Source: Mesorhizobium sp.
Lineage (GTDB): Bacteria; Pseudomonadota; Alphaproteobacteria; Rhizobiales; Rhizobiaceae
Assembly (NCBI RefSeq): GCF_016793485.1
Contig: NZ_JAEULZ010000018.1
Span: 140,126 to 204,125 of the forward strand
Length of the DNA: 64,000 nt
Reading direction: 5' to 3'
In this document: positions 1 to 64,000 of the stretch, piece after piece
How the letters are laid out: the number at the start of each line of letters is the position of its first letter
Numbering within the stretch: position 1 is the stretch's first letter
The notes under the pieces: model-generated
Told to the model about the DNA's origin: nothing
Database searches by the model: none
Seen by the model: only the letters and a program-made list of their open reading frames with translations
Made by a program: the position numbers and the translations under genes

Positions 1-1
1 G

Positions 2-202
2 CTCCGGCGCGATTCCGGCGAAATGTTCACCGCCAACGATACGACGATCTTTTTCCTGAACGCGTTGGACGGGACGAAACAGGTGAAGGACATCGCCGCG
101 AGCATGGCCAATGTCTTCGAGGTCACCGCCGCCGAACTCGAAAGCGATCTCGTCGAGTTGGCGCGCGAGCTACTCAGCCAGAACCTGGTGCGGGTCGCCT
201 GA
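2..202 (+). CDS. PqqD family protein (C-terminal part, truncated by window edge)
   Basis: The frame is open from base 2 to a TGA at 200-202 and gives 66 residues; the start lies outside the window. The visible part reads through a small helical domain of PqqD type (for example FFLNALDGTKQVKDIAASM, then an acidic helix and a short C-terminal strand). PqqD-like proteins bind peptide precursors and present them to a modifying enzyme. The immediately following HprK-like and nucleotidyltransferase genes match the PqqD / HprK-like kinase / nucleotidyltransferase sets known beside asparagine-synthetase-like or RiPP genes. Assignment rests on pattern and neighbourhood. Confidence 0.65.
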   Translation, partial: LRRDSGEMFTANDTTIFFLNALDGTKQVKDIAASMANVFEVTAAELESDLVELARELLSQNLVRVA

Positions 203-207
203 CGCTT

Positions 208-1269
208 GTGGCAACGACCGGATCGCCTGTCGCTTCAACCCAATCGAATTTGGCTGATCCCGTGTCCGAGCAAACCCTCCATCTGAACTTCCGGGGCGCA
301 GGCCTGGTGATATCGGCCAGCGACCGCGCCTGGGTCGATGCCATAGCGGCCGCCTATGCATCCTTCGTCGACGAAGGCCAACCATCGCCGGGTGCATTCA
401 GGTTGAGCATTGTCGATACCGACGCGCTTCCGCCCGATCCGCACATGCCGCTGACATGGGAAGGCCTGAACAATTCGGGCGTGCCCTGCCGTATCTTCGA
501 GTCGGAGACCGAGCAGTTCTTCGTCGCCGACGAAAAGGTGGTCAAGGTAGAGACCCACGCGAGCGGGGTCGCCACGGTCTTCGCGCTGCCGGAAAGCAGG
601 AAGGCTTTCCTCTCGTCGATCCTCATTCCGGTCATCGAGTCCACGCTCTTTCACGGCGGCCAGTATCTGCTGCACGCGGCTTGCCTCGTCGAGGATGCCT
701 CAGGGCGGAGCGTCCTGGTGTGCGCACCATCCGGATACGGCAAGACGACCACCGCGATGACGCTCGCCCATGACGGCTTCTCATTGATGACCGACGACGT
801 TGCTGTGGTCGTTCCTAAGCCCGAAGGGGTGCAGGCATGGGGCGTACCCCGGGCATTGAAGGTTCACAGGAGGACAGCCGAGCTTCTCTCCTGGATCGGC
901 CCGCTGCCGGACGACCGCTGGGACGAGAATGGCGAGCAGGGCATTGCTCTCGAAAAGATCGCTGACCGGATCGGGGTCATGACGCCCGAGGCAAGGCCAC
1001 TGGCCGCGATCATCGTATTGGGATCGCGCTCGCCAGCCGGCCATGTTCTCAAGCCTGCATCGCGACCCGAAGTTCTCGCCGTGCTTGCGCATGACAACGT
1101 CGCGGGCCGGGCGGCGGGTATAACCACCAAGGCGCTGGACAGGTTCATGACGTTCGCCGACATGATCCAGCGCACACCGGCATTCACGCTGCATGCAGGC
1201 GAGAATCTCGCGAGTTTGCCAGGTATCGTCTCCGGCGCTCTCGGAGGCAAAAGCGGATTCGAGCCGTGA
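208..1269 (+). CDS. HPr kinase/phosphorylase-like P-loop protein
   Basis: This 353-residue protein starts at a GTG 5 bp after the PqqD-like stop. A Walker A motif (APSGYGKTT) lies near residue 173, preceded by the LLHAACL stretch typical of HprK-like C-terminal domains; a DD pair follows (MTDDVAVV). Such short HprK homologues outside the PTS occur in peptide-modification clusters, where relatives can phosphorylate a precursor peptide. Here that role is only inferred from the PqqD-like gene upstream and the nucleotidyltransferase gene downstream, which overlaps by 4 bases. The true target is unknown. Confidence 0.7.
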   Translation: MATTGSPVASTQSNLADPVSEQTLHLNFRGAGLVISASDRAWVDAIAAAYASFVDEGQPSPGAFRLSIVDTDALPPDPHMPLTWEGLNNSGVPCRIFESETEQFFVADEKVVKVETHASGVATVFALPESRKAFLSSILIPVIESTLFHGGQYLLHAACLVEDASGRSVLVCAPSGYGKTTTAMTLAHDGFSLMTDDVAVVVPKPEGVQAWGVPRALKVHRRTAELLSWIGPLPDDRWDENGEQGIALEKIADRIGVMTPEARPLAAIIVLGSRSPAGHVLKPASRPEVLAVLAHDNVAGRAAGITTKALDRFMTFADMIQRTPAFTLHAGENLASLPGIVSGALGGKSGFEP

Positions 1270-2297
1270 AGACCGGCAGGACAGAAGCGTGGCTGGCGCG
1301 ATTGTCCGACCCGAGGGGAGCGAACGACAGATTCCGGCCGAGGCCGTTCGATGTGGCGGAACGCGGCCAGATGGAGCGCCTCGTTGCCCTCGCTGCCCGC
1401 CACAATGTGCGCCCAGCCTTCTCACGCAACCTGCTGCGACAGCTCAAGGAAGCGCCGCAGGATTTCCTGACGGGGGATGCACAGGCAGCCGCCGCAACCT
1501 CGTCATGGCTGTCGGACCACGCAAACGATCTGCGTGTCGGGGATTTTGCGCGCGCCAGCCTGTTGGCTGAAGTGGCCGGTACGGTCAGGGAGAAGATCGC
1601 GGCTGCGGCCCTGCCCGCCGTGATCGTCAAGGGCGTGGACTTCGCCGAGGTCGCCTATGGCGGGCTCCACCTGCGCACATTCTCCGACGTCGACCTGCTG
1701 GTCCGGCCCGATGCCGCGGATGCTCTTGGCGCGATCTTGAGGGACCTCGGTTTCACCGAGCACGTCCCTTCCGGCAAGCGCGTGGACTACACCGAGCGTG
1801 CCTGGACGCGCGCGGACCACCACGGCACCACGCTCGTCGAGGTGCATACCGATGTCGTGCACGCTCCGGAATTGCGCGCCGCCCAGTCCCTCACCTACGA
1901 CCTTTACGCCGATCCGGCGCTTGGCGGCGTCACGCCGGCTGCAAGGCTGGTGCTGGCCGCGCTGCATGGCTCCACGTCGCATCTTTTCGGCCGGTTGCAA
2001 TATGTGGTCGACGGGCTGATGGTCGCGCGCCTCGACCCCGACCCGGACGAACTGCTCGTGCGCGCGAAACGATCAGGCGCGACGCTGCCGCTCGTCACGA
2101 TGCTGCGGCTGGCGACCGAAATCTATGGCTGCGAGATCAGCGCCGACCTGCTCCGGCGGCTCGGTCCCCTTCGCTGGGGAGGACTGGAAGCACGACTCAT
2201 CCCCGCCTACATGGTGCTCGCCGCCAAGGGCGAAGGCCGCTGGATGCTGCTGCCGCAGCGCTATATCTATCGCCGGCTGCTTCGCACCACGTTCTGA
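1266..2297 (+). CDS. Nucleotidyltransferase family protein (NTP_transf_5-like)
   Basis: A 343-residue protein starting at a GTG that overlaps the previous stop (GTGA), so translation is probably coupled. Around residue 139 it carries the metal-binding motif FSDVDLLV, in the order expected for the uncharacterised nucleotidyltransferase family often found with PqqD-like and HprK-like genes. A second conserved-looking stretch, VHTDVVH, follows. The cluster ends here: the next gene is 93 bp away and unrelated. The substrate is unknown. Confidence 0.7.
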   Translation: MKTGRTEAWLARLSDPRGANDRFRPRPFDVAERGQMERLVALAARHNVRPAFSRNLLRQLKEAPQDFLTGDAQAAAATSSWLSDHANDLRVGDFARASLLAEVAGTVREKIAAAALPAVIVKGVDFAEVAYGGLHLRTFSDVDLLVRPDAADALGAILRDLGFTEHVPSGKRVDYTERAWTRADHHGTTLVEVHTDVVHAPELRAAQSLTYDLYADPALGGVTPAARLVLAALHGSTSHLFGRLQYVVDGLMVARLDPDPDELLVRAKRSGATLPLVTMLRLATEIYGCEISADLLRRLGPLRWGGLEARLIPAYMVLAAKGEGRWMLLPQRYIYRRLLRTTF

Positions 2298-2390
2298 AAT
2301 CAGGACAGACCGTCGCCCGCACGGTGCTTGTCGTGATCGCCGGAAGTGCCTAACTGCGGCATCTCTGGAATGCGGCAAAGCAGGCACATC

Positions 2391-3412
2391 ATGAAGAAAA
2401 TCGGCTTCCTCTCCTTTGGCCACTGTTCACCGTCGCCCCAGTCGGGCACGCGCTCGGCCTCCGACGCGTTGCTGCAGTCGATCGACCTCGCGGTCGCGGC
2501 GGAGGAAATCGGCGCCGACGGCGCCTATTTCCGCGTCCATCATTTCGCCCGCCAGCTCGGCTCTCCCTTTCCGCTGCTCGCGGCAGCCGGCGCGAGACAA
2601 GCCGCATCGAGCTTGGCACCGCCGTCATCGACATGCGCTACGAGAACCCGCTCTACATGGCCGAGGACGCCGGCGCGGCCGACATCATCGCCGGCGGCCG
2701 CCTGCAACTCGGCATCAGCCGCGGCTCGCCCGAGCAGGTGATCGACGGGTGGCGCTATTTCGGCTACGCGCCAGAGGAGGGCCAGACCGACGCCGACATG
2801 GCGCGCCGCCATGCCGAGGTCTTCCTCGACGTCATCCGTGGGCAAGGCTTCGCACAGCCCAACCCACGGCCGATGTTTCCCAATCCGCCCGGCCTGCTCC
2901 GGCTCGAACCCCATTCGGAAGGCCTGCGCGACCGCATCTGGTGGGGTGCGGCGACCACGCCGACCGCGCAGTGGACGGGCAAGATGGGCATGAACCTGCA
3001 GAGTTCCACGCTGGTCATGGCCGAATCCGACAAGCCGTTCCATATCCAGCAGGCCGAACAGATCGCCGCCTTCCGCGCAGCTTGGAAGGAAGCCGGCCAC
3101 ACACGCGAGCCGCGCGTCTCCGTCAGCCGCTCGATCTTCGCTATCGTCAACGACATGGACCGCGCCTATTTCGGCGGCGAGGGCGGCAACCAGGATCATT
3201 TCGGCTACATCGAGCCCGGCAAGCAGGCCGTCTTCGGCCGGTCCTATGCCGCCGAACCCGACAAGCTGATCAAGCAGTTGAGCGAGGACGAGGCGATCAA
3301 GGCCGCGGACACGCTGCTGCTTACCGTCCCGAACCAGCTTGGCGTCGACTACAACGCCCACGTCATCGAGGCGATCCTGAAACACGTCGCGCCCGGCCTC
3401 GGCTGGCGCTGA
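2391..3412 (+). pseudogene. LLM-class flavin-dependent oxidoreductase, broken by a one-base deletion
   Basis: The N-terminal part (from ATG 2391, MKKIGFLSFGHCSP) and the C-terminal part (from about 2600, ending at 3412) are in different frames. Both match one bacterial-luciferase-like monooxygenase: the first part has a GADGAYFRVHHFA-like stretch and the second has GGRLQLGISRGSPEQV. Adding one base near 2593-2600 (GCGAGACAAG) would restore a continuous protein of about 340 residues in which the two parts meet without loss. Either the gene is recently inactivated or the assembly has an indel. When intact it would use reduced flavin to oxidise an unknown substrate. Confidence 0.75.
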
Positions 3413-3474
3413 CGCGCTTCGACGGCCCTGCCGCAGGTCTCGAATCCGCGCTATGAACGCACAGAGGGTGCGTC

Positions 3475-4545
3475 ATGGCGAACACGGGTTCCGGACTGCT
3501 CGACTGGCTGGACAGGCTTGATCCCGGCGTCCACCGCCGCATCAAGGGGCTCCGGCTCGTCACCGCCTTCGGCATCGCAGCCATGGCGGGCCGCATGCCC
3601 GAGGTCGTTAATGCGCTCGATGCCGGCCCGTCGCTGAGCGTCCTTGCCGGTGGCTTTGCGCTTTGGGCAAGCGTTTCGGAGGCGCGCGAAAGCCGGTTCG
3701 ATTCCGGCCGCGACTTGTTGTGCCTGTGTATCGCCGCGGCGGCAGGCGCGATGGTCTATGTGCTCCTCGAGCCGCTGCTGTCGTCGGTCAGCACGTTTGG
3801 CCCGGAACTGGTCCTCGTCACCGGCGCATTCTGCACCGGCTATCTCCGGCGCTTCGGCATTCTCGGGACCGGCCTCGGTTCCCAGATCTACATCGGGCAG
3901 CTTCTTGCCTACACGTCTGGCCTGGGGCCAGGCGACCTCTGGACGATCGCGCTCGCCGGCGTGATCGCCTCCGTCGCAGCAATCGTGCCGCGCGTGTTGA
4001 GCGGTCCTTCCGAGAAGCCTGCGCTCGCTCTTCCTGTCCCCGAGGTTCGCGTTACGGGACTGCCCGGAATGCGCCCCCAGCTTGCGATGGGCCTGCAGGC
4101 GGCGACCGGAGCGCTCGCGATCATCGGGCTGACGTCGCTGCTCGGCTTGCAGCAGCCGGCCTGGGCAATCACGGCCTGTACCTATGTGATCGCCGGTTCG
4201 GCGGCCGGCACGCTCGACCGCGTGCGACGCAGGATCGTCGGCACCGCCATCGGCGTGCCGCTTGGCCTGATCTGCCTGCCGCTTGCCCAGGAGGCCCCGC
4301 TGCTTCTCTGGCTTGCGGCAGCCTTGGCGATGGTGATCTACGCGATGGCCCTGCCCGAGCGCTACGACATCGCCTGTGGCGCGTTCGCCTTTGCGCTGGT
4401 CGTTACCCTCGCGGCCTCGGGCGAACATTCTGTGCCCCTGCTCTTCTCGCGCGCATGGGAAACCGTCCTCGGCGGGGTGATCGGCCTTCTGGCTGCGCTG
4501 TCCCTTCTGCCGCTAAAGCCGGTCCGGCCTCAGCCGATATCGTGA
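3475..4545 (+). CDS. FUSC-like integral membrane protein
   Basis: A 356-residue hydrophobic protein with about nine to ten predicted membrane segments in two blocks (roughly residues 40-175 and 205-345), separated by a hydrophilic linker rich in Pro and Val. The second block (WAITACTYVIAGSAAGTLDRVRRRIVGTAIGVPLGL) has the pattern of the FUSC / aromatic-acid exporter fold. It starts at ATG 3475, 62 bp after the preceding gene. An efflux role is only suggested by the family; no partner membrane-fusion gene is nearby. Confidence 0.6.
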   Translation: MANTGSGLLDWLDRLDPGVHRRIKGLRLVTAFGIAAMAGRMPEVVNALDAGPSLSVLAGGFALWASVSEARESRFDSGRDLLCLCIAAAAGAMVYVLLEPLLSSVSTFGPELVLVTGAFCTGYLRRFGILGTGLGSQIYIGQLLAYTSGLGPGDLWTIALAGVIASVAAIVPRVLSGPSEKPALALPVPEVRVTGLPGMRPQLAMGLQAATGALAIIGLTSLLGLQQPAWAITACTYVIAGSAAGTLDRVRRRIVGTAIGVPLGLICLPLAQEAPLLLWLAAALAMVIYAMALPERYDIACGAFAFALVVTLAASGEHSVPLLFSRAWETVLGGVIGLLAALSLLPLKPVRPQPIS

Positions 4546-4643
4546 CCCTGGCTCAGGGGTCAGCGGTTTTCTTCACGGCGGGCTTGTTGTAGGACGGCAT
4601 GCCAGCCCGTTTGGCAGCACGCCTGAAGGAATACAGAAAAGAA

Positions 4644-6032
4644 ATGCCCGCGCTTTCCCCTGTCCTCGATCACATCGACACGCATCTGGATGACAGCCTC
4701 GAACGGCTGTTCGCGCTGCTGCGCATCCAGTCGATCTCCACCGATCCCGATTATGCGGCGGAGTGCCGGAAGGCTGCCGAATGGCTGGTCGCCGAGTTGA
4801 AGACGATCGGCTTCGACGCCAGCGTACGCGACACATCAGGCCATCCCATGGTGGTAGCGCATCACGCCGGGCCGTCGGCGGACAGCCCGCATGTCCTGTT
4901 CTACGGTCACTATGACGTCCAGCCCGTCGATCCGATCGAACTGTGGGACAACCCGCCCTTCGATCCGGCCGTCAGGGAGATCGAGCCGGGCCGGAAGGTG
5001 ATCACCGGGCGCGGATCGTCCGACGACAAGGGACAGCTCATGCTGTTCGTGGAAGCCTGCCGCGCCTTCAAGGCCGAGCACGGGCAGCTTCCGTGCCGCG
5101 TGACGATCCTGTTCGAGGGCGAGGAAGAATCGGGCTCGCCTTCGCTGAAGCCCTTTCTCGAAGCCAACCGCGAAGAGCTGAAGGCCGACTTCGCGCTGGT
5201 CTGCGACACCGACATGTTCGACGCGCAGACGCCGTCCATCTGCGCATCGCTGCGCGGGCTCGTCGGCGTCGAGGTCACCGTCAAGGCGGCCAGCCGCGAT
5301 CTTCATTCCGGCATGTATGGCGGGCCGGCGGCCAATCCTATCCGCATCCTTGCCGGCATCCTCGCGGACATCCACGACGAGAACGGCCAGGTGACGATCC
5401 CCGGCTTCTACGACGGCGTCGAGGAAACCCCGTCGCAGGTGCTGCAGTCGTGGCAGACGCTCGGCGTGACCCCGGAAAGCTTCCTCGGTCCTATCGGCCT
5501 GTCGGTGCCCGCCGGCGAAAAAGGCCGCTCGGTTCTCGAAATGGTCTGGGCGCGGCCGACCGCCGAGTTCAACGGCATCACCGGCGGCTACACCGGCAAG
5601 GGCTTCAAGACGGTCATCGCGGCCGAGGTGTCGGCGAAGATTTCGTTCCGCCTCGTCCACAAGCAGGACCCCGCGAAGATCGCCGAAGCGTTCCAGAAGT
5701 TCGTGCGCGACAGGCTGCCGGCGGACTGCGCAGTCGAATTCCACCCGCATGGCGGCTCACCGGCGATCCAGCTTTCCTACGACGCGCCGTTCCTGACCAG
5801 CGCGAAGCAGGCGCTTTCGGAGGAATGGCCGAAGCCCGCGGTTACCATAGGCGGTGGCGGGTCGATACCGATCGTCGGCGATTTCCGCACCTATCTCGGG
5901 ATGGAATCGCTGCTCGTCGGCTTTGCTCTTTCGGACGACCGCATCCACTCGCCGAACGAAAAGTACGAACTCAATTCCTTCCACCGGGGTCAGCGCTCGT
6001 GGGCGCGAATCCTCGATGCCCTGTCGCGCTGA
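4644..6032 (+). CDS. M20-family metallodipeptidase
   Basis: A zinc-dependent exopeptidase of the M20 dipeptidase group, 462 residues from the chosen start. Metal-site motifs appear in order: HYDVQP, SSDDKGQ, the catalytic EGEEESGS, CDTD, and the C-terminal RIHSPNEKYE histidine; a lid/dimerisation domain lies between. An in-frame ATG at 4599 would add 15 residues, but the ATG at 4644 has a GAAGGA Shine-Dalgarno-like sequence upstream (4626-4631) and begins at the usual family N-terminus (LDHIDTHLDDSLERLFALLRIQSIS). It probably hydrolyses dipeptides or N-acyl amino acids in the cytoplasm. Confidence 0.88.
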   Translation: MPALSPVLDHIDTHLDDSLERLFALLRIQSISTDPDYAAECRKAAEWLVAELKTIGFDASVRDTSGHPMVVAHHAGPSADSPHVLFYGHYDVQPVDPIELWDNPPFDPAVREIEPGRKVITGRGSSDDKGQLMLFVEACRAFKAEHGQLPCRVTILFEGEEESGSPSLKPFLEANREELKADFALVCDTDMFDAQTPSICASLRGLVGVEVTVKAASRDLHSGMYGGPAANPIRILAGILADIHDENGQVTIPGFYDGVEETPSQVLQSWQTLGVTPESFLGPIGLSVPAGEKGRSVLEMVWARPTAEFNGITGGYTGKGFKTVIAAEVSAKISFRLVHKQDPAKIAEAFQKFVRDRLPADCAVEFHPHGGSPAIQLSYDAPFLTSAKQALSEEWPKPAVTIGGGGSIPIVGDFRTYLGMESLLVGFALSDDRIHSPNEKYELNSFHRGQRSWARILDALSR

Positions 6033-6052
6033 CCGATTTGCGGGGAGACCAG

Positions 6053-6673
6053 ATGACCAATATCCGCTTCCACAAGAACGACCTGCCGGACCTGGCAAAC
6101 TACGACGTGCCGGCGGTGGCGATCGATACGGAGACGCTGGGGCTGAACCCGCATCGCGACCGGCTCTGCGTCGTCCAGCTTTCGCCGGGTGATGGAAGCG
6201 CCGATGTGGTGCAAATCGCGCAAGGACAGCGCGAGGCTCCCAACCTGTCCAAACTGTTGCGCGATCCGGCGATCACCAAGATTTTCCACTACGGCCGGTT
6301 CGACATCGCGGTGCTCTACAATGCGTTCGGCGCTATGGCCGAGCCCGTCTTCTGCACCAAGATCGCATCGCGCCTGACGCGAACCTATACCGACCGCCAC
6401 GGGCTGAAGGATATCTGCGCCGAACTGCTCGGCGTAGCCATCTCCAAGCAACAGCAATCGTCGGACTGGGCAGCGACGACGCTGACGCATGAGCAATTGG
6501 AATATGCCGCGTCAGACGTGCTCTACCTGCACCGGCTGCGCGAAGTGCTGGCGGGTCGTCTGGCGCGCGAGAACCGGACCGAGGTGGCCGACGCGTGCTT
6601 CCGCTTCCTGCCGACACGCGCAAAACTCGACCTGCTGGGCTGGCCCGAGGAAGACATCTTCGCGCATAGCTAG
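6053..6673 (+). CDS. rnd: Ribonuclease D (short, exonuclease domain only)
   Basis: A 206-residue DEDD-type 3'-5' exonuclease. Exo I (AIDTETLGL) is at about residue 22, Exo II is HYGRFDIAVLY, and Exo III with its tyrosine is YAASDVLYLHRL near residue 152. It lacks the C-terminal HRDC domains of the ~375-residue enterobacterial RNase D, as is usual for the short alphaproteobacterial form that trims tRNA 3' ends. The start is ATG 6053 with GGGGAG upstream; it begins 20 bp after the dipeptidase stop and may be co-transcribed. Confidence 0.88.
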   Translation: MTNIRFHKNDLPDLANYDVPAVAIDTETLGLNPHRDRLCVVQLSPGDGSADVVQIAQGQREAPNLSKLLRDPAITKIFHYGRFDIAVLYNAFGAMAEPVFCTKIASRLTRTYTDRHGLKDICAELLGVAISKQQQSSDWAATTLTHEQLEYAASDVLYLHRLREVLAGRLARENRTEVADACFRFLPTRAKLDLLGWPEEDIFAHS

Positions 6674-6681
6674 ACGGCTAC

Positions 6682-6813
6682 TTATCCCGGAACCTTCTTT
6701 ATGGGACCGCGCACCGGACGGGCCGGGCTTCTGGCCGGCTGCGTCTGCGCAACTGGAGTTGTCCACCAGCGATAGAGCGCATAGCCGGCAAGCGCGAGGA
6801 TGATGCGTTTCAT
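6682..6813 (-). CDS. Small hypothetical membrane-anchored protein (43 aa)
   Basis: Read on the minus strand from ATG at 6813, this short frame has an AAAGGA ribosome site just upstream. It encodes an N-terminal hydrophobic helix (IILALAGYALYRWW) followed by a Pro/Arg-rich tail (TQPARSPARPVRGPIKKVPG). It converges on rnd with only 8 bp between stops. A longer in-frame reading exists, but the good ribosome site favours this start. The function is unknown. Confidence 0.5.
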   Translation of the reverse strand: MKRIILALAGYALYRWWTTPVAQTQPARSPARPVRGPIKKVPG

Positions 6814-6958
6814 GGCTTTTCCTTTCATTGTCTTCGCGCCAAGAATTCGCCGGAGGCAGCTTCGTTCCGTCCACGCCTGAAAACCAACCTCGGCGTGAAA
6901 CCAAATGCCGCCTGGTGCATTGTAGATGTCCGCATACGGAACCTGAGGGGGGTTCATC

Positions 6959-7207
6959 ATGACAAATCCGCAGCCTATCGCCACCGCGCCCAAGGACGGG
7001 CGCAAGGTCACGGTCCTCTGGACCGACCGCGACGGCCAGGAAAACGAATCGATCGCTCAGTACCGTTCACTTGACCGCCTGAAGACGTCGGGCGGCGAAT
7101 GGGACGCGAGCGACGAGGGCTGGTGGGCCTATGTCGATGGCGACACGCTGAAGCGCATCCAGCCGCACGGTTGGAAGCCCCCCGGCGCCGAAGACGATGA
7201 CGAGTGA
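6959..7207 (+). CDS. Hypothetical protein (82 aa)
   Basis: A compact acidic protein starting at ATG 6959 with GAGGGGGG upstream. It opens with PIATAPKDGRKVTVLW and contains GWWAYVDGDTLKRIQPHGWKPP, a pattern resembling the small Trp-rich 'P-I-x-T-A-P-x-D-G' domain family (DUF551-like). No catalytic residues are evident. It lies between the convergent small ORF and the glsB-like gene. Confidence 0.65.
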   Translation: MTNPQPIATAPKDGRKVTVLWTDRDGQENESIAQYRSLDRLKTSGGEWDASDEGWWAYVDGDTLKRIQPHGWKPPGAEDDDE

Positions 7208-7329
7208 ACCGCCGCTGGCCGGGCGGCGTTTCTCGTCCACTGCATTATCCGGTATGATTGATTCGATGCACGGTCGATTCGTGCCGCCCCATGGCCCGAA
7301 CTCGTGCCTCACAACGGAGGGAAATCGCC

Positions 7330-7584
7330 ATGGGCATTGAAAGTCTGATTGTATTCCTCATCGTCGGCGCGATCGCCGGCTGGCTGGCTGGGCTGATCGT
7401 CAAGGGCTTCGGCTTCGGCCTGCTGGGTAACATCGTCGTCGGTATCGTCGGCGCGATCATCGCGGGCTGGCTGTTGCCGCGTATCGGCCTCATCATCGGA
7501 GGCGGCATCATCGCCGACATCATCAACGCCGTGATCGGTGCGGTGATCCTCCTGCTCATCATTCGGCTCGTCAAACGGGCCTGA
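7330..7584 (+). CDS. GlsB/YeaQ/YmgE family stress-response membrane protein
   Basis: An 84-residue, almost wholly hydrophobic Gly-rich protein. The signature IVGAIAGWLAGLIVKGFGFG is followed by LLGNIVVGIVGAIIAGWLLP and a third helix ending in RLVKRA. The start at ATG 7330 has GGAGG nine bases upstream. Members are induced by general stress and sit in the inner membrane; their exact role is unclear. A further one-helix membrane protein follows 32 bp downstream. Confidence 0.88.
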   Translation: MGIESLIVFLIVGAIAGWLAGLIVKGFGFGLLGNIVVGIVGAIIAGWLLPRIGLIIGGGIIADIINAVIGAVILLLIIRLVKRA

Positions 7585-7616
7585 ACCGAGCCTAAACCCA
7601 TCTCAGGAGTGCGCCG

Positions 7617-7763
7617 ATGCGGCAGAACCAACTCTATCTCGTCATCGGCGCGCTTCTAGTCGCTGTTATCGCGCTCGGCGTCTATGTCTGGCGCGAGGAA
7701 TCGAAGCCGGACGGAGTCGAGCTGAGAATCGACGAATCGGGCGTTTCGATCGAGCAGAACTGA
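7617..7763 (+). CDS. Small single-helix membrane protein (48 aa)
   Basis: ATG at 7617 follows an AGGAG ribosome site. The product has one N-terminal transmembrane helix (LYLVIGALLVAVIALGVYVW) and an acidic C-terminal tail (ESKPDGVELRIDESGVSIEQN). Close spacing to the GlsB-like gene suggests one operon, closed by the hairpin at 7775-7799. Function unknown. Confidence 0.6.
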   Translation: MRQNQLYLVIGALLVAVIALGVYVWREESKPDGVELRIDESGVSIEQN

Positions 7764-7774
7764 GTTTCCGGGAT

Positions 7775-7799
7775 CGCGCGGCCTCCGCGCGGTCCCTTT
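7775..7799 (+). terminator. Rho-independent-type terminator after the glsB operon
   Basis: A perfect 7-bp GC stem, CGCGCGG / CCGCGCG, with a CCT loop (7775-7791) is followed by GTCCCTTTG. It lies 12 bp after the last stop of the glsB-like operon and just before the left prophage attachment site. Confidence 0.6.
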
Positions 7800-7813
7800 G
7801 CCCGGTCAGGCAC

Positions 7814-7829
7814 TTAACCCCACCTTAAA
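7814..7829. repeat. attL core (16 bp)
   Basis: TTAACCCCACCTTAAA is identical to 54063-54078. It sits inside an imperfect inverted pair, CAGGCACTTA (7807-7816) and TAAGTGCTTG (7832-7841), the geometry expected for core-type binding sites of a tyrosine recombinase. A CGGTAAC motif in reverse orientation (7857-7863) recalls the GCGGTAACG repeats near attR. Confidence 0.75.
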
Positions 7830-7867
7830 AGTAAGTGCTTGAAATCATTAGCGCGTGTTACCGGCGT

Positions 7868-7966
7868 TCAGACCCAACCCAGCAACCCGGCGAGAATGTA
7901 AGCCGAAACGGCAGAGCTGATGATGACCACGACCGCAGCCGCCAGTTCCATCCTTTTCAACCGCAT
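7868..7966 (-). CDS. Tiny membrane peptide ORF (32 aa)
   Basis: Minus-strand ATG at 7964-7966 opens a 32-residue frame that is almost entirely one hydrophobic helix (MELAAAVVVIISSAVSAYIL) after a basic start. It is the first frame inside attL and lies directly downstream of the gene at 7978-8298. The ribosome site is weak, so expression is uncertain. Confidence 0.35.
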   Translation of the reverse strand: MRLKRMELAAAVVVIISSAVSAYILAGLLGWV

Positions 7967-7977
7967 GCCTGTAATGC

Positions 7978-8298
7978 TCAGTCCATTTCAAGGAAAAGGC
8001 CGCGAATGATTACGGCTTGCATGATTTGGGCAACGATCACGTCGTGAGAAACCTCATCGGGTAGTTGCGGCCTCACGAGGGTCAGAAGTTCCGACAGAGT
8101 GACTGAACTTCCGGGTGTATATCCTTCCAGCGCGTTGAGGATGATTTCCCTCAAAAGTCGCTCATCCGAAGGTGGCTTGCTCAGATCATCCCGGTTGCCC
8201 ATCGTATTCCCCAGCCCAGTCGCCAAGGGAACAACATCAGCCTTGGCTTTGGCAAGTGCGTCATGTTCGCCGAGGGCCTTGGCTAACAGCCCTGTCAT
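7978..8298 (-). CDS. Hypothetical protein (106 aa), IS inserted just upstream
   Basis: The minus-strand start at ATG 8298 (MTGLLAKALGEHDALAKAKA) has GAAGG nine bases upstream; an ATG two codons earlier is possible. The protein is acidic and predicted helical, ending in IMQAVIIRGLFLEMD. No family is recognised. The frame stays open upstream into the IS256-family element, but that extension is probably fortuitous. The insertion lies only about 80 bp upstream and may have removed the native promoter. Confidence 0.5.
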   Translation of the reverse strand: MTGLLAKALGEHDALAKAKADVVPLATGLGNTMGNRDDLSKPPSDERLLREIILNALEGYTPGSSVTLSELLTLVRPQLPDEVSHDVIVAQIMQAVIIRGLFLEMD

Positions 8299-8378
8299 TG
8301 ACATACCTTCGGCTCTGGCAGACGCTAGAACGATGAGGGTCTGCAAGGACTTTTTGGTAGTGCCACCAGCCGGGGCGC

Positions 8379-9679
8379 GATAACGTACAGAATCTTTCGC
8401 ACTTTCAGGGTTGTCGGCTTCTTCTAGAATGAAGGAGCAATGAAATGAGCGAAGGTACAGAGATGGGTCAGGTGATCCGGATCGACGAAGCCCGCATAAG
8501 GGATCATCTTGGGGAGATGGTCCGGGGGACGGTCGAGGAGACACTGAATGCGATGCTGGATGCGGAGGCGGACCGGCTGTGTGGCGCGGCCCGCTATGAA
8601 CGCAAGGAAGGTCGCCAGGATACGCGAGCTGGCAGTTATGAGCGAACGCTGCAAACTCAAGCCGGCGACGTCACCCTCAAGGTCCCCAAGTTGCGTCGTC
8701 AGACATTCGAGACGGCGATCATCGAGCGTTACCGCCGGCGGGAGAGCTCTGTAGAGGAAGCGCTGATTGAGATGTACCTGGCCGGCATTTCGGTCAGGCG
8801 CGTGGAAGATATCACCGAAGCACTGTGGGGCACGCGGGTCAGCCCGAGCACGGTGTCGAACCTGAACAAGAAGATCTACGCCAAGATCGATGCGTGGCGG
8901 AACCGGCGCATCGAAGGTGAGCACCCTTATCTCTACCTTGATGGCATCGTCATGAAGCGCAGCTGGGCCGGTGAAGTCCGCAATGTTTCACTACTGGTGG
9001 CGAGCGCCGTCAATTCCGAGGGGTTCCGCGAGATCCTCGGCATCTGCGAGGGTGCAAAGGAAGACAAGTCCGGCTGGTCCGCCTTCCTGCGCCACCTTGT
9101 CGATCGGGGTCTCACGGGCGTGCAGTTGATCATTTCCGACGCTTGCCGCGGCCTGACCGAGAGTGTGTCGGAGTATCTGCCGCAAGCCCGCTGGCAGCGC
9201 TGCATGGTGCATTTTTACCGTAACGTATTCAGCCATGTTCCGGCGACGAAAGTGCGCGAGGTCAGCCATATGCTCAAGGCCATTCATGCCCAGGAGAGCC
9301 GGGATGCGGCTGATGACAAGGCGCGGGTAATCGTTGAGAATCTGAGAGCTGCCCGGATGCACAAGGCTGCAGATCTGATCGAGCTCAATGTCCACGAGAC
9401 GCTGACCTACTACGGCTTCCCCGACATTCACTGGCAGAAGATCCGTACCAACAATCCACTGGAGCGGATCATGAAGGAAATTCGCCGACGAACCCGCGTC
9501 GTCGGTGCTTTCCCCGATGGGCAGTCATGCCTCAATCTTGCGGCAGCCCGGCTACGGCACATCGCCGGAACGAGCTGGTCAGCAAAATGCTACATGAACA
9601 TGCGGCCGCTCTATCAGCCGGAAACGATTCAAACCGAAGCCGTCGCTTGAAAAATGTGCGAAAGATTCTGGACACTACC
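8379..9679 (+). mobile_element. IS256-family insertion sequence with 8-bp target duplication
   Basis: Imperfect terminal inverted repeats of about 24 bp lie at 8379-8402 and 9656-9679, sharing CAGAATCTTTCGCAC. They enclose one transposase gene. The flanks CGGGGCGC at 8371-8378 and 9680-9687 are identical, which is the 8-bp duplication expected for this family, so the insertion appears recent or well preserved. It sits within the left end of the prophage. Confidence 0.9.
8445..9650 (+). CDS. IS256-family transposase
   Basis: A 401-residue DDE transposase, full length for the family. The acidic residues appear in YLYLDGIVMK, LIISDACRG and NNPLERIMKEIRRR, and the last also carries the conserved basic helix. 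The N-terminal part (GEMVRGTVEETLNAMLDAEADRL) is the usual DNA-binding region. ATG 8445 has AAGGAG upstream; ATG 8463 is an alternative. No internal stops, so it is likely active. Confidence 0.95.
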   Translation: MSEGTEMGQVIRIDEARIRDHLGEMVRGTVEETLNAMLDAEADRLCGAARYERKEGRQDTRAGSYERTLQTQAGDVTLKVPKLRRQTFETAIIERYRRRESSVEEALIEMYLAGISVRRVEDITEALWGTRVSPSTVSNLNKKIYAKIDAWRNRRIEGEHPYLYLDGIVMKRSWAGEVRNVSLLVASAVNSEGFREILGICEGAKEDKSGWSAFLRHLVDRGLTGVQLIISDACRGLTESVSEYLPQARWQRCMVHFYRNVFSHVPATKVREVSHMLKAIHAQESRDAADDKARVIVENLRAARMHKAADLIELNVHETLTYYGFPDIHWQKIRTNNPLERIMKEIRRRTRVVGAFPDGQSCLNLAAARLRHIAGTSWSAKCYMNMRPLYQPETIQTEAVA

Positions 9680-9985
9680 CGGGGCGCAGTTCGATGACCT
9701 CGATCTGCACAAGCAGGTGTTGAGCGCATTGAACGCTCGCTTCCCAGAATGCACGTGGGAAATTTATCCAGCAGCCAGCATCGCGACGACAGCTTGCCGT
9801 GATACCAGCCAGAAGCGCTTTGCCGAAGGCCGGCGACAAACTGGCGCTCTCGATCGAAGAGATGCAAGAGACGCCACGTTCCTACATTTCCAGTTCCTTG
9901 AGCCTACCAAACGGATCAACTGAAATGAGCCTTACTGCAGAGAACTGAGGTGTAAAGTGACACCGAAGATTCGGGGGGTAAACCT
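9680..9985 (+). other. Decayed or unassigned segment right of the IS
   Basis: No complete gene with a plausible start is seen. With the IS removed, a plus-strand frame joins 8332-8378 to 9688-9923 (DDLDLHKQVLSALNARFP, then CTWEIYP). Its second half competes with another frame (SALPKAGDKLALSIEEMQ ... ending at 9948). This resembles an old gene damaged by a frameshift as well as by the insertion, but no family is recognised. Confidence 0.35.
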
Positions 9986-10606
9986 GTGACCAAAACTCGT
10001 AGTAAGAACGCTGCGCTGTTGGCGAACGAAATCTACGACATTCTGGTTCGTACACATCCCGCCATTCGATCCAGGTCAGCATCGGGCGCAAGCAAGGTGG
10101 CCGGCTACGTGGCCGCCGCGATACTGGAGCTCCCTCGCCGAAACTACGATCAATTCTGGGCAATTGACCCACGGCGTCTGGAATCCGTCGTCAGTCACAT
10201 GCTTGTCCAGCTTGTGGGGGACGCCCCATTGGTTTCCGAGCCTCCTGAAGTAGCGGCCGACGATTCGGGAAGAACCTTGGCTCCGGTCTCGGAATGGGCA
10301 GGCCCGGTAGGCGGCCCTACCTTCCTGGAAACCAATTATGGTATCGCGCGGTCTACTCTACACCGCTGGCAAAAGCTGGGAGAGGTAATCGCTCTGCGGG
10401 TGGGAGGGAAGCGGCACGTATTCCCATTGGAGCAGTTTGTCGACGGCCGACCAGTGGCCGGACTAGACCGTGTAATCAAATGGTTCCCCACGCATCGAGC
10501 GGCGTGGCTCTGGCTGATGGAACCGAACAACACGCTCCGAGGCAGAAGACCGATCGAGGATCTGCGAAATGACAATCTCGATGGCGTCATAAGGGCCAAA
10601 AAGTAA
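9986..10606 (+). CDS. Xre/MbcA/ParS-like (DUF2384-type) regulator, orphan
   Basis: The 206-residue protein starts at GTG 9986 with GGGGGG about seven bases upstream. Its middle has a HTH/excisionase-like stretch (GIARSTLHRWQKLGEVIALRVGGKRHVFPLEQF). Its C-terminus matches the toxin-binding type pattern HRAAWLWLMEPNNTL followed by GRRPIEDLRNDNLDGVI. Relatives are antitoxins paired with RES-domain toxins. No RES gene lies next to it, so it may be a remnant or a stand-alone regulator carried by the prophage. A perfect 12-bp hairpin follows. Confidence 0.55.
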   Translation: MTKTRSKNAALLANEIYDILVRTHPAIRSRSASGASKVAGYVAAAILELPRRNYDQFWAIDPRRLESVVSHMLVQLVGDAPLVSEPPEVAADDSGRTLAPVSEWAGPVGGPTFLETNYGIARSTLHRWQKLGEVIALRVGGKRHVFPLEQFVDGRPVAGLDRVIKWFPTHRAAWLWLMEPNNTLRGRRPIEDLRNDNLDGVIRAKK

Positions 10607-10634
10607 GTGGCCCGTGTCGAAAGACACGGGCCAC
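10607..10634. terminator. Strong bidirectional terminator hairpin
   Basis: A perfect 12-bp stem GTGGCCCGTGTC / GACACGGGCCAC with a GAAA loop lies between the convergent DUF2384-like gene and the porin gene. On the minus strand it is followed by TTACTTTTT, fitting a terminator for the porin transcript; on the plus strand the T tract is weak. Confidence 0.85.
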
Positions 10635-10662
10635 CTTAGATCAGACAGTCGAACGACTAGGA

Positions 10663-11922
10663 TCAAGAACCCCAGTTGTACTGCAGGCGAAGCTTGCCGC
10701 CCCATGCATCAGCGTCATCTGAGTCGAAGTTATCGGTGTAGGAAACTTCTGGCGTTATCCGGAAGTTGTTGACCAATTCGTATTCAACGTTGGCAACAGC
10801 TGCGAAGTTTTCGATCTCGTCATACGAGAGCTGAACGTTCAGGCCAGTCTTTTCGTTGAACCGCCAGGAGCCGCCGCCCCACAGAGCCCAGGAACCACCC
10901 CAGTTGCCGTAGTAGTTAAACACATCTTCATCGTCTTTCAGGCCGCCCATGATGAACAGCGCGAGAGATTCATTGACATTGAAGTCAGCGCGAACTTTAC
11001 CAGCCCAGGTCTCCCAGACCGAGTCGTAGCCGACAACACCGCTGATGCCACCCCAACCGGCCGTGTAGCCTATACCGCCGACAACATGCGGAACGTAGGA
11101 ATCGATTGCATAGACGTCAGCCGCCACAAGAGTAGCTATGCCACCAAACGGCGCAGGCAGGAAGGTCGAGTAACCCGTGCCCGTTTCAAGCGCGACACCT
11201 GCCGAGAAGCCATTACCGCCCGTAAAGGTGTACGACAGCTGGTTGGTTCCGAACGGACCATAGCCGATCAGATCGTCATTTATCACGTTGCCGGCATAAC
11301 CGGTGAACGTTGTGAAGTACGAATCTGTCCGGCCAGCACGGAAGCCGCCGAGTTCGATGTAGGCCTGATTGACCTCAACCGTATCGGCCATGGTCGTGAC
11401 GCCGTAAAGACCGTCGAAGAAAGCGCTCGGATCAATGTTCACGCCACTTATTCCAGCGATGGAGATGCCATCGGTGTAGCTTGAACTGTTGAAACGGATT
11501 TCGCCGTAACCGCGCAGGGTGCCGAGTTCGGTCTCCTGGCGGGCGTCGACGCGCATCTCGAAGCGAGCCTGCTTGTAGTACGTGTCGTTGGTGTTCAGAT
11601 AGTCGTCAAGATCGGGTTCTTCACCTTCCTCACCGCCAGCTTCATAGGCAGCTACAGCGTTGACGTAATCGTTGAAATCGCTCTTGTCGATCACGTCTTC
11701 CAGGCCACGTGCGCCGACACCGATGTCATAGCGCATGTAGCCGGAGAACTTCAGGCAGGTTTCGGTGCCCGGGATGTAGTAGAAGCCGGCGCCGTAGGTG
11801 TCGCAGATGCGAACGTATTCCATGGGTTCCGGCTCGGCGATCACCACCGCATCGGCAGCGCGAGCACCGGAGACTGCGACGAGAGCCGCAGCGGAGCCGA
11901 GAAGCAGGCTCTTGATGTTCAT
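10663..11922 (-). CDS. Alphaproteobacterial outer-membrane porin (Omp2/RopA type)
   Basis: A 419-residue protein with a signal peptide (MNIKSLLLGSAAALVAVSGARA) and the conserved mature start of this porin family (EYVRICDTYGAGFYYIPGT, ETCLKFSGYMRYDIGVGA). It ends in the C-terminal motif WGGKLRLQYNWGS, which suits beta-barrel assembly. It would be a 16-strand trimeric channel. GGAGG precedes the ATG. It lies between attL and the lysis cassette, hence inside the prophage by the att boundaries, so it may be lysogenic-conversion cargo comparable in position to porins carried by lambdoid phages. Host copies of this family are common, so a captured host gene is likely. Confidence 0.9.
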   Translation of the reverse strand: MNIKSLLLGSAAALVAVSGARAADAVVIAEPEPMEYVRICDTYGAGFYYIPGTETCLKFSGYMRYDIGVGARGLEDVIDKSDFNDYVNAVAAYEAGGEEGEEPDLDDYLNTNDTYYKQARFEMRVDARQETELGTLRGYGEIRFNSSSYTDGISIAGISGVNIDPSAFFDGLYGVTTMADTVEVNQAYIELGGFRAGRTDSYFTTFTGYAGNVINDDLIGYGPFGTNQLSYTFTGGNGFSAGVALETGTGYSTFLPAPFGGIATLVAADVYAIDSYVPHVVGGIGYTAGWGGISGVVGYDSVWETWAGKVRADFNVNESLALFIMGGLKDDEDVFNYYGNWGGSWALWGGGSWRFNEKTGLNVQLSYDEIENFAAVANVEYELVNNFRITPEVSYTDNFDSDDADAWGGKLRLQYNWGS

Positions 11923-12076
11923 TTTTCTGACCTCCAGTCATTGCTAAAATTTGAACCGGATTTGGTGTCCCTGCCCCGGCCCTATTAGAAAAAGCTGCGA
12001 ATGTCGCCCCTCTCTCTGTTGGAGTTATTGCCCACCTCATTCACTGACGACAACAGCAAACGACAGGGAGAGAGCC

Positions 12077-12120
12077 TTGTGACAGGCAGTTGCCCTCGGC
12101 GCGTGGCAATTATGTCACAA
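12077..12120. promoter_or_regulatory. Long inverted repeat upstream of the porin
   Basis: TTGTGACA (12077-12084) and TGTCACAA (12113-12120) form a perfect 8-bp inverted pair. An inner TTGCC (12090-12094) and GGCAA (12105-12109) continue the symmetry around a short loop. It lies 155 bp before the porin start and could be an operator or a structured RNA; no T tract follows on either strand. Confidence 0.45.
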
Positions 12121-12307
12121 ATCGAGGGGGTACAGATAGAAACTGTTTACCAAGCACGCCGGATTCAGCCTGTCTGATGACAGATTATCCCGGCGTTGGA
12201 TATATAGCAGTGTCGACTTCCAGTCGGTGGCGGCCTCGAATCGCAAGCCCACATTCCCTGCGGGCCCGGTTTGGGGCCGTGTTTTTTTGACGCTACCAAG
12301 CCTCGAA
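12121..12307. other. Non-coding spacer between porin control region and lysis operon
   Basis: No gene is seen. Near its right end GGCCC (12263-12267) and GGGCC (12274-12278) could form a small stem followed by GTGTTTTTTT on the plus strand, resembling a terminator for plus-strand readthrough. No plus-strand gene lies upstream. Confidence 0.35.
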
Positions 12308-12583
12308 TCAAACTTGTTCTCTCGTTCTTTCCAACCGCTCAAGAATGTCTTCCAGTTTCCCCTCCATGGCCGACTGCTTCTTGTTTTCGAGGATGTCGCC
12401 GATCCGGTTCACACCCGCGATCAGTTGATCCATCTGCTGGCGGTTGCCGAGTTCGATGCCGACGCCGGTCAGCACCGGATTGGGCGGCGACGCGTTCAGC
12501 GACTTCAGGTATTTGCCGATCGCGCCGAGGACGATAAGCAGCCCGACGACGCCGGTCACGATGACGTCAGGTGTCAGTTCCAT
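12308..12583 (-). CDS. Small phage membrane protein with coiled-coil tail
   Basis: The product is 91 residues from ATG 12583, with an N-terminal transmembrane helix (VIVTGVVGLLIVLGAIGKYL) and a charged helical tail (NKKQSAMEGKLEDILERLER). It overlaps the preceding gene's end by 16 bp and is the last gene of the lysis cassette. A holin accessory, spanin-like or anti-holin role is possible but not shown. Confidence 0.6.
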   Translation of the reverse strand: MELTPDVIVTGVVGLLIVLGAIGKYLKSLNASPPNPVLTGVGIELGNRQQMDQLIAGVNRIGDILENKKQSAMEGKLEDILERLERTREQV

Positions 12584-12953
12584 TGCGCGGGCTCCGGCTG
12601 TGAATGCGATCTGAAGAGCCGGCATCGCCTGCGGCACGAAACGCGTTATAGACATCCAGCGCGAACAGCACCGGGTAGATCGCAAGCCCGGTTCCGAACG
12701 TCCCGGCCTGCAGGAAGCCGAGGCTGATCTGGAACCAGAAGAAGCAGGAGATGAAGGCGGCCAGCGCCCTCAGGTGTGGGGATCGTCGCCATGCCCCGTT
12801 GATCGCCAGCATGACCAGCCGCCCGCCGCCGACGACGAGGCAGAGCATCGCCCAGGTCGATTGCTGGACCATCTGCGCAAGCGGGCCGAATGACGGCGCA
12901 TTCTTGAACAGGTCCGGGTTGACCTGCAGCACGATGGCCCAGAGGAACAGCAT
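12567..12953 (-). CDS. Phage multi-pass membrane protein (holin candidate)
   Basis: Four hydrophobic segments are visible (LFLWAIVLQV, TWAMLCLVVGGGRLVMLAI, LAAFISCFFWFQISLGFL, GLAIYPVLFALDVYNAF). The start is uncertain: ATG 12953 gives 128 residues, but the frame stays open upstream with protein-like sequence (PRTFPTRASEWALGA), so the real N-terminus could begin at a non-ATG codon nearer 13020. Its position two genes after the endolysin suggests part of the lysis cassette. Confidence 0.55.
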   Translation of the reverse strand: MLFLWAIVLQVNPDLFKNAPSFGPLAQMVQQSTWAMLCLVVGGGRLVMLAINGAWRRSPHLRALAAFISCFFWFQISLGFLQAGTFGTGLAIYPVLFALDVYNAFRAAGDAGSSDRIHSRSPRNGTDT

Positions 12954-13023
12954 CGCCCCGAGAGCCCATTCCGACGCCCGGGTCGGGAACGTCCGCGGAG
13001 CGATTGGGAGAGGTGCGCCCAGA

Positions 13024-13440
13024 TCATCGGAACAACGGCTTCTTCGCGATGAAGCGCGAGTACAGCGGGGTGAGCGCTGTAACGATTACGCCTACAGGTA
13101 TCATCCACTCCGCGAAGGACTGCACGGTGTCATCCGTCCAGAACACGCGTATGGTTTCTGCCGCCGTGATGATGCCGACGAGCGAGCCCCAGAGGTTGCG
13201 GCTCGACAGGTGAGGTTCAGTGTCGGTCGCGTGCTCGACGCGGGCCTGAACTTCCTTCTGGACCTCAGCCTGTATCTCAGCGGCGATGACCGGAGCGTCG
13301 GACTTGTCCAGGCTGTTGTTCGGCTTCTTCGCCACCTTCTCGACCGCCTTGTCGATGGCGAGATCGACGCCCTTCTTTACGAGCGCGCCGGCAATCAGGC
13401 CGCCGAGGAACTGCTGTTTCTGTGCGTTTGTCATGGTCAT
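13024..13440 (-). CDS. Phage membrane protein (holin candidate)
   Basis: This 138-residue protein overlaps the endolysin stop by 4 bases (ATGA). It has a hydrophilic N-terminal half with Ala-rich amphipathic helices and two C-terminal membrane segments (WGSLVGIITAAETIRVFW and WMIPVGVIVTALTPLYSRF). Coupled translation with the endolysin makes a holin or related lysis role likely, but no family is recognised with confidence. Confidence 0.6.
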   Translation of the reverse strand: MTMTNAQKQQFLGGLIAGALVKKGVDLAIDKAVEKVAKKPNNSLDKSDAPVIAAEIQAEVQKEVQARVEHATDTEPHLSSRNLWGSLVGIITAAETIRVFWTDDTVQSFAEWMIPVGVIVTALTPLYSRFIAKKPLFR

Positions 13441-14363
13441 TTGCCTTTCGCGGGGAGGATGAAGGAGAAGAGCCAGGCCCAGAAGCCGATCGGTTCGGGT
13501 GCGGCCGGCGCGACGGGTTTCGGAGCGACAGGGGACGGCGCCGGCTTAGCTGGCTGATTGGCCTTGATCTCGGCAGGCGACATGGTGCTGAGCGCCGTCC
13601 AGGTCGCAGAACCGGCAATGCCGTCCACGACCAGCCCCTTGGCCTTCTGGAATGCTTTCAGCGCGGCGTCGGTCTTTGCACCCCGTATGCCGTCAACCGC
13701 CACCTTGAAGCCGTGGGCGACAAGCCGCGTCTGAAGCATCGTGACCGAGCTATCCGGCGAAGGCTTCACCGTAGCCGTGCCTGCCTTCCACCTCTTGTAG
13801 GCGGCTGCCATCTTTGTGTCGTAGGCATTCTTGCGGAACGCTGGCCCATTGTAGCCACGAGCGAACGCCGCCCAGTCCTTTGACTTCAGCACGCCGCCCA
13901 GCCCGGCCTTGTCGATGAACTTCGCCATCAACTCGACCTGCCCCGCCGCGCCGCTGCGGCAGAGGTTGACCAGTTCGGTGACCGATCCGAAGCCGAGCCA
14001 TTTCCAATGCGCGCCCATGACCTGCCCGAGGCCCCAGGACACGGATTCCAGTGCGGCGTCCGCATTGATCTCGATTGCACGCTCGAGCATGCGCCAGCGC
14101 GCGGCCTGTGATGCCGGGTTCGCTACGGCTCCAGCGGTTGGGTTCGCCAGCCCTGCGGCGCGCGCCTTCTTCTGATCCTTCTCGTCCAGCCGGCGATCGA
14201 AGTAATGGCCCTCGAACCGGATCAGAGGCTCTTGCTTGCCATTGACGATGGCGAAGACGGTTCCACCGCTTTCAACTTCGCCTACTGCCAGCAAAGCCGC
14301 CGGCTCGTACCCATAGCGCGCGGCAATGGTCTCGACCGCGCGCACGGTCGCTGCATCAAACAT
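13437..14363 (-). CDS. Phage endolysin: N-acetylmuramidase with peptidoglycan-binding domain
   Basis: A 308-residue lysin. Residues ~8-185 form a DUF3380-type muramidase domain with the probable catalytic glutamate in GEVESGG and a later SWGLGQVMG motif. Residues ~205-265 are a PG_binding_1 domain (VTMLQTRLVAHGFKVAVDGI, AFQKAKGLVVDGIAG). A Pro/Ala linker leads to a hydrophobic C-terminus (IGFWAWLFSFILPAKGK), unusual for a soluble lysin and a possible membrane anchor. It heads the lysis cassette, with the next gene overlapping by 4 bp. No N-terminal signal peptide, so release would need a holin. Confidence 0.88.
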   Translation of the reverse strand: MFDAATVRAVETIAARYGYEPAALLAVGEVESGGTVFAIVNGKQEPLIRFEGHYFDRRLDEKDQKKARAAGLANPTAGAVANPASQAARWRMLERAIEINADAALESVSWGLGQVMGAHWKWLGFGSVTELVNLCRSGAAGQVELMAKFIDKAGLGGVLKSKDWAAFARGYNGPAFRKNAYDTKMAAAYKRWKAGTATVKPSPDSSVTMLQTRLVAHGFKVAVDGIRGAKTDAALKAFQKAKGLVVDGIAGSATWTALSTMSPAEIKANQPAKPAPSPVAPKPVAPAAPEPIGFWAWLFSFILPAKGK

Positions 14364-14388
14364 GGGGCAGTTCCTTCTTTGTTGAGAT

Positions 14389-14460
14389 TCAGGCCAGCGT
14401 CCCGGCGTGGGCTGTCGTCAGCGTAGCGGCCAGCGCCGCCACGCAGATCGCGAGACGCAT
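14389..14460 (-). CDS. Tiny signal-peptide-like ORF (23 aa)
   Basis: Minus-strand ATG 14460 opens MRLAICVAALAATLTTAHAG then TLA. It is essentially only a signal peptide with an AHA cleavage-like end. It lies 25 bp before the endolysin start. It might be a secreted micro-peptide or chance. Confidence 0.3.
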   Translation of the reverse strand: MRLAICVAALAATLTTAHAGTLA

Positions 14461-14489
14461 GGGTAGTCTTTCAGGGTTTCAGATCAGCG

Positions 14490-14573
14490 CTAGAACAGCA
14501 GCTCGTAGAGCAGCACCCAACATGCGGCGCTGAAGAATATGGCGATAACCCAGCCCCTGGCGCGGTTTGTCAT
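14490..14573 (-). CDS. Tiny single-helix membrane peptide (27 aa)
   Basis: A very strong GGGGGGAGG ribosome site precedes ATG 14573. The product is one membrane helix (GWVIAIFFSAACWVLLYELL) with a basic N-terminus. Placement at the head of the lysis operon suggests a holin-like or inhibitor peptide. The good ribosome site is the main support. Confidence 0.45.
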   Translation of the reverse strand: MTNRARGWVIAIFFSAACWVLLYELLF

Positions 14574-14607
14574 CTGGCCTCCCCCCGAATGCCTTAGACT
14601 GTACGGC

Positions 14608-14712
14608 TTAGCCGGTCAGCCATAACAGCAGGACGAAAAAGAGCGCAGTCCCTATAGCCCCCGCCGCAAAGGCGATCCGTGTTCGGCGGGGGTAAGGGTC
14701 TTCGTCCTGCAT
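14608..14712 (-). CDS. Tiny single-helix membrane peptide (34 aa)
   Basis: Minus-strand ATG at 14712 gives an acidic then basic N-terminus (MQDEDPYPRRTR) followed by one membrane helix (IAFAAGAIGTALFFVLLLWL). It is the most upstream of three tiny hydrophobic ORFs before the endolysin. The ribosome site is modest; function unknown. Confidence 0.35.
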   Translation of the reverse strand: MQDEDPYPRRTRIAFAAGAIGTALFFVLLLWLTG

Positions 14713-14904
14713 GAGCGCGAAAGTTCCGTTTAGGATTTCAAACTTCGGATAGTGGTACTTACCCTCAATCCTGACCGTTCGGTCAGATAATACTCAACTG
14801 ATGGTCAGTGCATTTGCTCTGGACAACCGCGTACAACCATCGATAGGTTTTTTTGGGGCAACTCTATTTAGCACTACATCAAAAGAAGCAATGTGTGTTT
14901 CCTC

Positions 14905-15102
14905 ATGAAAAAGCCGAGGAAAGATGGACCGTCGATATACGGAGAGCGGATTGATTATGTTGTCCACATGCTTTTCGAATTGGAGAGAATTGCCGAGAAG
15001 GAAGGATATCTCTTCGCGTCTTACTTGATGGGCCTTGCCAGGACCGACATCGAAGAGAAGCAGCTTCAGGGATCCGATAAGGATATGCAGAAAGATGTTT
15101 AA
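14905..15102 (+). CDS. Small hypothetical protein (65 aa)
   Basis: ATG 14905 begins MKKPRKDGPSIYGERIDYVV and continues as a predicted helical, acidic protein (MLFELERIAEKEGYLFASYL). It lies on the strand opposite to the lysis and tail genes, in locally AT-rich DNA, and its stop overlaps the start of the FkbM-type gene. No family recognised. Confidence 0.55.
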   Translation: MKKPRKDGPSIYGERIDYVVHMLFELERIAEKEGYLFASYLMGLARTDIEEKQLQGSDKDMQKDV

Positions 15103-15739
15103 GGAAGGCCGCCTCGAATTCATGATTCGCTGGCACGGTTACCGCCGCTGGAAGCGTAGAAGCACAAAGCTTGCCGAATACAAATTCTACAAGCTAATGG
15201 ACGTTACGCCGCCGGGAATCTTCGTCGACCTCGGGGCGAACTTCGGGACCGTATCCGGGAAAGCGCTGGACTTTGGCCACAAGGTTTACGCGTTTGAGCC
15301 TGACCCGCATGCCCTTTCCCGATTGCGGAAGCGCATAGGGAACAACCCGAACGCCACTATAATCCCCAAGGCTGTGGGGAATTCATCCCGAACCGCCAAA
15401 TTCTTCCGACGCCCAGATGCTGACGCGGGCGACTTCTCTCAGATTTCATCACTGATGAAGCTTGATGTGCATGACCACGAGGTCGAGGTGGAGGTCGTAG
15501 ACATTGTGGAATTCTTGCGCGGGCTTCCTGAGCCTCCAGCGGTCGTGAAGATGGACATCGAGGGTGGGGAAGCTGAATGCCTGGAGGCTATCCTTGATGC
15601 CGGGCTCCATACCTCAATCGGTCATATATTGGTCGAGACGCACGAGCGGTTTTCAACTGACATTGCCGCTCGGATCGATCGTGTCCGTGATCGAATAGAG
15701 CGCGAAAAAATCAGCAATATTGACCTCAACTGGATATGA
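15095..15739 (+). CDS. FkbM-family SAM-dependent methyltransferase
   Basis: A 214-residue protein from ATG 15095, overlapping the previous stop; AAGGA lies about ten bases upstream. The SAM-binding motif I is FVDLGANFGTVS, the acidic strand end is VYAFEPDPHALSRL, and VKMDIEGGEAECLEAI is the FkbM motif. Members O-methylate sugars or polyketides. With the glycosyltransferase-like gene that follows by a 4-bp overlap, it likely modifies a surface glycan of the lysogen. Base composition is lower in GC than its neighbours, suggesting separate acquisition. Confidence 0.85.
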   Translation: MFKEGRLEFMIRWHGYRRWKRRSTKLAEYKFYKLMDVTPPGIFVDLGANFGTVSGKALDFGHKVYAFEPDPHALSRLRKRIGNNPNATIIPKAVGNSSRTAKFFRRPDADAGDFSQISSLMKLDVHDHEVEVEVVDIVEFLRGLPEPPAVVKMDIEGGEAECLEAILDAGLHTSIGHILVETHERFSTDIAARIDRVRDRIEREKISNIDLNWI

Positions 15740-16488
15740 GCAAGGTCGCATATACCATTGGCACCCTAGTCAATGACTGGGGACTATACGATCAGATGTT
15801 GCGATCTATGCGAAAGCGCGGCTTCGGCGACGACTGCGAGTTCATCACCATCGATAATTCAGTTGCCAATCAAGGCGATGGATACGCCGGGTTGAATGAC
15901 ATTCTGAACCGGGCCTCCGGCCGCTATGTCATCCTATGCCATCAAGACGTGGAACTGGTCGATGATGGAAGGGAGCAACTAGATGCATGCCTTGCTCATC
16001 TGGACGCGATTGATCCGACGTGGGCGCTAGCCGGGAATGCTGGAGCATCGCGCTTTAAGCACTATCATCTTTACATTTCAGACAACTTTGGAGCCAGGCT
16101 CCATACAGGGATGCCGGCACGCGTATACAGCCTCGACGAGAACTTCATTGTGGTTAAGCCAGAGGCGCGTCTTTCCTTCTCTCGTGACCTGGCCGGGTTC
16201 CACATGTATGGCCCGGATATCTGCATGATCGCAGACGTCCTGGGTTGGTCTGCTTATGTGATCCCATTCCACCTCGTACACTACGGCAAGGCACTTACGG
16301 GAAAGCCATTCGCCGATTCCAAGGCAGCGTTTATCACCAAGTGGCGCCGCGCGCTTAGGCATCGGCAAATGCAGACGACTGTAACCTACATGGTCTTGGT
16401 CGGCCAAAATTGCCCCCGCTGGTACGCAAGGCTTAAGCAGAGGTGGCTACGATCAACCACTCGCAGGCCATACCCTCGGCAGCCATGA
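15736..16488 (+). CDS. Glycosyltransferase family 2-like protein
   Basis: A 250-residue protein with GT-A-like features: an N-terminal strand (AYTIGTLVNDWGLYDQML), FITIDNSVANQGDGYAGLN, and a probable metal-binding DxE/DxD equivalent in YVILCHQDVELVDDG. No signal peptide or membrane helix. Its start overlaps the methyltransferase stop (ATGA), so both are made together. A likely job is adding or altering a sugar on lipopolysaccharide or capsule, which could block adsorption of related phages; that role is inference. Confidence 0.7.
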   Translation: MSKVAYTIGTLVNDWGLYDQMLRSMRKRGFGDDCEFITIDNSVANQGDGYAGLNDILNRASGRYVILCHQDVELVDDGREQLDACLAHLDAIDPTWALAGNAGASRFKHYHLYISDNFGARLHTGMPARVYSLDENFIVVKPEARLSFSRDLAGFHMYGPDICMIADVLGWSAYVIPFHLVHYGKALTGKPFADSKAAFITKWRRALRHRQMQTTVTYMVLVGQNCPRWYARLKQRWLRSTTRRPYPRQP

Positions 16489-16492
16489 TCGC

Positions 16493-16960
16493 TTAAAACT
16501 CCGGCCAGATGATCACCGGCAATTCGCTGACGAAGCCGGCGATGGGTGGTGCTTCTCTTTGGCCGTTCATCGCCTTGTCGAGTTCGGCATAGGCGTAGAC
16601 CCAGACAGCATCGCGCCATGCGACGAAGGCAGCAGCCTCTTCGGCCCATTGTGGATTGGTTGAGCCGAGATAGCTGGCGATGCTGATAGAGCCGTCGTAG
16701 CGACGCGACTGCGCGGCCGCGTCGAGATGGGCGGTAATCGCCGCCTGGTAGTCCGCAAGATGAGGCACGGGCGGCACGACGCTCACGGCCTGACCTACGA
16801 TCCACCAATCCGCATTGTTGAGCGAGGGCGCTTCGGCAGCAAAGGCTTCAGGCCAGCGCTCGAGATAAGCCGAGATATGTGCCTGCGCTTCCGCATGCGT
16901 CTCGAATACGGCAAACTTGGCCGCGCGGTTGGCTTCGACGGCCATGATGGCTACGAACAT
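16493..16960 (-). CDS. Tail fibre-associated protein (DUF4376/assembly-chaperone-like)
   Basis: A 155-residue protein directly after the tail fibre gene (9 bp gap). The C-terminal half (YQAAITAHLDAAAQSRRYDG, then SYLGSTNPQWAEEAAAFVAWRD) has the helical pattern of DUF4376-like domains found at the ends of tail fibre operons. It is probably a fibre chaperone or fibre tip subunit. Confidence 0.65.
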   Translation of the reverse strand: MFVAIMAVEANRAAKFAVFETHAEAQAHISAYLERWPEAFAAEAPSLNNADWWIVGQAVSVVPPVPHLADYQAAITAHLDAAAQSRRYDGSISIASYLGSTNPQWAEEAAAFVAWRDAVWVYAYAELDKAMNGQREAPPIAGFVSELPVIIWPEF

Positions 16961-16969
16961 CTTGCAACC

Positions 16970-18586
16970 TCATATCATGTAAGAGACGTTGGCAGTACCG
17001 GCGTCAAATGTGTCGGTCCCGTTCACCATCGTAATGCGAACCGTGGTGATGGCTTGGGAAAGCGATTTGGACCCGCCCTCGACAGCGCCATAGGCAGCAT
17101 TCGAGCCGCCCATATTGGCGGCGCAAACCCATGTATTGTTGGTCGCGTCAAGCAGGTCCAGCTCCCACTTACCGTGAATGACGTCCGCGCCGCTGCTAAT
17201 GCCAATGCCAAAGCCGGTCGTGGTATTGGAGCCGGTGCCGCCCGTATAGGCTCCACTAAGATAACCGGTTGTCTCAATCCCGCCAGCATCGCCAAGCTGG
17301 ACGATGACGTGGCTCGACCCGCTCTTCGACAGCCCCGCCACGTTGACCATGATCTTCTTGGCGTTCGTCGGGACAGTGAAATCTTTCGTGGTTCCAGACG
17401 TGGTTCCCTGGGGCGTCAGCAGGGTGATCCCGCTTCCCCCGTTTGCCAGCACGAAAGCCGTCGTCGCAATCTGAGTGTTGTTGGTGCCATTGGCCGCCGT
17501 CGGGGCTGTCGGCGTGCCGGTCAGCGCAGGGCTGTTCAACGGTGCCTTCAACCCCAACTCTGTCGCAATTTCCGCGAGAGTGTCGAACGCACTGGAGACG
17601 CCGTTGAGCACCGCATTGATTGCTGCAGTGACGAACGCCGTGGTCGCGAGGCGCGTCGTATTGTTGCCTGCCGTCTGTGTCGGCGCGGTTGGGTTACCTG
17701 TTAGTGCCGGCGAGTTCAAGGGAGCTTTTAGCGCCAGTTCGGTGGCGATTTCCGACAGCGTGTCGAAAGCCGACGAGACCCCGTTGCGAATTGCCGCGAT
17801 GGCTGCAGCGACATAGGTGACGACCGCCGCCTGCGAAGGAACGACAGCGTCGCTGTTTGCGGCCATCGTGCCGTCGGTGTCTTTGGTGAAGGTCACCGAC
17901 GCCGCTGCCGCTTCAGCCGCGTTCTTAAAGCCTTCGGCTTGGTTGCGGAAAGTCATTGCCTGCCCGGCTGATGTTGACGCCGTTCCTGCGGCGCCCGTGG
18001 CGGTACCAGCCGCAGCCGTTGCAGTCCCGGCAGCGGCAACCGCCGTGTCCTTGTGACCCTCAGCAGTGCTCGCCGAGGTCGCCGCAGCACCGGCAGAGGC
18101 AGAGGCCGCGCCCGCAGCCGCCGTTGCCGTACCTGCCGCGCCGACCGCCGTATCCTTTGCTGCCACAGCGACATCTCTGGCGTCCATGACATCCTGCGCA
18201 GCGGAATCCGTCATGTAGAGCGCCAGGGTGATGATATCGGCCCCGATGACCGGCTTGTCTGTTTGGAATGCGTAAACGTTGCCTGCGTTCGTCGCGCCGG
18301 CCTGGATGTGAACCGTCGTGCCTTTCTGTAGATTGCGAGACGAGCGCGCATCCGTGGACCGATGCCATTCGCCCTCGCTCGCGTCGTAGATGCCGTTCAA
18401 CACGCCATTGTTCTTGACGAGGATGCGTTCACCGACCAGCGGCGTCGCGCCGTCGACCGTTTGCAGTCCGAATATCCGCTCGCGGCCGTCGACGAGCGTC
18501 GCCGCGAGCGCAGTCGTGGTAGCGTATCGGACGGGTTCGCGCTCGCCCGTGGTCAGGCGGATAGCGGCGGTTGCAGGACGGCCCAT
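16970..18586 (-). CDS. Phage tail fibre protein
   Basis: About 538 residues from ATG 18586, chosen because GGAGG lies ten bases upstream (ATG 18595 is too close to it). Order: an N-terminal virion-binding domain (~1-130, with VDGATPLVGERILVKNNGVL), a long Ala/Thr-rich repetitive shaft (~135-230), a duplicated segment each containing NGVSSAFDTL and LKAPLNSPALTG, and a C-terminal Gly-rich receptor-binding head. The fibre is presumably a trimer that recognises the host surface. The repeats give very GC-rich DNA. Confidence 0.85.
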   Translation of the reverse strand: MGRPATAAIRLTTGEREPVRYATTTALAATLVDGRERIFGLQTVDGATPLVGERILVKNNGVLNGIYDASEGEWHRSTDARSSRNLQKGTTVHIQAGATNAGNVYAFQTDKPVIGADIITLALYMTDSAAQDVMDARDVAVAAKDTAVGAAGTATAAAGAASASAGAAATSASTAEGHKDTAVAAAGTATAAAGTATGAAGTASTSAGQAMTFRNQAEGFKNAAEAAAASVTFTKDTDGTMAANSDAVVPSQAAVVTYVAAAIAAIRNGVSSAFDTLSEIATELALKAPLNSPALTGNPTAPTQTAGNNTTRLATTAFVTAAINAVLNGVSSAFDTLAEIATELGLKAPLNSPALTGTPTAPTAANGTNNTQIATTAFVLANGGSGITLLTPQGTTSGTTKDFTVPTNAKKIMVNVAGLSKSGSSHVIVQLGDAGGIETTGYLSGAYTGGTGSNTTTGFGIGISSGADVIHGKWELDLLDATNNTWVCAANMGGSNAAYGAVEGGSKSLSQAITTVRITMVNGTDTFDAGTANVSYMI

Positions 18587-18648
18587 GTAAACCATGCCTC
18601 CGGAGGTGAGCTTGAAAAGTCGAAGAATTCGGAGTTCAGTGCGCGGCT

Positions 18649-19038
18649 ATGAGATTTTCACTCGCCATCGCCATGTTGATCGCCGCCGCCTCTACTGGGC
18701 ACGCTGGCTTCTATGAAGTTAGCCAAACCGATACGTTTTCCAGCTTGAGCCGCGCCTTCGAGGAAATCGCGGAGCGGACGGAAATCTCCGAACAGCCGGC
18801 GATCTCTGCCAAGCAGGTTGCAGCAGGTTGGTATTTCGTCGGTCCTTGCCAAGGCGTCGCCGCTGAAGTTCGCAATGCTGACACGGCCGTTGATCTGGTG
18901 GTGAACGCGAACCCGAAAACCCCTTACGGCAGCGCCATCCTTCAGATGGTCGGCGTCATGGTGCGCGAGAGCGTGCTTGGAAGGCAGCCGACGCCGAATG
19001 CCTGTGCATTTGCGAAGGCCATGGCGAACGCGAATTGA
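18649..19038 (+). CDS. Secreted hypothetical protein, antisense to the virion module
   Basis: A 129-residue protein with a clear signal peptide (MRFSLAIAMLIAAASTGHA) and two later cysteines (VGPCQG, PNACAF) that could pair in the periplasm. It is transcribed opposite to the tail and ejection genes and its last 97 bp overlap the 3' end of the 1411-aa gene. It behaves like a phage 'moron'. No family recognised; the overlap lowers confidence in its C-terminus. Confidence 0.6.
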   Translation: MRFSLAIAMLIAAASTGHAGFYEVSQTDTFSSLSRAFEEIAERTEISEQPAISAKQVAAGWYFVGPCQGVAAEVRNADTAVDLVVNANPKTPYGSAILQMVGVMVRESVLGRQPTPNACAFAKAMANAN

Positions 19039-22000
19039 TTCCGCCGCGTCTCAGGCAGGCCGAGCGCATTGCCTGAAGCTTTTTCAACCTGATCGAGTAG
19101 CCGACGGACGTAAAACAGGTTCTGCATAGGCAGCAACTGACGGAGCTTGCGCAGATCGGCTTGCGACGGGTCGCCGGCAAACACCGATCCCGACACCTGA
19201 AAGATATCGGACACCGCGTCCACCGAAGGGCCGAAGAATGCGCCGGCGACGTTGCGGGACGCATAGCGGGAAACCTGCTCCCCGGTGAAAGCTGAGAGGC
19301 CTACCCGACCGCGTGTCGCCTTTTCAGAGATGTTGTTCGCCTCCATCAACCATCCGGCGATTCCGGACTTGTCGAAGGCTTCCACGGCCCAGACCGATGG
19401 CTTGTCCGAAAGGTCCCGGCCGGCGGTGGTTTGCTTCAGGTAGTAAGACAGCGCGCCGAGGCCCATCATCAGCATCAGGCCGTTCAAGGTCGCAGCGTCA
19501 CGCTGTTGCAGCCCAGCGAGAACCGTCCGCTGCATGGTGGAAACGGCAAAGCTCTTGAACTGACCAACCGTCTTGCCGAGTTCGGTCGACATCCACAGCG
19601 GCTTGTCCTGCCCTGGAGTGACGATGATGCGGTCGACATCTCGCACCACTGCGGTGCGGAATGCTTCGCGAGCGAGGTCATCGTCCCAGTCGGCGGCCTT
19701 GGCGAGAAGCACGCCGCCTTGCGCATCACCATAAGCCGTAAACTGGCTGGCGATCCTTTTCGCGAGATCGTCATCAATACCCGACGCGGCGAGCTTTCGG
19801 ATGTCCTCTGCCGTGCCCTTTCCAGTGGCGATGCGCTCAGCAGCCCGAAGAATATTGGTCATCGTCACGAGACCAGAGAACTGCTTCAGCGCCGCGTTCC
19901 ACGGAGCCATGGCAGACACCAGCCCGAACTTGGTCGACAAGGCCGACAGACCACGCTCAAACCGCGAATTGCGCCCGAATTCGTCAACCATATCGGCCAT
20001 CGCCATCGTGCGGCTATCGAGCACCATATCCAGCGCGGTGCCGGCGTCCTTCACCTCTTCGGCCGCCATGCGGAAGGCGCGCCAATTCGTGAGCATCGGG
20101 ATGAAGCCATCGCGGAAGGTCCGGATCAGGCCGTGAGTGAAGACCACCTTCGCCAAATCGGGGACGGCTGAAATTGTCATCCCGCCGAGAAGCCGCAGAT
20201 AGTTGATGTTGCGGACCACACGGCCAGCGCGCAGGACCATCGAAGACGGATCAGCCGGCAGACCATACTCGCCCCGCAGCCGGTCCCTGATACCTTCGAC
20301 ATCGCGGATGGCAGCCTTGCGCGCTTTGTCGATCGCGCGTGCCTGTGACTTGTTCTCTGCCTTTGCCGCTTTCATGTCGGCCTCGTCGTTGATCTTGCGA
20401 ATCTCTTCCGCCATGTCGATCGAGCCGAACTTCTTCTGCAGTTCGATGTCCGGCGCCATCGTGCGCACCTGTGCGCGCATGACTGTCTCGATATCGTTTT
20501 CGACGAACTCGTGAATCTTCGCCGTCTCGATTTTCAGCAGGCGTTCTTTCAGCGCGCCGCGCGGTCCTGAGACGATGTCGTAAGGAATGCGTCCGTCGGC
20601 GTAGCCCAGGATATTATTGATGACCTCGTCCGCGAGGCTTTCAAGCTCCTGCTTCGAAAGGTTCGCGAACTCGTCCGCCTTCTCGCCATCCGCCCGAGAC
20701 GGAACCATAGGCTCCAGCTTGTCGGCCTTTTCCTTCATCTTCGCGATACGTTGGCGTACGCGGCCGACATCGACTTTCTTTGCGGCCAGTTCGGACAGGA
20801 TTTCGGGGGTCGCACCGCCTTCGTCATCAAGCCGGTTGATCGCGTCGATGCGCTTCGAAAGGTTGCGCTCATCGAGCTTCGCTTTAAACAGGTCGCGCTT
20901 CGTCGTCGCGTAATCCACGATCAGGCCAACACGCGGCGATGCGTTCGCCAAGTCGCGCACCTTCTCAATCTCGGCTTCGAGCTCGTTCAGTCCGTCCCGG
21001 ATCGTTCGGACTTCAGCATCGTTGATTTTCTGTTCGTCGACCAGTTTCGCGGTTGCGGCGTCGAAGTCGGTCAACTCGCGTTCAAAGCGAGAGATGCGCG
21101 TGTCCAGACCTTCCGTGTTACGCTCCGCCGCCGCAACGCGATTGATGAAGGCGCGCACATCAGAGACCGTCGCGTTTGCCGGCAGGCCGACCGCTTCGAG
21201 CCATTCCGACGCCACGCGGTCTATGTTGTCGAGATATGCTTCCGCAGCCAGGTCATCGGCGGATTTCAGCGGCGAGCCGCCCAGTTCCGATCGGATGGCT
21301 TCATGGATCGCACGGGAATCTACATACATGCCCGTTTCATCAAGCGGCAGGCCTGCGAGGAAGTCATCTTCGCTCGACACGAAATTGTCCACGTCGCCGA
21401 TGCCGCCCTTGTTCCGGAACAGGCCCGGATGCGTCTTCGGCGTCACGTCCATCGCGCGCAGAGCGGAATCCAGTTGCGAACCGATACGGACGCCACCTTT
21501 GCTCTTGATCAGGTTGAGGACGGGCTGACGTTCAGCAAAGGGCTTCTTCGCGTTCGCCGATCGGGCAGCAGCGCGGGACTGCTTGACCGCGTCAATCATG
21601 ACGGCGTTTTCGTCTGAGCCGCGCAGCATGTCGACGAGGGGCTTGGGAGCACGCGTCTTGAGAACGTCATCACGATCGCGACGGAGCGCGTCCAGCGCTG
21701 TGCCACGGCGCGTCCGGGAAAGTGCCCTGCCGGAAAGACGATCTTCGATGCCGGTCAGCCGCCGCGTCGCTTGTTCGAATCGTTCAAGCGTTCGATCGGC
21801 GCGGACAATCGTGTTGCCCAGGGCGATCTCTTCCGCGCGAATTCCCGCCGAGGCCTGTCCGCTCATGAAGAAGTCGACCAGCCGGCCACGGAAGACACCG
21901 CGCTCAGCGATGATGCGTTCCTTGTTGTACATGCGGAAGCGGTGCGAGATGTCGCCAGCCACCTTCACGTCTTCAGAGAAGATGCCAGCCTGAATTGCCG

Positions 22001-23177
22001 CGCGCTTCAGAAGGTCGTCAAAATCGCGATAAACAGCAGCCGCTTGGCGCACCTCGGGGATTTCGTGTTCGCCACCCATGTAAGCGGCGCGGCCAACCTC
22101 TTCCTTGAACTGCTTGAAGGTGAGGCGCTGGCCACCGCGCATCCGATCCCATTCGGAAAGCGCCGGAGAGAGCCGACGCTGCCAGGCTGTGGGCTCGGGC
22201 GTCTTGTGGAAATAGCTCGCATAGATCGTGTCCATGCTGCGCAGGTCGCGCGCCAGCGGCGCATTCCACATCTTGATCCGGGTTTCGACCGAACCGCCGC
22301 GTTCCGTGGCCACGCCGATCGCATTGTCGGCATACTCCAGAGGTGTTTCGGCAAGCTGCCTTACGACCTGTCGGCCGGCATCGAGACGCCCTAGCTGGAG
22401 GCGGATAAGCGGGTCCTGCCGGTTGACGATCGGCAGCTTGGAAATGATGGCCTCGTCCTTCAATACGGTGGGGCCGCGATCAGCCGCCGCAGCGCCAGCC
22501 GACTGGGCTTGAGAGAATGCGCGATCGATGTCTTCGAAGTCGCGTTCCTGCCTCTCGATTTTTCGAGCAATGGCATGACTGCTTGCTCCATTCAGGTACC
22601 GACCGGCGAGCGTGCCAAGCGCGCCGCCGAGCACAATCGACCCACCGATATTCAGTGTGGTCTCTTCTCCGGTTCGAGTTGCCTGAGTTGCCTGGAGACC
22701 AGCTTCGGACACAGCCGCATCGAGGCCGGCGCCGACCGCCGCCTGCCGAAGCAATTGAAATCCACGCGCGCCACGGCCGACGACGCCCAGCGGGAGCAGG
22801 GTTGGAAGATCGGGAATTCCCACGGCCATTGATGCGACCGCACCCATGACGCCAGAGGAATCGAGCGTCATCCGATCCCTGTTCTCCCGAAGCACCTGCG
22901 TGCGCTTCACCTCGGCAGCACGCCGGTTGGAAATGCCCGCGAACTCTTCGATGTGCGGAACAAGGTCGGGCTGCTCCTTTGCCCAGTCGATCGGGTTGAA
23001 ACCTTCCTCGACCTTGTAGGCATCGTCGGTGCCGAGCATCGACATTGCAGAGCCGATGACGCTTTGCGTGCGCCACGCCGCGCCGAGCGTTTCGGAAAGC
23101 GTCGGGTCATCCTCCTGCTCCGGCATGGGCAGGTCGACCAAGTTCGACACTGTGGGTCGCGTTTCGTAGAACGGCAT
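18942..23177 (-). CDS. Giant ejection (internal virion) protein, gp16-like position
   Basis: A 1411-residue protein starting where the lysozyme-containing gene ends (TGATG overlap). It has a hydrophobic Gly-rich N-terminal region (~110-195), long charged helical/coiled-coil segments (~620-950) and a C-terminal region with short hydrophobic stretches (GLMLMMGLGALSYYLKQTT). Size, order and composition match the largest internal core protein of T7-like phages, which is extruded through the envelope to form a DNA channel. No transglycosylase motif is evident here; the muramidase is in the neighbour. Confidence 0.8.
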   Translation of the reverse strand: MPFYETRPTVSNLVDLPMPEQEDDPTLSETLGAAWRTQSVIGSAMSMLGTDDAYKVEEGFNPIDWAKEQPDLVPHIEEFAGISNRRAAEVKRTQVLRENRDRMTLDSSGVMGAVASMAVGIPDLPTLLPLGVVGRGARGFQLLRQAAVGAGLDAAVSEAGLQATQATRTGEETTLNIGGSIVLGGALGTLAGRYLNGASSHAIARKIERQERDFEDIDRAFSQAQSAGAAAADRGPTVLKDEAIISKLPIVNRQDPLIRLQLGRLDAGRQVVRQLAETPLEYADNAIGVATERGGSVETRIKMWNAPLARDLRSMDTIYASYFHKTPEPTAWQRRLSPALSEWDRMRGGQRLTFKQFKEEVGRAAYMGGEHEIPEVRQAAAVYRDFDDLLKRAAIQAGIFSEDVKVAGDISHRFRMYNKERIIAERGVFRGRLVDFFMSGQASAGIRAEEIALGNTIVRADRTLERFEQATRRLTGIEDRLSGRALSRTRRGTALDALRRDRDDVLKTRAPKPLVDMLRGSDENAVMIDAVKQSRAAARSANAKKPFAERQPVLNLIKSKGGVRIGSQLDSALRAMDVTPKTHPGLFRNKGGIGDVDNFVSSEDDFLAGLPLDETGMYVDSRAIHEAIRSELGGSPLKSADDLAAEAYLDNIDRVASEWLEAVGLPANATVSDVRAFINRVAAAERNTEGLDTRISRFERELTDFDAATAKLVDEQKINDAEVRTIRDGLNELEAEIEKVRDLANASPRVGLIVDYATTKRDLFKAKLDERNLSKRIDAINRLDDEGGATPEILSELAAKKVDVGRVRQRIAKMKEKADKLEPMVPSRADGEKADEFANLSKQELESLADEVINNILGYADGRIPYDIVSGPRGALKERLLKIETAKIHEFVENDIETVMRAQVRTMAPDIELQKKFGSIDMAEEIRKINDEADMKAAKAENKSQARAIDKARKAAIRDVEGIRDRLRGEYGLPADPSSMVLRAGRVVRNINYLRLLGGMTISAVPDLAKVVFTHGLIRTFRDGFIPMLTNWRAFRMAAEEVKDAGTALDMVLDSRTMAMADMVDEFGRNSRFERGLSALSTKFGLVSAMAPWNAALKQFSGLVTMTNILRAAERIATGKGTAEDIRKLAASGIDDDLAKRIASQFTAYGDAQGGVLLAKAADWDDDLAREAFRTAVVRDVDRIIVTPGQDKPLWMSTELGKTVGQFKSFAVSTMQRTVLAGLQQRDAATLNGLMLMMGLGALSYYLKQTTAGRDLSDKPSVWAVEAFDKSGIAGWLMEANNISEKATRGRVGLSAFTGEQVSRYASRNVAGAFFGPSVDAVSDIFQVSGSVFAGDPSQADLRKLRQLLPMQNLFYVRRLLDQVEKASGNALGLPETRRNQFAFAMAFANAQAFGVGCLPSTLSRTMTPTI

Positions 23178-25873
23178 CAGTACTGATCCCCCATGGGGTT
23201 GCCGATATCGCGCTCACCATCTTCCCAGTCGCGACCAGGCTTCTCAGGCTCAGGAGGCGTCCACGTAGGATTCGGATTGTTCGGCGTCGCGGGGCCAGCA
23301 AGGAACTCATCCATCGCACGATTGCGCTCATCGTCATCCGGATAAAGCGCGTCGGCCTTGTAAGCCGCATCGATCGCACGGCGATTGCGCTCGTCTTCCG
23401 AGACCTTTTCAAGCTCAAGCATTTTCGTCGGGTCCGGCCGCCAATGCTGCCCAGGCATGGTTTGGAGCCGCCCTTCCTTGTCTGTCCACATGATGGCGTA
23501 ACCCGGCATCTTGCCCGCCTTGATCTCGCGGTCAGTCTCCGGCGTCGTCAGTAGGCGGATGGAACCCGGCATGTAGTTGGGATCAACCGTTGCGACATCG
23601 GCCGCCAGTTGCGTCCGCGCATAGCGGAAAGGATCTGCACCGACGCCCATAGGCCCGCCCTCGCCTGAAGCTTTCGACTGCGGCCAATACTTCTCGGGAG
23701 GATGTTTCATGATCACTCGGCTGCCGGCCAGATCGCTGACGCCGTAGAGGTTCTTCATCTTCTTAATGGCGCGGTCCTTCGCCAGTTCGGCATTGCCGTT
23801 GGCCGCGAAGAACTCATCTTCCGCGATGGCAAGGTATTCTCCCTTGATCGCGAGTTCCTGATCCGACGCGAACTGCGGGTCACTCCACCCCCAATCGTCG
23901 AAATTTGACGCCAGGTCTTCTTGATCGATCGCCTTCAAGAACTCCTTCGAGGCAGGCTCCAGCGTCTTCCGGTCAAAGCGCTTGTCCGGGTTAGCACTAT
24001 CGATCAACCGCTGCGCCGCCTCTTCCGGAGGAAGATTGAGCCGGTTGACATAAAACCCGAAATCGTCGGCAGCCTTCTGCACCTCAGAGCCGCCGTCGCG
24101 TCGACCAAGGGCAGCAGGGTCCATCTGCGATACGCGCTGCGCTGTCTGCGCTGCGGCGACCACGTCCTGCGGGTTCTGACTGGCGAGCCCGCGACGGATC
24201 GTGTTGATGACCGGCTGAGGGACAACGCCGGTCTGTTCGAAGATCGCCCCTGAAACCGCCGTCGCCTGATCCGGGCCGACACGCTTCATCGTCTCGGTAT
24301 AGAGATTGTCCGCGCGCGTCTTGTCCTTCGACGAGTAGGGATCGAGCACGAGGGTATTGTTGCCGAGCGCCGCGAGATCAGAACTAAGCTGGATGGTGCT
24401 TTCGCTCTGCGTCCGCCACGAGCGCGTAAGGGAAGCCTTGTCGCCGTCTTTCAGACGAGGATCGTTCAGGATCAGTCCTTCGTCGGCGATCTCGCCTCGA
24501 ACGACCTGAAGCTCGACTGAGTCCTTGTAAGCGGCATAGTCGGCGTTCGCTTGCGCCTCCCCCGCGCGCTGGACCTGGCCGAGCTGCACATCTGCCTGAT
24601 TGGCGAGTACAAGGCGGCGATCGAGTGAGATGTTGGCGTATTGCGGGTCGGGGCCCGACACAGCGCCGACACCTTCCATGCCGCCCTGTCCTCGGATCAT
24701 GGCAGCCTCAGCCTTGCGGCGAGAAGCGTTGACGCCGTTGTTGTGCCCCTGAAGACCTTCAACAGAAGCCGCGATGGTTTCGATGTTGCCAGTCTTCACC
24801 GCATTGACGACACTGTTGGGCAGATCACCATAGTTGTAGGTTACCGAGGTCAGCGCGGCTTGTGCTGCAGGAGGAAGCGCCCCCCATTCGCGCCTGCCCA
24901 CCTGCCTGACAGCCGTGTCCTCGAACTCGGCAACGCGCCGGTCAAGATCGCGCTCTGCATCGGCGCGTGAAACGGTCATTCCGGGCTGGACGCGAGCGAC
25001 AGACCCGTCTTCACGCGTGATGGTGTCGGAGCCGTAGCCAATGCGGTGGGCGTTCACATCCCAATAGGGCGTCGGCCTGAAACCTTCCTTCTTGCGCAGG
25101 AGCGCCTTGGCGCCCTCACGGCCCGAGCCGATGTTCGCGACATCAACTGCGGCACCCTCAGATGCCAGCCCGAGCGCGGCTCGCGCCTTGCCGGCGAACG
25201 AAGGGTCCTTTTCCAGCTTCAGCTTGAACAGCGTCTCGTCAGCGTTGGCGAGCCAGTTTGCTTCGGCAACATCCCGCTCCAGCGCAGGAAGGCCGCTCGA
25301 CCGGATCGCTTTGACGCCCTGCTGCTTGAACTCATCGAACGTGTCGACATCGTTCGGGTCCAGCGCCGCCATCGAATTGGTGATGTTCGTCTGAAGCTTC
25401 TGCAGTTCGACGCCGTAATAGGCTTGCTCGCCCTTGTATTGATCCTGGGCGAGCCGCAGAGAGCCTTTCTTGCGATACGCCTCGCGCTTGGCCAGGAACT
25501 CATTGCGCTGGCTCGCCGGCATGCGTTTGGCATAGCCGTCGAACAACCGGTCGAAACTTCCGGGCTTGACCGCCGTCTGCGATACGGGGTCGATCTGCCC
25601 ATACACGCTGTCGTGGATGCCCGAGCCATCGGCTGGCGCATTTATCACGGCATCGTTTTCCGATTTCGCCAGATCGCTCGTGAATTCGCTTTCGATGATC
25701 TGCGCGTCGAACTGCTCTCTCTGCTGCTGCTTCGCGCGGAATCGATCAGCGACATTGGCTACAGTCGCGCCGAACTCCTGCATTGCTTGGCCGACAGGCG
25801 AGCCTGAGGGATACTGGACGACGCCACCAACATCGAGCTGGCGCGTTGCGATTTGGAGCGGAATGTTTGCCAC
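23177..25873 (-). CDS. Ejection protein with internal GH24 lysozyme domain
   Basis: An 898-residue virion protein. Residues ~255-400 form a T4/lambdoid-type lysozyme (GH24) domain: catalytic Glu in LLRKKEGF, the Asp in PYWDVNAHRIGYGSDT, then TVSRADAERDL and LTSVTYNYG. The flanking parts are Gln/Ala/Asp-rich helical. It would cut peptidoglycan locally during DNA injection. It sits where T7 carries internal protein gp15, so the cell-wall activity is in a different protein from T7 gp16. Overlaps the next gene by one base. Confidence 0.85.
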   Translation of the reverse strand: MANIPLQIATRQLDVGGVVQYPSGSPVGQAMQEFGATVANVADRFRAKQQQREQFDAQIIESEFTSDLAKSENDAVINAPADGSGIHDSVYGQIDPVSQTAVKPGSFDRLFDGYAKRMPASQRNEFLAKREAYRKKGSLRLAQDQYKGEQAYYGVELQKLQTNITNSMAALDPNDVDTFDEFKQQGVKAIRSSGLPALERDVAEANWLANADETLFKLKLEKDPSFAGKARAALGLASEGAAVDVANIGSGREGAKALLRKKEGFRPTPYWDVNAHRIGYGSDTITREDGSVARVQPGMTVSRADAERDLDRRVAEFEDTAVRQVGRREWGALPPAAQAALTSVTYNYGDLPNSVVNAVKTGNIETIAASVEGLQGHNNGVNASRRKAEAAMIRGQGGMEGVGAVSGPDPQYANISLDRRLVLANQADVQLGQVQRAGEAQANADYAAYKDSVELQVVRGEIADEGLILNDPRLKDGDKASLTRSWRTQSESTIQLSSDLAALGNNTLVLDPYSSKDKTRADNLYTETMKRVGPDQATAVSGAIFEQTGVVPQPVINTIRRGLASQNPQDVVAAAQTAQRVSQMDPAALGRRDGGSEVQKAADDFGFYVNRLNLPPEEAAQRLIDSANPDKRFDRKTLEPASKEFLKAIDQEDLASNFDDWGWSDPQFASDQELAIKGEYLAIAEDEFFAANGNAELAKDRAIKKMKNLYGVSDLAGSRVIMKHPPEKYWPQSKASGEGGPMGVGADPFRYARTQLAADVATVDPNYMPGSIRLLTTPETDREIKAGKMPGYAIMWTDKEGRLQTMPGQHWRPDPTKMLELEKVSEDERNRRAIDAAYKADALYPDDDERNRAMDEFLAGPATPNNPNPTWTPPEPEKPGRDWEDGERDIGNPMGDQY

Positions 25874-25876
25874 GAA

Positions 25877-26365
25877 CTATGCCTGTGCGAACGGAGACCG
25901 CCCGAAGTAGGCAGCTCGATTGGGGTCATAGAGATTGGACAGGCCGGACACGAGATTTGACCCAGCGCTGAATATGCTCGCCGTGCGCGCCTGCTTACCC
26001 GAGTAGCGCGTGATTGACGCTTGGGTCCGCATATTGTTTTGCCGAAGCTGCGCACCGTAGCGAATGGCCTGAAGGTCAAGCTCGTTCTCGCGAGCGTTCG
26101 TTAGCAGCACCGCTGTCGGCGAACCTTCCAGCGCCACGCCGGACGCTCCGGCCTGTGCAACTGCATTCGCCCGTAGGAGGTCTTGCCGTCGCTTCTCACG
26201 CGCCGTCTCGAATGCTGTTGCCTGCGCGTCAGCTTGCGCCTGCTGCTCTTGCGCACGCGCCTGATATTCGGCCATCTGCGCTTGCTGCTGACCTTGCGCG
26301 AGAGCGCCGGCTGTCGAGATGCCGGTTCCAACGACAGTGAGCAGGGTGAGGGGATCAAGGCACAT
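25877..26365 (-). CDS. Internal virion protein, T7 gp14-like
   Basis: A 162-residue protein beginning MCLDPLTLLTVVGTGISTAG, with a short hydrophobic N-terminus, a long Gln/Ala-rich helix (QQQAQMAEYQARAQEQQAQA) and a Gly/Ser-rich C-terminus. This is the usual profile of the small ejection protein encoded next to tail tubular B in podoviruses. Gaps of 2-3 bp to both neighbours. Confidence 0.75.
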   Translation of the reverse strand: MCLDPLTLLTVVGTGISTAGALAQGQQQAQMAEYQARAQEQQAQADAQATAFETAREKRRQDLLRANAVAQAGASGVALEGSPTAVLLTNARENELDLQAIRYGAQLRQNNMRTQASITRYSGKQARTASIFSAGSNLVSGLSNLYDPNRAAYFGRSPFAQA

Positions 26366-26367
26366 GG

Positions 26368-28830
26368 CTACGGCTCTGCGTCAAAGACAGGTGTCATGGA
26401 GCGAATTGTGCAAGGCGTTGGACCATCGTGGACGATCTCAATCTTGCCTTGGCCTTCCCAGCTATCGTCGATCGGCACTTCGATGTTGCCGGTGTAGAGG
26501 TTCGCCTTACCGTCGGGCGGGACGACAGTCGGGATTTTCACCGACTCCCATTTGCCCCGCTGCTTCGACCGGATGCGCAGGCTTGTCGTGTCGGTTTCCA
26601 GCAGCGAAAGGATGACCTTGCCCACCTTCTTCCGGCGCCCGCCGAGAGAACCGTCACGACCACCGACATCGAGTTCCAAGGTCTCTGCCGTCGCAGGCCG
26701 CCTCAGGCCGATATGCGCCTTGGTGGCCGTTGCGGAACCGGGCAGCGTCACCGATCCAGACGCGACCGTCAGTTCCTTGAAGATTTTGCTATTTGCGAGA
26801 ACATCGACCTTTTGGCCTTCGAGGTGCGAGAGCCCGGAGAACGTGCCCACGGCAGAACCGGTGTAGGTCAGCCCACAATCGACCTGGAATGCGTCTTCGA
26901 GGGAACCGTACTCAAACGGCCCGGTCATGACCTCGATATAGCGCTTGGTGCTTCCGTTGATCGTCCGCTTCACGATCAGCCACACATCGTCCACGCCATT
27001 GTCACCAGGCGTAACGACCGCCCGCTCGACGACCGCACGACCTTCAGAGAAGGCGCCGCCGATTACCTGCCGATGCAGGCCTCGAACCTCTTGCGCGGGT
27101 TGATGCGTGTAGCTGCCGAGTTCGCCGCTATCGAGCGGGAACCAGACGATGGGATCAGGGTTCGATTGGAAGTCGATCGAGACGACACCCTTTTTCGGAA
27201 TGTGCTCGCTGATCTGTGCGACATCGTCAGACTGGAATCGGCCGGTCTGGTTGGCGACCAGTTCCATGATCGCTTTCCGGCTGGCCGACACGTAGAGGAA
27301 GGATGGTCCGGCATCGACGGGATCGATGGCAGCGCAGCCCGTGGTGCGCGACCGCCTGTTCTTGAACGATGACGGCTTCAGAGCCTCATCAATGCCCGAG
27401 CCTGACAGCGCGCGGATGCCGCCCGTCGTTGCCAGCAGCAGGAAGCCATCGGCATCTCGGAGCCAGACAATATCGTTCGCCTGCCCGCCGCCGGCATTGC
27501 GGAACACCATCGCGTCGTCATCTTCCTCGCCTACGCCGAAGTCTTCGAATTTGAACGACGCGGACAGATACGCTGAGAAGCGGCGACTCATTGCCAATCG
27601 CTCTTCGAAGACCTGCACCGAAGCGGGATACATCCCGTCGATGAACGTGCCGAGTTGCCAGCGAGAGATCGGCGTAAGGTCGGGGAGCGCATGGCCATAA
27701 AGCTGGACGGTAACGACCGTCGTGCTTGTCCGAGCAATGATACGTGCCCACCGCCAGCGGCCGTCGGACGCCATCAGGCGAATGGCGCGACCAACGTCTG
27801 TCGTCTGGAATCCCGCGCCGCCATTGATGCCGGTCACGGCCGAGGCCGTCAGGTTGAACGGCGTCTGGTCCGTGGCCTTACGGTGAATTCCGATCTCCGC
27901 AAGGTCCGCATTGTTGGCGTCGGGCCCCCCGCCTCCCTGGAAGTCGAAGCGGTAGTACTCATAAGCGACACTGTTCTCGAATTCAAAGAACCGCGTCTCA
28001 CTGTTTTGCCACGCAGTTTCACCTTTGCGGCTATCGAGCGTCACCCAGTTGGTGCCATCGTTCGAGCCTTTGAACTGCCAGATGCTCGGCATGTCGTCGT
28101 CCAACGTGTTATTGTTGGTCGACACGACATAATAGGCGTCGGCGATGACCTTCGCGCCGCCTGCCTGCCGATACTGGACATATCCAGCCGCGCCTCCCGT
28201 AAGAATATCGCCGGTATCCACGCTGCGATCGAAGACGCGCCATGCGGTCGACGACGAGTTCCCAGCCGCCACGGTACCGCTTGGCGCGGTATTGCTAGTC
28301 ATCGTCGGCGTGATCGAACCGTGAGCCGCTGGAGTGATCGTTGTGCCCTGTGTGTCTTCTTCATCATAGGGACCATCGTCGATGACGAACTGGGTAAACG
28401 ACCAGGTCGTGTGGCCGGTTCGCGTCAGCACTCGCGGCGCGTAAGACGGGTGCACGATCCACATCTGGTCGGCAGACTGGTAGAAACGCAGCCGCTCGAT
28501 ATCCGCTTCGAGATACGGCGTGGCGACTTCAAGCGAGCTGCCGACGCGGGAACCATAGGCATAGATGCGGATGTAGAGGTCGCCAACCTCCAGGCAGTAG
28601 GCTTGCTCCGACGAGTAGATAAACGGTATGAGGATCGTCTTCTTCGCGGAGTTCTTCACCTCAGCGCAGAAATACGTGCCACCGCGCTTGCGAATGCCGC
28701 CGTGGGGAAGCGTAATGAAGTTCTCACAGATCGCGAGGCCGGCTCGGTAGAGATCGAGCGATGCGCGCGCGTGCAGGCGCGGCGATAGCTCGCCACGAAC
28801 GAAAGTGTCCTGTGCAGGGAAGACCGCCAC
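26368..28830 (-). CDS. Tail tubular protein B (nozzle), T7 gp12-like
   Basis: About 820 residues. The chosen start is GTG 28830, immediately after the tail tubular A stop, because the family N-terminus is reached there (FVRGELSPRLHARASLDLYR, AGLAICENFITLPHGGIRKR). A reading beginning further upstream overlaps the previous gene. Beta-rich throughout, with ILIPFIYSSEQAYCLEVGD near the start as in other nozzle proteins. It forms the hexameric tail nozzle to which fibres and the ejectosome attach. Confidence 0.88.
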   Translation of the reverse strand: MAVFPAQDTFVRGELSPRLHARASLDLYRAGLAICENFITLPHGGIRKRGGTYFCAEVKNSAKKTILIPFIYSSEQAYCLEVGDLYIRIYAYGSRVGSSLEVATPYLEADIERLRFYQSADQMWIVHPSYAPRVLTRTGHTTWSFTQFVIDDGPYDEEDTQGTTITPAAHGSITPTMTSNTAPSGTVAAGNSSSTAWRVFDRSVDTGDILTGGAAGYVQYRQAGGAKVIADAYYVVSTNNNTLDDDMPSIWQFKGSNDGTNWVTLDSRKGETAWQNSETRFFEFENSVAYEYYRFDFQGGGGPDANNADLAEIGIHRKATDQTPFNLTASAVTGINGGAGFQTTDVGRAIRLMASDGRWRWARIIARTSTTVVTVQLYGHALPDLTPISRWQLGTFIDGMYPASVQVFEERLAMSRRFSAYLSASFKFEDFGVGEEDDDAMVFRNAGGGQANDIVWLRDADGFLLLATTGGIRALSGSGIDEALKPSSFKNRRSRTTGCAAIDPVDAGPSFLYVSASRKAIMELVANQTGRFQSDDVAQISEHIPKKGVVSIDFQSNPDPIVWFPLDSGELGSYTHQPAQEVRGLHRQVIGGAFSEGRAVVERAVVTPGDNGVDDVWLIVKRTINGSTKRYIEVMTGPFEYGSLEDAFQVDCGLTYTGSAVGTFSGLSHLEGQKVDVLANSKIFKELTVASGSVTLPGSATATKAHIGLRRPATAETLELDVGGRDGSLGGRRKKVGKVILSLLETDTTSLRIRSKQRGKWESVKIPTVVPPDGKANLYTGNIEVPIDDSWEGQGKIEIVHDGPTPCTIRSMTPVFDAEP

Positions 28831-28831
28831 G

Positions 28832-29449
28832 TCAGATTGTCCGCCGTGTGTCGCCACGCGCGCGCCAATCGCCGCGAGCATGATCCCAGCCGGTCGTATT
28901 CATCGTGCCGCCGCGCTCAAAAGCGTTCGCCGTCGTCGCCGCGTCGACCGCCTCATTGTAGAAGGCCAGCGCGCGCTCATACATGCTCGCCTTGTGCGTG
29001 AGCGGATGGGCGACTTTCTTTGCCAGCGCGCCGACGTAAACGTCGGTGAACAGCGCGCTCCAATCGTTCGGGTCGACCAGATTGGCGATGTACCGGATGA
29101 TCCGGGGCCCGGACTGGTCGCTGAAGATCGCATCGCCCTCGCGTCGCCAGTTCAGCAATACGCCATCGGGCTCGCCATTGTGCGTCAGCGGCAGGACACG
29201 CAGCGCGTCTTCAGGGACGGGATAGGACCAATTCAGCGTTCCGCCGCCAGTGTCCAGATCGGTCCCGGTGACCGTTTCGCGGAAGATCGCGAACACCCAC
29301 GCATGCTTCTGCAGTTCGACTTCGCGCGTGAGTTCGAAGTGCCGCTTGCACAAGCGCGCCGCCTTGCAGTCATCGTCGAGGCTGTCAATTTCAGCCTCCT
29401 CGAGAATGCCGATGGCCATGTTGGCGATGTCTTCCTGCGTGACGGGCAT
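28832..29449 (-). CDS. Tail tubular protein A (gatekeeper/adaptor), T7 gp11-like
   Basis: A 205-residue protein opening MPVTQEDIANMAIGILEEAE and containing CKRHFELTREVELQKHAWVF, typical of the podoviral gp11/adaptor ring. It lies between the capsid and the nozzle genes as in T7-like genomes. Twelve copies would bind the portal. Confidence 0.88.
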   Translation of the reverse strand: MPVTQEDIANMAIGILEEAEIDSLDDDCKAARLCKRHFELTREVELQKHAWVFAIFRETVTGTDLDTGGGTLNWSYPVPEDALRVLPLTHNGEPDGVLLNWRREGDAIFSDQSGPRIIRYIANLVDPNDWSALFTDVYVGALAKKVAHPLTHKASMYERALAFYNEAVDAATTANAFERGGTMNTTGWDHARGDWRARGDTRRTI

Positions 29450-29450
29450 G

Positions 29451-29633
29451 TCAGACCTTCATGTCGGTATGGCGCGGTGCGCGGCGCGGACGGCCACGGC
29501 TATCAAGCACCTGTACGAAAGGACTGGGGTTCAGCATTTCGGCAATGCGGCGATACTGCTTCGCGCGCCGGGATTTGCCGGAAGTGTCATCCTCGTGCTT
29601 CAGGCGCCGAGGCTTGGTCAGGCGGACGGTCAT
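29451..29633 (-). CDS. Small basic phage protein (60 aa)
   Basis: ATG 29633 has GGAG upstream. The product is very basic (MTVRLTKPRRLKHEDDTSGK, then SRRAKQYRRIAEML). It lies between the post-capsid hairpin and tail tubular A, with 1 bp to the latter. A virion minor or DNA-binding protein is possible; no family recognised. Confidence 0.6.
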   Translation of the reverse strand: MTVRLTKPRRLKHEDDTSGKSRRAKQYRRIAEMLNPSPFVQVLDSRGRPRRAPRHTDMKV

Positions 29634-29659
29634 CTTCAGGGATCTCCGGAAATGGAAAG

Positions 29660-29687
29660 AGGCGGGGAACCGTGGGGCACCCCGCCT
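29660..29687. terminator. Hairpin after the capsid gene (terminator or processing site)
   Basis: A perfect 8-bp stem AGGCGGGG / CCCCGCCT with a 12-nt loop lies 17 bp after the major capsid stop. On the minus (coding) strand it is followed by CTTTCC, a weak T tract, so partial termination or RNA processing is more likely than a full stop. T7 has its main terminator at the same place, after gene 10. Confidence 0.65.
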
Positions 29688-29704
29688 TTTGTTGCTTGAG
29701 CGGA

Positions 29705-30694
29705 TCAAGCCTCAGTCGTGCGCACTGCGACGAAGGTCATGGACTTGACGCTGGACGCCGTGCGGTCCCAGTTCGCTGCCAGCGCAAGCTCTGCATCGGT
29801 GGCGAACTCACCCGCCGTCGATGCATCGAGGAAGCGCGTGCCGGGAACGTGAGGCACGACGTGACGACGGCCGACCATTTCGGTAACGCCGCCGCCATGG
29901 CCCTGACGGGGCTTGCGGTCGAACTCCAGCGGTCCACCGTCGCCGGTAACCGGAAGTTCGTTCCACTGCACCGCCCGCTGCTTCATGAGGAACGACGTGT
30001 ACTTGCTGGTCGCAATCGGCAGATCGTCGTCCGCAACGCAGCGGAAGCCCATGTAGGTCGGGATCAGCACGCCGCCCTGTTCAGACGAAGGGATGAAGTC
30101 GATCAGGTCGGCCTTCTTCAGCATCTTCATCTGCTTCGAGTGCATCCACCAGACCTTGAAGTCGCCCGCGCGGTCGCCCTGGAGGTAGGCGGCATCGATG
30201 GCGTCTTCGTCGGTGATGGAAATGCCGGTATCGAGGACCATGTCGCCGGAGTCGTTGGCGATGTTGTCCGCGATCACGCCCTGAAGCGTGGCGATGATCA
30301 TCTTCTTGTTGGCGCGCTGCCAATACTCGGTCTGAGCATCAACCGCACGCTTCACGGGATCGTCGCCGGCAAGGATGGCCGTCAGATCGGCAAAGCCCCA
30401 GGACTGGGCACGGATGTTGCGAGCAGCAACCTCCCTGCGAGTGCCCATCTTCTTGAGCTCGATCGAGTCCGACGGATCGTCGTTGACGGGTTCCGAGGAA
30501 TCGTTGCCGAGGTCTTTCCAGCCGGGCATGTCGACGGTGCGACCGCCCATGCTCAGCTTGGCCGTGATCTCAGGGTCGGAGTAGAGCACCCCGGCCTGAA
30601 AGATTTCGAGGCTCTGCACGTGAGCTTCGAAAGCGTAGTTTGCGTACACGGACGGAACGATGGAGTCCGTGATCCTGGTCCAGGCGTCAGCCAT
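29705..30694 (-). CDS. Major capsid protein
   Basis: A 329-residue protein, one gene after the scaffold and directly before the post-capsid hairpin. Sequence features fit a HK97-fold coat protein of the podoviral coat family: SVYANYAFEAHVQSLEIFQA near the N-terminus, MGTRREVAARNIRAQSWGFA, and VWWMHSKQMKMLKKADLIDF. Position and size match T7 gp10. GGAAGAAG precedes the start. Confidence 0.85.
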   Translation of the reverse strand: MADAWTRITDSIVPSVYANYAFEAHVQSLEIFQAGVLYSDPEITAKLSMGGRTVDMPGWKDLGNDSSEPVNDDPSDSIELKKMGTRREVAARNIRAQSWGFADLTAILAGDDPVKRAVDAQTEYWQRANKKMIIATLQGVIADNIANDSGDMVLDTGISITDEDAIDAAYLQGDRAGDFKVWWMHSKQMKMLKKADLIDFIPSSEQGGVLIPTYMGFRCVADDDLPIATSKYTSFLMKQRAVQWNELPVTGDGGPLEFDRKPRQGHGGGVTEMVGRRHVVPHVPGTRFLDASTAGEFATDAELALAANWDRTASSVKSMTFVAVRTTEA

Positions 30695-30731
30695 GGTCTT
30701 CTTCCTTCATGGAAATGCGCGGCCGCCCCGA

Positions 30732-31631
30732 TCAGCGGGGATTGTTGGGCATCCACTTGTCCGGATTTTCTCCGGCCTCGACTGCCAACTGCCGTGCGCG
30801 TTGAGGGTCGCTTTGCACCAGGGCGGAAATCTTCGTGATGCTGCGGTTCCCGCTGGCGTCCTTCTTGAAGGGGTTCTCGCCAGTGTTGATGCCGCCGCCC
30901 GGAAGATTGTCTTCCTTGAACATCGCCTCGCCGATCGCCGAGAATGCTTTCGCGATCTGCGGATCGGTCAGTGCCCCATCGGGGAGCAGGATGCCTGAGG
31001 CCTTGTAGGAATCCACAAGGCCGAGGTTCTTCATTGCCCGATTCGCGAGTTCCAGCTTCGTCTTGTAGCCTTCACTCTCTGTCGGTCCCCAGTCCTTGAC
31101 CAGCGCGTCTGCGGTATCCTCGACCGACTTGGCGACCGCCTGAAGGCGAGCCTGCGTCTGTTCGGCCATGTACCCGACGAACTTGTCGTGCACCTTCTGA
31201 GCCTGCCCGGAGTTGAGCCCGGCTTCCGCCATCCATGACTTGGACGCCGTCGCCAGTTCTGCCGAGTAAGGCACGTTTTCGGGGAGCCCTTCCGGGCGCT
31301 TGAAGTCCAGCTTGTCAGGGGACTCGACCGGCCGCAGGTTCTCAGGAAGGCGGTCGTAGAATTTCTTCCACTCTTCCTGCGATGCATCGGCTGCCGGTAC
31401 GGTGACCGACGCGCCAAGCTTCTGCTCGCCGTGCATGCCGGCCGTGGCCAGCGCTTCGATGTCCTTGTAGCCCTTGGTCTCGACCCACTTCCGGGTGCCT
31501 TCGGAAAGACCGGAGAATGGATTGTCACCGCCCGCAGGAGACCCGTTTGGCGCGGGAGGCGTTGGCGTTGCAGGGGTGCCCGCCGGAGGCGTTTCAGCCT
31601 CCACGGACCCGGCAGGAGCCGCTTCTGTCAT
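30732..31631 (-). CDS. Scaffold/capsid assembly protein
   Basis: A 299-residue acidic, low-complexity protein directly upstream of the capsid gene. Residues 1-40 are Pro/Ala/Gly-rich, followed by GYKDIEALATAGMHGEQKLG and long helices, ending in a basic patch (QRARQLAVEAGENPDKWMP). This is the standard layout of podoviral scaffolding proteins. AAGGA precedes ATG 31631. Confidence 0.82.
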   Translation of the reverse strand: MTEAAPAGSVEAETPPAGTPATPTPPAPNGSPAGGDNPFSGLSEGTRKWVETKGYKDIEALATAGMHGEQKLGASVTVPAADASQEEWKKFYDRLPENLRPVESPDKLDFKRPEGLPENVPYSAELATASKSWMAEAGLNSGQAQKVHDKFVGYMAEQTQARLQAVAKSVEDTADALVKDWGPTESEGYKTKLELANRAMKNLGLVDSYKASGILLPDGALTDPQIAKAFSAIGEAMFKEDNLPGGGINTGENPFKKDASGNRSITKISALVQSDPQRARQLAVEAGENPDKWMPNNPR

Positions 31632-31704
31632 AAGGATTTTCCTTTTCAGGATATGCGGCTCACCCAGCCGCAGGGATCAAGCCGGCATCGATCCGGCCTA
31701 TTGG

Positions 31705-32280
31705 TCAGGCGTTGTCGCCCCAGTTCTCGACGAACAGCGTCAGCTTGCCGTTGACCGAGAGAATGCCGTCGCCGTCGATGTCAGTGCCGGTGGCGAAGGC
31801 GAAGTTCATGAACAGGTCGACCGCCGTGGACGTGCCGTCCAGCGTGATCGCAGTGCCGACCACGTCAGCAGGAGAGGCAGGCGATGGAGCCGCCACAGCT
31901 CCAGTCAGCGTGCGGGTGACCGTATTGATGATGTTCTGCATCGTGGTCGCCAGTGTCGCCGAGGATGCAGCGGCCGAGCCGATGCCCCAGGTCAGCGACG
32001 CCGAGTCGTTGATCGTCGAAGCGCGCGCCGTGTCGACGCCGAAGGTGAACGTGCCCGTACCACCCTTGATGCGGATTTTGCCCTCGACAAAATCGAAAAG
32101 CTTTTGGCTCGCATAAGCCAGCGCGTCGGTGACGGTGACCTTCATGTTGGTGAAGGTGAAATCGAGACGGTATGCGCCGCCCTGTCCGCTCACCTTGCAG
32201 GCGAGACCGGCTTTGGGGACAGGTTTGCCGAGCTGCCGCATAGCGGCGCGCTGGAGCGTTCGCGGAAGTCCACGAGCCAT
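31705..32280 (-). CDS. Putative head decoration/structural protein
   Basis: A 191-residue, Thr/Ala/Gly-rich and probably beta-rich protein (IRIKGGTGTFTFGVDTARAS, SVNGKLTLFVENWGDNA) with a basic N-terminus. It lies between the Bbp19-like small gene and the scaffold. No family is recognised; a surface-decoration or stabilising role is guessed from composition and place. Confidence 0.55.
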   Translation of the reverse strand: MARGLPRTLQRAAMRQLGKPVPKAGLACKVSGQGGAYRLDFTFTNMKVTVTDALAYASQKLFDFVEGKIRIKGGTGTFTFGVDTARASTINDSASLTWGIGSAAASSATLATTMQNIINTVTRTLTGAVAAPSPASPADVVGTAITLDGTSTAVDLFMNFAFATGTDIDGDGILSVNGKLTLFVENWGDNA

Positions 32281-32332
32281 GATCGTATTCCTTCATTCTT
32301 GGGAGGGATTGTCGGCTGTCCCCGCCGAGGGG

Positions 32333-32668
32333 TTATGCCTGCCCTTCGAGTTGGGCAGCCTTCTGGAGTTCGATCATCTTCTCGTCATCGAGCGCCAGAA
32401 AATCGAGGATGGTTTGCACGACCTCAGCGCGAGCGGTGCAGAGCGCGCAGTGCAGTTCGTAACCAGCAGGGCTACGGGTGCTGGCGATCCATTCGGCATA
32501 GTTCGGTCGCCTGAAGAACCCCGCCTTATCCGTGAGGTGCACGAGCAGCATGTCGGCATCTGCCTTGCTGCCATTGCCCTGAAACAGTCGACGCACCGCC
32601 AATGCAAGATCGGCCTCAGCCGCCGCCAGACCCTTCGCCTGGCGGGAGAATGCGAACCAGTTACGCAT
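32333..32668 (-). CDS. Small phage protein between portal and scaffold (Bbp19-like?)
   Basis: A 111-residue helical protein starting at ATG 32668, which overlaps the portal stop by one base (TGATG). The pattern LALAVRRLFQGNGSKADADM followed by FFRRPNYAEW and a closing helix resembles the small Bbp19-type phage proteins, but the match is by eye and weak. Gap of 52 bp to the next gene. Confidence 0.55.
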   Translation of the reverse strand: MRNWFAFSRQAKGLAAAEADLALAVRRLFQGNGSKADADMLLVHLTDKAGFFRRPNYAEWIASTRSPAGYELHCALCTARAEVVQTILDFLALDDEKMIELQKAAQLEGQA

Positions 32669-34374
32669 CAAGCGTTCCCAGCCGGGATCAGGCCGGCATC
32701 CCGCGCTTGCACGGCGGCCGGTATGGCATCCTTGGCAAGCTGGCCTGCCTGCGTCAGCGTGGCGAGACCCTGTTGAGCCTGCTTCTCTTTCGCTCGACCG
32801 TCACGCAGCGCCGCGACCTCGTCTCGCGACCGGAGCAGCCTTTGCGGCGCGCGGCTCGCATCCTTCTTGATGCGGATGTACTCGTCGCTGTCGATGTTAT
32901 CCATGATGCTCGGGTCCTGCGAAGCCGTGGCGACCTGCACTGCCGAGTTGACCACCATGTCTGCGTCACGCGACTCCGCAGCCTTGCGCAGGATGTCCAG
33001 CGGGCTTGTGAAGGTCGGACGAACCGTCTTGCCCGCCAAACTTTCAGGCGGAAGGTAGCGGCTGTCTTCCGCGTACAGGCCTTTCGCCTCAAGGATGGCA
33101 AGCTCACGATCGAGATTGGCGGCGAAGCCCGCCTGAATGATCGAGCCCGACGGGCCGAGTAGCTGGCCTTTTTCTTCCTGCCGGATCAGCGCCTCAGTCG
33201 CCGTCATCTGCGGGTTCTGAATGAGCGTCTGGAACAGGTTCACGAACAGCATGTCGCGAATTTCTTCCGCTCGTGATGCTGCATACTCGAAGGCCGGCGC
33301 GGCGTTGGCGCCCGTGTTGATCGGCACGATGAGCGGTTGGCCGCTGTCACTCACCAGCCCAGGATAGTTCTGTCCGGGGTTCAACACCGGAACCACATCC
33401 AGCTTGGCCTTGGACGCGGTCGACGGGTCTGCCATTTGCTGAAGCAGTCGCAGGCCTGTCCGGCGAACCGCATTGATCTCGCGAATGGTGGTCAGCGCAT
33501 CGATCATCGGCGACGTGCCGTAAGTGTCGTCTTCGTACCGCCGCCAGTTGAAGCAGGAGACCGGGAACGAACGGAACCCGCTTTCCTTGCCGATCGCCTC
33601 TTCGTCGCAGATCACGTGGTGCGAGACGAACTCCGTATCGAGGTAGCCGGACGGCTGATTGCCAATCCGGTACATCCGGCGTTCGTTGCGAGGCCTCACG
33701 CTCTGAAGCAGCGTGATCTTCGTCTCGCACTTGTCGGGATCGTCGACCAGCATCTTGATCTTCGGCGGGAGCTTTTCATAACCGAAGAGCTGGGCAGCCT
33801 GGCGCGCGGTCCTGCGATACTTCCGATGGAACGTGTCGGCGATGCCCCAGCGATTGCGGGCAATGTAGGCTTCGTGTACCGGGACGGATGCATAACGGAT
33901 CAGCGTTCCGGCGAAACCTTCCTCCGCGTAGAGATAGGCCGGGCCGTAGAACACGACGTTCCGAAGGCAGGATTGTGTGCCCGGAACGAAGTTAGAGTTC
34001 GCCGAGTAGCGCAGCGAGAACAGGAAGTCGCGGAGGTCTTCCGCCCATTCCTTTTCTTCGTCGGTTTCTTCGTCGTTGATGGCGGCCGTCGAAAGACCAT
34101 GCCACTTTTCCGACTGGGGAATGATCAGGCTCTCGACGCCGGCAGTCAGCCGGTTGCCCGCAGAAATGGCCGTGTTGTCGTACACCCGGCTTCCACGCTG
34201 TTGCGCGCGGCTGGTCTGCGTCGACTGATCGCCGCTAAACCGACCTGAGAACGAGCTTGGCGCATCGGGGTCGCAGAATTCGGCAACGGCTTCCCATGCC
34301 GCCTCATAGGGGCGGCGAACCGCCTCCATCTCAGTCTGCTTGTCCAAGGCCTCACGAGCGCGTGAATCCGACAT
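32668..34374 (-). CDS. Portal (head-to-tail connector) protein, T7 gp8-like
   Basis: A 568-residue protein of the podoviral head-tail connector family. Seen are EMEAVRRPYEAAWEAVAEFC, VESLIIPQSEKWHGL, YGTSPMIDALTTIREINAVR and NPQMTATEALIRQEEKGQLL, which follow the connector layout, and an Ala-rich C-terminal barrel-like tail. Twelve subunits would form the DNA-packaging vertex. It overlaps both neighbours by one base. Confidence 0.92.
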   Translation of the reverse strand: MSDSRAREALDKQTEMEAVRRPYEAAWEAVAEFCDPDAPSSFSGRFSGDQSTQTSRAQQRGSRVYDNTAISAGNRLTAGVESLIIPQSEKWHGLSTAAINDEETDEEKEWAEDLRDFLFSLRYSANSNFVPGTQSCLRNVVFYGPAYLYAEEGFAGTLIRYASVPVHEAYIARNRWGIADTFHRKYRRTARQAAQLFGYEKLPPKIKMLVDDPDKCETKITLLQSVRPRNERRMYRIGNQPSGYLDTEFVSHHVICDEEAIGKESGFRSFPVSCFNWRRYEDDTYGTSPMIDALTTIREINAVRRTGLRLLQQMADPSTASKAKLDVVPVLNPGQNYPGLVSDSGQPLIVPINTGANAAPAFEYAASRAEEIRDMLFVNLFQTLIQNPQMTATEALIRQEEKGQLLGPSGSIIQAGFAANLDRELAILEAKGLYAEDSRYLPPESLAGKTVRPTFTSPLDILRKAAESRDADMVVNSAVQVATASQDPSIMDNIDSDEYIRIKKDASRAPQRLLRSRDEVAALRDGRAKEKQAQQGLATLTQAGQLAKDAIPAAVQARDAGLIPAGNA

Positions 34375-34922
34375 CAGTTCACCTCTACCAAGGGCCCGAA
34401 ATGAACGTTGACGCGGACAGCGGCCGGCGCGTTGATCGCAATCGCCAAGGCATAGCTGGTCTTGGCACAGGCCGGGTTGGAGAATGTGCGCGAGTGCACA
34501 TGCTCGACCGACAGATCGCCGGAGAAGATGAAGTTCTCAAAGTCATTCGAGAGCATGTTGTCGGATGCGCCCTGTTCGTAGATATCGAGACCGCCCCACG
34601 CGATCACGCCGGACACGACCTGCACGCGAACGCGGCATTCCACGGTGTCCCCTTGTGCGGCAGGTTGCCCAGCCCAAGCAGGCACATGGATGATCGCCTG
34701 CTTCTCTCCCGTGCCGGCACTGGCGATCGACAGCGAGGCGAAGTTGATACCCTTTGCCGATCCAAAGTCGTTGATCGTCACGACCGCAGTGCTGTCTCCA
34801 GCGATGACAAATGGCGCATTCGAGACGATGCGTGCCTTGCGCTTCAGCCGGTCAGCATGCGCGCGCCAATGCCACCACGGCAGACCGCCATGGTTTCGGA
34901 AGGCACGCTTCATTGCCGGCAT
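34374..34922 (-). CDS. Hypothetical phage structural protein
   Basis: A 182-residue protein with a basic N-terminus (MPAMKRAFRNHGGLPWWHWR) and a beta-rich body (FVIAGDSTAVVTINDFGSAK, GVIAWGGLDIYEQGASDN). Its stop overlaps the portal start. No family recognised; the operon position suggests a virion or assembly role. Confidence 0.55.
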   Translation of the reverse strand: MPAMKRAFRNHGGLPWWHWRAHADRLKRKARIVSNAPFVIAGDSTAVVTINDFGSAKGINFASLSIASAGTGEKQAIIHVPAWAGQPAAQGDTVECRVRVQVVSGVIAWGGLDIYEQGASDNMLSNDFENFIFSGDLSVEHVHSRTFSNPACAKTSYALAIAINAPAAVRVNVHFGPLVEVN

Positions 34923-34928
34923 GGTCGA

Positions 34929-35132
34929 TCAGACCCCGAGCAGCACGCGGCGCTCGCCACGGATGGATTCGGGCGCGAGGTCCGTCTTCACGGTCGCGGC
35001 CGTTCCGCCAGACTGACGCAGACGCATCGCTTCCTGCTGCTCACGGCGCTTGACCTCTTCGTCACTCGCAGACGGGACAGGTGGAAGCGGCTTGATCTCT
35101 GGAGGCTTCGGGAAGAGGCTCGAAAGGCACAT
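34929..35132 (-). CDS. Small phage protein (67 aa)
   Basis: ATG 35132 begins MCLSSLFPKPPEIKPLPPVP, followed by a charged helix and a short tail ending RVLLGV. It lies 6 bp upstream of the preceding structural gene. The short Pro-rich N-terminus recalls small virion-associated proteins of podoviruses, but the function is unknown. Confidence 0.5.
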   Translation of the reverse strand: MCLSSLFPKPPEIKPLPPVPSASDEEVKRREQQEAMRLRQSGGTAATVKTDLAPESIRGERRVLLGV

Positions 35133-35142
35133 GGTCCGTCTC

Positions 35143-35382
35143 CTATACGAGGTGCCAGACGCCATAGAGCCAGGCTCCGAAGGCGATCAGGATGAACAGC
35201 GTGTTGGCAATGGCCGCGAGCCGCGAGCGGGTGCCGTGGAAGTATGCAATCTGGGCGAGGTATGACGCGGCCGAGGCGACGACCGCGCTCACCAGAACCG
35301 TGGAATTGCCGACCGCGACGCCGGCAGCGGCGAGGATGGCCAGCGCCATCGCGCCGAGGATGTAGATGCCGAGTTCAGTCAT
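35143..35382 (-). CDS. Small phage membrane protein (79 aa)
   Basis: Three hydrophobic segments (YILGAMALAILAAAGVAVG, LVSAVVASAASYLAQIAYF, IANTLFILIAFGAWLYGVW) occupy nearly the whole protein. It lies within the head operon rather than the lysis cassette. Function unknown. Confidence 0.55.
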   Translation of the reverse strand: MTELGIYILGAMALAILAAAGVAVGNSTVLVSAVVASAASYLAQIAYFHGTRSRLAAIANTLFILIAFGAWLYGVWHLV

Positions 35383-35551
35383 TGTCGGGCTCCTTGCCGA
35401 GCGTGAGCAGAAAGCTCGCAGTTGGAATCAGATCGTCCGAAGGGAAGACGGCAGCGGCGATCACAGCCCCGCACCCTTCCTCATCAACTTGAACCTGCCG
35501 GCTGGCCGCTATCACCAGCGTCGCCATTCCCCTCATCAGCGATGCGAACAT
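35375..35551 (-). CDS. Small hypothetical phage protein (58 aa)
   Basis: ATG 35551 (MFASLMRGMATLVIAASRQV) gives a short protein that overlaps the end of the gp13-like gene and whose stop overlaps the next start by 8 bp. The tight packing supports a real gene; the sequence gives no clue to function. Confidence 0.4.
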   Translation of the reverse strand: MFASLMRGMATLVIAASRQVQVDEEGCGAVIAAAVFPSDDLIPTASFLLTLGKEPDND

Positions 35552-36020
35552 TGCCCCAGCTTTCCCTTGTCCAGTCGAACAGGATGAAGTCTTCGCCGTT
35601 CTTGCCGTAGCCCGGCAGCAGACAGCGTTCGGTCGCACCCAGCTTGCGCAGCCATGCCAATGCCACGGGATTGTCAGCGATCGGCCGCGCCTCGACGCGC
35701 CATGCTCCACGTTCAGCGACGGCCGGCCCGAGGACCGCGAAGAAGAATTGCGTCACGCGAGGGATGCAGCGCTTCAGGCGCGGCGTTCCCCAACTCCATG
35801 CCGTCCACAGTCCACGCCGTTGCTCGCAGGCGCCGAACGCCACTTCCGGGTTGCCGTCCAGTTCCGCCACGTAGGAAAAGCCCTGCATGGCAGAGAGTGC
35901 GAGTGCTTCAGGTGTCCAGCCGTCGACCTGACAGTCGATCTCAGCGAAGTCTTCCTTCCGAAGGTTCGCTGCGATGTAGGACAGGTCGCGGAAGTTGCCC
36001 CCACGAATGCGGCAGATCAT
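35484..36020 (-). CDS. T7 gp13-like protein (DUF2833, GNAT-like fold)
   Basis: A 178-residue protein from ATG 36020, which overlaps the previous stop (ATGA). The pattern NLRKEDFAEIDCQVDGWTPE, VAELDGNPEVAFGACEQRRG, and NPVALAWLRKLGATERCLLP matches the gp13/DUF2833 family, relatives of GNAT acetyltransferases. In T7, gp13 is needed for virion assembly and is not kept in the mature particle. Its presence strengthens the T7-like assignment. Confidence 0.75.
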   Translation of the reverse strand: MICRIRGGNFRDLSYIAANLRKEDFAEIDCQVDGWTPEALALSAMQGFSYVAELDGNPEVAFGACEQRRGLWTAWSWGTPRLKRCIPRVTQFFFAVLGPAVAERGAWRVEARPIADNPVALAWLRKLGATERCLLPGYGKNGEDFILFDWTRESWGNVRIADEGNGDAGDSGQPAGSS

Positions 36021-36406
36021 CCCGCGTATTCCCGCCAGTTCATACGGGCTGGGTAGAAGAGCCAAGTGCGATCGGCCAAACCTACCAGGCCATCTCGCGA
36101 AGGATGCGGATCATGCAGCACACCACCACCTTGACCGACAACAGCATGCCGGCCGCTTCTTGGGCTCGCACCCGAAAGCATTACCGGAAAGTTGAAGGCG
36201 AAATGCCCTTCGAGATGGATGAGTTCGATGCCACGATTGTCGCACCAATCGTCGAGAGCGCCCGCCCAATAGGCGTCATTCGCGGCAACGAAGTGCGGGA
36301 CATCGGCAAGAGCCAGATCGAGGATCGACGCCACACAGGCGCGAACGCAATCGCCCGGTATCCCTTCAGCATTGCCGGCGAGATATTGCTGATCTACCGG
36401 CGTCAC
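36017..36406 (-). CDS. Predicted cysteine-peptidase-like phage protein
   Basis: A 129-residue protein with NAEGIPGDCVRACVASILDL near the N-terminus and SGRHAVVGQGGGVLHDPHPS later. A Cys followed by a His and an Asp/Asn in this order is the layout of papain-like (C39-type) small domains seen in many phage genomes. Activity has not been shown for this arrangement; it could also be a non-catalytic homologue. Stop overlaps the gp13-like start. Confidence 0.55.
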   Translation of the reverse strand: MTPVDQQYLAGNAEGIPGDCVRACVASILDLALADVPHFVAANDAYWAGALDDWCDNRGIELIHLEGHFAFNFPVMLSGASPRSGRHAVVGQGGGVLHDPHPSRDGLVGLADRTWLFYPARMNWREYAG

Positions 36407-36634
36407 CTAGTTTTCGTCTCCGAAGACAATGTCGCGCTTCGCCTTTTCCATCAGGATCAGCGTCTCGCCAGCATTGCTGTTGCCCGCCACATACATCGTG
36501 CCATCAGGCAGTTCGCCAATTATCGCCAATCGCGAGAACTGGTTGCCTTTGGCTTCCTCCAGTATCTGGTCAGGGTCGAAGCGATAGTTTGAGCCGACCA
36601 GCGTGGGTTCGAATCTGACGACGCGTGCACTCAC
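36407..36634 (-). CDS. Hypothetical phage protein (75 aa)
   Basis: It starts at GTG 36634 overlapping the previous stop. The sequence (YRFDPDQILEEAKGNQFSRL, GELPDGTMYVAGNSNAGETL) contains the 'DGTMYVAGNSNAGETLxLME' pattern common in small phage and plasmid proteins of unknown function. Next gene follows directly. Confidence 0.5.
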   Translation of the reverse strand: MSARVVRFEPTLVGSNYRFDPDQILEEAKGNQFSRLAIIGELPDGTMYVAGNSNAGETLILMEKAKRDIVFGDEN

Positions 36635-36813
36635 CGGAATTCCCCCAGCGGATCGGACACCGTGACCGGCGCAGGCTTCCCCGTATCCATCGGCTCGATC
36701 TCATCCAGATCGGCAAAGGGCTTCTTCGACTGCCCGACGATCTCCCCGGATGCGACGTGGATTTTCACGTACGCTTCCAGATCCTCGTCATAGCTCTGGA
36801 CGAACGCGGTCAC
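36631..36813 (-). CDS. Hypothetical phage protein (60 aa)
   Basis: It starts at GTG 36813 overlapping the terminase C-terminal stop, and its stop overlaps the next GTG. Acidic (YDEDLEAYVKIHVASGEIVG). No family recognised; the coupled starts and stops support expression. Confidence 0.45.
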   Translation of the reverse strand: MTAFVQSYDEDLEAYVKIHVASGEIVGQSKKPFADLDEIEPMDTGKPAPVTVSDPLGEFR

Positions 36814-37565
36814 CGGAAACCCGCCAGCGGATCAGACTGCACCGTGGCGGCTTTCACCGCCTTGAACGATGCAGGATCAACCACTGCCTCACGCAACATC
36901 ATCATGGCGTAACGCGTCGCTGACATCAGATCGTCCCGCAGCTTCACGATGGCCCCATCCTTACGGTGATAGAGCCGGAATTCTTCGAACCATTCGTTCA
37001 GGTGCTCGAAGACCTTGAACCGGCCCGTCTGCATGCGGTCCAGCATCTCCATGATGCCGGCCTCGACCGAGACAGAGCCGTCCGGGAATTGCGCATGCGT
37101 CGGCAGCATGTTCAGCCCGGCTTCCGTGTACTGCTTGGCCAAGGCGATGCCCGCGCCTTCCAGTGTTTCGCGCCGGCCGTCTCGTGGCCATGACCACGGC
37201 AGCCAATGACCCCATGGCCGAAGTGCGACCGCCTGCATCGCTGGCGTCTGTTGCGATGCCCGATGCGCCTTCGTCACGTAGACGATGTCCGCTTCGGTAT
37301 CCCACGCAAGCTCGACGCCGGCCGAGGGATGGTCCCAACCGAAGTCGAGACCGCCGATGCGCGGCCAGAACTTCGGAATCCTGATCGGTGCAATGGTGAT
37401 GTCCGTTTCAGGCACCGGGAAGATACGCCCCGAGCCGAGAACCGGCACACCGCGAGCCCGAGCTTCACGCTCATGAGCCGGATATGCCTCAATGATCGCT
37501 GCCCGCTGCTCTGGCGTGTAGTGCTCAGCGTCGTCGATCGTCATGAAGGTGACGTGTCGCGTCAT
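36810..37565 (-). CDS. Large terminase, C-terminal nuclease part (separate ORF)
   Basis: A 251-residue protein with the RNase-H-like nuclease half of TerL: first acidic strand IGGLDFGWDHPSAGVELAWD and a late acidic region (LRDDLMSATRYAMMM). Before it, DDAEHYTPEQRAAIIEAYPA is the usual linker sequence after the ATPase. Its ATG overlaps the ATPase ORF stop (ATGA), so the two halves are probably produced by coupled translation. In related phages these are normally one chain of about 500 residues. Confidence 0.82.
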   Translation of the reverse strand: MTRHVTFMTIDDAEHYTPEQRAAIIEAYPAHEREARARGVPVLGSGRIFPVPETDITIAPIRIPKFWPRIGGLDFGWDHPSAGVELAWDTEADIVYVTKAHRASQQTPAMQAVALRPWGHWLPWSWPRDGRRETLEGAGIALAKQYTEAGLNMLPTHAQFPDGSVSVEAGIMEMLDRMQTGRFKVFEHLNEWFEEFRLYHRKDGAIVKLRDDLMSATRYAMMMLREAVVDPASFKAVKAATVQSDPLAGFR

Positions 37566-38281
37566 CGCTTGGCCTTCACCATCGCCTCGACCTGCTCAGG
37601 CGTCAGGAACATCAGCACGACTTCCGACATGCCGAGCAGAGGCGTGAACGTGATCATCGTGATACCGCCCGTCGCGTTGGTGCGCGTCAGCCCCTCGCTA
37701 TAGATGTCCTGCGGCGGCTCTTCGTCGAACCAGACGCCATCGAGCGTCGGACCCTGCCACTTCTCACGTCCCATCTCGTAGGACTTGAAGCCGAGGACGC
37801 TTTGCCCCGCCTGAATATCGCCGCCGCCGCCATGGCGAACCACGATGCTATCCAAGGCGTTCGGAATGCCGCGACTGGGGAACGTGTCGACGATCGCGTC
37901 GCCGGGGATCATCCCGGTTCCCCATTCCGACTTCTTGGCCGGATCACCGACCAGCATCTTTTGCACGGTGTCGCGGGTTGAGCCCCCAGTCAGGCCCGCC
38001 GCCCACATGGCGACCGGCTTGCGGAATACCTTGCCGTCCCACCAGTTCGGATAGCGACCGCTGAGGTGCATCGCCCATTCAGCGCCGCCGGCCAGCGTCT
38101 TCCCAAGCTGGTTGCCGGCCATGAACAGGCGTTCGCGATGTTCGGCGCCGGCAATGTGGAATGTGCGCTGCTTGGCGTAAGGCTGATAGTTCGCCAGCCT
38201 GTTACGGCTCTTCCGCCTTTCCTGTTCCTCCAGCAGCAGGAGCAGTTCCCGCCTTTCCGAGGAGTTCAGCGATTCGAGCAT
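37562..38281 (-). CDS. Large terminase, N-terminal ATPase part (separate ORF)
   Basis: From ATG 38281 (GAGG upstream) the product is 239 residues. Walker A is FMAGNQLGKT and Walker B is DGVWFDEEPP, with the coupling motif TFTPLLGMSE near the end. It stops as KAKR at 37562, in the middle of a normal TerL. The C-terminal nuclease continues in another frame. Without both halves packaging would fail, so either the split is tolerated or the prophage is defective. Confidence 0.85.
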   Translation of the reverse strand: MLESLNSSERRELLLLLEEQERRKSRNRLANYQPYAKQRTFHIAGAEHRERLFMAGNQLGKTLAGGAEWAMHLSGRYPNWWDGKVFRKPVAMWAAGLTGGSTRDTVQKMLVGDPAKKSEWGTGMIPGDAIVDTFPSRGIPNALDSIVVRHGGGGDIQAGQSVLGFKSYEMGREKWQGPTLDGVWFDEEPPQDIYSEGLTRTNATGGITMITFTPLLGMSEVVLMFLTPEQVEAMVKAKR

Positions 38282-38735
38282 CAATGGCCTCGTCAGACGT
38301 GGTCTGGAGCGAGCCGGCAACGTTCAGGTCCAGCGTGCGGCCGTATTTCTTCGGCTTCAGCTTCTCAGCGATCCATTGCCGCGTGCTGACCCGCAGAGCA
38401 GACCGCCGCAGCGCTTCGCCGTTCTCTGCGTAGCCGATCACCTCGCCGTCCGAGTTCTTCCGCTCCATCCAGTCGTTGGAGCCGTCGTCGGCGATATCCG
38501 TCATCTCATCGACCAGCACATCGGCCTGCGCTTCGCGCGCATACGCGTACTTGGTCCGGAATGATTCGCGAGCCGGATCAGCGAGCCACGCAAACACCGT
38601 GGACTTGCCCGGCATATCTTCCTGTTCGCAGATAGACCTCAGCGAGCGCCCGGAAGCGATCTCGTCACAGATGTATGACGCTACCTCTTCCGAGAACTCG
38701 CTTGGCCGCCCCGCCTTACTGCTGGCTTCCGCCAT
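38202..38735 (-). CDS. Terminase small subunit
   Basis: A 177-residue protein from ATG 38735. A HTH region (GRPSEFSEEVASYICDEIAS, RSICEQEDMPGKSTVFAWLA) is followed by helical oligomerisation segments (LRVSTRQWIAEKLKPKKYGR) as in Sf6-like small terminases. It overlaps the TerL start by 80 bp and the upstream gene by 20 bp. It recognises the packaging site on phage DNA. Confidence 0.8.
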   Translation of the reverse strand: MAEASSKAGRPSEFSEEVASYICDEIASGRSLRSICEQEDMPGKSTVFAWLADPARESFRTKYAYAREAQADVLVDEMTDIADDGSNDWMERKNSDGEVIGYAENGEALRRSALRVSTRQWIAEKLKPKKYGRTLDLNVAGSLQTTSDEAIDARIAELLGKAGTAPAAGGTGKAEEP

Positions 38736-39060
38736 CTTCGCCTTCCGTCTTGTCGGTCTCAGGCTCGACAGGCGTATCCTTGCCCTTCTTGCCGCGACCA
38801 GTCTTGCCGGTCTTTGCCGCTTCAGCCTTGGCTGCCGACTTCTCGCGGACCTTCGCCACCGGATCATCACCGGGGAAGCCCCACTCGCCGGCCTTCTCGA
38901 TACCGCCGCCGCGCACCATGCCAATCTTCACGCCCTTGTCGATGCGCTCGACCTTGGCATTGCCTTTGCGCACGTCGGGTGCGCCGCCTTCCATCTGTGC
39001 GATTGCACTGATGACTTCCTGACCTTCGTCGTTGGTGACGATCGTCGCCCAGCGTTCCAT
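38716..39060 (-). CDS. Hypothetical phage protein at head of the late operon
   Basis: A 114-residue protein; AAAGGA precedes ATG 39060. The N-terminal half is acidic/neutral (EGQEVISAIAQMEGGAPDVR) and the C-terminal half is a Lys/Ala/Glu-rich low-complexity tail (KSAAKAEAAKTGKTGRGKKG). It is the first protein gene after the tRNA-containing leader. Function unknown. Confidence 0.55.
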   Translation of the reverse strand: MERWATIVTNDEGQEVISAIAQMEGGAPDVRKGNAKVERIDKGVKIGMVRGGGIEKAGEWGFPGDDPVAKVREKSAAKAEAAKTGKTGRGKKGKDTPVEPETDKTEGEDGGSQQ

Positions 39061-39228
39061 GTGTTTTCCTTTCAGGGGTTGCGGGGGGATTTTCCGGCGC
39101 CGACGCTTTCCCGGTGTGTTATGCGCGCCCTCGCGAGCGCCCGTCCCCCACCAGGTTCCTCTTCAGAAACGAGCGAACAGCTTTCTCCGCATAGCCGGCA
39201 TAAGCGGCGGATTCTCGGGGACGGCGAA

Positions 39229-39305
39229 TGGTTGCAGGGATCGGATTTGAACCGATGTCCTCTCGGTTATGAGCCGAGCGCGCGACCGGGCTGCGCTACC
39301 CTGCG
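39229..39305 (-). tRNA. tRNA-fMet(CAU), initiator type, phage-encoded
   Basis: A full 77-nt cloverleaf on the minus strand: 7-bp acceptor stem with the C1 x A72 mismatch that marks initiator tRNAs, D stem GCGC/GCGC, anticodon stem CTCGG/CCGAG with loop CTCATAA (anticodon CAU at 39269-39271), variable AGGAC, T stem ATCGG/CCGAT, discriminator A, and CCA encoded. The anticodon stem ends in CGG/CCG rather than the classic three G-C run GGG/CCC. It lies in the leader of the virion operon. Confidence 0.9.
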
Positions 39306-39664
39306 AAACGTTCCCCACCGCGACATGTGCAGTCAGGGGAACGCGCCGTTTCGAACCGACGACTTCCGGGAAAGGGAGCTACCCGCGCCCGGCACGCTGG
39401 CCCCGAGAAAGCCCGGAGCCGACCTGTTGCGAGGCAGGGCGACGAACTCCTGCATCTCTTCGCGCCATCGGCGCTACTGGCCACCTTCCATCAAGAGCGG
39501 TGGCGCGACGGAAGTCCGTTCCGTCCTCTCGCGTCTCTGAATTTTCGGAAATGCTTCGCAACGCGCCCAGGATCAGCGCATTGCGCCTTCGTTCCTGAGC
39601 CGGGACCGTCCCGCTGGCAGCGCCCGAAGGCCCCCAAACAGTCGAACGGTTCATCCGCAGCGCT
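39306..39664 (-). other. Untranslated leader of the late operon
   Basis: About 360 bp between the candidate promoter and the tRNA hold no convincing gene. A perfect hairpin, GACGGAA / TTCCGTC with a 5-nt loop, lies at 39507-39525. This is the kind of space where an antitermination site for the adjacent NusG-like protein could sit; that is speculation. Confidence 0.4.
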
Positions 39665-39693
39665 TATGTAGATTATTTGCACGATTTCCGCAA
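39665..39693 (-). promoter_or_regulatory. Candidate sigma70-type late promoter
   Basis: On the minus strand TTGCGG (39688-39693), a 17-bp spacer and TACATA (39665-39670) fit -35 and -10 boxes. It lies between the NusG-like gene and the tRNA/virion operon, the natural place for the late promoter. Confidence 0.5.
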
Positions 39694-39747
39694 GGATCGG
39701 GTTTCACGTGCAACAATTCACGAAACGAGAGCAGAACAAACGCCAGA

Positions 39748-40404
39748 TTACGCCGCTTTTGGCTTGCTGCGCTTCTCCGTTTCCTTGAGCTGGTCGGCTT
39801 CAAACTCGACAGGCGTCATCCGCCCGAAGATATCGACGAGGGCCACCACGCGATCGTCATGGCTGAGATGATCGATTTCGGCGAGGAACGTTTCGAACGG
39901 CCCGTCTTCGACCCGGAAGATGCGACCCTTCGCAAAGCGGCTTTCCATCTTGCTCCGGTTCGTCTCGCCCCGAGCCCGCTTGCCGGCCGCCGTCGTATCG
40001 TACACGGAATTGAACTCTTCCTGCATGATGATCTCGATGACCCGAGCAGGAACACGCAGCGGCCCGTCATGACCCTTGAGCGGCCCGAGCACGCCGTTGA
40101 TGCCAGTCTTCCCGTCCTTGCTCTGCACGACCTCCCGCCAGTCATCCCGCGCCAGTTGCTCGCTGCCATCCTTCCGAGGATGGACGATGAACACGTAGCC
40201 AGGCAGCAGCGGCACGTTGCGCTCGACCCAGACGCGCATCCGACGGTTCTGATTATCGTAACGACGACGCGGCAGGTATGTGTCGTACCCTTTGCCGGCG
40301 AGTTCTTCAAAGATGGAGTCTTCCATGCCGGCCCGAACGCGCAGGATGAACCAGCGTCGATCGTCGACCGTCATGTTCATGCAGGAAGGCACTGAGATTT
40401 TCAC
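39748..40404 (-). CDS. NusG/RfaH-like transcription antiterminator
   Basis: A 218-residue protein starting at GTG 40404 (AAAGGGA upstream; overlaps the previous stop). Residues ~14-125 are a NusG N-terminal domain (RWFILRVRAGMEDSIFEELA, the loop NVPLLPGYVFI). Residues ~165-210 are a KOW-like domain (FAKGRIFRVEDGPFETFLAE, VALVDIFGRMTPVEFEADQL). It would bind RNA polymerase and let it read through the long leader or the post-capsid hairpin. It is the last gene of the early leftward operon, directly before the late promoter. It is a paralogue, not the host nusG, which normally sits with secE and the ribosomal-protein genes. Confidence 0.85.
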   Translation of the reverse strand: MKISVPSCMNMTVDDRRWFILRVRAGMEDSIFEELAGKGYDTYLPRRRYDNQNRRMRVWVERNVPLLPGYVFIVHPRKDGSEQLARDDWREVVQSKDGKTGINGVLGPLKGHDGPLRVPARVIEIIMQEEFNSVYDTTAAGKRARGETNRSKMESRFAKGRIFRVEDGPFETFLAEIDHLSHDDRVVALVDIFGRMTPVEFEADQLKETEKRSKPKAA

Positions 40405-40634
40405 TGCTTGGTCCCTTTGTGCGCGTGAGCCATTTTGATGAAAGAGGCGGCATCGCCCTTGATCGCGTCCAGCCCGGCGAGCATCGTCTTTTCGTCGCCG
40501 CCGAGCTTAATCAGGAACACGCCGATCGCGGTTGACAGTGCAGCGCCGCAGACCTCGATGTCCTTGCCGAGCATGCTGATTTCCATCTTGCGCGACAGAG
40601 CGCGGATCGACTGGTGTTTCTGTTCAGGTGTCAC
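40401..40634 (-). CDS. Hypothetical phage protein (77 aa)
   Basis: A helical protein (MTPEQKHQSIRALSRKMEIS, MLGKDIEVCGAALSTAIGVF) whose stop overlaps the NusG-like start. No family recognised; coupling suggests it is co-expressed with the antiterminator. Confidence 0.55.
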   Translation of the reverse strand: MTPEQKHQSIRALSRKMEISMLGKDIEVCGAALSTAIGVFLIKLGGDEKTMLAGLDAIKGDAASFIKMAHAHKGTKQ

Positions 40635-40665
40635 GTTCTGATGCTCCTGTTCTTATACCGTTCCA

Positions 40666-41544
40666 TCAAGCGGCCCTCCGTTTCTTCCGCGTCTTCCGGA
40701 ACCATTGCACCGCAATTGACCGCCAGATCGGCACCTTGTGCGTAGCACTGAAGACCTTCGCCTCCTGCTCCACGGACTTGCCCAGGATGACGATGGCCTG
40801 CGACAGGTCGATCGCCTCGAACTCGTTGCAGTATTCCGGATCGGTCATCAGAAGTTCAGCGGCCTTGATGTGGTTGGCCTCGATCGGCGACAGAGCTGCG
40901 TTGGCTAGGACGTCCAGGATCACGCGGGCCTTCATCGCACCGCGCTTGTCGACCAATGCGCGCAACTGGCTTATGGCGACCGTCTCGCAAGGCTTGAAAT
41001 CCGCGCGGCTCGGAGGCATCCGCAAGATCGTGATGCCGGCGCGGCCACACACCTGCTCGATGGTCAATGCATCCTCGTCGCCGGCCACGACTGCTGCGCG
41101 ATGGATTTGAAGCGCAGTCACGCCCAAGCGCTCCGTGTTCTGCCCGACGAACGCTGCCGCTTGGACGGCGGTGTCAGCAGCCTCGACGATCATCACCGGG
41201 ATCATGTCAATGTCCGGATGGCTGGCGCATGCGATGGCCGTGTGTTGCCCGTCGATAACCTTCAGGACAGACTTACCGTTGTAATCCGCGTAGGCGCAGA
41301 TCGGCGGCTTGTATTTCGTCCAGTCAAAAGCCTCGATGATCTTCCGGATCTGACGAAGGCCGCGTTCGCCGATTCCTCGCTGGTAGGCCGGGTCGACGAA
41401 CAGCGTCTTGGGATCGACACGCTCGCAGATCGGCTCACCGTTTTCAGGCGCCGCCGTGTCCAGACCTTCGATGTTGATAGGCTCTATAGGCCGCAGATCG
41501 AGCACCGGGACTTCGCCGGGATCGGGATAAGCTTCATCCGACAT
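40666..41544 (-). CDS. ParB/Srx-like nuclease-domain protein
   Basis: A 292-residue protein. The ParB-like core is seen as VDPKTLFVDPAYQRGIGERG, then YKPPICAYADYNGKSVLKVI and DGQHTAIACASHPDIDMIPV, which matches the 'x-DGxHR/T' motif of the family. A helical C-terminal half with a basic end (RKTRKKRRAA) follows. Stand-alone phage members are linked to DNA binding, nicking or modification. It overlaps the previous gene by 11 bp; no ParA partner is present. Confidence 0.75.
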   Translation of the reverse strand: MSDEAYPDPGEVPVLDLRPIEPINIEGLDTAAPENGEPICERVDPKTLFVDPAYQRGIGERGLRQIRKIIEAFDWTKYKPPICAYADYNGKSVLKVIDGQHTAIACASHPDIDMIPVMIVEAADTAVQAAAFVGQNTERLGVTALQIHRAAVVAGDEDALTIEQVCGRAGITILRMPPSRADFKPCETVAISQLRALVDKRGAMKARVILDVLANAALSPIEANHIKAAELLMTDPEYCNEFEAIDLSQAIVILGKSVEQEAKVFSATHKVPIWRSIAVQWFRKTRKKRRAA

Positions 41545-42415
41545 ATTCTGCCCTCAAATTCTGATCCGCCATCAAGTCAATTTTCGCGGCCAGTTTGCCG
41601 ACGCGGTTTCCGTCGTTCGAGATACGGGCCAGCGTCTGCATCATCCGAGGATCGTGGGGCCACCTATCCATTTGAGAGAGGCACAGAACTTGAGCGCGCC
41701 GCGCGCGTAAGTAGTTTTCGCGCGAGAAGTCTCTGTCACAGGCTTCAAGCGTTTCCACCATGTGCTGGTAGCTATGCGGCAGCGGCGCTTTGCCATCGGC
41801 GGGAGCCGAGATTAGACCGTTCAGGAATTCGCAGTCGTCGAGAAGCAAGTAGATCGGCGCGGACGATATGCTCCACTCGGCAAGTGGAACGTCGAAGCCC
41901 TTCGCGATCGTTTCCAAGACTGCGTTCAAGAAACGGCCGTCGATGAACACGGGGTCAGATGCCAGTGGCTTCTGCGTCGTGAAGTAACAGCCATCCCGCC
42001 CTATCAGGGTCACATCGTAGTGCCCATCCACCTCCGAAGGTAGAACGCATGCGATGCTGTCTTGATGTTCGCGATCCTCTCCGCGAACGATGAAGACCAC
42101 CTCGTCAGCCGCCGGCATTTTCCATGCCGCGAGCCATTGCAAAGTCGCCTTGAACCCGCCGAGTTCGGTCACTGTGTCCGATGTCAGGCCCGAGCGAGCT
42201 ATCTGCATCAGGCGGCGGGCCTGCCGATCGTGAACACCAGCCCGTACGAGGAACGGCATCCACTCGCCATGCTGGCACGCGTCCTTGGCCTGACAGAGCA
42301 GCCGGCCGGCATTGAGCATCTTTTCCGCTGCCGTACGTTCCGCAGCCGCGCCGGCTTCGTTTGCCTCCCTGACGCGTTCGGCCAGGTCAGCGAGAGAGTT
42401 TGAAAGGTCGGTCAT
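41534..42415 (-). CDS. Phage protein with DUF3102-like N-terminus
   Basis: A 293-residue protein from ATG 42415. The N-terminal part (AERTAAEKMLNAGRLLCQAK, then HGEWMPFLVRAGVHDRQARR) matches the DUF3102-like helical domain of phage and plasmid proteins linked to replication. The C-terminal ~200 residues are unassigned and contain several Cys (FLNGLISAPAD region). Function unknown. Confidence 0.6.
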   Translation of the reverse strand: MTDLSNSLADLAERVREANEAGAAAERTAAEKMLNAGRLLCQAKDACQHGEWMPFLVRAGVHDRQARRLMQIARSGLTSDTVTELGGFKATLQWLAAWKMPAADEVVFIVRGEDREHQDSIACVLPSEVDGHYDVTLIGRDGCYFTTQKPLASDPVFIDGRFLNAVLETIAKGFDVPLAEWSISSAPIYLLLDDCEFLNGLISAPADGKAPLPHSYQHMVETLEACDRDFSRENYLRARRAQVLCLSQMDRWPHDPRMMQTLARISNDGNRVGKLAAKIDLMADQNLRAEYVG

Positions 42416-42425
42416 CGCGCGTTCC

Positions 42426-42707
42426 TCAATTCTTGATGCCGGAGTTGATGCGGACGCTTTCGGGCAGTTCGTCCCAAAGCCGCTCAACATCCTCCATCCG
42501 CCCGGTCACTTGATTCAGAAAGATCGTGCTTTCGCTCTTGCCCTGCATCGAGCCGAGCCGCCGCAATTCACCGTCAGTCAAACGGACGAGATAGAGGCCG
42601 TATTCCTCGCCCTCCCTCACGACACTCAAGCCGTAACCGGCAGGGTCGAAGTTCTCGTTATCCGCGCCCTGCTTCGCGTTACAGTTGGCGTGCATCTTGT
42701 TCATCAT
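42426..42707 (-). CDS. Hypothetical phage protein (93 aa)
   Basis: The start is set at ATG 42707 (GGAG just upstream); a TTG three codons earlier and a later ATG are alternatives. The protein is acidic (FDPAGYGLSVVREGEEYGLY, GRMEDVERLWDELPESVRIN). No family recognised. It lies 10 bp before the next gene. Confidence 0.5.
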   Translation of the reverse strand: MMNKMHANCNAKQGADNENFDPAGYGLSVVREGEEYGLYLVRLTDGELRRLGSMQGKSESTIFLNQVTGRMEDVERLWDELPESVRINSGIKN

Positions 42708-42756
42708 CTGCTCCAATCCTCTGTTGGATAGGCTCGCCCTTTCCGGGCTCCCCCAT
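42679..42756 (-). CDS. Very short ORF upstream of 42426-42707 (25 aa)
   Basis: AAAGGA lies nine bases before ATG 42756, giving MGEPGKGEPIQQRIGADDEQ then DARQL. It overlaps the start of the next gene in another frame and could act as a leader peptide coupling its translation. Support is only the ribosome site and position. Confidence 0.3.
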   Translation of the reverse strand: MGEPGKGEPIQQRIGADDEQDARQL

Positions 42757-43187
42757 CACGGTTGATCCTTTCTCCAGGCACACTTCGCCCATCAGGACGA
42801 AGCGTGACGCGATTCCGTGCCTTGCGGGGACGGTCTACGCGCACATCTGGATTACGTGACTGCCTCCGAAGAAGCCCGAGCCGGGGTTGCACTGTCGGCC
42901 CTACACGCGCCTCGCTGGCAGCGGCACCTCTCAAAGACCAATCCAGACGATCAGAGAGAGGCTGCACCTCATTTTCAGGGTGCGTCCTGTGTGGGTATTG
43001 GTGCTTCTGCGATCGGAGCCGGTCTCGTATCCCGGATTGTCTCCGCCCGGCGCGGCCGGGACTTGTTGCAGCTATGTTGTCGCTGTTGCCGGCGCGACGA
43101 ACGGCTTTACCAGACCGCTTCCGGAAGAGGCTCAGGCGACGACGCCACTGCCCACAAGACCCTTTGCACCATCGGGCCAGGTTGCTT
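42757..43187. other. Early-operon gap of about 430 bp without a recognisable gene
   Basis: Frames are open on both strands here, but all give Arg/Ser-rich sequence typical of antisense shadows. A strong GC hairpin, CCCGGC / GCCGGG around a CGC loop, is at 43046-43060. The segment separates the Toprim gene from the smaller genes and may hold an RNA element, a secondary promoter or a decayed gene. Confidence 0.4.
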
Positions 43188-44123
43188 CTACAAGACAGCC
43201 TCCCGGACAAAGTTGGACAGAAGGCGTTGCACCGCGAAGATGCCCTCACGTCTGTGCAGGTCGTTGAGATCGTCACCCAGCAACGGCGGCATCAGGTATG
43301 GCAGGCCGGTTTGCCGCGCATACCATTCGCCCGTACCGAGCCCTTCGAACTGCGGCTGCGGCTTGTCATTGTCGGTGACGATCGCCCGGCGCTTGCGTTG
43401 CAGCGACTTGGCGACCACCTTCACATTGTAGGCCGAGAAGCAGCACAGCACGCAGTCGTTGCGATGAAGCCCCTTGAGAGCGGCGCGCAGTGACAGACCG
43501 GTGGCGTACCCTTCGCAGAACCAGATGAATTCGCCGGTCGCGAGACGGAACGCGGCATTCTCCATTTCGCCGTTGGCGAGGAACTTTTTCGTCCCGTCTT
43601 CCCAGATCAGTTGGACGCTCGACACATGGTTGCCAGGCTGCTTCGCCGGGATCAGGATTGCTTTCTCCCCGCCTTCCGGGACCAGATAGTCACTGTACTT
43701 GCCGACGACGCCGCGAACCGTGTTGGCGTCGATGACGAATGCCCGCTCGTGCGGGAAACCCTTGTTGATGAGGTAGGCGTGTTGCGCGGGCTTCGCCGCC
43801 TTCAAGAGCGCATCGGCCGTCGCCGCCGCCTCGTGCGCTTTCCGCTTCCTCTTCTTTTCGTCTTCCGCGATCCGCTGAGCGATCTCTTTGCGTTCGGCCG
43901 GCGTGTATTCGCCATCCTTCAACGGCACCGTGTGCTTCTCGCCGGTCTTCCAGTTCCAAGCGGTAACATGATGTTCGTTGACGATGACGCGGCCGTCGCC
44001 CTTGCCACGCTTGCCGCCTTGAAGGGCGTCGGTTTTCATCCACGATCCGAGGCGACCGGTATGCTTCGGCACAACGATTCCGACCTGATCGCAGGCAGTG
44101 CTGATCGCTTGGCTGACGTTCAT
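43188..44123 (-). CDS. Toprim-domain primase-like protein
   Basis: A 311-residue protein from ATG 44123, which overlaps the helicase stop. The N-terminal half includes a basic helical linker (YTPAERKEIAQRIAEDEKKR). The C-terminal Toprim fold has its Glu in FIWFCEGYATGLSLRAALKG and its Asp pair in RRAIVTDNDKPQPQFEGLG. No zinc-binding or HTH helicase domain, so it is the small phage/plasmid type that may prime replication together with the helicase encoded upstream. Confidence 0.8.
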   Translation of the reverse strand: MNVSQAISTACDQVGIVVPKHTGRLGSWMKTDALQGGKRGKGDGRVIVNEHHVTAWNWKTGEKHTVPLKDGEYTPAERKEIAQRIAEDEKKRKRKAHEAAATADALLKAAKPAQHAYLINKGFPHERAFVIDANTVRGVVGKYSDYLVPEGGEKAILIPAKQPGNHVSSVQLIWEDGTKKFLANGEMENAAFRLATGEFIWFCEGYATGLSLRAALKGLHRNDCVLCCFSAYNVKVVAKSLQRKRRAIVTDNDKPQPQFEGLGTGEWYARQTGLPYLMPPLLGDDLNDLHRREGIFAVQRLLSNFVREAVL

Positions 44124-45703
44124 GACGAAGCCTTTTTGGTCCCGCGCCGGAACCGATTGACTTCGCGCTCGACCAGTTGCCATGCGTCGAGTTTCACGCG
44201 ACTTTGATCGCAAGGGCCTTCGAATAGGCCATACGGGAGCTTGCTGCCGGGATAGATGCCGCGCCAGACGCCATAGGCCCACTTTCGAGCGACCTCTTCG
44301 CCCTTGCGCGTGTTCGTCGTGCAGTAGGCGAGCGCAGCGTGCCAGATCGCGCGGGGATCCTTTACGCATGCGGCTCGCAGTCCCTTCCGGGGCTGGAAGG
44401 CATTGCTGACGCTGAATTCCACGTCGATCAGTTCGCCATCGACGACTTGGATTTCGCCGAGTCGGTGGCGCTGCCAGCCGCAGCTATTGCAGGCGCTATG
44501 GTGCGGCTCCATCTGCATGCCGCACTCGCCGCAGAAATAGTTCTGCTTGACCTTGTCCTTCGGTTCGCGCGCCTCGCTGTCTTTCTTCTGGGCCGTCGAC
44601 AGACTGTCGACGCCATGCTCGAACAGCCATGCCGTCTCTTCCGCGAACGTGATGCAGTTGCCGGAGTGATCAAGCCACAAGCCGAACTGCTTGTCGTCGG
44701 AGATACGCATGACGCGGCCGAGTTCCTGGACGTGAGACGAGAACGACTTCCGGTAGGGTCGGCAGGATATGCCGCACTTCACGTCTGGTACGTCGAAGCC
44801 TTTGGTCAGCACCGCGCACGACACCAGTCCGTCGATCGCGCTGTCGGACTTGCGGAATTCTTCGATCTTCGCACGACGTTCAGCGTCGGACGCGTCGAGA
44901 TAGCTGATTTGCTGAAAATTGAACCCAGCCGCCGCGAACTGTCTGCAGAGTTCATCGCCGTGAGCGACCGATGGCGAGAACACGATCGTTTTGACCGGCC
45001 CGCCGAAGTGCGCGCGGGTCTGCTGAATCCATGTGTGGATGACATCGCCGATGATGGTGATGCCTCGCTGCCCAGCGTCGGTATCTTCGTATTCCCCGGT
45101 GAAGCTCTTCTTCGCGCCCTTCATGTCAGGCGTGACGCAGGCCTTGATTTTCAACGGGGCCAGCCAGCCGGCAGCTAGAAGCTGATTTGTCGTCGCACCG
45201 TTGACCAGCGCGTCCCAGTGGTCGGCCATGCCGTCGGTGAAGGGCGTCGCCGTCAAGCCGATGACGATGGCATTCTCGGCACGCTCGATCAGTTCGAGCG
45301 TCGTCTTGTATTCGCAGTGAGCTTCGTCAACGATAATCAGCTTCGGCAGCGCGTCGTCTTCATAAGTGCGGCGGCCGACCGTCTGAGCAGAAGCTACCTG
45401 CACCGGCTTCTTCGGGTCGGTCAGCCAATGGTCGGCCTGGATAATCCCGTGGTCGATCCCGTATTTCGCGAACCGCTCGCTTGTCTGGTCAATTAACGTG
45501 ATGCGGTCGACGATGAACCAGGCACGCGACTGCTTCATCTGGTTCTTCAGGATCAGGTCGATGGAGGTTTCCGTCTTCCCGAATGCCGTCGGCGCCACAA
45601 GGATGATGCGCCGGGCGCCTTCCTGGATGCGCGCCCGCAACTGTTCTTCCGCCGACACTTGGTGCGGGCGCAAGCTGATCGTTTGGTGTGGCGGAGCCAA
45701 CAT
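44120..45703 (-). CDS. Superfamily 2 DEAH helicase
   Basis: A 527-residue protein from ATG 45703 (overlaps the upstream stop). Motif I is LVAPTAFGKTE near residue 36, motif II LIIVDEAHCEYKTT, motif III GLTATPFTDG, and motif VI VQELGRVMRI. Near residue 400 a four-Cys zinc knuckle (YFCGECGMQMEPHHSACNSC) follows. Helicases of this layout serve phage replication initiation. With the Toprim gene it forms the replication pair; no polymerase is present, so the host replisome is needed. Confidence 0.88.
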   Translation of the reverse strand: MLAPPHQTISLRPHQVSAEEQLRARIQEGARRIILVAPTAFGKTETSIDLILKNQMKQSRAWFIVDRITLIDQTSERFAKYGIDHGIIQADHWLTDPKKPVQVASAQTVGRRTYEDDALPKLIIVDEAHCEYKTTLELIERAENAIVIGLTATPFTDGMADHWDALVNGATTNQLLAAGWLAPLKIKACVTPDMKGAKKSFTGEYEDTDAGQRGITIIGDVIHTWIQQTRAHFGGPVKTIVFSPSVAHGDELCRQFAAAGFNFQQISYLDASDAERRAKIEEFRKSDSAIDGLVSCAVLTKGFDVPDVKCGISCRPYRKSFSSHVQELGRVMRISDDKQFGLWLDHSGNCITFAEETAWLFEHGVDSLSTAQKKDSEAREPKDKVKQNYFCGECGMQMEPHHSACNSCGWQRHRLGEIQVVDGELIDVEFSVSNAFQPRKGLRAACVKDPRAIWHAALAYCTTNTRKGEEVARKWAYGVWRGIYPGSKLPYGLFEGPCDQSRVKLDAWQLVEREVNRFRRGTKKASS

Positions 45704-46056
45704 CAGGCAGCAGCCCTCGGAGCTTCGTCGATCATATGCCCGCAGGTCGTCAGGAACCATGACCAGTCGATTTCGGATGCCGATGCCGGCTTCGTCATCG
45801 TCAGGAACCGGCTGAATTGTTCCGCCCACTCGCGAGGTGCCTTGCCGTCGAACTCGACGATGGCGGCGCGTTCCTCGAAGTCGATGTTCTGATCGGAGCG
45901 GAGATATTCGGCGATGGCCTTGCCGTTCTTCGCTATGAATGCCGATGCCCCGGTCGGGAGCTTCTGCTTGTTGACAATGCGGAGCGTATTGCCATCGAGC
46001 ACGATGTTCGCGCCGAATGACCGGACCCGGTCGACGAGGTCGGCGATGTTAGCCAA
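45703..46056 (-). CDS. Small phage protein with TubC-like N-terminal domain
   Basis: A 117-residue protein. Residues 1-52 (NIADLVDRVRSFGANIVLDG, NTLRIVNKQKLPTG) have the pattern of the small TubC-like docking/beta-hairpin domain that also occurs in phage and plasmid early genes. The rest is unassigned. Overlaps both neighbours. Confidence 0.55.
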   Translation of the reverse strand: MANIADLVDRVRSFGANIVLDGNTLRIVNKQKLPTGASAFIAKNGKAIAEYLRSDQNIDFEERAAIVEFDGKAPREWAEQFSRFLTMTKPASASEIDWSWFLTTCGHMIDEAPRAAA

Positions 46057-46945
46057 GGTGGATCACCTCGGTATTCTCGTCCGTCCGATCAATCTCGATT
46101 ACGGCGTCGTTCGACCAGCCCAGATCAAGGGCGCGCTTCTGCCACGTCTTGCACTTGCCGACCCAGCCGGCCTTGTCTTCGCTCTCCTGCATGAGCCGAG
46201 CCTTCAAGACGCGGATTTCCTCGTCCTTGCCAGCGACCACCTTGTCGAAGCCGCCCTGCTCAAACTGGACACGCATGTCCGAGAACTTTGCGTTCTCGTC
46301 CTTCAGCGCTTCGATCTCGGCATTTCCCGCCGCGACTTCCTGTTCCAGTTCCGCAATCCGTTCGTCGGGAGATTGCTTCGTCTTACTCTTCGAACGACGA
46401 TCGGCGGCGGCCAGCTGGTGTTCTCGAATCTCGGGAGGAAGCGCGGCAGCGGCGGCTTCGTGGAATGCGGAGTGATCCGGCTCGGTCTTTGGCAAGGTGT
46501 CAGATTTTGACACCTTCGACTTCTTCTCGGAGCGCTTCGCCTTTACCGTCTCCGCGACGGCCTTGGAGGGTTCTTGGCCAGCCGCGACACGGTCTTTCAC
46601 CTCAGCCGCGACTGCTGGCAGATTTTCCTTGATTTCTCTGGCTTCGCGCTCTGAGATTTGTGACCCACGGGTCACATTTTGACCGGCAGCAGCGTCGAGT
46701 TCCCGGACGACCTCGGCATAGTCGATAAGGCGGTATGAGTGTCGCGCCGACATATCGAATTCTGCGCGGACATACGCCTCCCATGTAGCGTATCCGAGCG
46801 GTTTCCACGCCTTCCGCTTGTGGGCCTCGTCGACCCAGACGTAAAGATCATCGACCGCCTTGCGGATGCGTTGCGTGATCGCGGTTGCCTCGGCTTTGTT
46901 CATCGGCCCCGAGGACTTGACCGGCTTCTTCTCGACCACGATCAC
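46049..46945 (-). CDS. Phage early protein with coiled coil
   Basis: A 298-residue protein starting at GTG 46945, overlapping the regulator stop. The N-terminal ~90 residues (YVWVDEAHKRKAWKPLGYAT, then SARHSYRLIDYAEVVRELDA) look like a DNA-binding helical domain of replication-linked proteins. A Lys/Glu/Ala-rich linker and a coiled coil (SPDERIAELEQEVAAGNAEI) follow. Possible replication initiator or helicase loader; unproven. Confidence 0.55.
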   Translation of the reverse strand: MIVVEKKPVKSSGPMNKAEATAITQRIRKAVDDLYVWVDEAHKRKAWKPLGYATWEAYVRAEFDMSARHSYRLIDYAEVVRELDAAAGQNVTRGSQISEREAREIKENLPAVAAEVKDRVAAGQEPSKAVAETVKAKRSEKKSKVSKSDTLPKTEPDHSAFHEAAAAALPPEIREHQLAAADRRSKSKTKQSPDERIAELEQEVAAGNAEIEALKDENAKFSDMRVQFEQGGFDKVVAGKDEEIRVLKARLMQESEDKAGWVGKCKTWQKRALDLGWSNDAVIEIDRTDENTEVIHLG

Positions 46946-47325
46946 GCGGCCTCTCTCGTATCCATCCGGCGCAGGTCGGCGAGCGCTTCTTCAAGGGTCC
47001 GCCCGCTCGCCGTCCTGCCCGTCACGGAATCGCGGACGATGACCGTGCCGTCTTCCGTGGTGATCGATGTGTATTCGGGATAAATGTCGGGACGCAGCTT
47101 GCACTTCGGTACGCCCGTGGCGTCCTCGATCGCTTGGCAATACTCTGCAGGCACGCCCTTCTTCGTGTGCGTCATCCAAGTCTTCAAAGTCTGCTGATTT
47201 GCGCCGATGCTGCGGGCCAGCGCGGTTTGGCCGCCGGCACGAACGCACGCCCATGCGAGCCAATCTTGCCCGGTGGACGGCAATCCTGTTCGCTGGCCGC
47301 CCTTTTCGACAGTCTCGGTCTGCAA
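46942..47325 (-). CDS. YdaS/Cro-like HTH regulator
   Basis: A 127-residue protein starting at TTG 47325, supported by AGGAGG six bases upstream. The HTH is GGQTALARSIGANQQTLKTW with the YdaS-type tail VPAEYCQAIEDATGVPKCKL. It is the first gene of the leftward early operon and diverges from the CI-like repressor across a 146-bp operator region, the Cro position of lambdoid-type switches. Confidence 0.75.
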   Translation of the reverse strand: MQTETVEKGGQRTGLPSTGQDWLAWACVRAGGQTALARSIGANQQTLKTWMTHTKKGVPAEYCQAIEDATGVPKCKLRPDIYPEYTSITTEDGTVIVRDSVTGRTASGRTLEEALADLRRMDTREAA

Positions 47326-47364
47326 CGACGCCTCCTTGCTGAATGGTGAGGGTCGGTCATTACC

Positions 47365-47404
47365 ACAAAACTTTGATTAACCACAAGTGCAATCGACAAC
47401 AAAA
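47365..47404. promoter_or_regulatory. Candidate repressor operators between cro-like and cI-like genes
   Basis: Reading the minus strand, CAAAGTTTTGT (47365-47375) and TTTTGTTGTCGA (47393-47404) recur at 48146-48156 and, with one change, at 48151-48162. TTGTGACAA (palindromic, near 47452-47460) lies just before the repressor start. Shared motifs at the two early promoters are what a CI/Cro pair would bind. Confidence 0.55.
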
Positions 47405-47471
47405 CGAGGGGCGACGGCGACCACTTTTCTGTGTACAAGGCAAAAGATCAATTGTGACAAGGGGTTGAGGC

Positions 47472-48140
47472 ATGGCGATCGGGGATCGGGTCAAAGAACG
47501 GCGGACAGCCTTGGGGCTGAGCCAGGCCGAGTTGGCGCAGCGTGTCGGGGTGACGCAGCAGGCGATAAATAATCTTGAAACCGGCATATCCGCGAAGTCG
47601 CGGCACATCGTCGAGATCGCCGACGCTTTGGAGACCACACCTGCCTATCTGGAATCAAAAACGGATGATCCTGGTCCTTTCGGCCTGCGGCCCGCGCGAC
47701 TGGCGCCTGTACCAACTGCAAATTACATGCCGCAGGACGTGCCCGTGCTTGGCCAGGTCGTTGGCGGCGACGACGCGGATTTCGAGTTCAACGGCGAAAC
47801 CATTGACTATATTCGCCGACCCAACGGCATATCGCGTATGCGCGATGTCTTCGGCCTCTACACCACCGGCAGCAGCATGTGGCCGAAGTTCGAGGAAGGA
47901 GAGCCGATCTATGTGAGCGCTTCCCGTCCGCCAGCGATCGGCGATTATGTCGTCGTCGAACTCCACCCGGCCGACGAGGCGAGCCGCAACGGCCCAGGCT
48001 ATATCAAGCGCCTGAAGAAGCGGACGCCGACAAAGATTGTCGTCGAGCAATTCAACCCGCCGAAGGACATCGAGTTCGACCAGGATCAGATCAAGGCAAT
48101 TTTCCGCGTTATCCCCCTCGCGGAACTCGTAGGCGTTTAG
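47472..48140 (+). CDS. CI/LexA-like phage repressor (XRE + S24 peptidase)
   Basis: A 222-residue protein. Residues ~5-60 are an XRE HTH (LGLSQAELAQRVGVTQQAIN). Residues ~90-215 are an S24 peptidase fold with the catalytic Ser in TTGSSMWPKF and Lys in GYIKRLKKRT; a likely self-cleavage region is VLGQVVGGDD. It should keep the prophage silent and be inactivated by RecA-stimulated self-cleavage after DNA damage. It diverges from the YdaS/Cro-like gene. Confidence 0.92.
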   Translation: MAIGDRVKERRTALGLSQAELAQRVGVTQQAINNLETGISAKSRHIVEIADALETTPAYLESKTDDPGPFGLRPARLAPVPTANYMPQDVPVLGQVVGGDDADFEFNGETIDYIRRPNGISRMRDVFGLYTTGSSMWPKFEEGEPIYVSASRPPAIGDYVVVELHPADEASRNGPGYIKRLKKRTPTKIVVEQFNPPKDIEFDQDQIKAIFRVIPLAELVGV

Positions 48141-48145
48141 TTTGC

Positions 48146-48186
48146 CAAAGTTTTGTTGTTGACAACAATTTAACTTTGAATATGCT
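48146..48186 (+). promoter_or_regulatory. Rightward promoter overlapped by a palindromic operator
   Basis: TTGACA (48159-48164), a 16-bp spacer and TATGCT (48181-48186) form a good sigma70 promoter. The -35 box lies inside TTGTTGT-TG-ACAACAA (48153-48168), and outer arms CAAAGTT (48146-48152) and AACTTTG (48172-48178) extend the symmetry. Repressor bound here would block the operon starting at 48214. Confidence 0.7.
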
Positions 48187-48213
48187 GGCTTCACTCAACA
48201 AGTGGAGCCGACC

Positions 48214-48831
48214 ATGTTCCTTGTCGTTACCGATCTTCCAGCCCCGGAAACCACGAAGGCAAAGCGCGCGGGGCAGCCTCTCACCGACGAAGAGAAGCGT
48301 GCGCGGAAGCGGGAATATAATCGTCGCTGGAAAGCAAAGAACCCCGAGGCCGTCAAGGCGGGGAAGCGGCGGGATTACGAGAAGGAGAAGCGGAACCCCG
48401 AAGCCATGCGGAAGCGCCGCGAAGCCTCGCACCGCTGGTATTGCGCCAACATCTTCAGGATGAAGGACAACATCGCGCGCAACCTGGACCGCAAGAGGAT
48501 CGAGTGCGACGCGGACCAAACCGAAGGCAAGGCCTATCTTCCAGAAATATACGAAGACCTCGCCAAGCCTAAAAGCGCATTGCTGGCAAAGCTGCGCCGA
48601 ACCGTCAGGGGCGACACAGAAGAGCGTGAAGAGCTCGTTTCAATGGTTGTCGTCGCGCTGCTTGAGGGCAAGATACCTCTTCCTCAGCTCGCCGAACACG
48701 TACGGCGCATCCAGCAGATTTTCTACGACCAGAAACGTTTGATCTGCACGATGTCCCTCGACCGGCCGGCGTTCGCTGACGGGAGAAAAACCGTCGGCGA
48801 TCGTCTGACCTATGACGATGTGGCTTGGTGA
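48214..48831 (+). CDS. Phage early protein, possible sigma70-region-2-like C-terminus
   Basis: A 205-residue protein from ATG 48214 (GTGGAG upstream; GTG 48202 is an alternative). The N-terminal ~85 residues are strongly basic (KREYNRRWKAKNPEAVKAGK). The C-terminal part (EREELVSMVVVALLEGKIPL, then TMSLDRPAFADGRKTVGDRL) follows the order seen in sigma70 region 2 to linker segments: acidic helix, then SLDxPxxxD...GD. The resemblance is by eye only. First gene behind the operator-covered promoter. Confidence 0.5.
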   Translation: MFLVVTDLPAPETTKAKRAGQPLTDEEKRARKREYNRRWKAKNPEAVKAGKRRDYEKEKRNPEAMRKRREASHRWYCANIFRMKDNIARNLDRKRIECDADQTEGKAYLPEIYEDLAKPKSALLAKLRRTVRGDTEEREELVSMVVVALLEGKIPLPQLAEHVRRIQQIFYDQKRLICTMSLDRPAFADGRKTVGDRLTYDDVAW

Positions 48832-48841
48832 GGTGGCGACG

Positions 48842-49555
48842 ATGAACAGCCTGATCAACGTGCCAATCACAATGTCATCCCGCGAGATTGCGGAACTGGT
48901 CGATAGCCGCCACGACAAGGTGAAGCAGTCAATCGAAAGGCTTGCTGAGCGCGGGGTGATCGGTCTTCCCCCGTTGGGGGAATATCTCGACAAACTCGGT
49001 CGAAAGGCCACAGAGTACCAGATTGGCAAGCGCGACAGCTATGTCATCGTTGCGCAGCTATCGCCCGAGTTCACCGCCCGCCTCGTCGACCGCTGGCAAG
49101 AGCTTGAAGGCCAACAGCGCGCCCTTACGCCGGCCGAACTGTTTCTGCAGAACGCGCAGGCGATGGTCGCGCTGGAGCGGCGCCAGATCGAGCAAGATGC
49201 GCGCGTGTCCGAAATCGACAGCAAGGTCGAGAAGATCGAGACGGCACAGACCGTTCTCAGCGCTCGTCCAGGCGCTGCCGAATCCATCACACATTTGCGG
49301 AAGCGCATCGGCAAGATGTTCGGCCTATCCGCCGAGACGATCGATGAGGTTATGCGCCAGTCGCCCTACGCGCCGAAGCCGGCCGGCATGGTGCGCAACG
49401 ACCACGCCGAGGCCGATGGCTCCACTTATGCGGTCTTCTGGAAGAAGGATGTCACCGCGACGTTCAGGCGGTTTGCAGATGAAGCGGTCCCGGTGTCCGC
49501 CAGCTTCTACACGCACCCGTTCGTGTCGAAGCGCTTCAAGCTGGTGCGATCGTGA
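48842..49555 (+). CDS. Rha-like phage regulatory protein
   Basis: A 237-residue protein from ATG 48842. The N-terminal domain (MSSREIAELVDSRHDKVKQS, ATEYQIGKRDSYVIVAQLSP, EFTARLVDRWQELEGQ) matches the Rha family fold of phage antirepressor-type regulators. A coiled-coil linker leads to an unassigned C-terminal domain. It is probably involved in the lytic switch or host control. Confidence 0.75.
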   Translation: MNSLINVPITMSSREIAELVDSRHDKVKQSIERLAERGVIGLPPLGEYLDKLGRKATEYQIGKRDSYVIVAQLSPEFTARLVDRWQELEGQQRALTPAELFLQNAQAMVALERRQIEQDARVSEIDSKVEKIETAQTVLSARPGAAESITHLRKRIGKMFGLSAETIDEVMRQSPYAPKPAGMVRNDHAEADGSTYAVFWKKDVTATFRRFADEAVPVSASFYTHPFVSKRFKLVRS

Positions 49556-49577
49556 CCTACCCCCTAGAGCGATCCCG

Positions 49578-50102
49578 CTACTCGCCCTTGCTTGGCTTCC
49601 GAAACTTGTCCCAAATCTTCAGCGTTAGCTCGGTGGCCGGCTCGCCCTCGTGGAGGTTTTCCAATTTCCCCAGCGCAACAATCAGATCTTCTGACGACAA
49701 ATCAAAAAGTTTCCGAAGCTCATTCAGGTCTGCGTCCCAGAACTCAATGCGCGCGCGCATATCGTCAATGTCGGCAGAAGTCAGATCGCTTTGCGTCCCA
49801 GCCTTGTTGCCGAGGACGTATCGAGCCTTCAACGTCCCGGACAGGACTGGTGCAAAAGTGTCTTTGTTTGCGCCTCCAACTCGGGCCGCCACAATCAACT
49901 CCGGCATCTTTTCCTGCATTTCTGCCAAGCACCTCAGCAAGAGCTCGTCTCGGGCCTTCTGCACCATGCCGATTTGGCAGAGCCTGCGAATTGCTTCACC
50001 GCGAGATCTGATCCGGTTGGCGAACATCCACTCGTCGATCGCGTCTAGTTCACGCGGCGACATCATCGTCACCACACGCTGGTCTTTGAGTTCGTCAGCC
50101 AT
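49578..50102 (-). CDS. Ribbon-helix-helix-like phage protein
   Basis: A 174-residue protein from ATG 50102. The N-terminus (QRVVTMMSPRELDAIDEWMF, RIRSRGEAIRRLCQIGM) reads as a ribbon-helix-helix DNA-binding domain, followed by an unassigned helical region. It diverges from the small RHH-like gene at 50173 and is the only minus-strand gene in this rightward region, so it may be a lysogeny-phase gene controlling the following operon. Confidence 0.55.
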   Translation of the reverse strand: MADELKDQRVVTMMSPRELDAIDEWMFANRIRSRGEAIRRLCQIGMVQKARDELLLRCLAEMQEKMPELIVAARVGGANKDTFAPVLSGTLKARYVLGNKAGTQSDLTSADIDDMRARIEFWDADLNELRKLFDLSSEDLIVALGKLENLHEGEPATELTLKIWDKFRKPSKGE

Positions 50103-50199
50103 TTTCGGCTCCGGTGGACAACTTGCACAACTTTGCAAACACGCTTGACACGAAAGGGGAGCCACGCGCAATATGACAAACATGGTAAACATGACAAAC
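50103..50199. promoter_or_regulatory. Divergent control region with short repeats
   Basis: TTGCA-CAACTT-TGCAA is an inverted repeat near 50124-50139. ATGACAAAC occurs twice at the start of the 50173 gene (50173-50181 and 50191-50199) with ATGGTAAAC between them. Such closely spaced repeats suit dimeric RHH regulators, so one or both flanking proteins may bind here. Confidence 0.4.
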
Positions 50200-50412
50200 T
50201 CCGAAGACGGTAAACGGCCGGTTGACGGCAGGAACCTCCGTTTCGTCGTGATGCTTACCGCGTCAGAGTACCAGGCAATCAATGAGTTCCGTCACGCGCA
50301 GAAGATCAGCACGCTTGCCACGGCAGCGCGCCTTCTGATTGCGGATGGTTTGAAAATGAACGCAGCGACGGGGACCGAGATTGGCGTCCTGTCCCCCGCC
50401 GCTGCTGGCTGA
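50173..50412 (+). CDS. Small ribbon-helix-helix-like protein (79 aa)
   Basis: The strand and two helices read LRFVVMLTASEYQAINEFRH and ISTLATAARLLIADGL, the RHH pattern. The first ten codons contain the ATGACAAAC repeats. GGGGAG lies upstream. It begins the run of small genes leading to int and probably regulates it together with the divergent gene. Confidence 0.55.
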   Translation: MTNMVNMTNSEDGKRPVDGRNLRFVVMLTASEYQAINEFRHAQKISTLATAARLLIADGLKMNAATGTEIGVLSPAAAG

Positions 50413-50439
50413 AAGCAAACTCACAAGGAGCAGCCTTCA

Positions 50440-50745
50440 ATGGCGAAAGATAATGCAAGAGCCGCCCCGGCGAAAGGGGCTCCGGTCAATTTGACCGTAG
50501 AGGAATTTCGCGAAGCCCTCTGGGAGATCATCGCCGACATAGAGGGCGATATGTTTCAGGTCTCTGATCACGCGCTTCTCATCCACGACAAGCTGATCCA
50601 GAGAACCCCCATATCGCAGGCGATGAAGAACGCGCTGTCGTGGCCGGCCTCTGATCTTCTCGATGTAGGCGCTCGGCTGCGTGAACACTTCGCGTCCTTG
50701 GATAATCTCTACAGAAACGGGCCGACGAAAGGCGGTGACGCATGA
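50440..50745 (+). CDS. Hypothetical phage protein (101 aa)
   Basis: AAGGAG precedes ATG 50440. Acidic and helical (LTVEEFREALWEIIADIEGD, FQVSDHALLIHDKLIQR). Its stop overlaps the next start (ATGA). No family recognised. Confidence 0.55.
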   Translation: MAKDNARAAPAKGAPVNLTVEEFREALWEIIADIEGDMFQVSDHALLIHDKLIQRTPISQAMKNALSWPASDLLDVGARLREHFASLDNLYRNGPTKGGDA

Positions 50746-51191
50746 GCCGCCCCGACGAAAAGCTGATCGAACTCGGCAAGAGTTTCGACCGCCAGTTGGC
50801 GATAACCCTGCCGCTACAGGAAGAGCAGCAGCGTCTCCACCAAATTTACGAAAGGGCTTTGGCTGACGCCGGTCTCCCCGACTCGGCTTCGGCGTTCGTA
50901 TCGAAGGAAGGACGACGCCTAGCCAAAATTACCGGGTGGCGCGATGCGACCGACAAAGCCAACCGCGCCCACAATGAATTGCTTGTCCTGATGAAGAAAA
51001 TCTATCGGGAGAAGCCGACCACGCTTGCTGGCTTGGCTGTGTTTGTGACCGCAGTCACCTTCGACCAGTTTGATTTCGAGACGGACTTCTTGCTCCCCGG
51101 GTTCGCCAGGCGGCAGGGCGCCGATGTGGCTGAAAAGCAGCTTATACGGCTTGCCAAGTTCGCCCGCGCAGCGGCGGGAGGCACGCAATGA
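50742..51191 (+). CDS. Hypothetical phage protein (149 aa)
   Basis: A helical protein (LPLQEEQQRLHQIYERALAD, KANRAHNELLVLMKKIYREK) with a closing stretch FDFETDFLLPGFARRQGADV. It overlaps both neighbours by four bases, so the operon is translationally coupled. No family recognised. Confidence 0.55.
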   Translation: MSRPDEKLIELGKSFDRQLAITLPLQEEQQRLHQIYERALADAGLPDSASAFVSKEGRRLAKITGWRDATDKANRAHNELLVLMKKIYREKPTTLAGLAVFVTAVTFDQFDFETDFLLPGFARRQGADVAEKQLIRLAKFARAAAGGTQ

Positions 51192-51532
51192 GCGCTCCTT
51201 CCCTCTACAAACTGATCGCGACCTATTGGGATCGGTACGATGCCCTCTGCCGCGCGATGGACTTCACCGACAGCCAGCCCGACGGCAAGCAGAAGGAAAA
51301 GGCTTTCGAGAAGCAGTTCGCCGTAGGCGCCAAGCTCGACGAAGCAGCCTGCGCGATATGTGCTTTCGTTCCAACCTCTACCTTCGAGGCGAGGATCAAG
51401 CACGGGTTTGTATCTGACCTCATGGCCCGCAACGGCCGGCTGGAGGAAAGCGAAGTTGATGCGCTTCTGTCTTCCATCGAGCATGTGGTGGCATCCGTCG
51501 CTTACATTGATCAGAGGGGGGCAACACTATGA
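51188..51532 (+). CDS. Hypothetical phage protein (114 aa)
   Basis: Helical, charged product (YKLIATYWDRYDALCRAMDF, MARNGRLEESEVDALLSSIE), overlapping both neighbours (ATGA). It shares a general layout with the genes on either side, suggesting related small proteins, but no family is recognised. Confidence 0.55.
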   Translation: MSAPSLYKLIATYWDRYDALCRAMDFTDSQPDGKQKEKAFEKQFAVGAKLDEAACAICAFVPTSTFEARIKHGFVSDLMARNGRLEESEVDALLSSIEHVVASVAYIDQRGATL

Positions 51533-51819
51533 GCACCCTCGTTTCTGCCCGCCCGTCGGACAGCCACAACGACCTGACTTCGGACCTGCATCATTTGAAG
51601 ACGCTGGTCAGGATCATCACCGGTCTTGCGATCGACATTGTCGACCCGGACAAGACGCAGTGCGAACGGACCAAGCACGAGATCAACGAGGTCTGTGACC
51701 TTCTGTGGATCGCCCGCGACATGGTGGAAACCATCGCAGACAACAGCGACGCCGTGCACAAGAAGGCGCTCAAGGAGATCAATGCCGCGAAGGCCAAGAA
51801 GTCGGGAGGCGCGTCATGA
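51529..51819 (+). CDS. Hypothetical phage protein (96 aa)
   Basis: Helical, acidic then basic (NDLTSDLHHLKTLVRIITGL, VHKKALKEINAAKAKKSGG). The start overlaps the previous stop and the stop overlaps the next start. No family recognised. Confidence 0.55.
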   Translation: MSTLVSARPSDSHNDLTSDLHHLKTLVRIITGLAIDIVDPDKTQCERTKHEINEVCDLLWIARDMVETIADNSDAVHKKALKEINAAKAKKSGGAS

Positions 51820-52082
51820 AGACCGCTCCCACGGCAAAGGAATACGCCGACGCATTCTTTGGCCTCGAAAACCAGATCGACCGACTGTTCCGCCTTTCCG
51901 AATTGGCTGGCTATCTGGCGTCCATCCATCAAGAGGACATGGAGAAGTATCCAAAAAGCAACTTCGGCGTCCAGGCGCGGATGGTGGGCATTGCGGCTCG
52001 AGAAGTAGAGAACGCCGCCAAAGAGCTCGATGCGTCTTGGCTGGCCATCCACAATGATCTCGTGGATCGGGAAAGGCTTTGA
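51816..52082 (+). CDS. Hypothetical phage protein (88 aa)
   Basis: ATG 51816 overlaps the previous stop (ATGA). Helical product (TAKEYADAFFGLENQIDRLF, ARMVGIAAREVENAAKELDA). No family recognised. Confidence 0.55.
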   Translation: MKTAPTAKEYADAFFGLENQIDRLFRLSELAGYLASIHQEDMEKYPKSNFGVQARMVGIAAREVENAAKELDASWLAIHNDLVDRERL

Positions 52083-52300
52083 TGAGCGCCCTCATCGCCG
52101 CCCAACTTTCCGTCTGGCATTTCCGCGTTGCGAATTTCCATTTGCAGCGCGGAGAAGCTTGGCTCTGGCGCTCATACTCCTACCAGCGCCCGACGGCGTG
52201 GCAGGCCAAAGCCTTCGTCATCCTGAAGATGCTTGCCGGCCTCTCCATGGCGCTGCTGATCGCGGCGCCATGGGTATGGATTGTCTGGAGGTCACTATGA
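52082..52300 (+). CDS. Small phage membrane protein (72 aa)
   Basis: ATG 52082 directly follows the previous gene (TGATG). An N-terminal amphipathic, Trp/Arg-rich half is followed by one membrane helix (FVILKMLAGLSMALLIAAPW). It could be an early superinfection-exclusion type membrane protein, but nothing specific supports this. Confidence 0.5.
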   Translation: MSALIAAQLSVWHFRVANFHLQRGEAWLWRSYSYQRPTAWQAKAFVILKMLAGLSMALLIAAPWVWIVWRSL

Positions 52301-52521
52301 TCTCTGGAACTCGATACCAGCGCGAGAAGCAGAACACAGCCGCTCGCATCGCCGGGTTCAGGCAGGAGATCGCCACCCTTAAACGGCGCGCGGACGCAGA
52401 GAGTATCCGCGCCGACATGGCGGAGCGCCGCGAACGATCAATCGCTGCCGAGCGCGACATCTGGAAACACCAGGCACAGGAGGCCGAAGCCGCGTTGCGG
52501 TCGGCCGGCGTGCGCAGGTGA
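52297..52521 (+). CDS. Small coiled-coil phage protein (74 aa)
   Basis: ATG 52297 overlaps the previous stop. The product is one long Arg/Glu/Ala-rich helix (ARIAGFRQEIATLKRRADAE, SIRADMAERRERSIAAERDI). Function unknown. Confidence 0.5.
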   Translation: MISGTRYQREKQNTAARIAGFRQEIATLKRRADAESIRADMAERRERSIAAERDIWKHQAQEAEAALRSAGVRR

Positions 52522-52814
52522 AGCGGCCGGAATTGCCGCTCACCCTCGACCAGTTGCCGATGTTCGCTTCCGATCGGCAGATTGCCGAGGCCATCGTCGG
52601 TAAGCATGATGCTGAAAAATGGATGCGAGAGCGGCTGCCGACCCTTGCCAGCAAGGCCGGCTTCCCTAAAGTCGATGACTTTCACGGAGGCCGGCCAGTG
52701 GCCTTGGTGAAACGCTTCTATGACGAGTACCTTGGGGCCGGCGCTGCAAAGGGTTCAGCGCCGCGTGGTGTAGAGGATGTCAGTGCATGGAAACCATCAA
52801 GGCTCCGGGGCTGA
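52518..52814 (+). CDS. Putative excisionase-type small protein (98 aa)
   Basis: The 98-residue product begins MKRPELPLTLDQLPMFASDR, then EAIVGKHDAEKWMRERLPTL and ASKAGFPKVDDFHGGRPV. The pattern of a short winged-helix 'DUF4224/excisionase-like' domain directly before an integrase is common in alphaproteobacterial prophages. It overlaps the integrase start by 28 bp. Confidence 0.55.
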   Translation: MKRPELPLTLDQLPMFASDRQIAEAIVGKHDAEKWMRERLPTLASKAGFPKVDDFHGGRPVALVKRFYDEYLGAGAAKGSAPRGVEDVSAWKPSRLRG

Positions 52815-54013
52815 AGTGGCGGAAGCTCGCCGCTGGGCTGTCTCCAATCTGGGTCGCCGACGAGGCTGACGTGAAGAACGGCTATCTGCCGAAAACCGTC
52901 AATCTCAAGCACCTCGCCACAGAACCCGAGATCCTTGTCGCCAAGTGCAACGCGCTCCAGGCGGACATGCTGCTTTGGCGATCAGGCTATCGTCGGGACC
53001 TGCTGAAGTTCGACGGCACCATTCGGTCGCTGCTGGATATTTACGAACTGCACGAGAGCAGCCCGTACCGCAAGCTGAAGCCGGGCTCGCTTCGACCATA
53101 CAACCACTATTTGAAGAACCTGCGAGGCCACGTCGGTGCGATCCGGCTGAACGACATCAGCGGCGTCGACATCATAAAGTGGCATAAGGTCTGGTCGGGG
53201 AACGGGAAGCACCTTGCCGCCGCGGCGATGGCACGGGCCGTCCTTGAGGCGGCGATCAGCTTCGGGATCATGCTGAGGGTCGATGGCTGCCCCGAGCTTG
53301 CGGCGATATTCCGCGAGACCAAGAAGAAGCTGCCCAACCCACGCGGGCGAACCGAGGCTGCCACCGCAGAGCAGGTTGCGGCCGCTCGCCGCGCAGCACA
53401 CGAGAACGGCAGGCCATCGTGCGCCCTCGCCTATGCCATCGCATTCGAGACCACGTTGCGGCTGTGGGACGTGATCGGCCAGTGGTGGCCGCTCGACATG
53501 GGCGGAATCTCCGATGTCATCGACCCGGTCCAGGGCGAGAAATGGTTCGGCCTTCGATGGGAGAACATCGACGCCGACAACGTGCTGACCTACACGCCGA
53601 CCAAGACGGAAGACAGCACCGGACGCAGCATGTCCTACATCCTTTCAAAGGCACCGATGGTGCTGGAGGAACTTCAGCATTGGCCAGTCGAGAAGAGGCA
53701 GGGCCCGATTGTCGTGTCGGAAGAGACGGGCCTGCCGTGGAAACCCCGCATCTTTGCGCAGCGGTGGACGGTCGATCGCAAGACGGCCAAGCTGCCGTCG
53801 TCGCTTTGGGCGCGCGATCTGCGGGCGTCCGGAATCACCGAAGGCCGAGCCGCTAACGCGTCGACCGATGACGCCGGCAAGGTGGCCGGGCACAGCAACC
53901 GTGGCACGACCGAGAAATATGACCGCGCCGTGCTGGAGGCCGCAGAGCGCTTTGCCGACGCGCGCCTGCGCCGCCGCGAACAGAGCGGTAACGGCGGCGG
54001 TAACGTGCGGTAA
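52787..54013 (+). CDS. int: Tyrosine integrase/recombinase
   Basis: A 408-residue phage integrase. An N-terminal arm-binding and core-binding region (~1-190; YNHYLKNLRGHVGAIRLNDI) precedes the catalytic domain: first Arg in AIAFETTLRLWDVIG, RDLRASGITEG (Arg where many enzymes have His), then KVAGHSNRGTTEKYDR with the nucleophile Tyr. It lies 50 bp from attR and should catalyse insertion and excision at the TTAACCCCACCTTAAA core. Confidence 0.93.
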   Translation: METIKAPGLKWRKLAAGLSPIWVADEADVKNGYLPKTVNLKHLATEPEILVAKCNALQADMLLWRSGYRRDLLKFDGTIRSLLDIYELHESSPYRKLKPGSLRPYNHYLKNLRGHVGAIRLNDISGVDIIKWHKVWSGNGKHLAAAAMARAVLEAAISFGIMLRVDGCPELAAIFRETKKKLPNPRGRTEAATAEQVAAARRAAHENGRPSCALAYAIAFETTLRLWDVIGQWWPLDMGGISDVIDPVQGEKWFGLRWENIDADNVLTYTPTKTEDSTGRSMSYILSKAPMVLEELQHWPVEKRQGPIVVSEETGLPWKPRIFAQRWTVDRKTAKLPSSLWARDLRASGITEGRAANASTDDAGKVAGHSNRGTTEKYDRAVLEAAERFADARLRRREQSGNGGGNVR

Positions 54014-54015
54014 CG
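53985..54015. repeat. Three GCGGTAACG direct repeats near attR
   Basis: Exact copies at 53985-53993, 53997-54005 and 54007-54015 span the last int codons and the following bases. The regular 12- and 10-bp spacing resembles arm-type integrase or excisionase sites. An inverted CGGTAAC lies at 7857-7863 on the attL side. Confidence 0.45.
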
Positions 54016-54037
54016 TGCCGGCCATAAGCATTTGAAA

Positions 54038-54065
54038 TTCCAGCGCTTCGCTGGAAAGCGTTTTA
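54038..54065 (+). terminator. Hairpin between int and attR
   Basis: A perfect 8-bp stem TTCCAGCG / CGCTGGAA with a CTT loop (54038-54056) is followed by AGCGTTTTAAC. It fits a terminator for the integrase transcript, overlapping the edge of the attachment site. Confidence 0.55.
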
Positions 54066-54078
54066 ACCCCACCTTAAA
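54063..54078. repeat. attR core (16 bp)
   Basis: TTAACCCCACCTTAAA is identical to 7814-7829, and the bases on both outer sides differ, so the shared core is exactly 16 bp. It lies 55 bp before the PBP1A gene; integration therefore separates that gene from the upstream glsB operon without breaking a coding sequence. Confidence 0.75.
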
Positions 54079-54132
54079 TCGCCGCATTTAGCGTTCAGGC
54101 GGAGATATCTCCGGACTGGACCAGCATATTTC

Positions 54133-56325
54133 ATGGCGAAAAGAGGCGACCGGCGCATCGAGCCGACCTTCGACGGCCCCGCGAAAGGGCGCTCGTCGCG
54201 TGACCTCTCGGTCAGCGAGGACGACCGCGTGATCCCGTCGCGGCGAAAGAAGCCAGCACCGAAGAAGCAGGCCGCCGCCCCACGCGGACGTTCCCGGCGC
54301 CGCCGGCCGGGCATTGTGCGCGTGCTCGGGCGCCTCGCATACTGGGCCTTCGTGCTGTCCATCTGGGTCGGCATCGCCGGCGCGGGCGTCGTGCTCTACT
54401 ACGGCGCGCAGATGCCGGCGGCTACGACATGGTCCATTCCCGACCGGTCGCCCAATATCAAGATCGTTTCAGTCGACGGCAGGCTGCTTGCCAACCGCGG
54501 CATGACGGGCGGAGAATCCATCGGCCTGCAGGAGATGTCGTCCTATATCCCTCTGGCCGTCATGGCGATCGAAGACCGGCGCTTCTATTCGCATCTCGGC
54601 ATCGACCCGATCGGTCTGGCCCGCGCCATGATGACAAACCTCACGCAGGGTCGTTTCAGCCAGGGCGGATCGACGCTGACGCAGCAACTTGCCAAGAACC
54701 TGTTCCTGAAACCGGATCGCACTCTGGAGCGCAAGGTGCAGGAGGTGCTGCTGGCGCTTTGGCTCGAGCAGAAGTATACCAAGAACCAGATACTCGAAAT
54801 GTATCTCAACCGGGTCTATTTCGGCTCGGGCTCCTACGGCGTGGAAGCCGCTTCGCGGCGGTATTTCGGAAAGTCGTCGCGCGACGTGACACTTGCCGAG
54901 GCTGCGCTCATGGCAGGGCTGCTGAAGGCTCCCTCGCGTCTTTCACCGGCCCGCGACCCCAAGGCTGCGGAAGAACGCGCCCAGCTCGTGCTCGCCGCCA
55001 TGCGCGAGGAGAAGATGATCGGCGACAAGGAATTGACCATGGCGATGACGGCGCCGGCGACGCGCGCTGCCGCCTATTGGACAGGCTCGGAAAACTATGT
55101 CGCCGACCGCGTCATGGAGGAGCTTCCCGGCCTGATCGGCGAGGTGCGCTCGGACATCATCGTCGACACGACTGTCGATCTCGACCTGCAGGAACTTGCG
55201 GAGACGTCGATCCGGCGGCTGGTCGATGAAAACCGCGAGACGCTGAACGTCAGTCAGGGCGCCCTCGTCTCGATCGACAATTCAGGCGCGGTTCGCGCCA
55301 TGGTCGGCGGCTACGACTACGCTACCAGCCAGTTCGACCGCGCCTCGGAAGCGCGCCGGCAACCCGGTTCGGCCTTCAAGCCCTTCGTCTTCATGGCCGC
55401 GCTCGAACAGGGCCGTACGCCCGACAGCGTTCGCAACGACGCGCCCATCAAGATCGGCAAATGGACCCCGGAAAACTACAACGGCAAATATTATGGCGAG
55501 GTCACCCTGGCGACCGCGCTGGCAAAGTCGCTGAATTCAGTCGCCGCTCAACTCGCCATGGAGGTCGGGCCGGAAGCGGTTGTCGAAGCGGCGCAACGCA
55601 TGGGTATCGAAAGCACCCTTCAGGCAAACACCACGCTGGCGCTGGGGACCTCCGAGGTCACGCCCCTGGAACTGACGGCCGCCTACGTGCCTTTCGCGAA
55701 TGGCGGCTACCGGCCGGACGTGCATTTCGTGCAGCGCATCACGACGACGGAAGGCGAAGTGCTCTACGAGTTCACCGGCGGCGCCAATCCCCGCGTCGTG
55801 CGGGCGGAAATCGCCGGCATGATGAACACGATGATGACCGAAACGGTCGAGACGGGCACGGCGCGCAAGGCCGCCTTTGCATGGCCCGCGGCCGGCAAGA
55901 CCGGCACCAGCCAGAATTCGCGCGACGCATGGTTCGTCGGCTATACCGCCAACCTCACCACCGGCGTCTGGTTCGGCAACGACGATGGCGCGCCGATGAA
56001 AAAGGTAACCGGCGGCGCCCTTCCCGCGCAGGCCTGGCATGAGTTCATGGTCGCTGCGCATGAGGGCGTCCCTGTGGCGGCCTTGCCGGGAACGCAGGGC
56101 GTCACCTACGGCCCGGACAATGCGAGGCCAACCGAAACACCCCTGGCTCAGGATCTCGACTCGTTCCCCGAGGCTCCGCCGGCGGAACGGCAGGCGCAAC
56201 GCGTCGACGGTGCGGCCGCAGATTACGAGGACTCCACCGCATCGATCCCGCGGCCCCCGGGCGATGTCGGCCAACCGGCAACGCGCCGCTCGACCTCTAT
56301 CCTAGACATCTTGACCGGCGGCTGA
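54133..56325 (+). CDS. Class A penicillin-binding protein 1A
   Basis: A 730-residue bifunctional peptidoglycan synthase. A basic cytoplasmic N-terminus and one membrane helix (~65-95) lead to the GT51 transglycosylase (MAIEDRRFYSHLGIDPIGLA, FSQGGSTLTQQLAKNLFL, YGVEAASRRYFGKS). The transpeptidase has its SxxK in RQPGSAFKPFVF and KTG in PAAGKTGTSQN. Located in the inner membrane. The prophage attR lies 55 bp upstream, so its native promoter region may now be phage-derived in the lysogen. Converges on the antiporter gene with a 24-bp overlap. Confidence 0.93.
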   Translation: MAKRGDRRIEPTFDGPAKGRSSRDLSVSEDDRVIPSRRKKPAPKKQAAAPRGRSRRRRPGIVRVLGRLAYWAFVLSIWVGIAGAGVVLYYGAQMPAATTWSIPDRSPNIKIVSVDGRLLANRGMTGGESIGLQEMSSYIPLAVMAIEDRRFYSHLGIDPIGLARAMMTNLTQGRFSQGGSTLTQQLAKNLFLKPDRTLERKVQEVLLALWLEQKYTKNQILEMYLNRVYFGSGSYGVEAASRRYFGKSSRDVTLAEAALMAGLLKAPSRLSPARDPKAAEERAQLVLAAMREEKMIGDKELTMAMTAPATRAAAYWTGSENYVADRVMEELPGLIGEVRSDIIVDTTVDLDLQELAETSIRRLVDENRETLNVSQGALVSIDNSGAVRAMVGGYDYATSQFDRASEARRQPGSAFKPFVFMAALEQGRTPDSVRNDAPIKIGKWTPENYNGKYYGEVTLATALAKSLNSVAAQLAMEVGPEAVVEAAQRMGIESTLQANTTLALGTSEVTPLELTAAYVPFANGGYRPDVHFVQRITTTEGEVLYEFTGGANPRVVRAEIAGMMNTMMTETVETGTARKAAFAWPAAGKTGTSQNSRDAWFVGYTANLTTGVWFGNDDGAPMKKVTGGALPAQAWHEFMVAAHEGVPVAALPGTQGVTYGPDNARPTETPLAQDLDSFPEAPPAERQAQRVDGAAADYEDSTASIPRPPGDVGQPATRRSTSILDILTGG

Positions 56326-58173
56326 TCGTTCGGCGGCTGCCACCCCGGCAGGGCTGGCTTCCCGCGCCTCCGCATCCGGCGACCTGACCCTGGGCCGCAC
56401 GCCCAACACTTCGTCGACGATGCCGCGCGCGATCTCGCGTTCACCCATGATCACCGTATCCGCTCCGAGCCCGGTCAGGTGATCGACCTCGGCGTCCGAA
56501 TGGGCGCGCGCGATGATCTCCATTCCCGGATTGGCGGCGCGGCCGCTTTGCACAATGCGGCCCGCCTCGAAGGCGTTCGGAATCGCGAGGATCAGGCGTT
56601 TGGCGCCAGCGGGGTTCGCCGCCGCGAAGACATCGGCGTTGGCGGCGTTGCCGGCGATGGTCTCGATCCCGTCGGACTTGAGGCGGGCGAGCGTCTTGTC
56701 GGAATCCTCGATGACGAGGAACGGCAGGCCGCGTTCGCGGAGCTGCTGGCCGACGAGGTTGCCGACGCGCCCGTAGCCGATCAGGATCGTATGGTCCTTG
56801 AGATCCGTTGGCGGCGGCGGACCGTCCTCCTCGGGCAACGATTCCGGTGTCGCGACCGGAGCCTGCGTCGCCACCGCGCCGACTTCAGTCGCAGGCCCGA
56901 TCGGCTTTGCTTCCGCCACGGCTTGCGTCGCCGGTTCGCCGAGCCTCTTTTCCAGCCATGGGCGCAGACGCACCACGCCTGCGAAAACCAGCGGGTTAAG
57001 CACGATCGACAGGATGGCGCCGGCGAGGATCAGGTCTCGTCCCTCCTCGGGCAATAGCCGGAGATCAACTCCGAGCTCGGCAAGGATGAAGGAGAACTCG
57101 CCAATCTGCGCCAGGCTGGCCGAAATCATCAGAGCGGTGCTGACCGGGTGACCGAAGGCCCTGACGATCAGGAATGCGGCGACCGACTTGCCGATGACGA
57201 TGATGAACAGCGTCGCCAGCACCGGCATGGGATGATCGATCAGGCTCATCGGATCGAACAGCATGCCGACCGAAACGAAGAACAGCACGGAGAAGGCATC
57301 GCGCAGCGGCAACGATTCCTCGGCCGCGCGGTGGCTGAGCTCGGATTCGCTCATGATCATGCCCGCGAAGAACGCACCGAGCGCAAGCGAAACACCGAAG
57401 AGATGGGCGGCGCCGAAGGCGACGCCCAGCGCGATTGCAAGCACTGAAAGGCGGAACAGTTCGCGCGAGCCGGTGTGGGCGACATAGTGGAGCACCCAAG
57501 GGATGACGCGGCGGCCAACGACGAGCATCAGCGCGACGAAGACGGCCACTTTGGCCAGCGTGATGACGACCACGCCCCAGATGCCAAAATCGGCCGGCAA
57601 CGCGAAAATCTGGACGGTTGGCGCAGGCTCTTCGCCATTGACGCCGCCCAGAACGCCCGCAAGCGCGGGCAGCAGCACCAGCGCCAGAACCATCGCCAGA
57701 TCTTCCACGATAAGCCAACCGACCGCGATGCGCCCGCGCTCCGTCTCGATCAGGCGGCGTTCCTGCAGCGCGCGCAACAACACGACGGTCGATGCTACCG
57801 ATAGCGCCAGACCGAAGACGAGTCCGGCCCCAACCGTCCATCCGAGCGCCCAGGCCAGTCCGGCGCCCAGCACCGTGGCGAAGGCGATCTGGACGATAGC
57901 GCCGGGAACCGCGATGGCGCGGACGGATAGAAGGTCCTTAAGCGAAAAATGAAGGCCGACGCCAAACATGAGGAGGATGACGCCGATTTCGGCGAGTTCG
58001 AGCGCGAGCGACTGGTCCGCAACGAAGCCAGGCGTATTCGGCCCCACAAGTACGCCGGCGACCAGATAGCCAACAAGCGGCGGAATGCGAAAGCGATTCG
58101 CCAGCGCCCCGAATATGAAAGCCAGGCCGAGACCTGCGACGATGGTGGCCATCAACGGCGTGGTGCTAGGCAT
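56302..58173 (-). CDS. ybaL: YbaL/Kef-type monovalent cation:proton antiporter
   Basis: A 623-residue CPA2 antiporter. Twelve or so membrane helices occupy ~1-400 (for example VGYLVAGVLVGPNTPGFVAD, LGAFFAGMIMSESELSHRAA). A Pro/Ala linker then leads to a RCK N-domain (DHTILIGYGRVGNLVGQQLR) with acidic strand end IEDSDKTLARLKSDGIETI. It probably exchanges K+ or Na+ for protons under nucleotide control. Family and layout match E. coli YbaL. Confidence 0.88.
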   Translation of the reverse strand: MPSTTPLMATIVAGLGLAFIFGALANRFRIPPLVGYLVAGVLVGPNTPGFVADQSLALELAEIGVILLMFGVGLHFSLKDLLSVRAIAVPGAIVQIAFATVLGAGLAWALGWTVGAGLVFGLALSVASTVVLLRALQERRLIETERGRIAVGWLIVEDLAMVLALVLLPALAGVLGGVNGEEPAPTVQIFALPADFGIWGVVVITLAKVAVFVALMLVVGRRVIPWVLHYVAHTGSRELFRLSVLAIALGVAFGAAHLFGVSLALGAFFAGMIMSESELSHRAAEESLPLRDAFSVLFFVSVGMLFDPMSLIDHPMPVLATLFIIVIGKSVAAFLIVRAFGHPVSTALMISASLAQIGEFSFILAELGVDLRLLPEEGRDLILAGAILSIVLNPLVFAGVVRLRPWLEKRLGEPATQAVAEAKPIGPATEVGAVATQAPVATPESLPEEDGPPPPTDLKDHTILIGYGRVGNLVGQQLRERGLPFLVIEDSDKTLARLKSDGIETIAGNAANADVFAAANPAGAKRLILAIPNAFEAGRIVQSGRAANPGMEIIARAHSDAEVDHLTGLGADTVIMGEREIARGIVDEVLGVRPRVRSPDAEAREASPAGVAAAERSAAGQDV

Positions 58174-58401
58174 CGTTCGGGAAACGACCTTTTCGGCTGC
58201 GCTGCAATGTCTGGAACGAGTTTGAAGCCCGTCGAATCACTAATGGTGATGCGAAAGCCACGGCGCAACCCGATCCGGTCGAATTTCTGACATCGGGCAG
58301 CTTTGCGGCAACTTTTTCCCGGAAAGTGTGTCGAGGAAACCGGCGACGCCCCGCGTCCCGGAGCAATCGCCCATTATGGTCACAAAGAGCCTATCGATGT
58401 A

Positions 58402-58848
58402 TCAGGCCGCCAGCATCTGCTCGATGTCGTACACGGGAAGATTCGTCAGAGTCTTCGGTATCTCCGCCACGACCTTGTCGGCCACCTGGCCGTGCAACTT
58501 CTTGCGTAGTTCGCCCAGCACCAGCGGAGGGGCGACAATGACAATATGGTCGAAGTCGCCGCGATGAGCCGCCTTGTAGAGCTTTTCGGCGATCTCGTCG
58601 GCGAAGCGCAGCTTGCCGACCCTGTGCCAGTCCGTTTCCTGGACGGCGCTGCGATGTGGAGACGGGCCGTCGTTGAAACGGCCGGGCTTGTCAGACGCCT
58701 GCTCCCGTGTAGGCGGATTTTCCTGGCTGAGTTCCCGCATGACCTGGAGATTGGGAAACTTAGCGTCACCCTCGTTGCGTATGAACAGCGCCGTTTCGCC
58801 GTCCGCTACCAGAACCCAAAGTCCGTGTTTGAGGGTAATCTGTTCCAT
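58402..58848 (-). CDS. Host attachment family protein (PF10116-like)
   Basis: A 148-residue protein with AAGGAG upstream of ATG 58848. The pattern WVLVADGETALFIRNEGDAK near the N-terminus and FDHIVIVAPPLVLGELRKKL near the C-terminus are the family signatures ('protein required for attachment to host cells', first linked to plant attachment). It is probably cytoplasmic with an RNase-H-like or eRF1-like fold; the molecular role is unknown. Confidence 0.85.
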   Translation of the reverse strand: MEQITLKHGLWVLVADGETALFIRNEGDAKFPNLQVMRELSQENPPTREQASDKPGRFNDGPSPHRSAVQETDWHRVGKLRFADEIAEKLYKAAHRGDFDHIVIVAPPLVLGELRKKLHGQVADKVVAEIPKTLTNLPVYDIEQMLAA

Positions 58849-59072
58849 CTCATGTCTCCTTGCGGTTTGCAGGTCGAGAACGCCGGCAGGGTGCCGTATG
58901 TTCCTGCGGAGATGCGAAAGCAGCCTTAGACCGCTATGTTCATGGAAAATTTTTGCTTCAAGCGCGATAGTTGCGAAAAATCGATTGCTCCCCTGACCGG
59001 GCCAAGCGACCGCGTTTCTTTAGGATTCAGGGGCTTGGCGCTACAACGACCTTTCAGATATCGGAACCAGTG

Positions 59073-60518
59073 ATGACCAAGGACGCGCCCAGGCTGAACG
59101 CCTTCCCCATTTTCATGCGGGTCGAAGGCGAAGTCGTGGCCGTCATCGGCGATGGCGACGAGGCGCTTGCCAAGGCGCGGCTGCTCGATCTTTCGAGCGC
59201 CACGTTGCGCATCGTTTCGGCCAATCCCGAACCTGCCCTGCGTGAATGGATGTCGGCGAACAGTGCCGAACATCGCGCGCACGATTACTCGCCAGCCGAT
59301 CTGGACGCAGCGACGCTCGTCTTCGCGGCGACCGGCGACGAGGCTCTGGATCGCCGGATCGTGGACGATGCACGCGCGGCCGGCATTCCTGTCAACGCCG
59401 TCGACCGGCCTGAGCTTTGCGACTTCTTCACGCCCGCGATCGTGAACCGCGCGCCGCTCGCCATCGCGATTGGAACGGAAGGCGCAGGGCCTGTCTTGGC
59501 GCAGATGGTGCGCGCCCGTATCGACCAGTTGCTGTCGCCATCGCTCGGGCAGCTTGCCGCCCTGGCCAGTTCGTTTCGGGGGGCTGCCGAGCGCCTGGTC
59601 CCCAACGGCGATGCACGCCGCCGGTTCTGGAGCGAGTTCTTCCGGGGAGCGCCCGCGAAAGCGATGGATGCCGGCGATCCTGTTTCCGCGCATCGCGCCG
59701 CTACAGAACTCCTGTCCTCCTCGGCAAATGCCCGAGGCCACATCGCCCTTGTCGGCGCCGGTCCCGGTGCGGAAGACCTGCTGACACTGCGCGCGCAGCG
59801 CCTGCTCATGGAAGCCGATGCCATCGTCTATGACGCGCTGGTGCCGGAAGCAGTCGTCGCCATGGGCCGCCGTGACGCCGAGCGCATCCCGGTCGGCAAG
59901 CGCAAGGGCTGCCACTCAAAGAGCCAGGCCGAGATCAACGCGCTGCTGGTCGCTCTCGGCCGCGAAGGCCGCCGCGTGGTGCGCCTGAAGTCGGGCGACC
60001 CGCTGGTTTTTGGCCGCGCCGGCGAAGAGATGGCAGTACTGCGCGAAGCCGGCATCTCCTACGAGGTCGTGCCCGGGGTCACCGCAGCCTTCGCGGCTGC
60101 CGCCGATTTCGAACTGCCGCTGACGCTGCGCGGCGTCACCTCCTCGATGGTTTTCACCACGGGACACGATCTGAAGGGTGGTTCGCTTCCGGATTGGGCG
60201 AAGCTCGCGATCTCCGGCGCGACGGTCGCCGTCTACATGGGCCGCTCGGTCGCGGCGGACGTTGCCTCGCGCCTGATCGACGCCGGGCTTTCGCCCGATA
60301 CGGCCGTCGCGGTGGTCGAGAACGCCAGCCTGCCGACACGCCGGCGCTTCCATGGCACGCTGGCCGACCTGCCGACGCTGGAGGACCGCGCCGACCTCAC
60401 CGGACCGGTGATGACTGTGATCGGCGATGCCGTCGCCGGCGCCAACTTCGAAAAGTCCGAGCCAATTTCCGCGCGCCGGACCATTGCCCGCATCGAGCGG
60501 ATAGGAGCGGACGCGTGA
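59073..60518 (+). CDS. cysG: Siroheme synthase (trifunctional CysG)
   Basis: A 481-residue fusion. Residues ~1-205 are precorrin-2 dehydrogenase/ferrochelatase (VVAVIGDGDEALAKARLLDL, PVNAVDRPELCDFFTPAIVN). Residues ~225-475 are uroporphyrinogen-III methyltransferase (VGAGPGAEDLLTLRAQRLLM, VVRLKSGDPLVFGRAGEE, ISYEVVPGVTAAFAAAADFE). It makes the siroheme cofactor used by CysI, encoded two genes downstream in the same operon. Confidence 0.93.
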   Translation: MTKDAPRLNAFPIFMRVEGEVVAVIGDGDEALAKARLLDLSSATLRIVSANPEPALREWMSANSAEHRAHDYSPADLDAATLVFAATGDEALDRRIVDDARAAGIPVNAVDRPELCDFFTPAIVNRAPLAIAIGTEGAGPVLAQMVRARIDQLLSPSLGQLAALASSFRGAAERLVPNGDARRRFWSEFFRGAPAKAMDAGDPVSAHRAATELLSSSANARGHIALVGAGPGAEDLLTLRAQRLLMEADAIVYDALVPEAVVAMGRRDAERIPVGKRKGCHSKSQAEINALLVALGREGRRVVRLKSGDPLVFGRAGEEMAVLREAGISYEVVPGVTAAFAAAADFELPLTLRGVTSSMVFTTGHDLKGGSLPDWAKLAISGATVAVYMGRSVAADVASRLIDAGLSPDTAVAVVENASLPTRRRFHGTLADLPTLEDRADLTGPVMTVIGDAVAGANFEKSEPISARRTIARIERIGADA

Positions 60519-60817
60519 AGATACTGACCGCAAACAGGCTGACGGACGGCGAGGCTGTCTGGTTCGGCAAGGACGGCGTCTGGGTCGAGACAATCGAGGC
60601 TTCCGACATCGTCGGCGACAAGGACGGCGAGGCGAGGCTGGAAGCAATCGGCAAGGCGGCTTCCGACAACAACGAGGTTGTCGACGTCAACCTGATCGAC
60701 GTCGATGTGGTCGACGGCGTGATCGTGCCGCAGCGCCTGCGCGAGAAGATTCGCGCCGCCGGCCCGACCAACCGGCTCGACCTTGGCAAGCAGGCGCGGA
60801 CTGAAGCAGCCGCGTAG
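60515..60817 (+). CDS. DUF2849 domain protein
   Basis: A 100-residue protein starting at GTG 60515, overlapping the cysG stop. It begins VKILTANRLTDGEAVWFGKD and ends with RLREKIRAAGPTNRLDLGKQ. DUF2849 genes are regularly placed between cysG and cysI in Rhizobiales; a role as a sulfite-reductase accessory is inferred from this linkage. Confidence 0.88.
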   Translation: MKILTANRLTDGEAVWFGKDGVWVETIEASDIVGDKDGEARLEAIGKAASDNNEVVDVNLIDVDVVDGVIVPQRLREKIRAAGPTNRLDLGKQARTEAAA

Positions 60818-60852
60818 AACAGAAACGGGCGGACGCGCCCTGAAAGACGAAG

Positions 60853-62523
60853 ATGTATCGCTACGACGAGTTCGACCATGATTTCGTGAAGGCCCGGGTC
60901 GCCGAGTTCACCGACCAGGTGGAGCGCCGGCTCTCAGGCGAACTGACGGAAGACCAGTTCAAGCCGCTTCGGCTGATGAACGGCGTCTACCTGCAGCTTC
61001 ACGCCTACATGCTGCGCATCGCCATCCCCTACGGCACGCTGAGCTCGAAGCAGTTGCGCATGCTCGGACATATCGCGCGCGCATACGACAAGGGCTACGG
61101 CCATTTCACCACGCGCCAGAACATCCAGTTCAACTGGCCGGCGCTGTCGGACATCCCCGCGATTCTCGCCGATCTCGCCAGCGTCGAGATGCACGCCATG
61201 CAGACCAGCGGCAACTGCATTCGCAACGTGACGGCGGACCATTTTGCCGGCGCGGCCGCCGACGAAGCCGCCGATCCCCGTCCCTATGCCGAAATCCTGC
61301 GCCAGTGGTCGTCGGTCCACCCCGAATTCTCCTACCTGCCGCGAAAGTTCAAGATCGCCGTAACCGGCGCCGAGCGCGACCGCGCCGCCATCCAGACGCA
61401 CGACATCGGCCTGCACCTGAAGAAGAACGACAAGGGCGAACTCGGCTTTGCCGTTTATGTCGGCGGCGGGCAGGGCCGCACGCCGATGGTGGCCAAGAAG
61501 ATCAAGGATTTCCTGCCCGAGGAGCACCTGCTGTCCTACGCGACAGCGATCCTGCGCGTCTACAATCTCAACGGACGCCGCGACAACAAGTACAAGGCGC
61601 GCATCAAGATCCTCGTGCACGAAACCGGCACCGAGGAATTCGCGCGACAGGTCGAGGCCGAATGGGCGGAACTGAAGGATGGCAACCTGACGCTGCCCGA
61701 CGCCGACATCCGCGCCATCGATGCCTATTTCGCACCGCCTGTCCTGCCGGCGCGGCCGGAAGGCGACGAGGCCGTTCGCGTGGCGCGGCTCGACTCGAAG
61801 AGTTTTGGCGAATGGCTCGACCAGAACGTCATCACGCACAGCCATCCCGACTATGCGGCCGTGACGATCTCGCTGAAGGGCATCGGCGAGGTTCCGGGCG
61901 ACGCGAGCGCCGAACAGCTCGAGGCTGTCGCCGATCTCGCGCAGGAGCTTGCCTTCGACGAAATCCGCGTCAGCCACGAGCAGAACCTCATCCTGCCGCA
62001 TGTCGCGCGCGCCGACCTGAAGGCCGTCTACGACCGCCTGGTGGAGATCGGCTTCGCCACCGCGAACTCGAACCTGATCAGCGACATCATCGCCTGCCCC
62101 GGCCTCGACTATTGCGCGCTGGCAAACGCCCGCTCGATCATCGTGGCGCAGAACATCTCGAAGCGCTTCGCCTCGCTGGAGCGCCAGCGCGACATCGGCG
62201 AACTGAAGCTGAAGATATCCGGCTGTATCAACGCCTGCGGCCATCACCACGTCGGCCACATTGGCATTCTGGGCGTCGAGAAGAAGGGTGCGGAACTTTA
62301 CCAGGTGACGCTCGGCGGCTCGGCCGACGAGAACACGTCGGTCGGCGAGATCATCGGACGCGGCTTCGGTCCCGATGAGATCACCGATGCGATCGAGACG
62401 GTCGTCGACACCTATCTGCGCATCCGCCTCGATGCCGGCGAGAAGTTCATCGACGCCTATCGCAGGGTTGGCCCCGCGCCGTTCAAGGAGGCGCTCTATG
62501 GCGGCGAAGCCAAGGCTGCGTGA
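60853..62523 (+). CDS. cysI: Nitrite/sulfite reductase (assimilatory sulfite reductase haemoprotein)
   Basis: A 556-residue siroheme/4Fe-4S enzyme. Two ferredoxin-like repeats (GYGHFTTRQNIQFNWPALSD and VRVSHEQNLILPHV-type) alternate with siroheme domains; the cluster cysteines are in IIACPGLDYCALANAR and KISGCINACGHHHVGHIG. It reduces sulfite to sulfide using siroheme from CysG. The context with cysH and DUF934 makes sulfite rather than nitrite the likely substrate. Confidence 0.92.
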   Translation: MYRYDEFDHDFVKARVAEFTDQVERRLSGELTEDQFKPLRLMNGVYLQLHAYMLRIAIPYGTLSSKQLRMLGHIARAYDKGYGHFTTRQNIQFNWPALSDIPAILADLASVEMHAMQTSGNCIRNVTADHFAGAAADEAADPRPYAEILRQWSSVHPEFSYLPRKFKIAVTGAERDRAAIQTHDIGLHLKKNDKGELGFAVYVGGGQGRTPMVAKKIKDFLPEEHLLSYATAILRVYNLNGRRDNKYKARIKILVHETGTEEFARQVEAEWAELKDGNLTLPDADIRAIDAYFAPPVLPARPEGDEAVRVARLDSKSFGEWLDQNVITHSHPDYAAVTISLKGIGEVPGDASAEQLEAVADLAQELAFDEIRVSHEQNLILPHVARADLKAVYDRLVEIGFATANSNLISDIIACPGLDYCALANARSIIVAQNISKRFASLERQRDIGELKLKISGCINACGHHHVGHIGILGVEKKGAELYQVTLGGSADENTSVGEIIGRGFGPDEITDAIETVVDTYLRIRLDAGEKFIDAYRRVGPAPFKEALYGGEAKAA

Positions 62524-63250
62524 CGGCGAAGCGGACGCGCTAGCCCGCGCCGCAGCCCTCGACTCCACCTATGGAGGTGTTCCAGCCGAGAGGATCGTGG
62601 AGCTGGCGGTTCGCGAGGAGTTTGCGGGCGGCATCGCAGTCGTCTCCTCCTTTGGTGCGGATTCGGCAGTCTTGCTTGATCTCGTCGCGCGGGTCGATCG
62701 CAATCTACCCGTGCTTTTTCTCGAAACCGGGAAACATTTCGGCGAGACGCTCGCCTATCGCGACGCGCTGGTCGCCGATTTCGGCCTTACCGACCTGCGC
62801 GTGCTGACGCCCGACGAGGCGGCGCTGGAGCGCATCGATCCGAGTGGGCGGTTGCACGAAACCGACACCAACGCCTGCTGCGATGTCCGCAAGGTTGAGC
62901 CGCTGGCGCGCGGCGTTGCGCCGTTCCAGGCGTGGTTCACCGGACGCAAGCGCCACCAGGCGGCGACACGTTCTGTGCTGCCCGTCTTCGAAGCCGTAGG
63001 TCCGCGCATTCGCGTCAATCCATTGGCGCGCTGGACCACAGCCGACCAGGCCGATTACATGCGCAGACACGACCTTCGCGAGAACCCGCTGGTCGCCTAT
63101 GGCTACCTCTCGATCGGGTGCTATCCCTGCACCCAGCCTGTGAAACCCGGAGAGGACGCCCGCAGCGGGCGCTGGGCCGGACAGGCCAAGACCGAGTGCG
63201 GCATCCATCTCTCGGGCCTCGACGCCACGCTCGGCGCGGTCGCGCGATGA
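62498..63250 (+). CDS. cysH: Phosphoadenylyl/adenylyl-sulfate reductase
   Basis: A 250-residue protein from ATG 62498, overlapping cysI by 26 bp. The PP-loop-like start is VVSSFGADSAVLLDLVARVD, followed by LPVLFLETGKHFGETLAYRD. Cysteine pairs NACCDVRK and IGCYPCTQP, with the terminal ECGIH, mark the iron-sulfur APS-reductase type found in alphaproteobacteria. It produces sulfite for CysI. Confidence 0.92.
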   Translation: MAAKPRLRDGEADALARAAALDSTYGGVPAERIVELAVREEFAGGIAVVSSFGADSAVLLDLVARVDRNLPVLFLETGKHFGETLAYRDALVADFGLTDLRVLTPDEAALERIDPSGRLHETDTNACCDVRKVEPLARGVAPFQAWFTGRKRHQAATRSVLPVFEAVGPRIRVNPLARWTTADQADYMRRHDLRENPLVAYGYLSIGCYPCTQPVKPGEDARSGRWAGQAKTECGIHLSGLDATLGAVAR

Positions 63251-63849
63251 CCGCGCCTGACAACGTCATCCACCATCCGGCTCTGGAAACGAACGCCATA
63301 ATAGGACATATGCTCGCGCCCATGACCGAGACCAACGCAAAAACCATCCGCCTGTGGACGCCCGCGGGGTTCCGTGACGACGAATGGACCCATGCGGAAG
63401 AAGCAGAGGCCCTGCTGGGCAACGGCCGCTTCATCCTGTCGCTGCAGACCTTCCTGGCGCTGGATCCCGTGCAGCGGACATCGGCGAAGGAGAGGCTGGG
63501 CGTCCTGCTGCAGCCTGGCGACAAGCTGGAGCAGATCGTTGGCCTGCTCGACGACCTGTCGCTGGTTGCGCTGGCGTTTCCCGCTTTCAACGACGGCCGT
63601 TCCTTCTCCAAGGCCGAATTGCTGCGCGCCCGCCATGGCTTCAAGGGTGCGGTTCGCGCCACCGGACAGGTTCTTGTCGACCAGTTTCCACACATGCTGC
63701 GCGTCGGCTTCGACGAGTTCGAGCTTACGAATCCCGTGCTGATCCGCCGGCTCGAAGCCGGCGAAACGAGCGGCCTCGGCCTCTACTACCAGCCCGCCGC
63801 GGCAAGCCCTTCCGCCTCTGGCGGATATTCGTGGCGGCGGACGCGCTGA
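63247..63849 (+). CDS. DUF934 domain protein
   Basis: A 200-residue protein whose ATG overlaps the cysH stop. Family features: FILSLQTFLALDPVQR-like strand, LVALAFPAFNDGRSFSKAEL and VLVDQFPHMLRVGFDEFELT. Genes of this family accompany cysI/cysH in alpha- and betaproteobacteria and are thought to help sulfite reduction. An internal ATG at 63310 would give a shorter form. Confidence 0.88.
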   Translation: MTAPDNVIHHPALETNAIIGHMLAPMTETNAKTIRLWTPAGFRDDEWTHAEEAEALLGNGRFILSLQTFLALDPVQRTSAKERLGVLLQPGDKLEQIVGLLDDLSLVALAFPAFNDGRSFSKAELLRARHGFKGAVRATGQVLVDQFPHMLRVGFDEFELTNPVLIRRLEAGETSGLGLYYQPAAASPSASGGYSWRRTR

Positions 63850-63956
63850 GGCTTGTACGACGCCGTCATTCGGTGAAATCGCGCACGCCCGTTGATGCAG
63901 CCGCCGACATCGGCTATGACACGCAAACTTCCGGCCCCGCCGAAGCGTTTCGGTAA

Positions 63957-64000
63957 GCACCCGTAGCTCAGCTGGATAGAGTGCTGCCCTCCGAAGGCAG
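63957..64000 (+). tRNA. tRNA-Arg(CCG), 5' part only
   Basis: The first 44 bases of a tRNA are visible: acceptor strand GCACCCG, D stem GCTC/GAGT around AGCTGGATA, anticodon stem CTGCC/GGCAG and loop CTCCGAA with anticodon CCG. The window ends before the T arm. Confidence 0.9.

Follow-up and report, generated by a model that had tools for sequence, protein, structure and literature searches.

In the 64,000-nucleotide stretch of Mesorhizobium sp. DNA analysed here (the window), a podovirus-like prophage passes from its early to its late genes at a junction whose layout is a real, recurring module. With moderate confidence, we consider this module to combine a phage NusG gene, a late promoter, a structured leader, often a tRNA-Met gene, and terminase and virion genes, and to serve antitermination recruited through the leader. 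The genes can be identified, their order recurs in other phages, and in relatives a covarying RNA element, termed R1, precedes the terminase genes. RNA binding, recruitment, antitermination and their timing would then proceed as follows: host polymerase would start at a late promoter directly behind the NusG gene, the nascent leader RNA would fold, and the phage NusG would bind the elongation complex through the leader RNA, as LoaP does, and remain on. The polymerase would from there on resist Rho and terminators across the late block of about 23 kb, and in the window prophage the part of the signal would fall to the skipping-rope RNA or to a diverged hairpin domain. Considering the analogy with LoaP, which depends on a leader hairpin, and the linkage of R1, we infer that late antitermination based on NusG is likely. 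The module idea is backed more by comparison than by the window itself.

The junction and its NusG paralogue

The window region is the early-to-late junction of the prophage. On the minus strand, the NusG paralogue is followed by a 687-nt gap with a promoter-like site and a tRNA-Met gene, and then by the small (TerS) and large (TerL) terminase subunits and the virion genes (Table 1), while the early side, at 40.6-47 kb, encodes a ParB-like protein, a DNA primase and a helicase (Pfam, PHROG). A preliminary description of this DNA had named a NusG/RfaH-like gene as the last early gene and placed a tRNA gene in the leader, and both are borne out, the former by an ORF with Pfam as well as PHROG matches. 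The first virion gene that it expected right after the leader is less clear: the first ORF there, of 114 aa, matched neither a Pfam nor a PHROG family, and the first recognisable virion gene is TerS. The late operon was overestimated at roughly 27 kb, as the late block on the minus strand measures 22.6 kb from 39060 to about 16493. A Pfam search of the 91-aa ORF inside the gap gave no match, and a Pfam search for a T7-type polymerase was without match, but so were its controls.

Table 1. Features of the prophage junction and late block, in window positions.
Feature	Position	Strand	Details
NusG paralogue, 218 aa	39748-40404	minus	NGN + KOW; PHROG 6386 'transcription antiterminator', 1.4e-22
Gap from NusG paralogue to 114-aa ORF	39061-39747		687 nt
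Promoter-like site TTGCGG-N17-TACATA	39665-39693	minus	54 nt past NusG stop
Alternative framing CTTGCG-N17-CTACAT	39694-39666	minus	
Folded 5' leader domain	39556-39638	minus	7-bp GCCUUCG/CGAAGGC stem around a hairpin
ORF inside gap, 91 aa	39379-39654	minus	overlaps skipping-rope RNA
Skipping-rope RNA, RF02924	39426-39535	minus	51.3 bits (gathering 36.7), E 2.8e-9, model 1-80 of 80
tRNA-Met (CAT)	39229-39305	minus	ARAGORN; Rfam RF00005, 61.6 bits; CCA encoded
First ORF past leader, 114 aa	38716-39060	minus	close relatives 42-56% identity
TerS	38202-38735	minus	PHROG 1482, 3.1e-44
TerL, two overlapping ORFs	36810-38320 (37562-38320 + 36810-37565)	minus	Pfam Terminase_6N, Terminase_6C; PHROG
Remaining late block	16493-34374	minus	portal, major head protein, tail proteins, endolysin-domain protein, tail fibre

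We propose the product of the NusG paralogue as the late antiterminator. Its NGN domain matches PF02357 (Pfam NusG, 1.9e-10, residues 17-126), and residues 149-207 match the KOW domain of NusG in PDB (phmmer, 3e-6). A profile from eight relatives matched NusG over its full length and RfaH chains only at the N-terminal domain. Single-run AlphaFold2 modelling with 11 sequences (mean pLDDT 75.4) returned an alpha/beta N-terminal domain, with the KOW as C-terminal beta strands at 162-208. The genome itself holds two NusG matches, the prophage copy and a second, stronger one elsewhere, which is taken as the host's own copy. Single-sequence scans for close relatives retrieved none in the genome or viral contig collections, and relatives were reached only by a five-sequence profile over both. 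The NusG-like genes found in this way and in 397 genomes of the order share some 21-39% identity in the best segment, and are located partly in phages and partly outside them. The NusG part of the module is already annotated in public phages.

Two further features of the late block were noted. TerL is divided into N- and C-terminal ORFs at the identical point in the window and in the viral locus L169; among relatives, the two matched parts are adjacent in L316-L318 and up to about 2.6 kb apart in L329, L339 and L345, as if the joint were an insertion hot spot or TerL a stable two-gene protein. A 129-aa ORF on the plus strand (18649-19038), with a start that by eye resembles a signal peptide, runs convergently towards the late block's end and overlaps the 3' end of a 1411-aa ORF.

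R1, a covarying RNA behind NusG genes of related phages

Leaders behind NusG genes share an element, R1 (score 50 for L055 with L094 and 42 for L055 with L046, where 600 shuffles reached 36 at most). It spans about 75 nt and was first modelled from six sequences. Its parts are a 5' tag (GGUGA), a variable hairpin enclosed by a GGC/GCC and a GCG/CGC stem, and a last hairpin that has UCACC in a loop of about 10 nt. The six-sequence model matched L048, L056, L057, L058 and L059, which are outside its training set but close to its members, at E-values from 2.5e-14 to 4e-11, the next match being noise (E 1.5). The prophage L044, identical to the viral locus L054, remained sub-threshold (E 0.16), and the Sinorhizobium phage phiLM21 reached E 0.29 with the six-sequence model and 1.4e-8 with a model R2, whose training set included phiLM21. 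R1 looks like a new RNA family. Rfam scans at the gathering threshold gave no family at its position in 13 loci with an R1 or R1-like match (L046-L048, L055-L059, L063, L094, L316, L317 and L385), and the literature, as represented mostly by titles and the beginnings of abstracts, yielded no leader RNA tied to phage NusG paralogues.

Except for L055 (z -2.04; the skipping-rope stretch of the window has z -1.30), the leaders do not fold with energies clearly below those of shuffles, so covariation alone was used as evidence for an RNA. Over 16 sequences with 22 pairs, those of the tag-loop helix among them, both sides have changed at 11 pairs in 32 cells, which none of 500 shuffles equalled, and the number of pair types was equalled by 1 of 500, a control that is not a probability as the segment ends were chosen by us and the sequences are related. 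In total, 92.9% of the pairing cells pair, against a shuffled mean of 83.0% and 46-62% in slid controls. The last hairpin accounts for 21 of the 32 cells changed on both sides, and the tag-loop helix for 2, both from L055.

A first R1 pattern found 4 viral contigs. Searching the viral collection with a strict core pattern gave 59 stretches, in which tag and loop were compared. All 35 loci with GGUGA have a UCAC loop, UCACC in 34 of them, and co-changed combinations occur as GACGA-UCGUC (L400), GGCGA-UCGCC (L428) and AGUGA-UCACU (L430), with four more AGUGA loci carrying UCAC. Tag and loop can pair in 42 of the 58 assessable loci (L449 is cut off), and pairing is missing in 16, namely 10 of the 15 AGUGA loci (another last hairpin, no UCAC), 3 with GAUGA and 3 with a loop and no tag. 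Thus, the main group gives good support to a pseudoknot, which some branches lack. Swapping tags and loops barely favoured own pairs (5.38 versus 4.97 swapped). Within the AGUGA subgroup, a last hairpin of CCGCC..GGCGG type without UCAC is present in L396, L408, L420, L427, L447, L450 and near copies, and in each of the six named loci the NusG gene lies 35-37 nt upstream.

R1 is linked to NusG as well as to the terminase. Upstream and on the same strand, a NusG-family ORF is present at 47 of the fetched R1 loci, at 35-65 nt in 40 and at 0.6-2.2 kb in 7. The records of 56 of the 59 strict stretches hold a NusG paralogue, four being added to the 47 via other loci of the same contig (L302, L422, L433 and L444, through L063, L057, L385 and L056) and five by the whole record, hence with no distance (L397, L416, L425 and L446 by PF02357, L401 by the family profile). 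The three stretches where NusG is absent are L305, whose R1 is 30 nt short of the end of the contig, L443, a 4.3-kb fragment, and L424, a 20.7-kb record whose locus includes 3.2 kb upstream. TerL was detected at 33 loci, with six different queries all backed by annotation or Pfam, and at every one of them it follows R1 on the same strand at 0.56-4.5 kb; many of the 26 R1 loci lacking a TerL match are cut short. Downstream on the same strand, tRNA-Met was found within 1.3 kb at 21 of the 53 R1 loci scanned (6 of the 59 fell outside the scan), and none of these linkage counts is independent, since many contigs are near relatives. In the Rhizobium phages RHph_TM3_3_3 and RHph_N28_2, a gene annotated 'NusG-like transcription antiterminator protein' has R1 directly behind it and TerL later on.

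Bacterial genomes were sampled as well. Of 397 genomes of the order, 3 contain R1, always with a NusG paralogue at most 2 kb upstream (2 of the 3 were in the training set). In 394 genomes of the family, R1 was found at 11 places in 10 genomes; NusG is directly upstream at 6 of these places, and at the other 5 some 11 kb of upstream sequence gave no NusG match. R1 and NusG are therefore not inseparable, and a strict one-to-one pairing is weakened. One of the NusG-less loci, L468, has TerL 1.8 kb downstream, another (L465:11066) is behind a phage integrase gene (Pfam), and in L467 and L469 the tag is degenerate by eye, the genome of L469 holding a second R1 with NusG. Possibly, these loci (L465-L469) are satellites or remnants that use NusG in trans. 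The R2 model had no match in 385 genomes of the class, an empty result that is uninformative given no known positive in the sample.

The best promoter-like site ends 12-21 nt ahead of R1 in 12 of 13 loci, with scores of 8-9 of 12 that random stretches equal in 12% and 1.5% of cases, so that R1 would sit near the start of the late transcript. Such a position would also fit a late switch at initiation, exerted by an activator or host signal at the late promoter, with NusG the last early gene by chance and R1 a separate 5' UTR element that controls translation or stability, and the five loci of the family sample without NusG fit this as well. That account is improbable in our view, as it is at odds with NusG in the records of 56 of the 59 viral stretches and within 65 nt at 40 of the 47 fetched loci. 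The location of R1 behind NusG and a promoter-like site, and ahead of the terminase, in many alphaproteobacterial phages speaks for a late switch made up of NusG and leader as a device that recurs.

The order seen in the window is also repeated as a whole. The prophages L044 and L047 (identical to L055, from Kaistia dalseonensis) have a NusG paralogue, a TTGACA-type promoter within a few dozen nt, a leader, tRNA-Met, TerS and TerL, where TerS was called by Pfam in L044 and by eye in L047. RHph_TM3_3_3 shows the order NusG-like gene, tRNA-Met, DUF2280 and TerL, and phiLM21 the order antiterminator, HNH, tRNA-Met, TerS and TerL, the tRNA being on the opposite strand in the record and a tRNA-like match on the plus strand in our scan. 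For phiLM21-like prophages, a 2025 study describes an antiterminator in all those studied, and a single tRNA gene in 15, tRNA-Met in 10 of these and tRNA-fMet in 4 (PMC12429752). Whole-region DNA similarity to named phages, in the 30 of 49 matching records listed, covers only the tRNA part of the query.

Relatives of the window were further gathered by TerL. Of 80 fetched, 13 have a NusG-like match, many stretches being short upstream, and R1 was found at E 1e-8 in 3 near-identical ones (L380, L384, L385) of 59 searched. L316 and L317, among the closest to the window (80% identity in the C-terminal part of TerL, about 70% in the portal), both have the NusG paralogue and an R1-like match, in L316 at 21.4 bits (E 0.16) some 25 nt behind the NusG stop and in L317 at 29.9 bits (E 3e-4). 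L318 (TerL 80%) has NusG and no R1 match at E 2, and L327, L335 and L341 (TerL 72-76%) have a match to neither. The tag-loop readout helps the module reading; the misses among close relatives weigh the other way.

The window leader and its skipping-rope RNA

A conserved ops- or put-like leader element, which the preliminary description had envisaged for related prophages, thus exists as R1 in many relatives, and in the window it went undetected, with no match above 7 bits to the R1 or R2 model in 38560-40480 with filters off. The leader instead holds a full-length skipping-rope RNA, absent from that description. The 'perfect hairpin' reported there does exist (7 bp, 39525-39507, minus strand), and according to the Rfam alignment it is the first hairpin of this RNA. 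Two RNAs are thus recognised in the leader, the skipping-rope RNA and the tRNA.

The tRNA-Met has a C1.A72 mismatch, its first pair being non-standard in the Rfam alignment. We take a mismatch at 1:72 to be an initiator tRNA trait, and the gene appears initiator-like. Closer to the NusG gene, the second part of the folded 5' domain is a hairpin of about 10 bp with a 9-nt loop in the minimum free energy structure. The domain is as stable as its shuffles (z-score 0.03) and has no match to the R1 and R2 models; it is a possible, unproven candidate for a diverged R1 analogue.

The promoter string that had been described 55 bp after the NusG gene as sigma70-like is present, 54 nt on, yet its strength did not hold up. 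It has 6 of the 12 sigma70 consensus letters by hand count, a sigma70 consensus scan of 38500-41000 retrieved no promoter, and no site in the gap does better than 7 of 12, a score reached by 55% of 90-nt stretches drawn at random from related loci. Alphaproteobacterial promoters follow the consensus CTTGAC-N17-CTATAT. Compared with this, the window site scores 9 of 12, a value reached by 2.5% of stretches drawn at random from the window and, with the gap shuffled, in 9.4% of cases. Nor did a profile from the promoters of 19 non-redundant R1 loci, with 20 loci lacking a G[GAT]TGA tag left out, give the site a special score: the best leader match ranks 277 of 127890 and is elsewhere, and the match holding the TTGCGG-N17-TACATA site ranks 1222. 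The window promoter is weak and near chance level. Together with the undetected R1 and the 5 of 11 family-sample R1 loci without NusG, this counts against the module reading.

Skipping-rope RNAs are an orphan family for which we know of no function. To place the one in the window in context, we used a gapped pattern, replacing an earlier one that was too loose, and kept 21 of 25 viral matches; L284, L293, L294 and L301 were dropped by eye, the remaining motif being missing. No NusG match is present near any of the 21, some of these loci being short, and 13 have a tRNA. L169 (TerL about 61%) carries its skipping-rope RNA ahead of the terminase and is without NusG match in a locus that includes 2.2 kb of upstream sequence, and 13 terminase-related loci have no skipping-rope RNA. 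Hence, in our view the element is a known RNA, which may have stepped into the role of R1 or may not.

Several features surround these RNAs. In L280, L282, L290, L295, L190 and L300, only a few nt separate the start of the skipping-rope RNA from the 3' end of a gene for tRNA-Phe or tRNA-Met. Several loci have a tRNA-Trp about 100 nt beyond it; this proximity suggests co-transcription or co-processing with phage tRNAs. In three other genomes (L039:7093-7654, L040 at 6941-7334, oriented, and L041:6947-7484) the RNA is followed by a convergent ORF, which in L039 encodes a PBECR3 nuclease-domain protein (Pfam 2e-8, above cut-off) and in L041 has a sub-threshold PBECR3 match (1e-4). Directly before the RNA of L169, a terminator-like hairpin and T run were noted by eye (L169:2150-2210, oriented).

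Presence of tRNAs at 13 and of NusG at none of the 21 loci, a window without R1, and a KOW domain like that of ordinary NusG rather than RfaH would all suit a NusG paralogue that acts globally and needs no leader signal of its own, for instance by taking the place of host NusG or by weakening Rho on every phage transcript, with the leader a stable-RNA cassette (skipping-rope RNA and tRNA) expressed from the late promoter. We consider such action rather unlikely, as it leaves unexplained the near-fixed distance of R1 behind NusG, and its place before TerL, across different terminases.

As to the window itself, the skipping-rope RNA occupies the leader in place of R1, and its third hairpin has a loop, AGUUCGUCGC, similar to that of R1 in L055, AGCUUCGUCG, hinting that it may have replaced R1 as partner of NusG in this prophage. 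Seven base pairs, one of them G-U, could form between that loop and the 5' tag of the window. This pairing was tested and is not significant, the complementarity being near chance (p 0.04 for shuffled loops, and equalled by 35 of 571 leader 10-mers), and the replacement would be a single instance with no NusG nearby at any of the 21 other loci, which makes it very doubtful. Similarly slim are the prospects of the full scheme in which phage NusG is recruited by its own pseudoknotted R1, the RNA half being swapped here for a skipping-rope RNA that would dock NusG on the polymerase.

Relation to known antiterminators and implications

Phage leader signals that modify the polymerase include the put RNA of HK022 and the N/nut and Q/qut systems of lambda; put acts without a protein, and lambda N and Q are not NusG paralogues. 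Leader-recruited antitermination by NusG, the reading preferred here, has its closest likeness in LoaP of Bacillus velezensis and its dfn operon, which likewise combine a NusG paralogue, a structured leader hairpin and a very long operon; in the published account, LoaP activity depends on the leader hairpin, and LoaP and the dfn hairpin achieve antitermination in vitro without further factors (PMC12691694). LoaP is, however, a gene of Gram-positive bacteria that recognises a UNCG hairpin and serves antibiotic operons (PMC12691694), whereas the module has a phage gene, in relatives a multi-helix RNA with a possible pseudoknot, and virion genes.

RfaH is similar in being a NusG paralogue that acts on long, horizontally acquired operons, and two accounts report paralogues adjoining their target for loaP, taA and upxY (PMC7593976, PMC7819879). 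The ops element of RfaH works as DNA within the paused complex, and the free RfaH KOW is helical and autoinhibitory and can refold (PMC7593976, PMC7819879), whereas the KOW of the window resembles NusG and the leader element of relatives covaries like RNA. In phiLM21 and phiLM21-like prophages an antiterminator, NusG-like in one record, also ends the early region and is followed by tRNA-Met and the terminase; their virion genes differ, and the part of the account available contains no leader RNA (PMC12429752). RHph_TM3_3_3 and RHph_N28_2 differ from the window in having R1, the former sharing tRNA-Met. Finally, the window leader holds a full RF02924 match above gathering, whereas the 21 viral copies of that family have no NusG match nearby.

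If the proposal is correct, a group of rhizobial temperate phages would use a third route to late expression, neither a T7-type polymerase nor lambda Q, in the form of a NusG paralogue with a dedicated leader RNA. Such a compact and genetically linked protein-RNA pair in tractable soil bacteria would permit tests of what directs NusG paralogues to their targets, and would turn the annotation 'antiterminator' into a testable mechanism. It would also offer a candidate context for the orphan skipping-rope RNA and, if the swap were true, the first function of that family.
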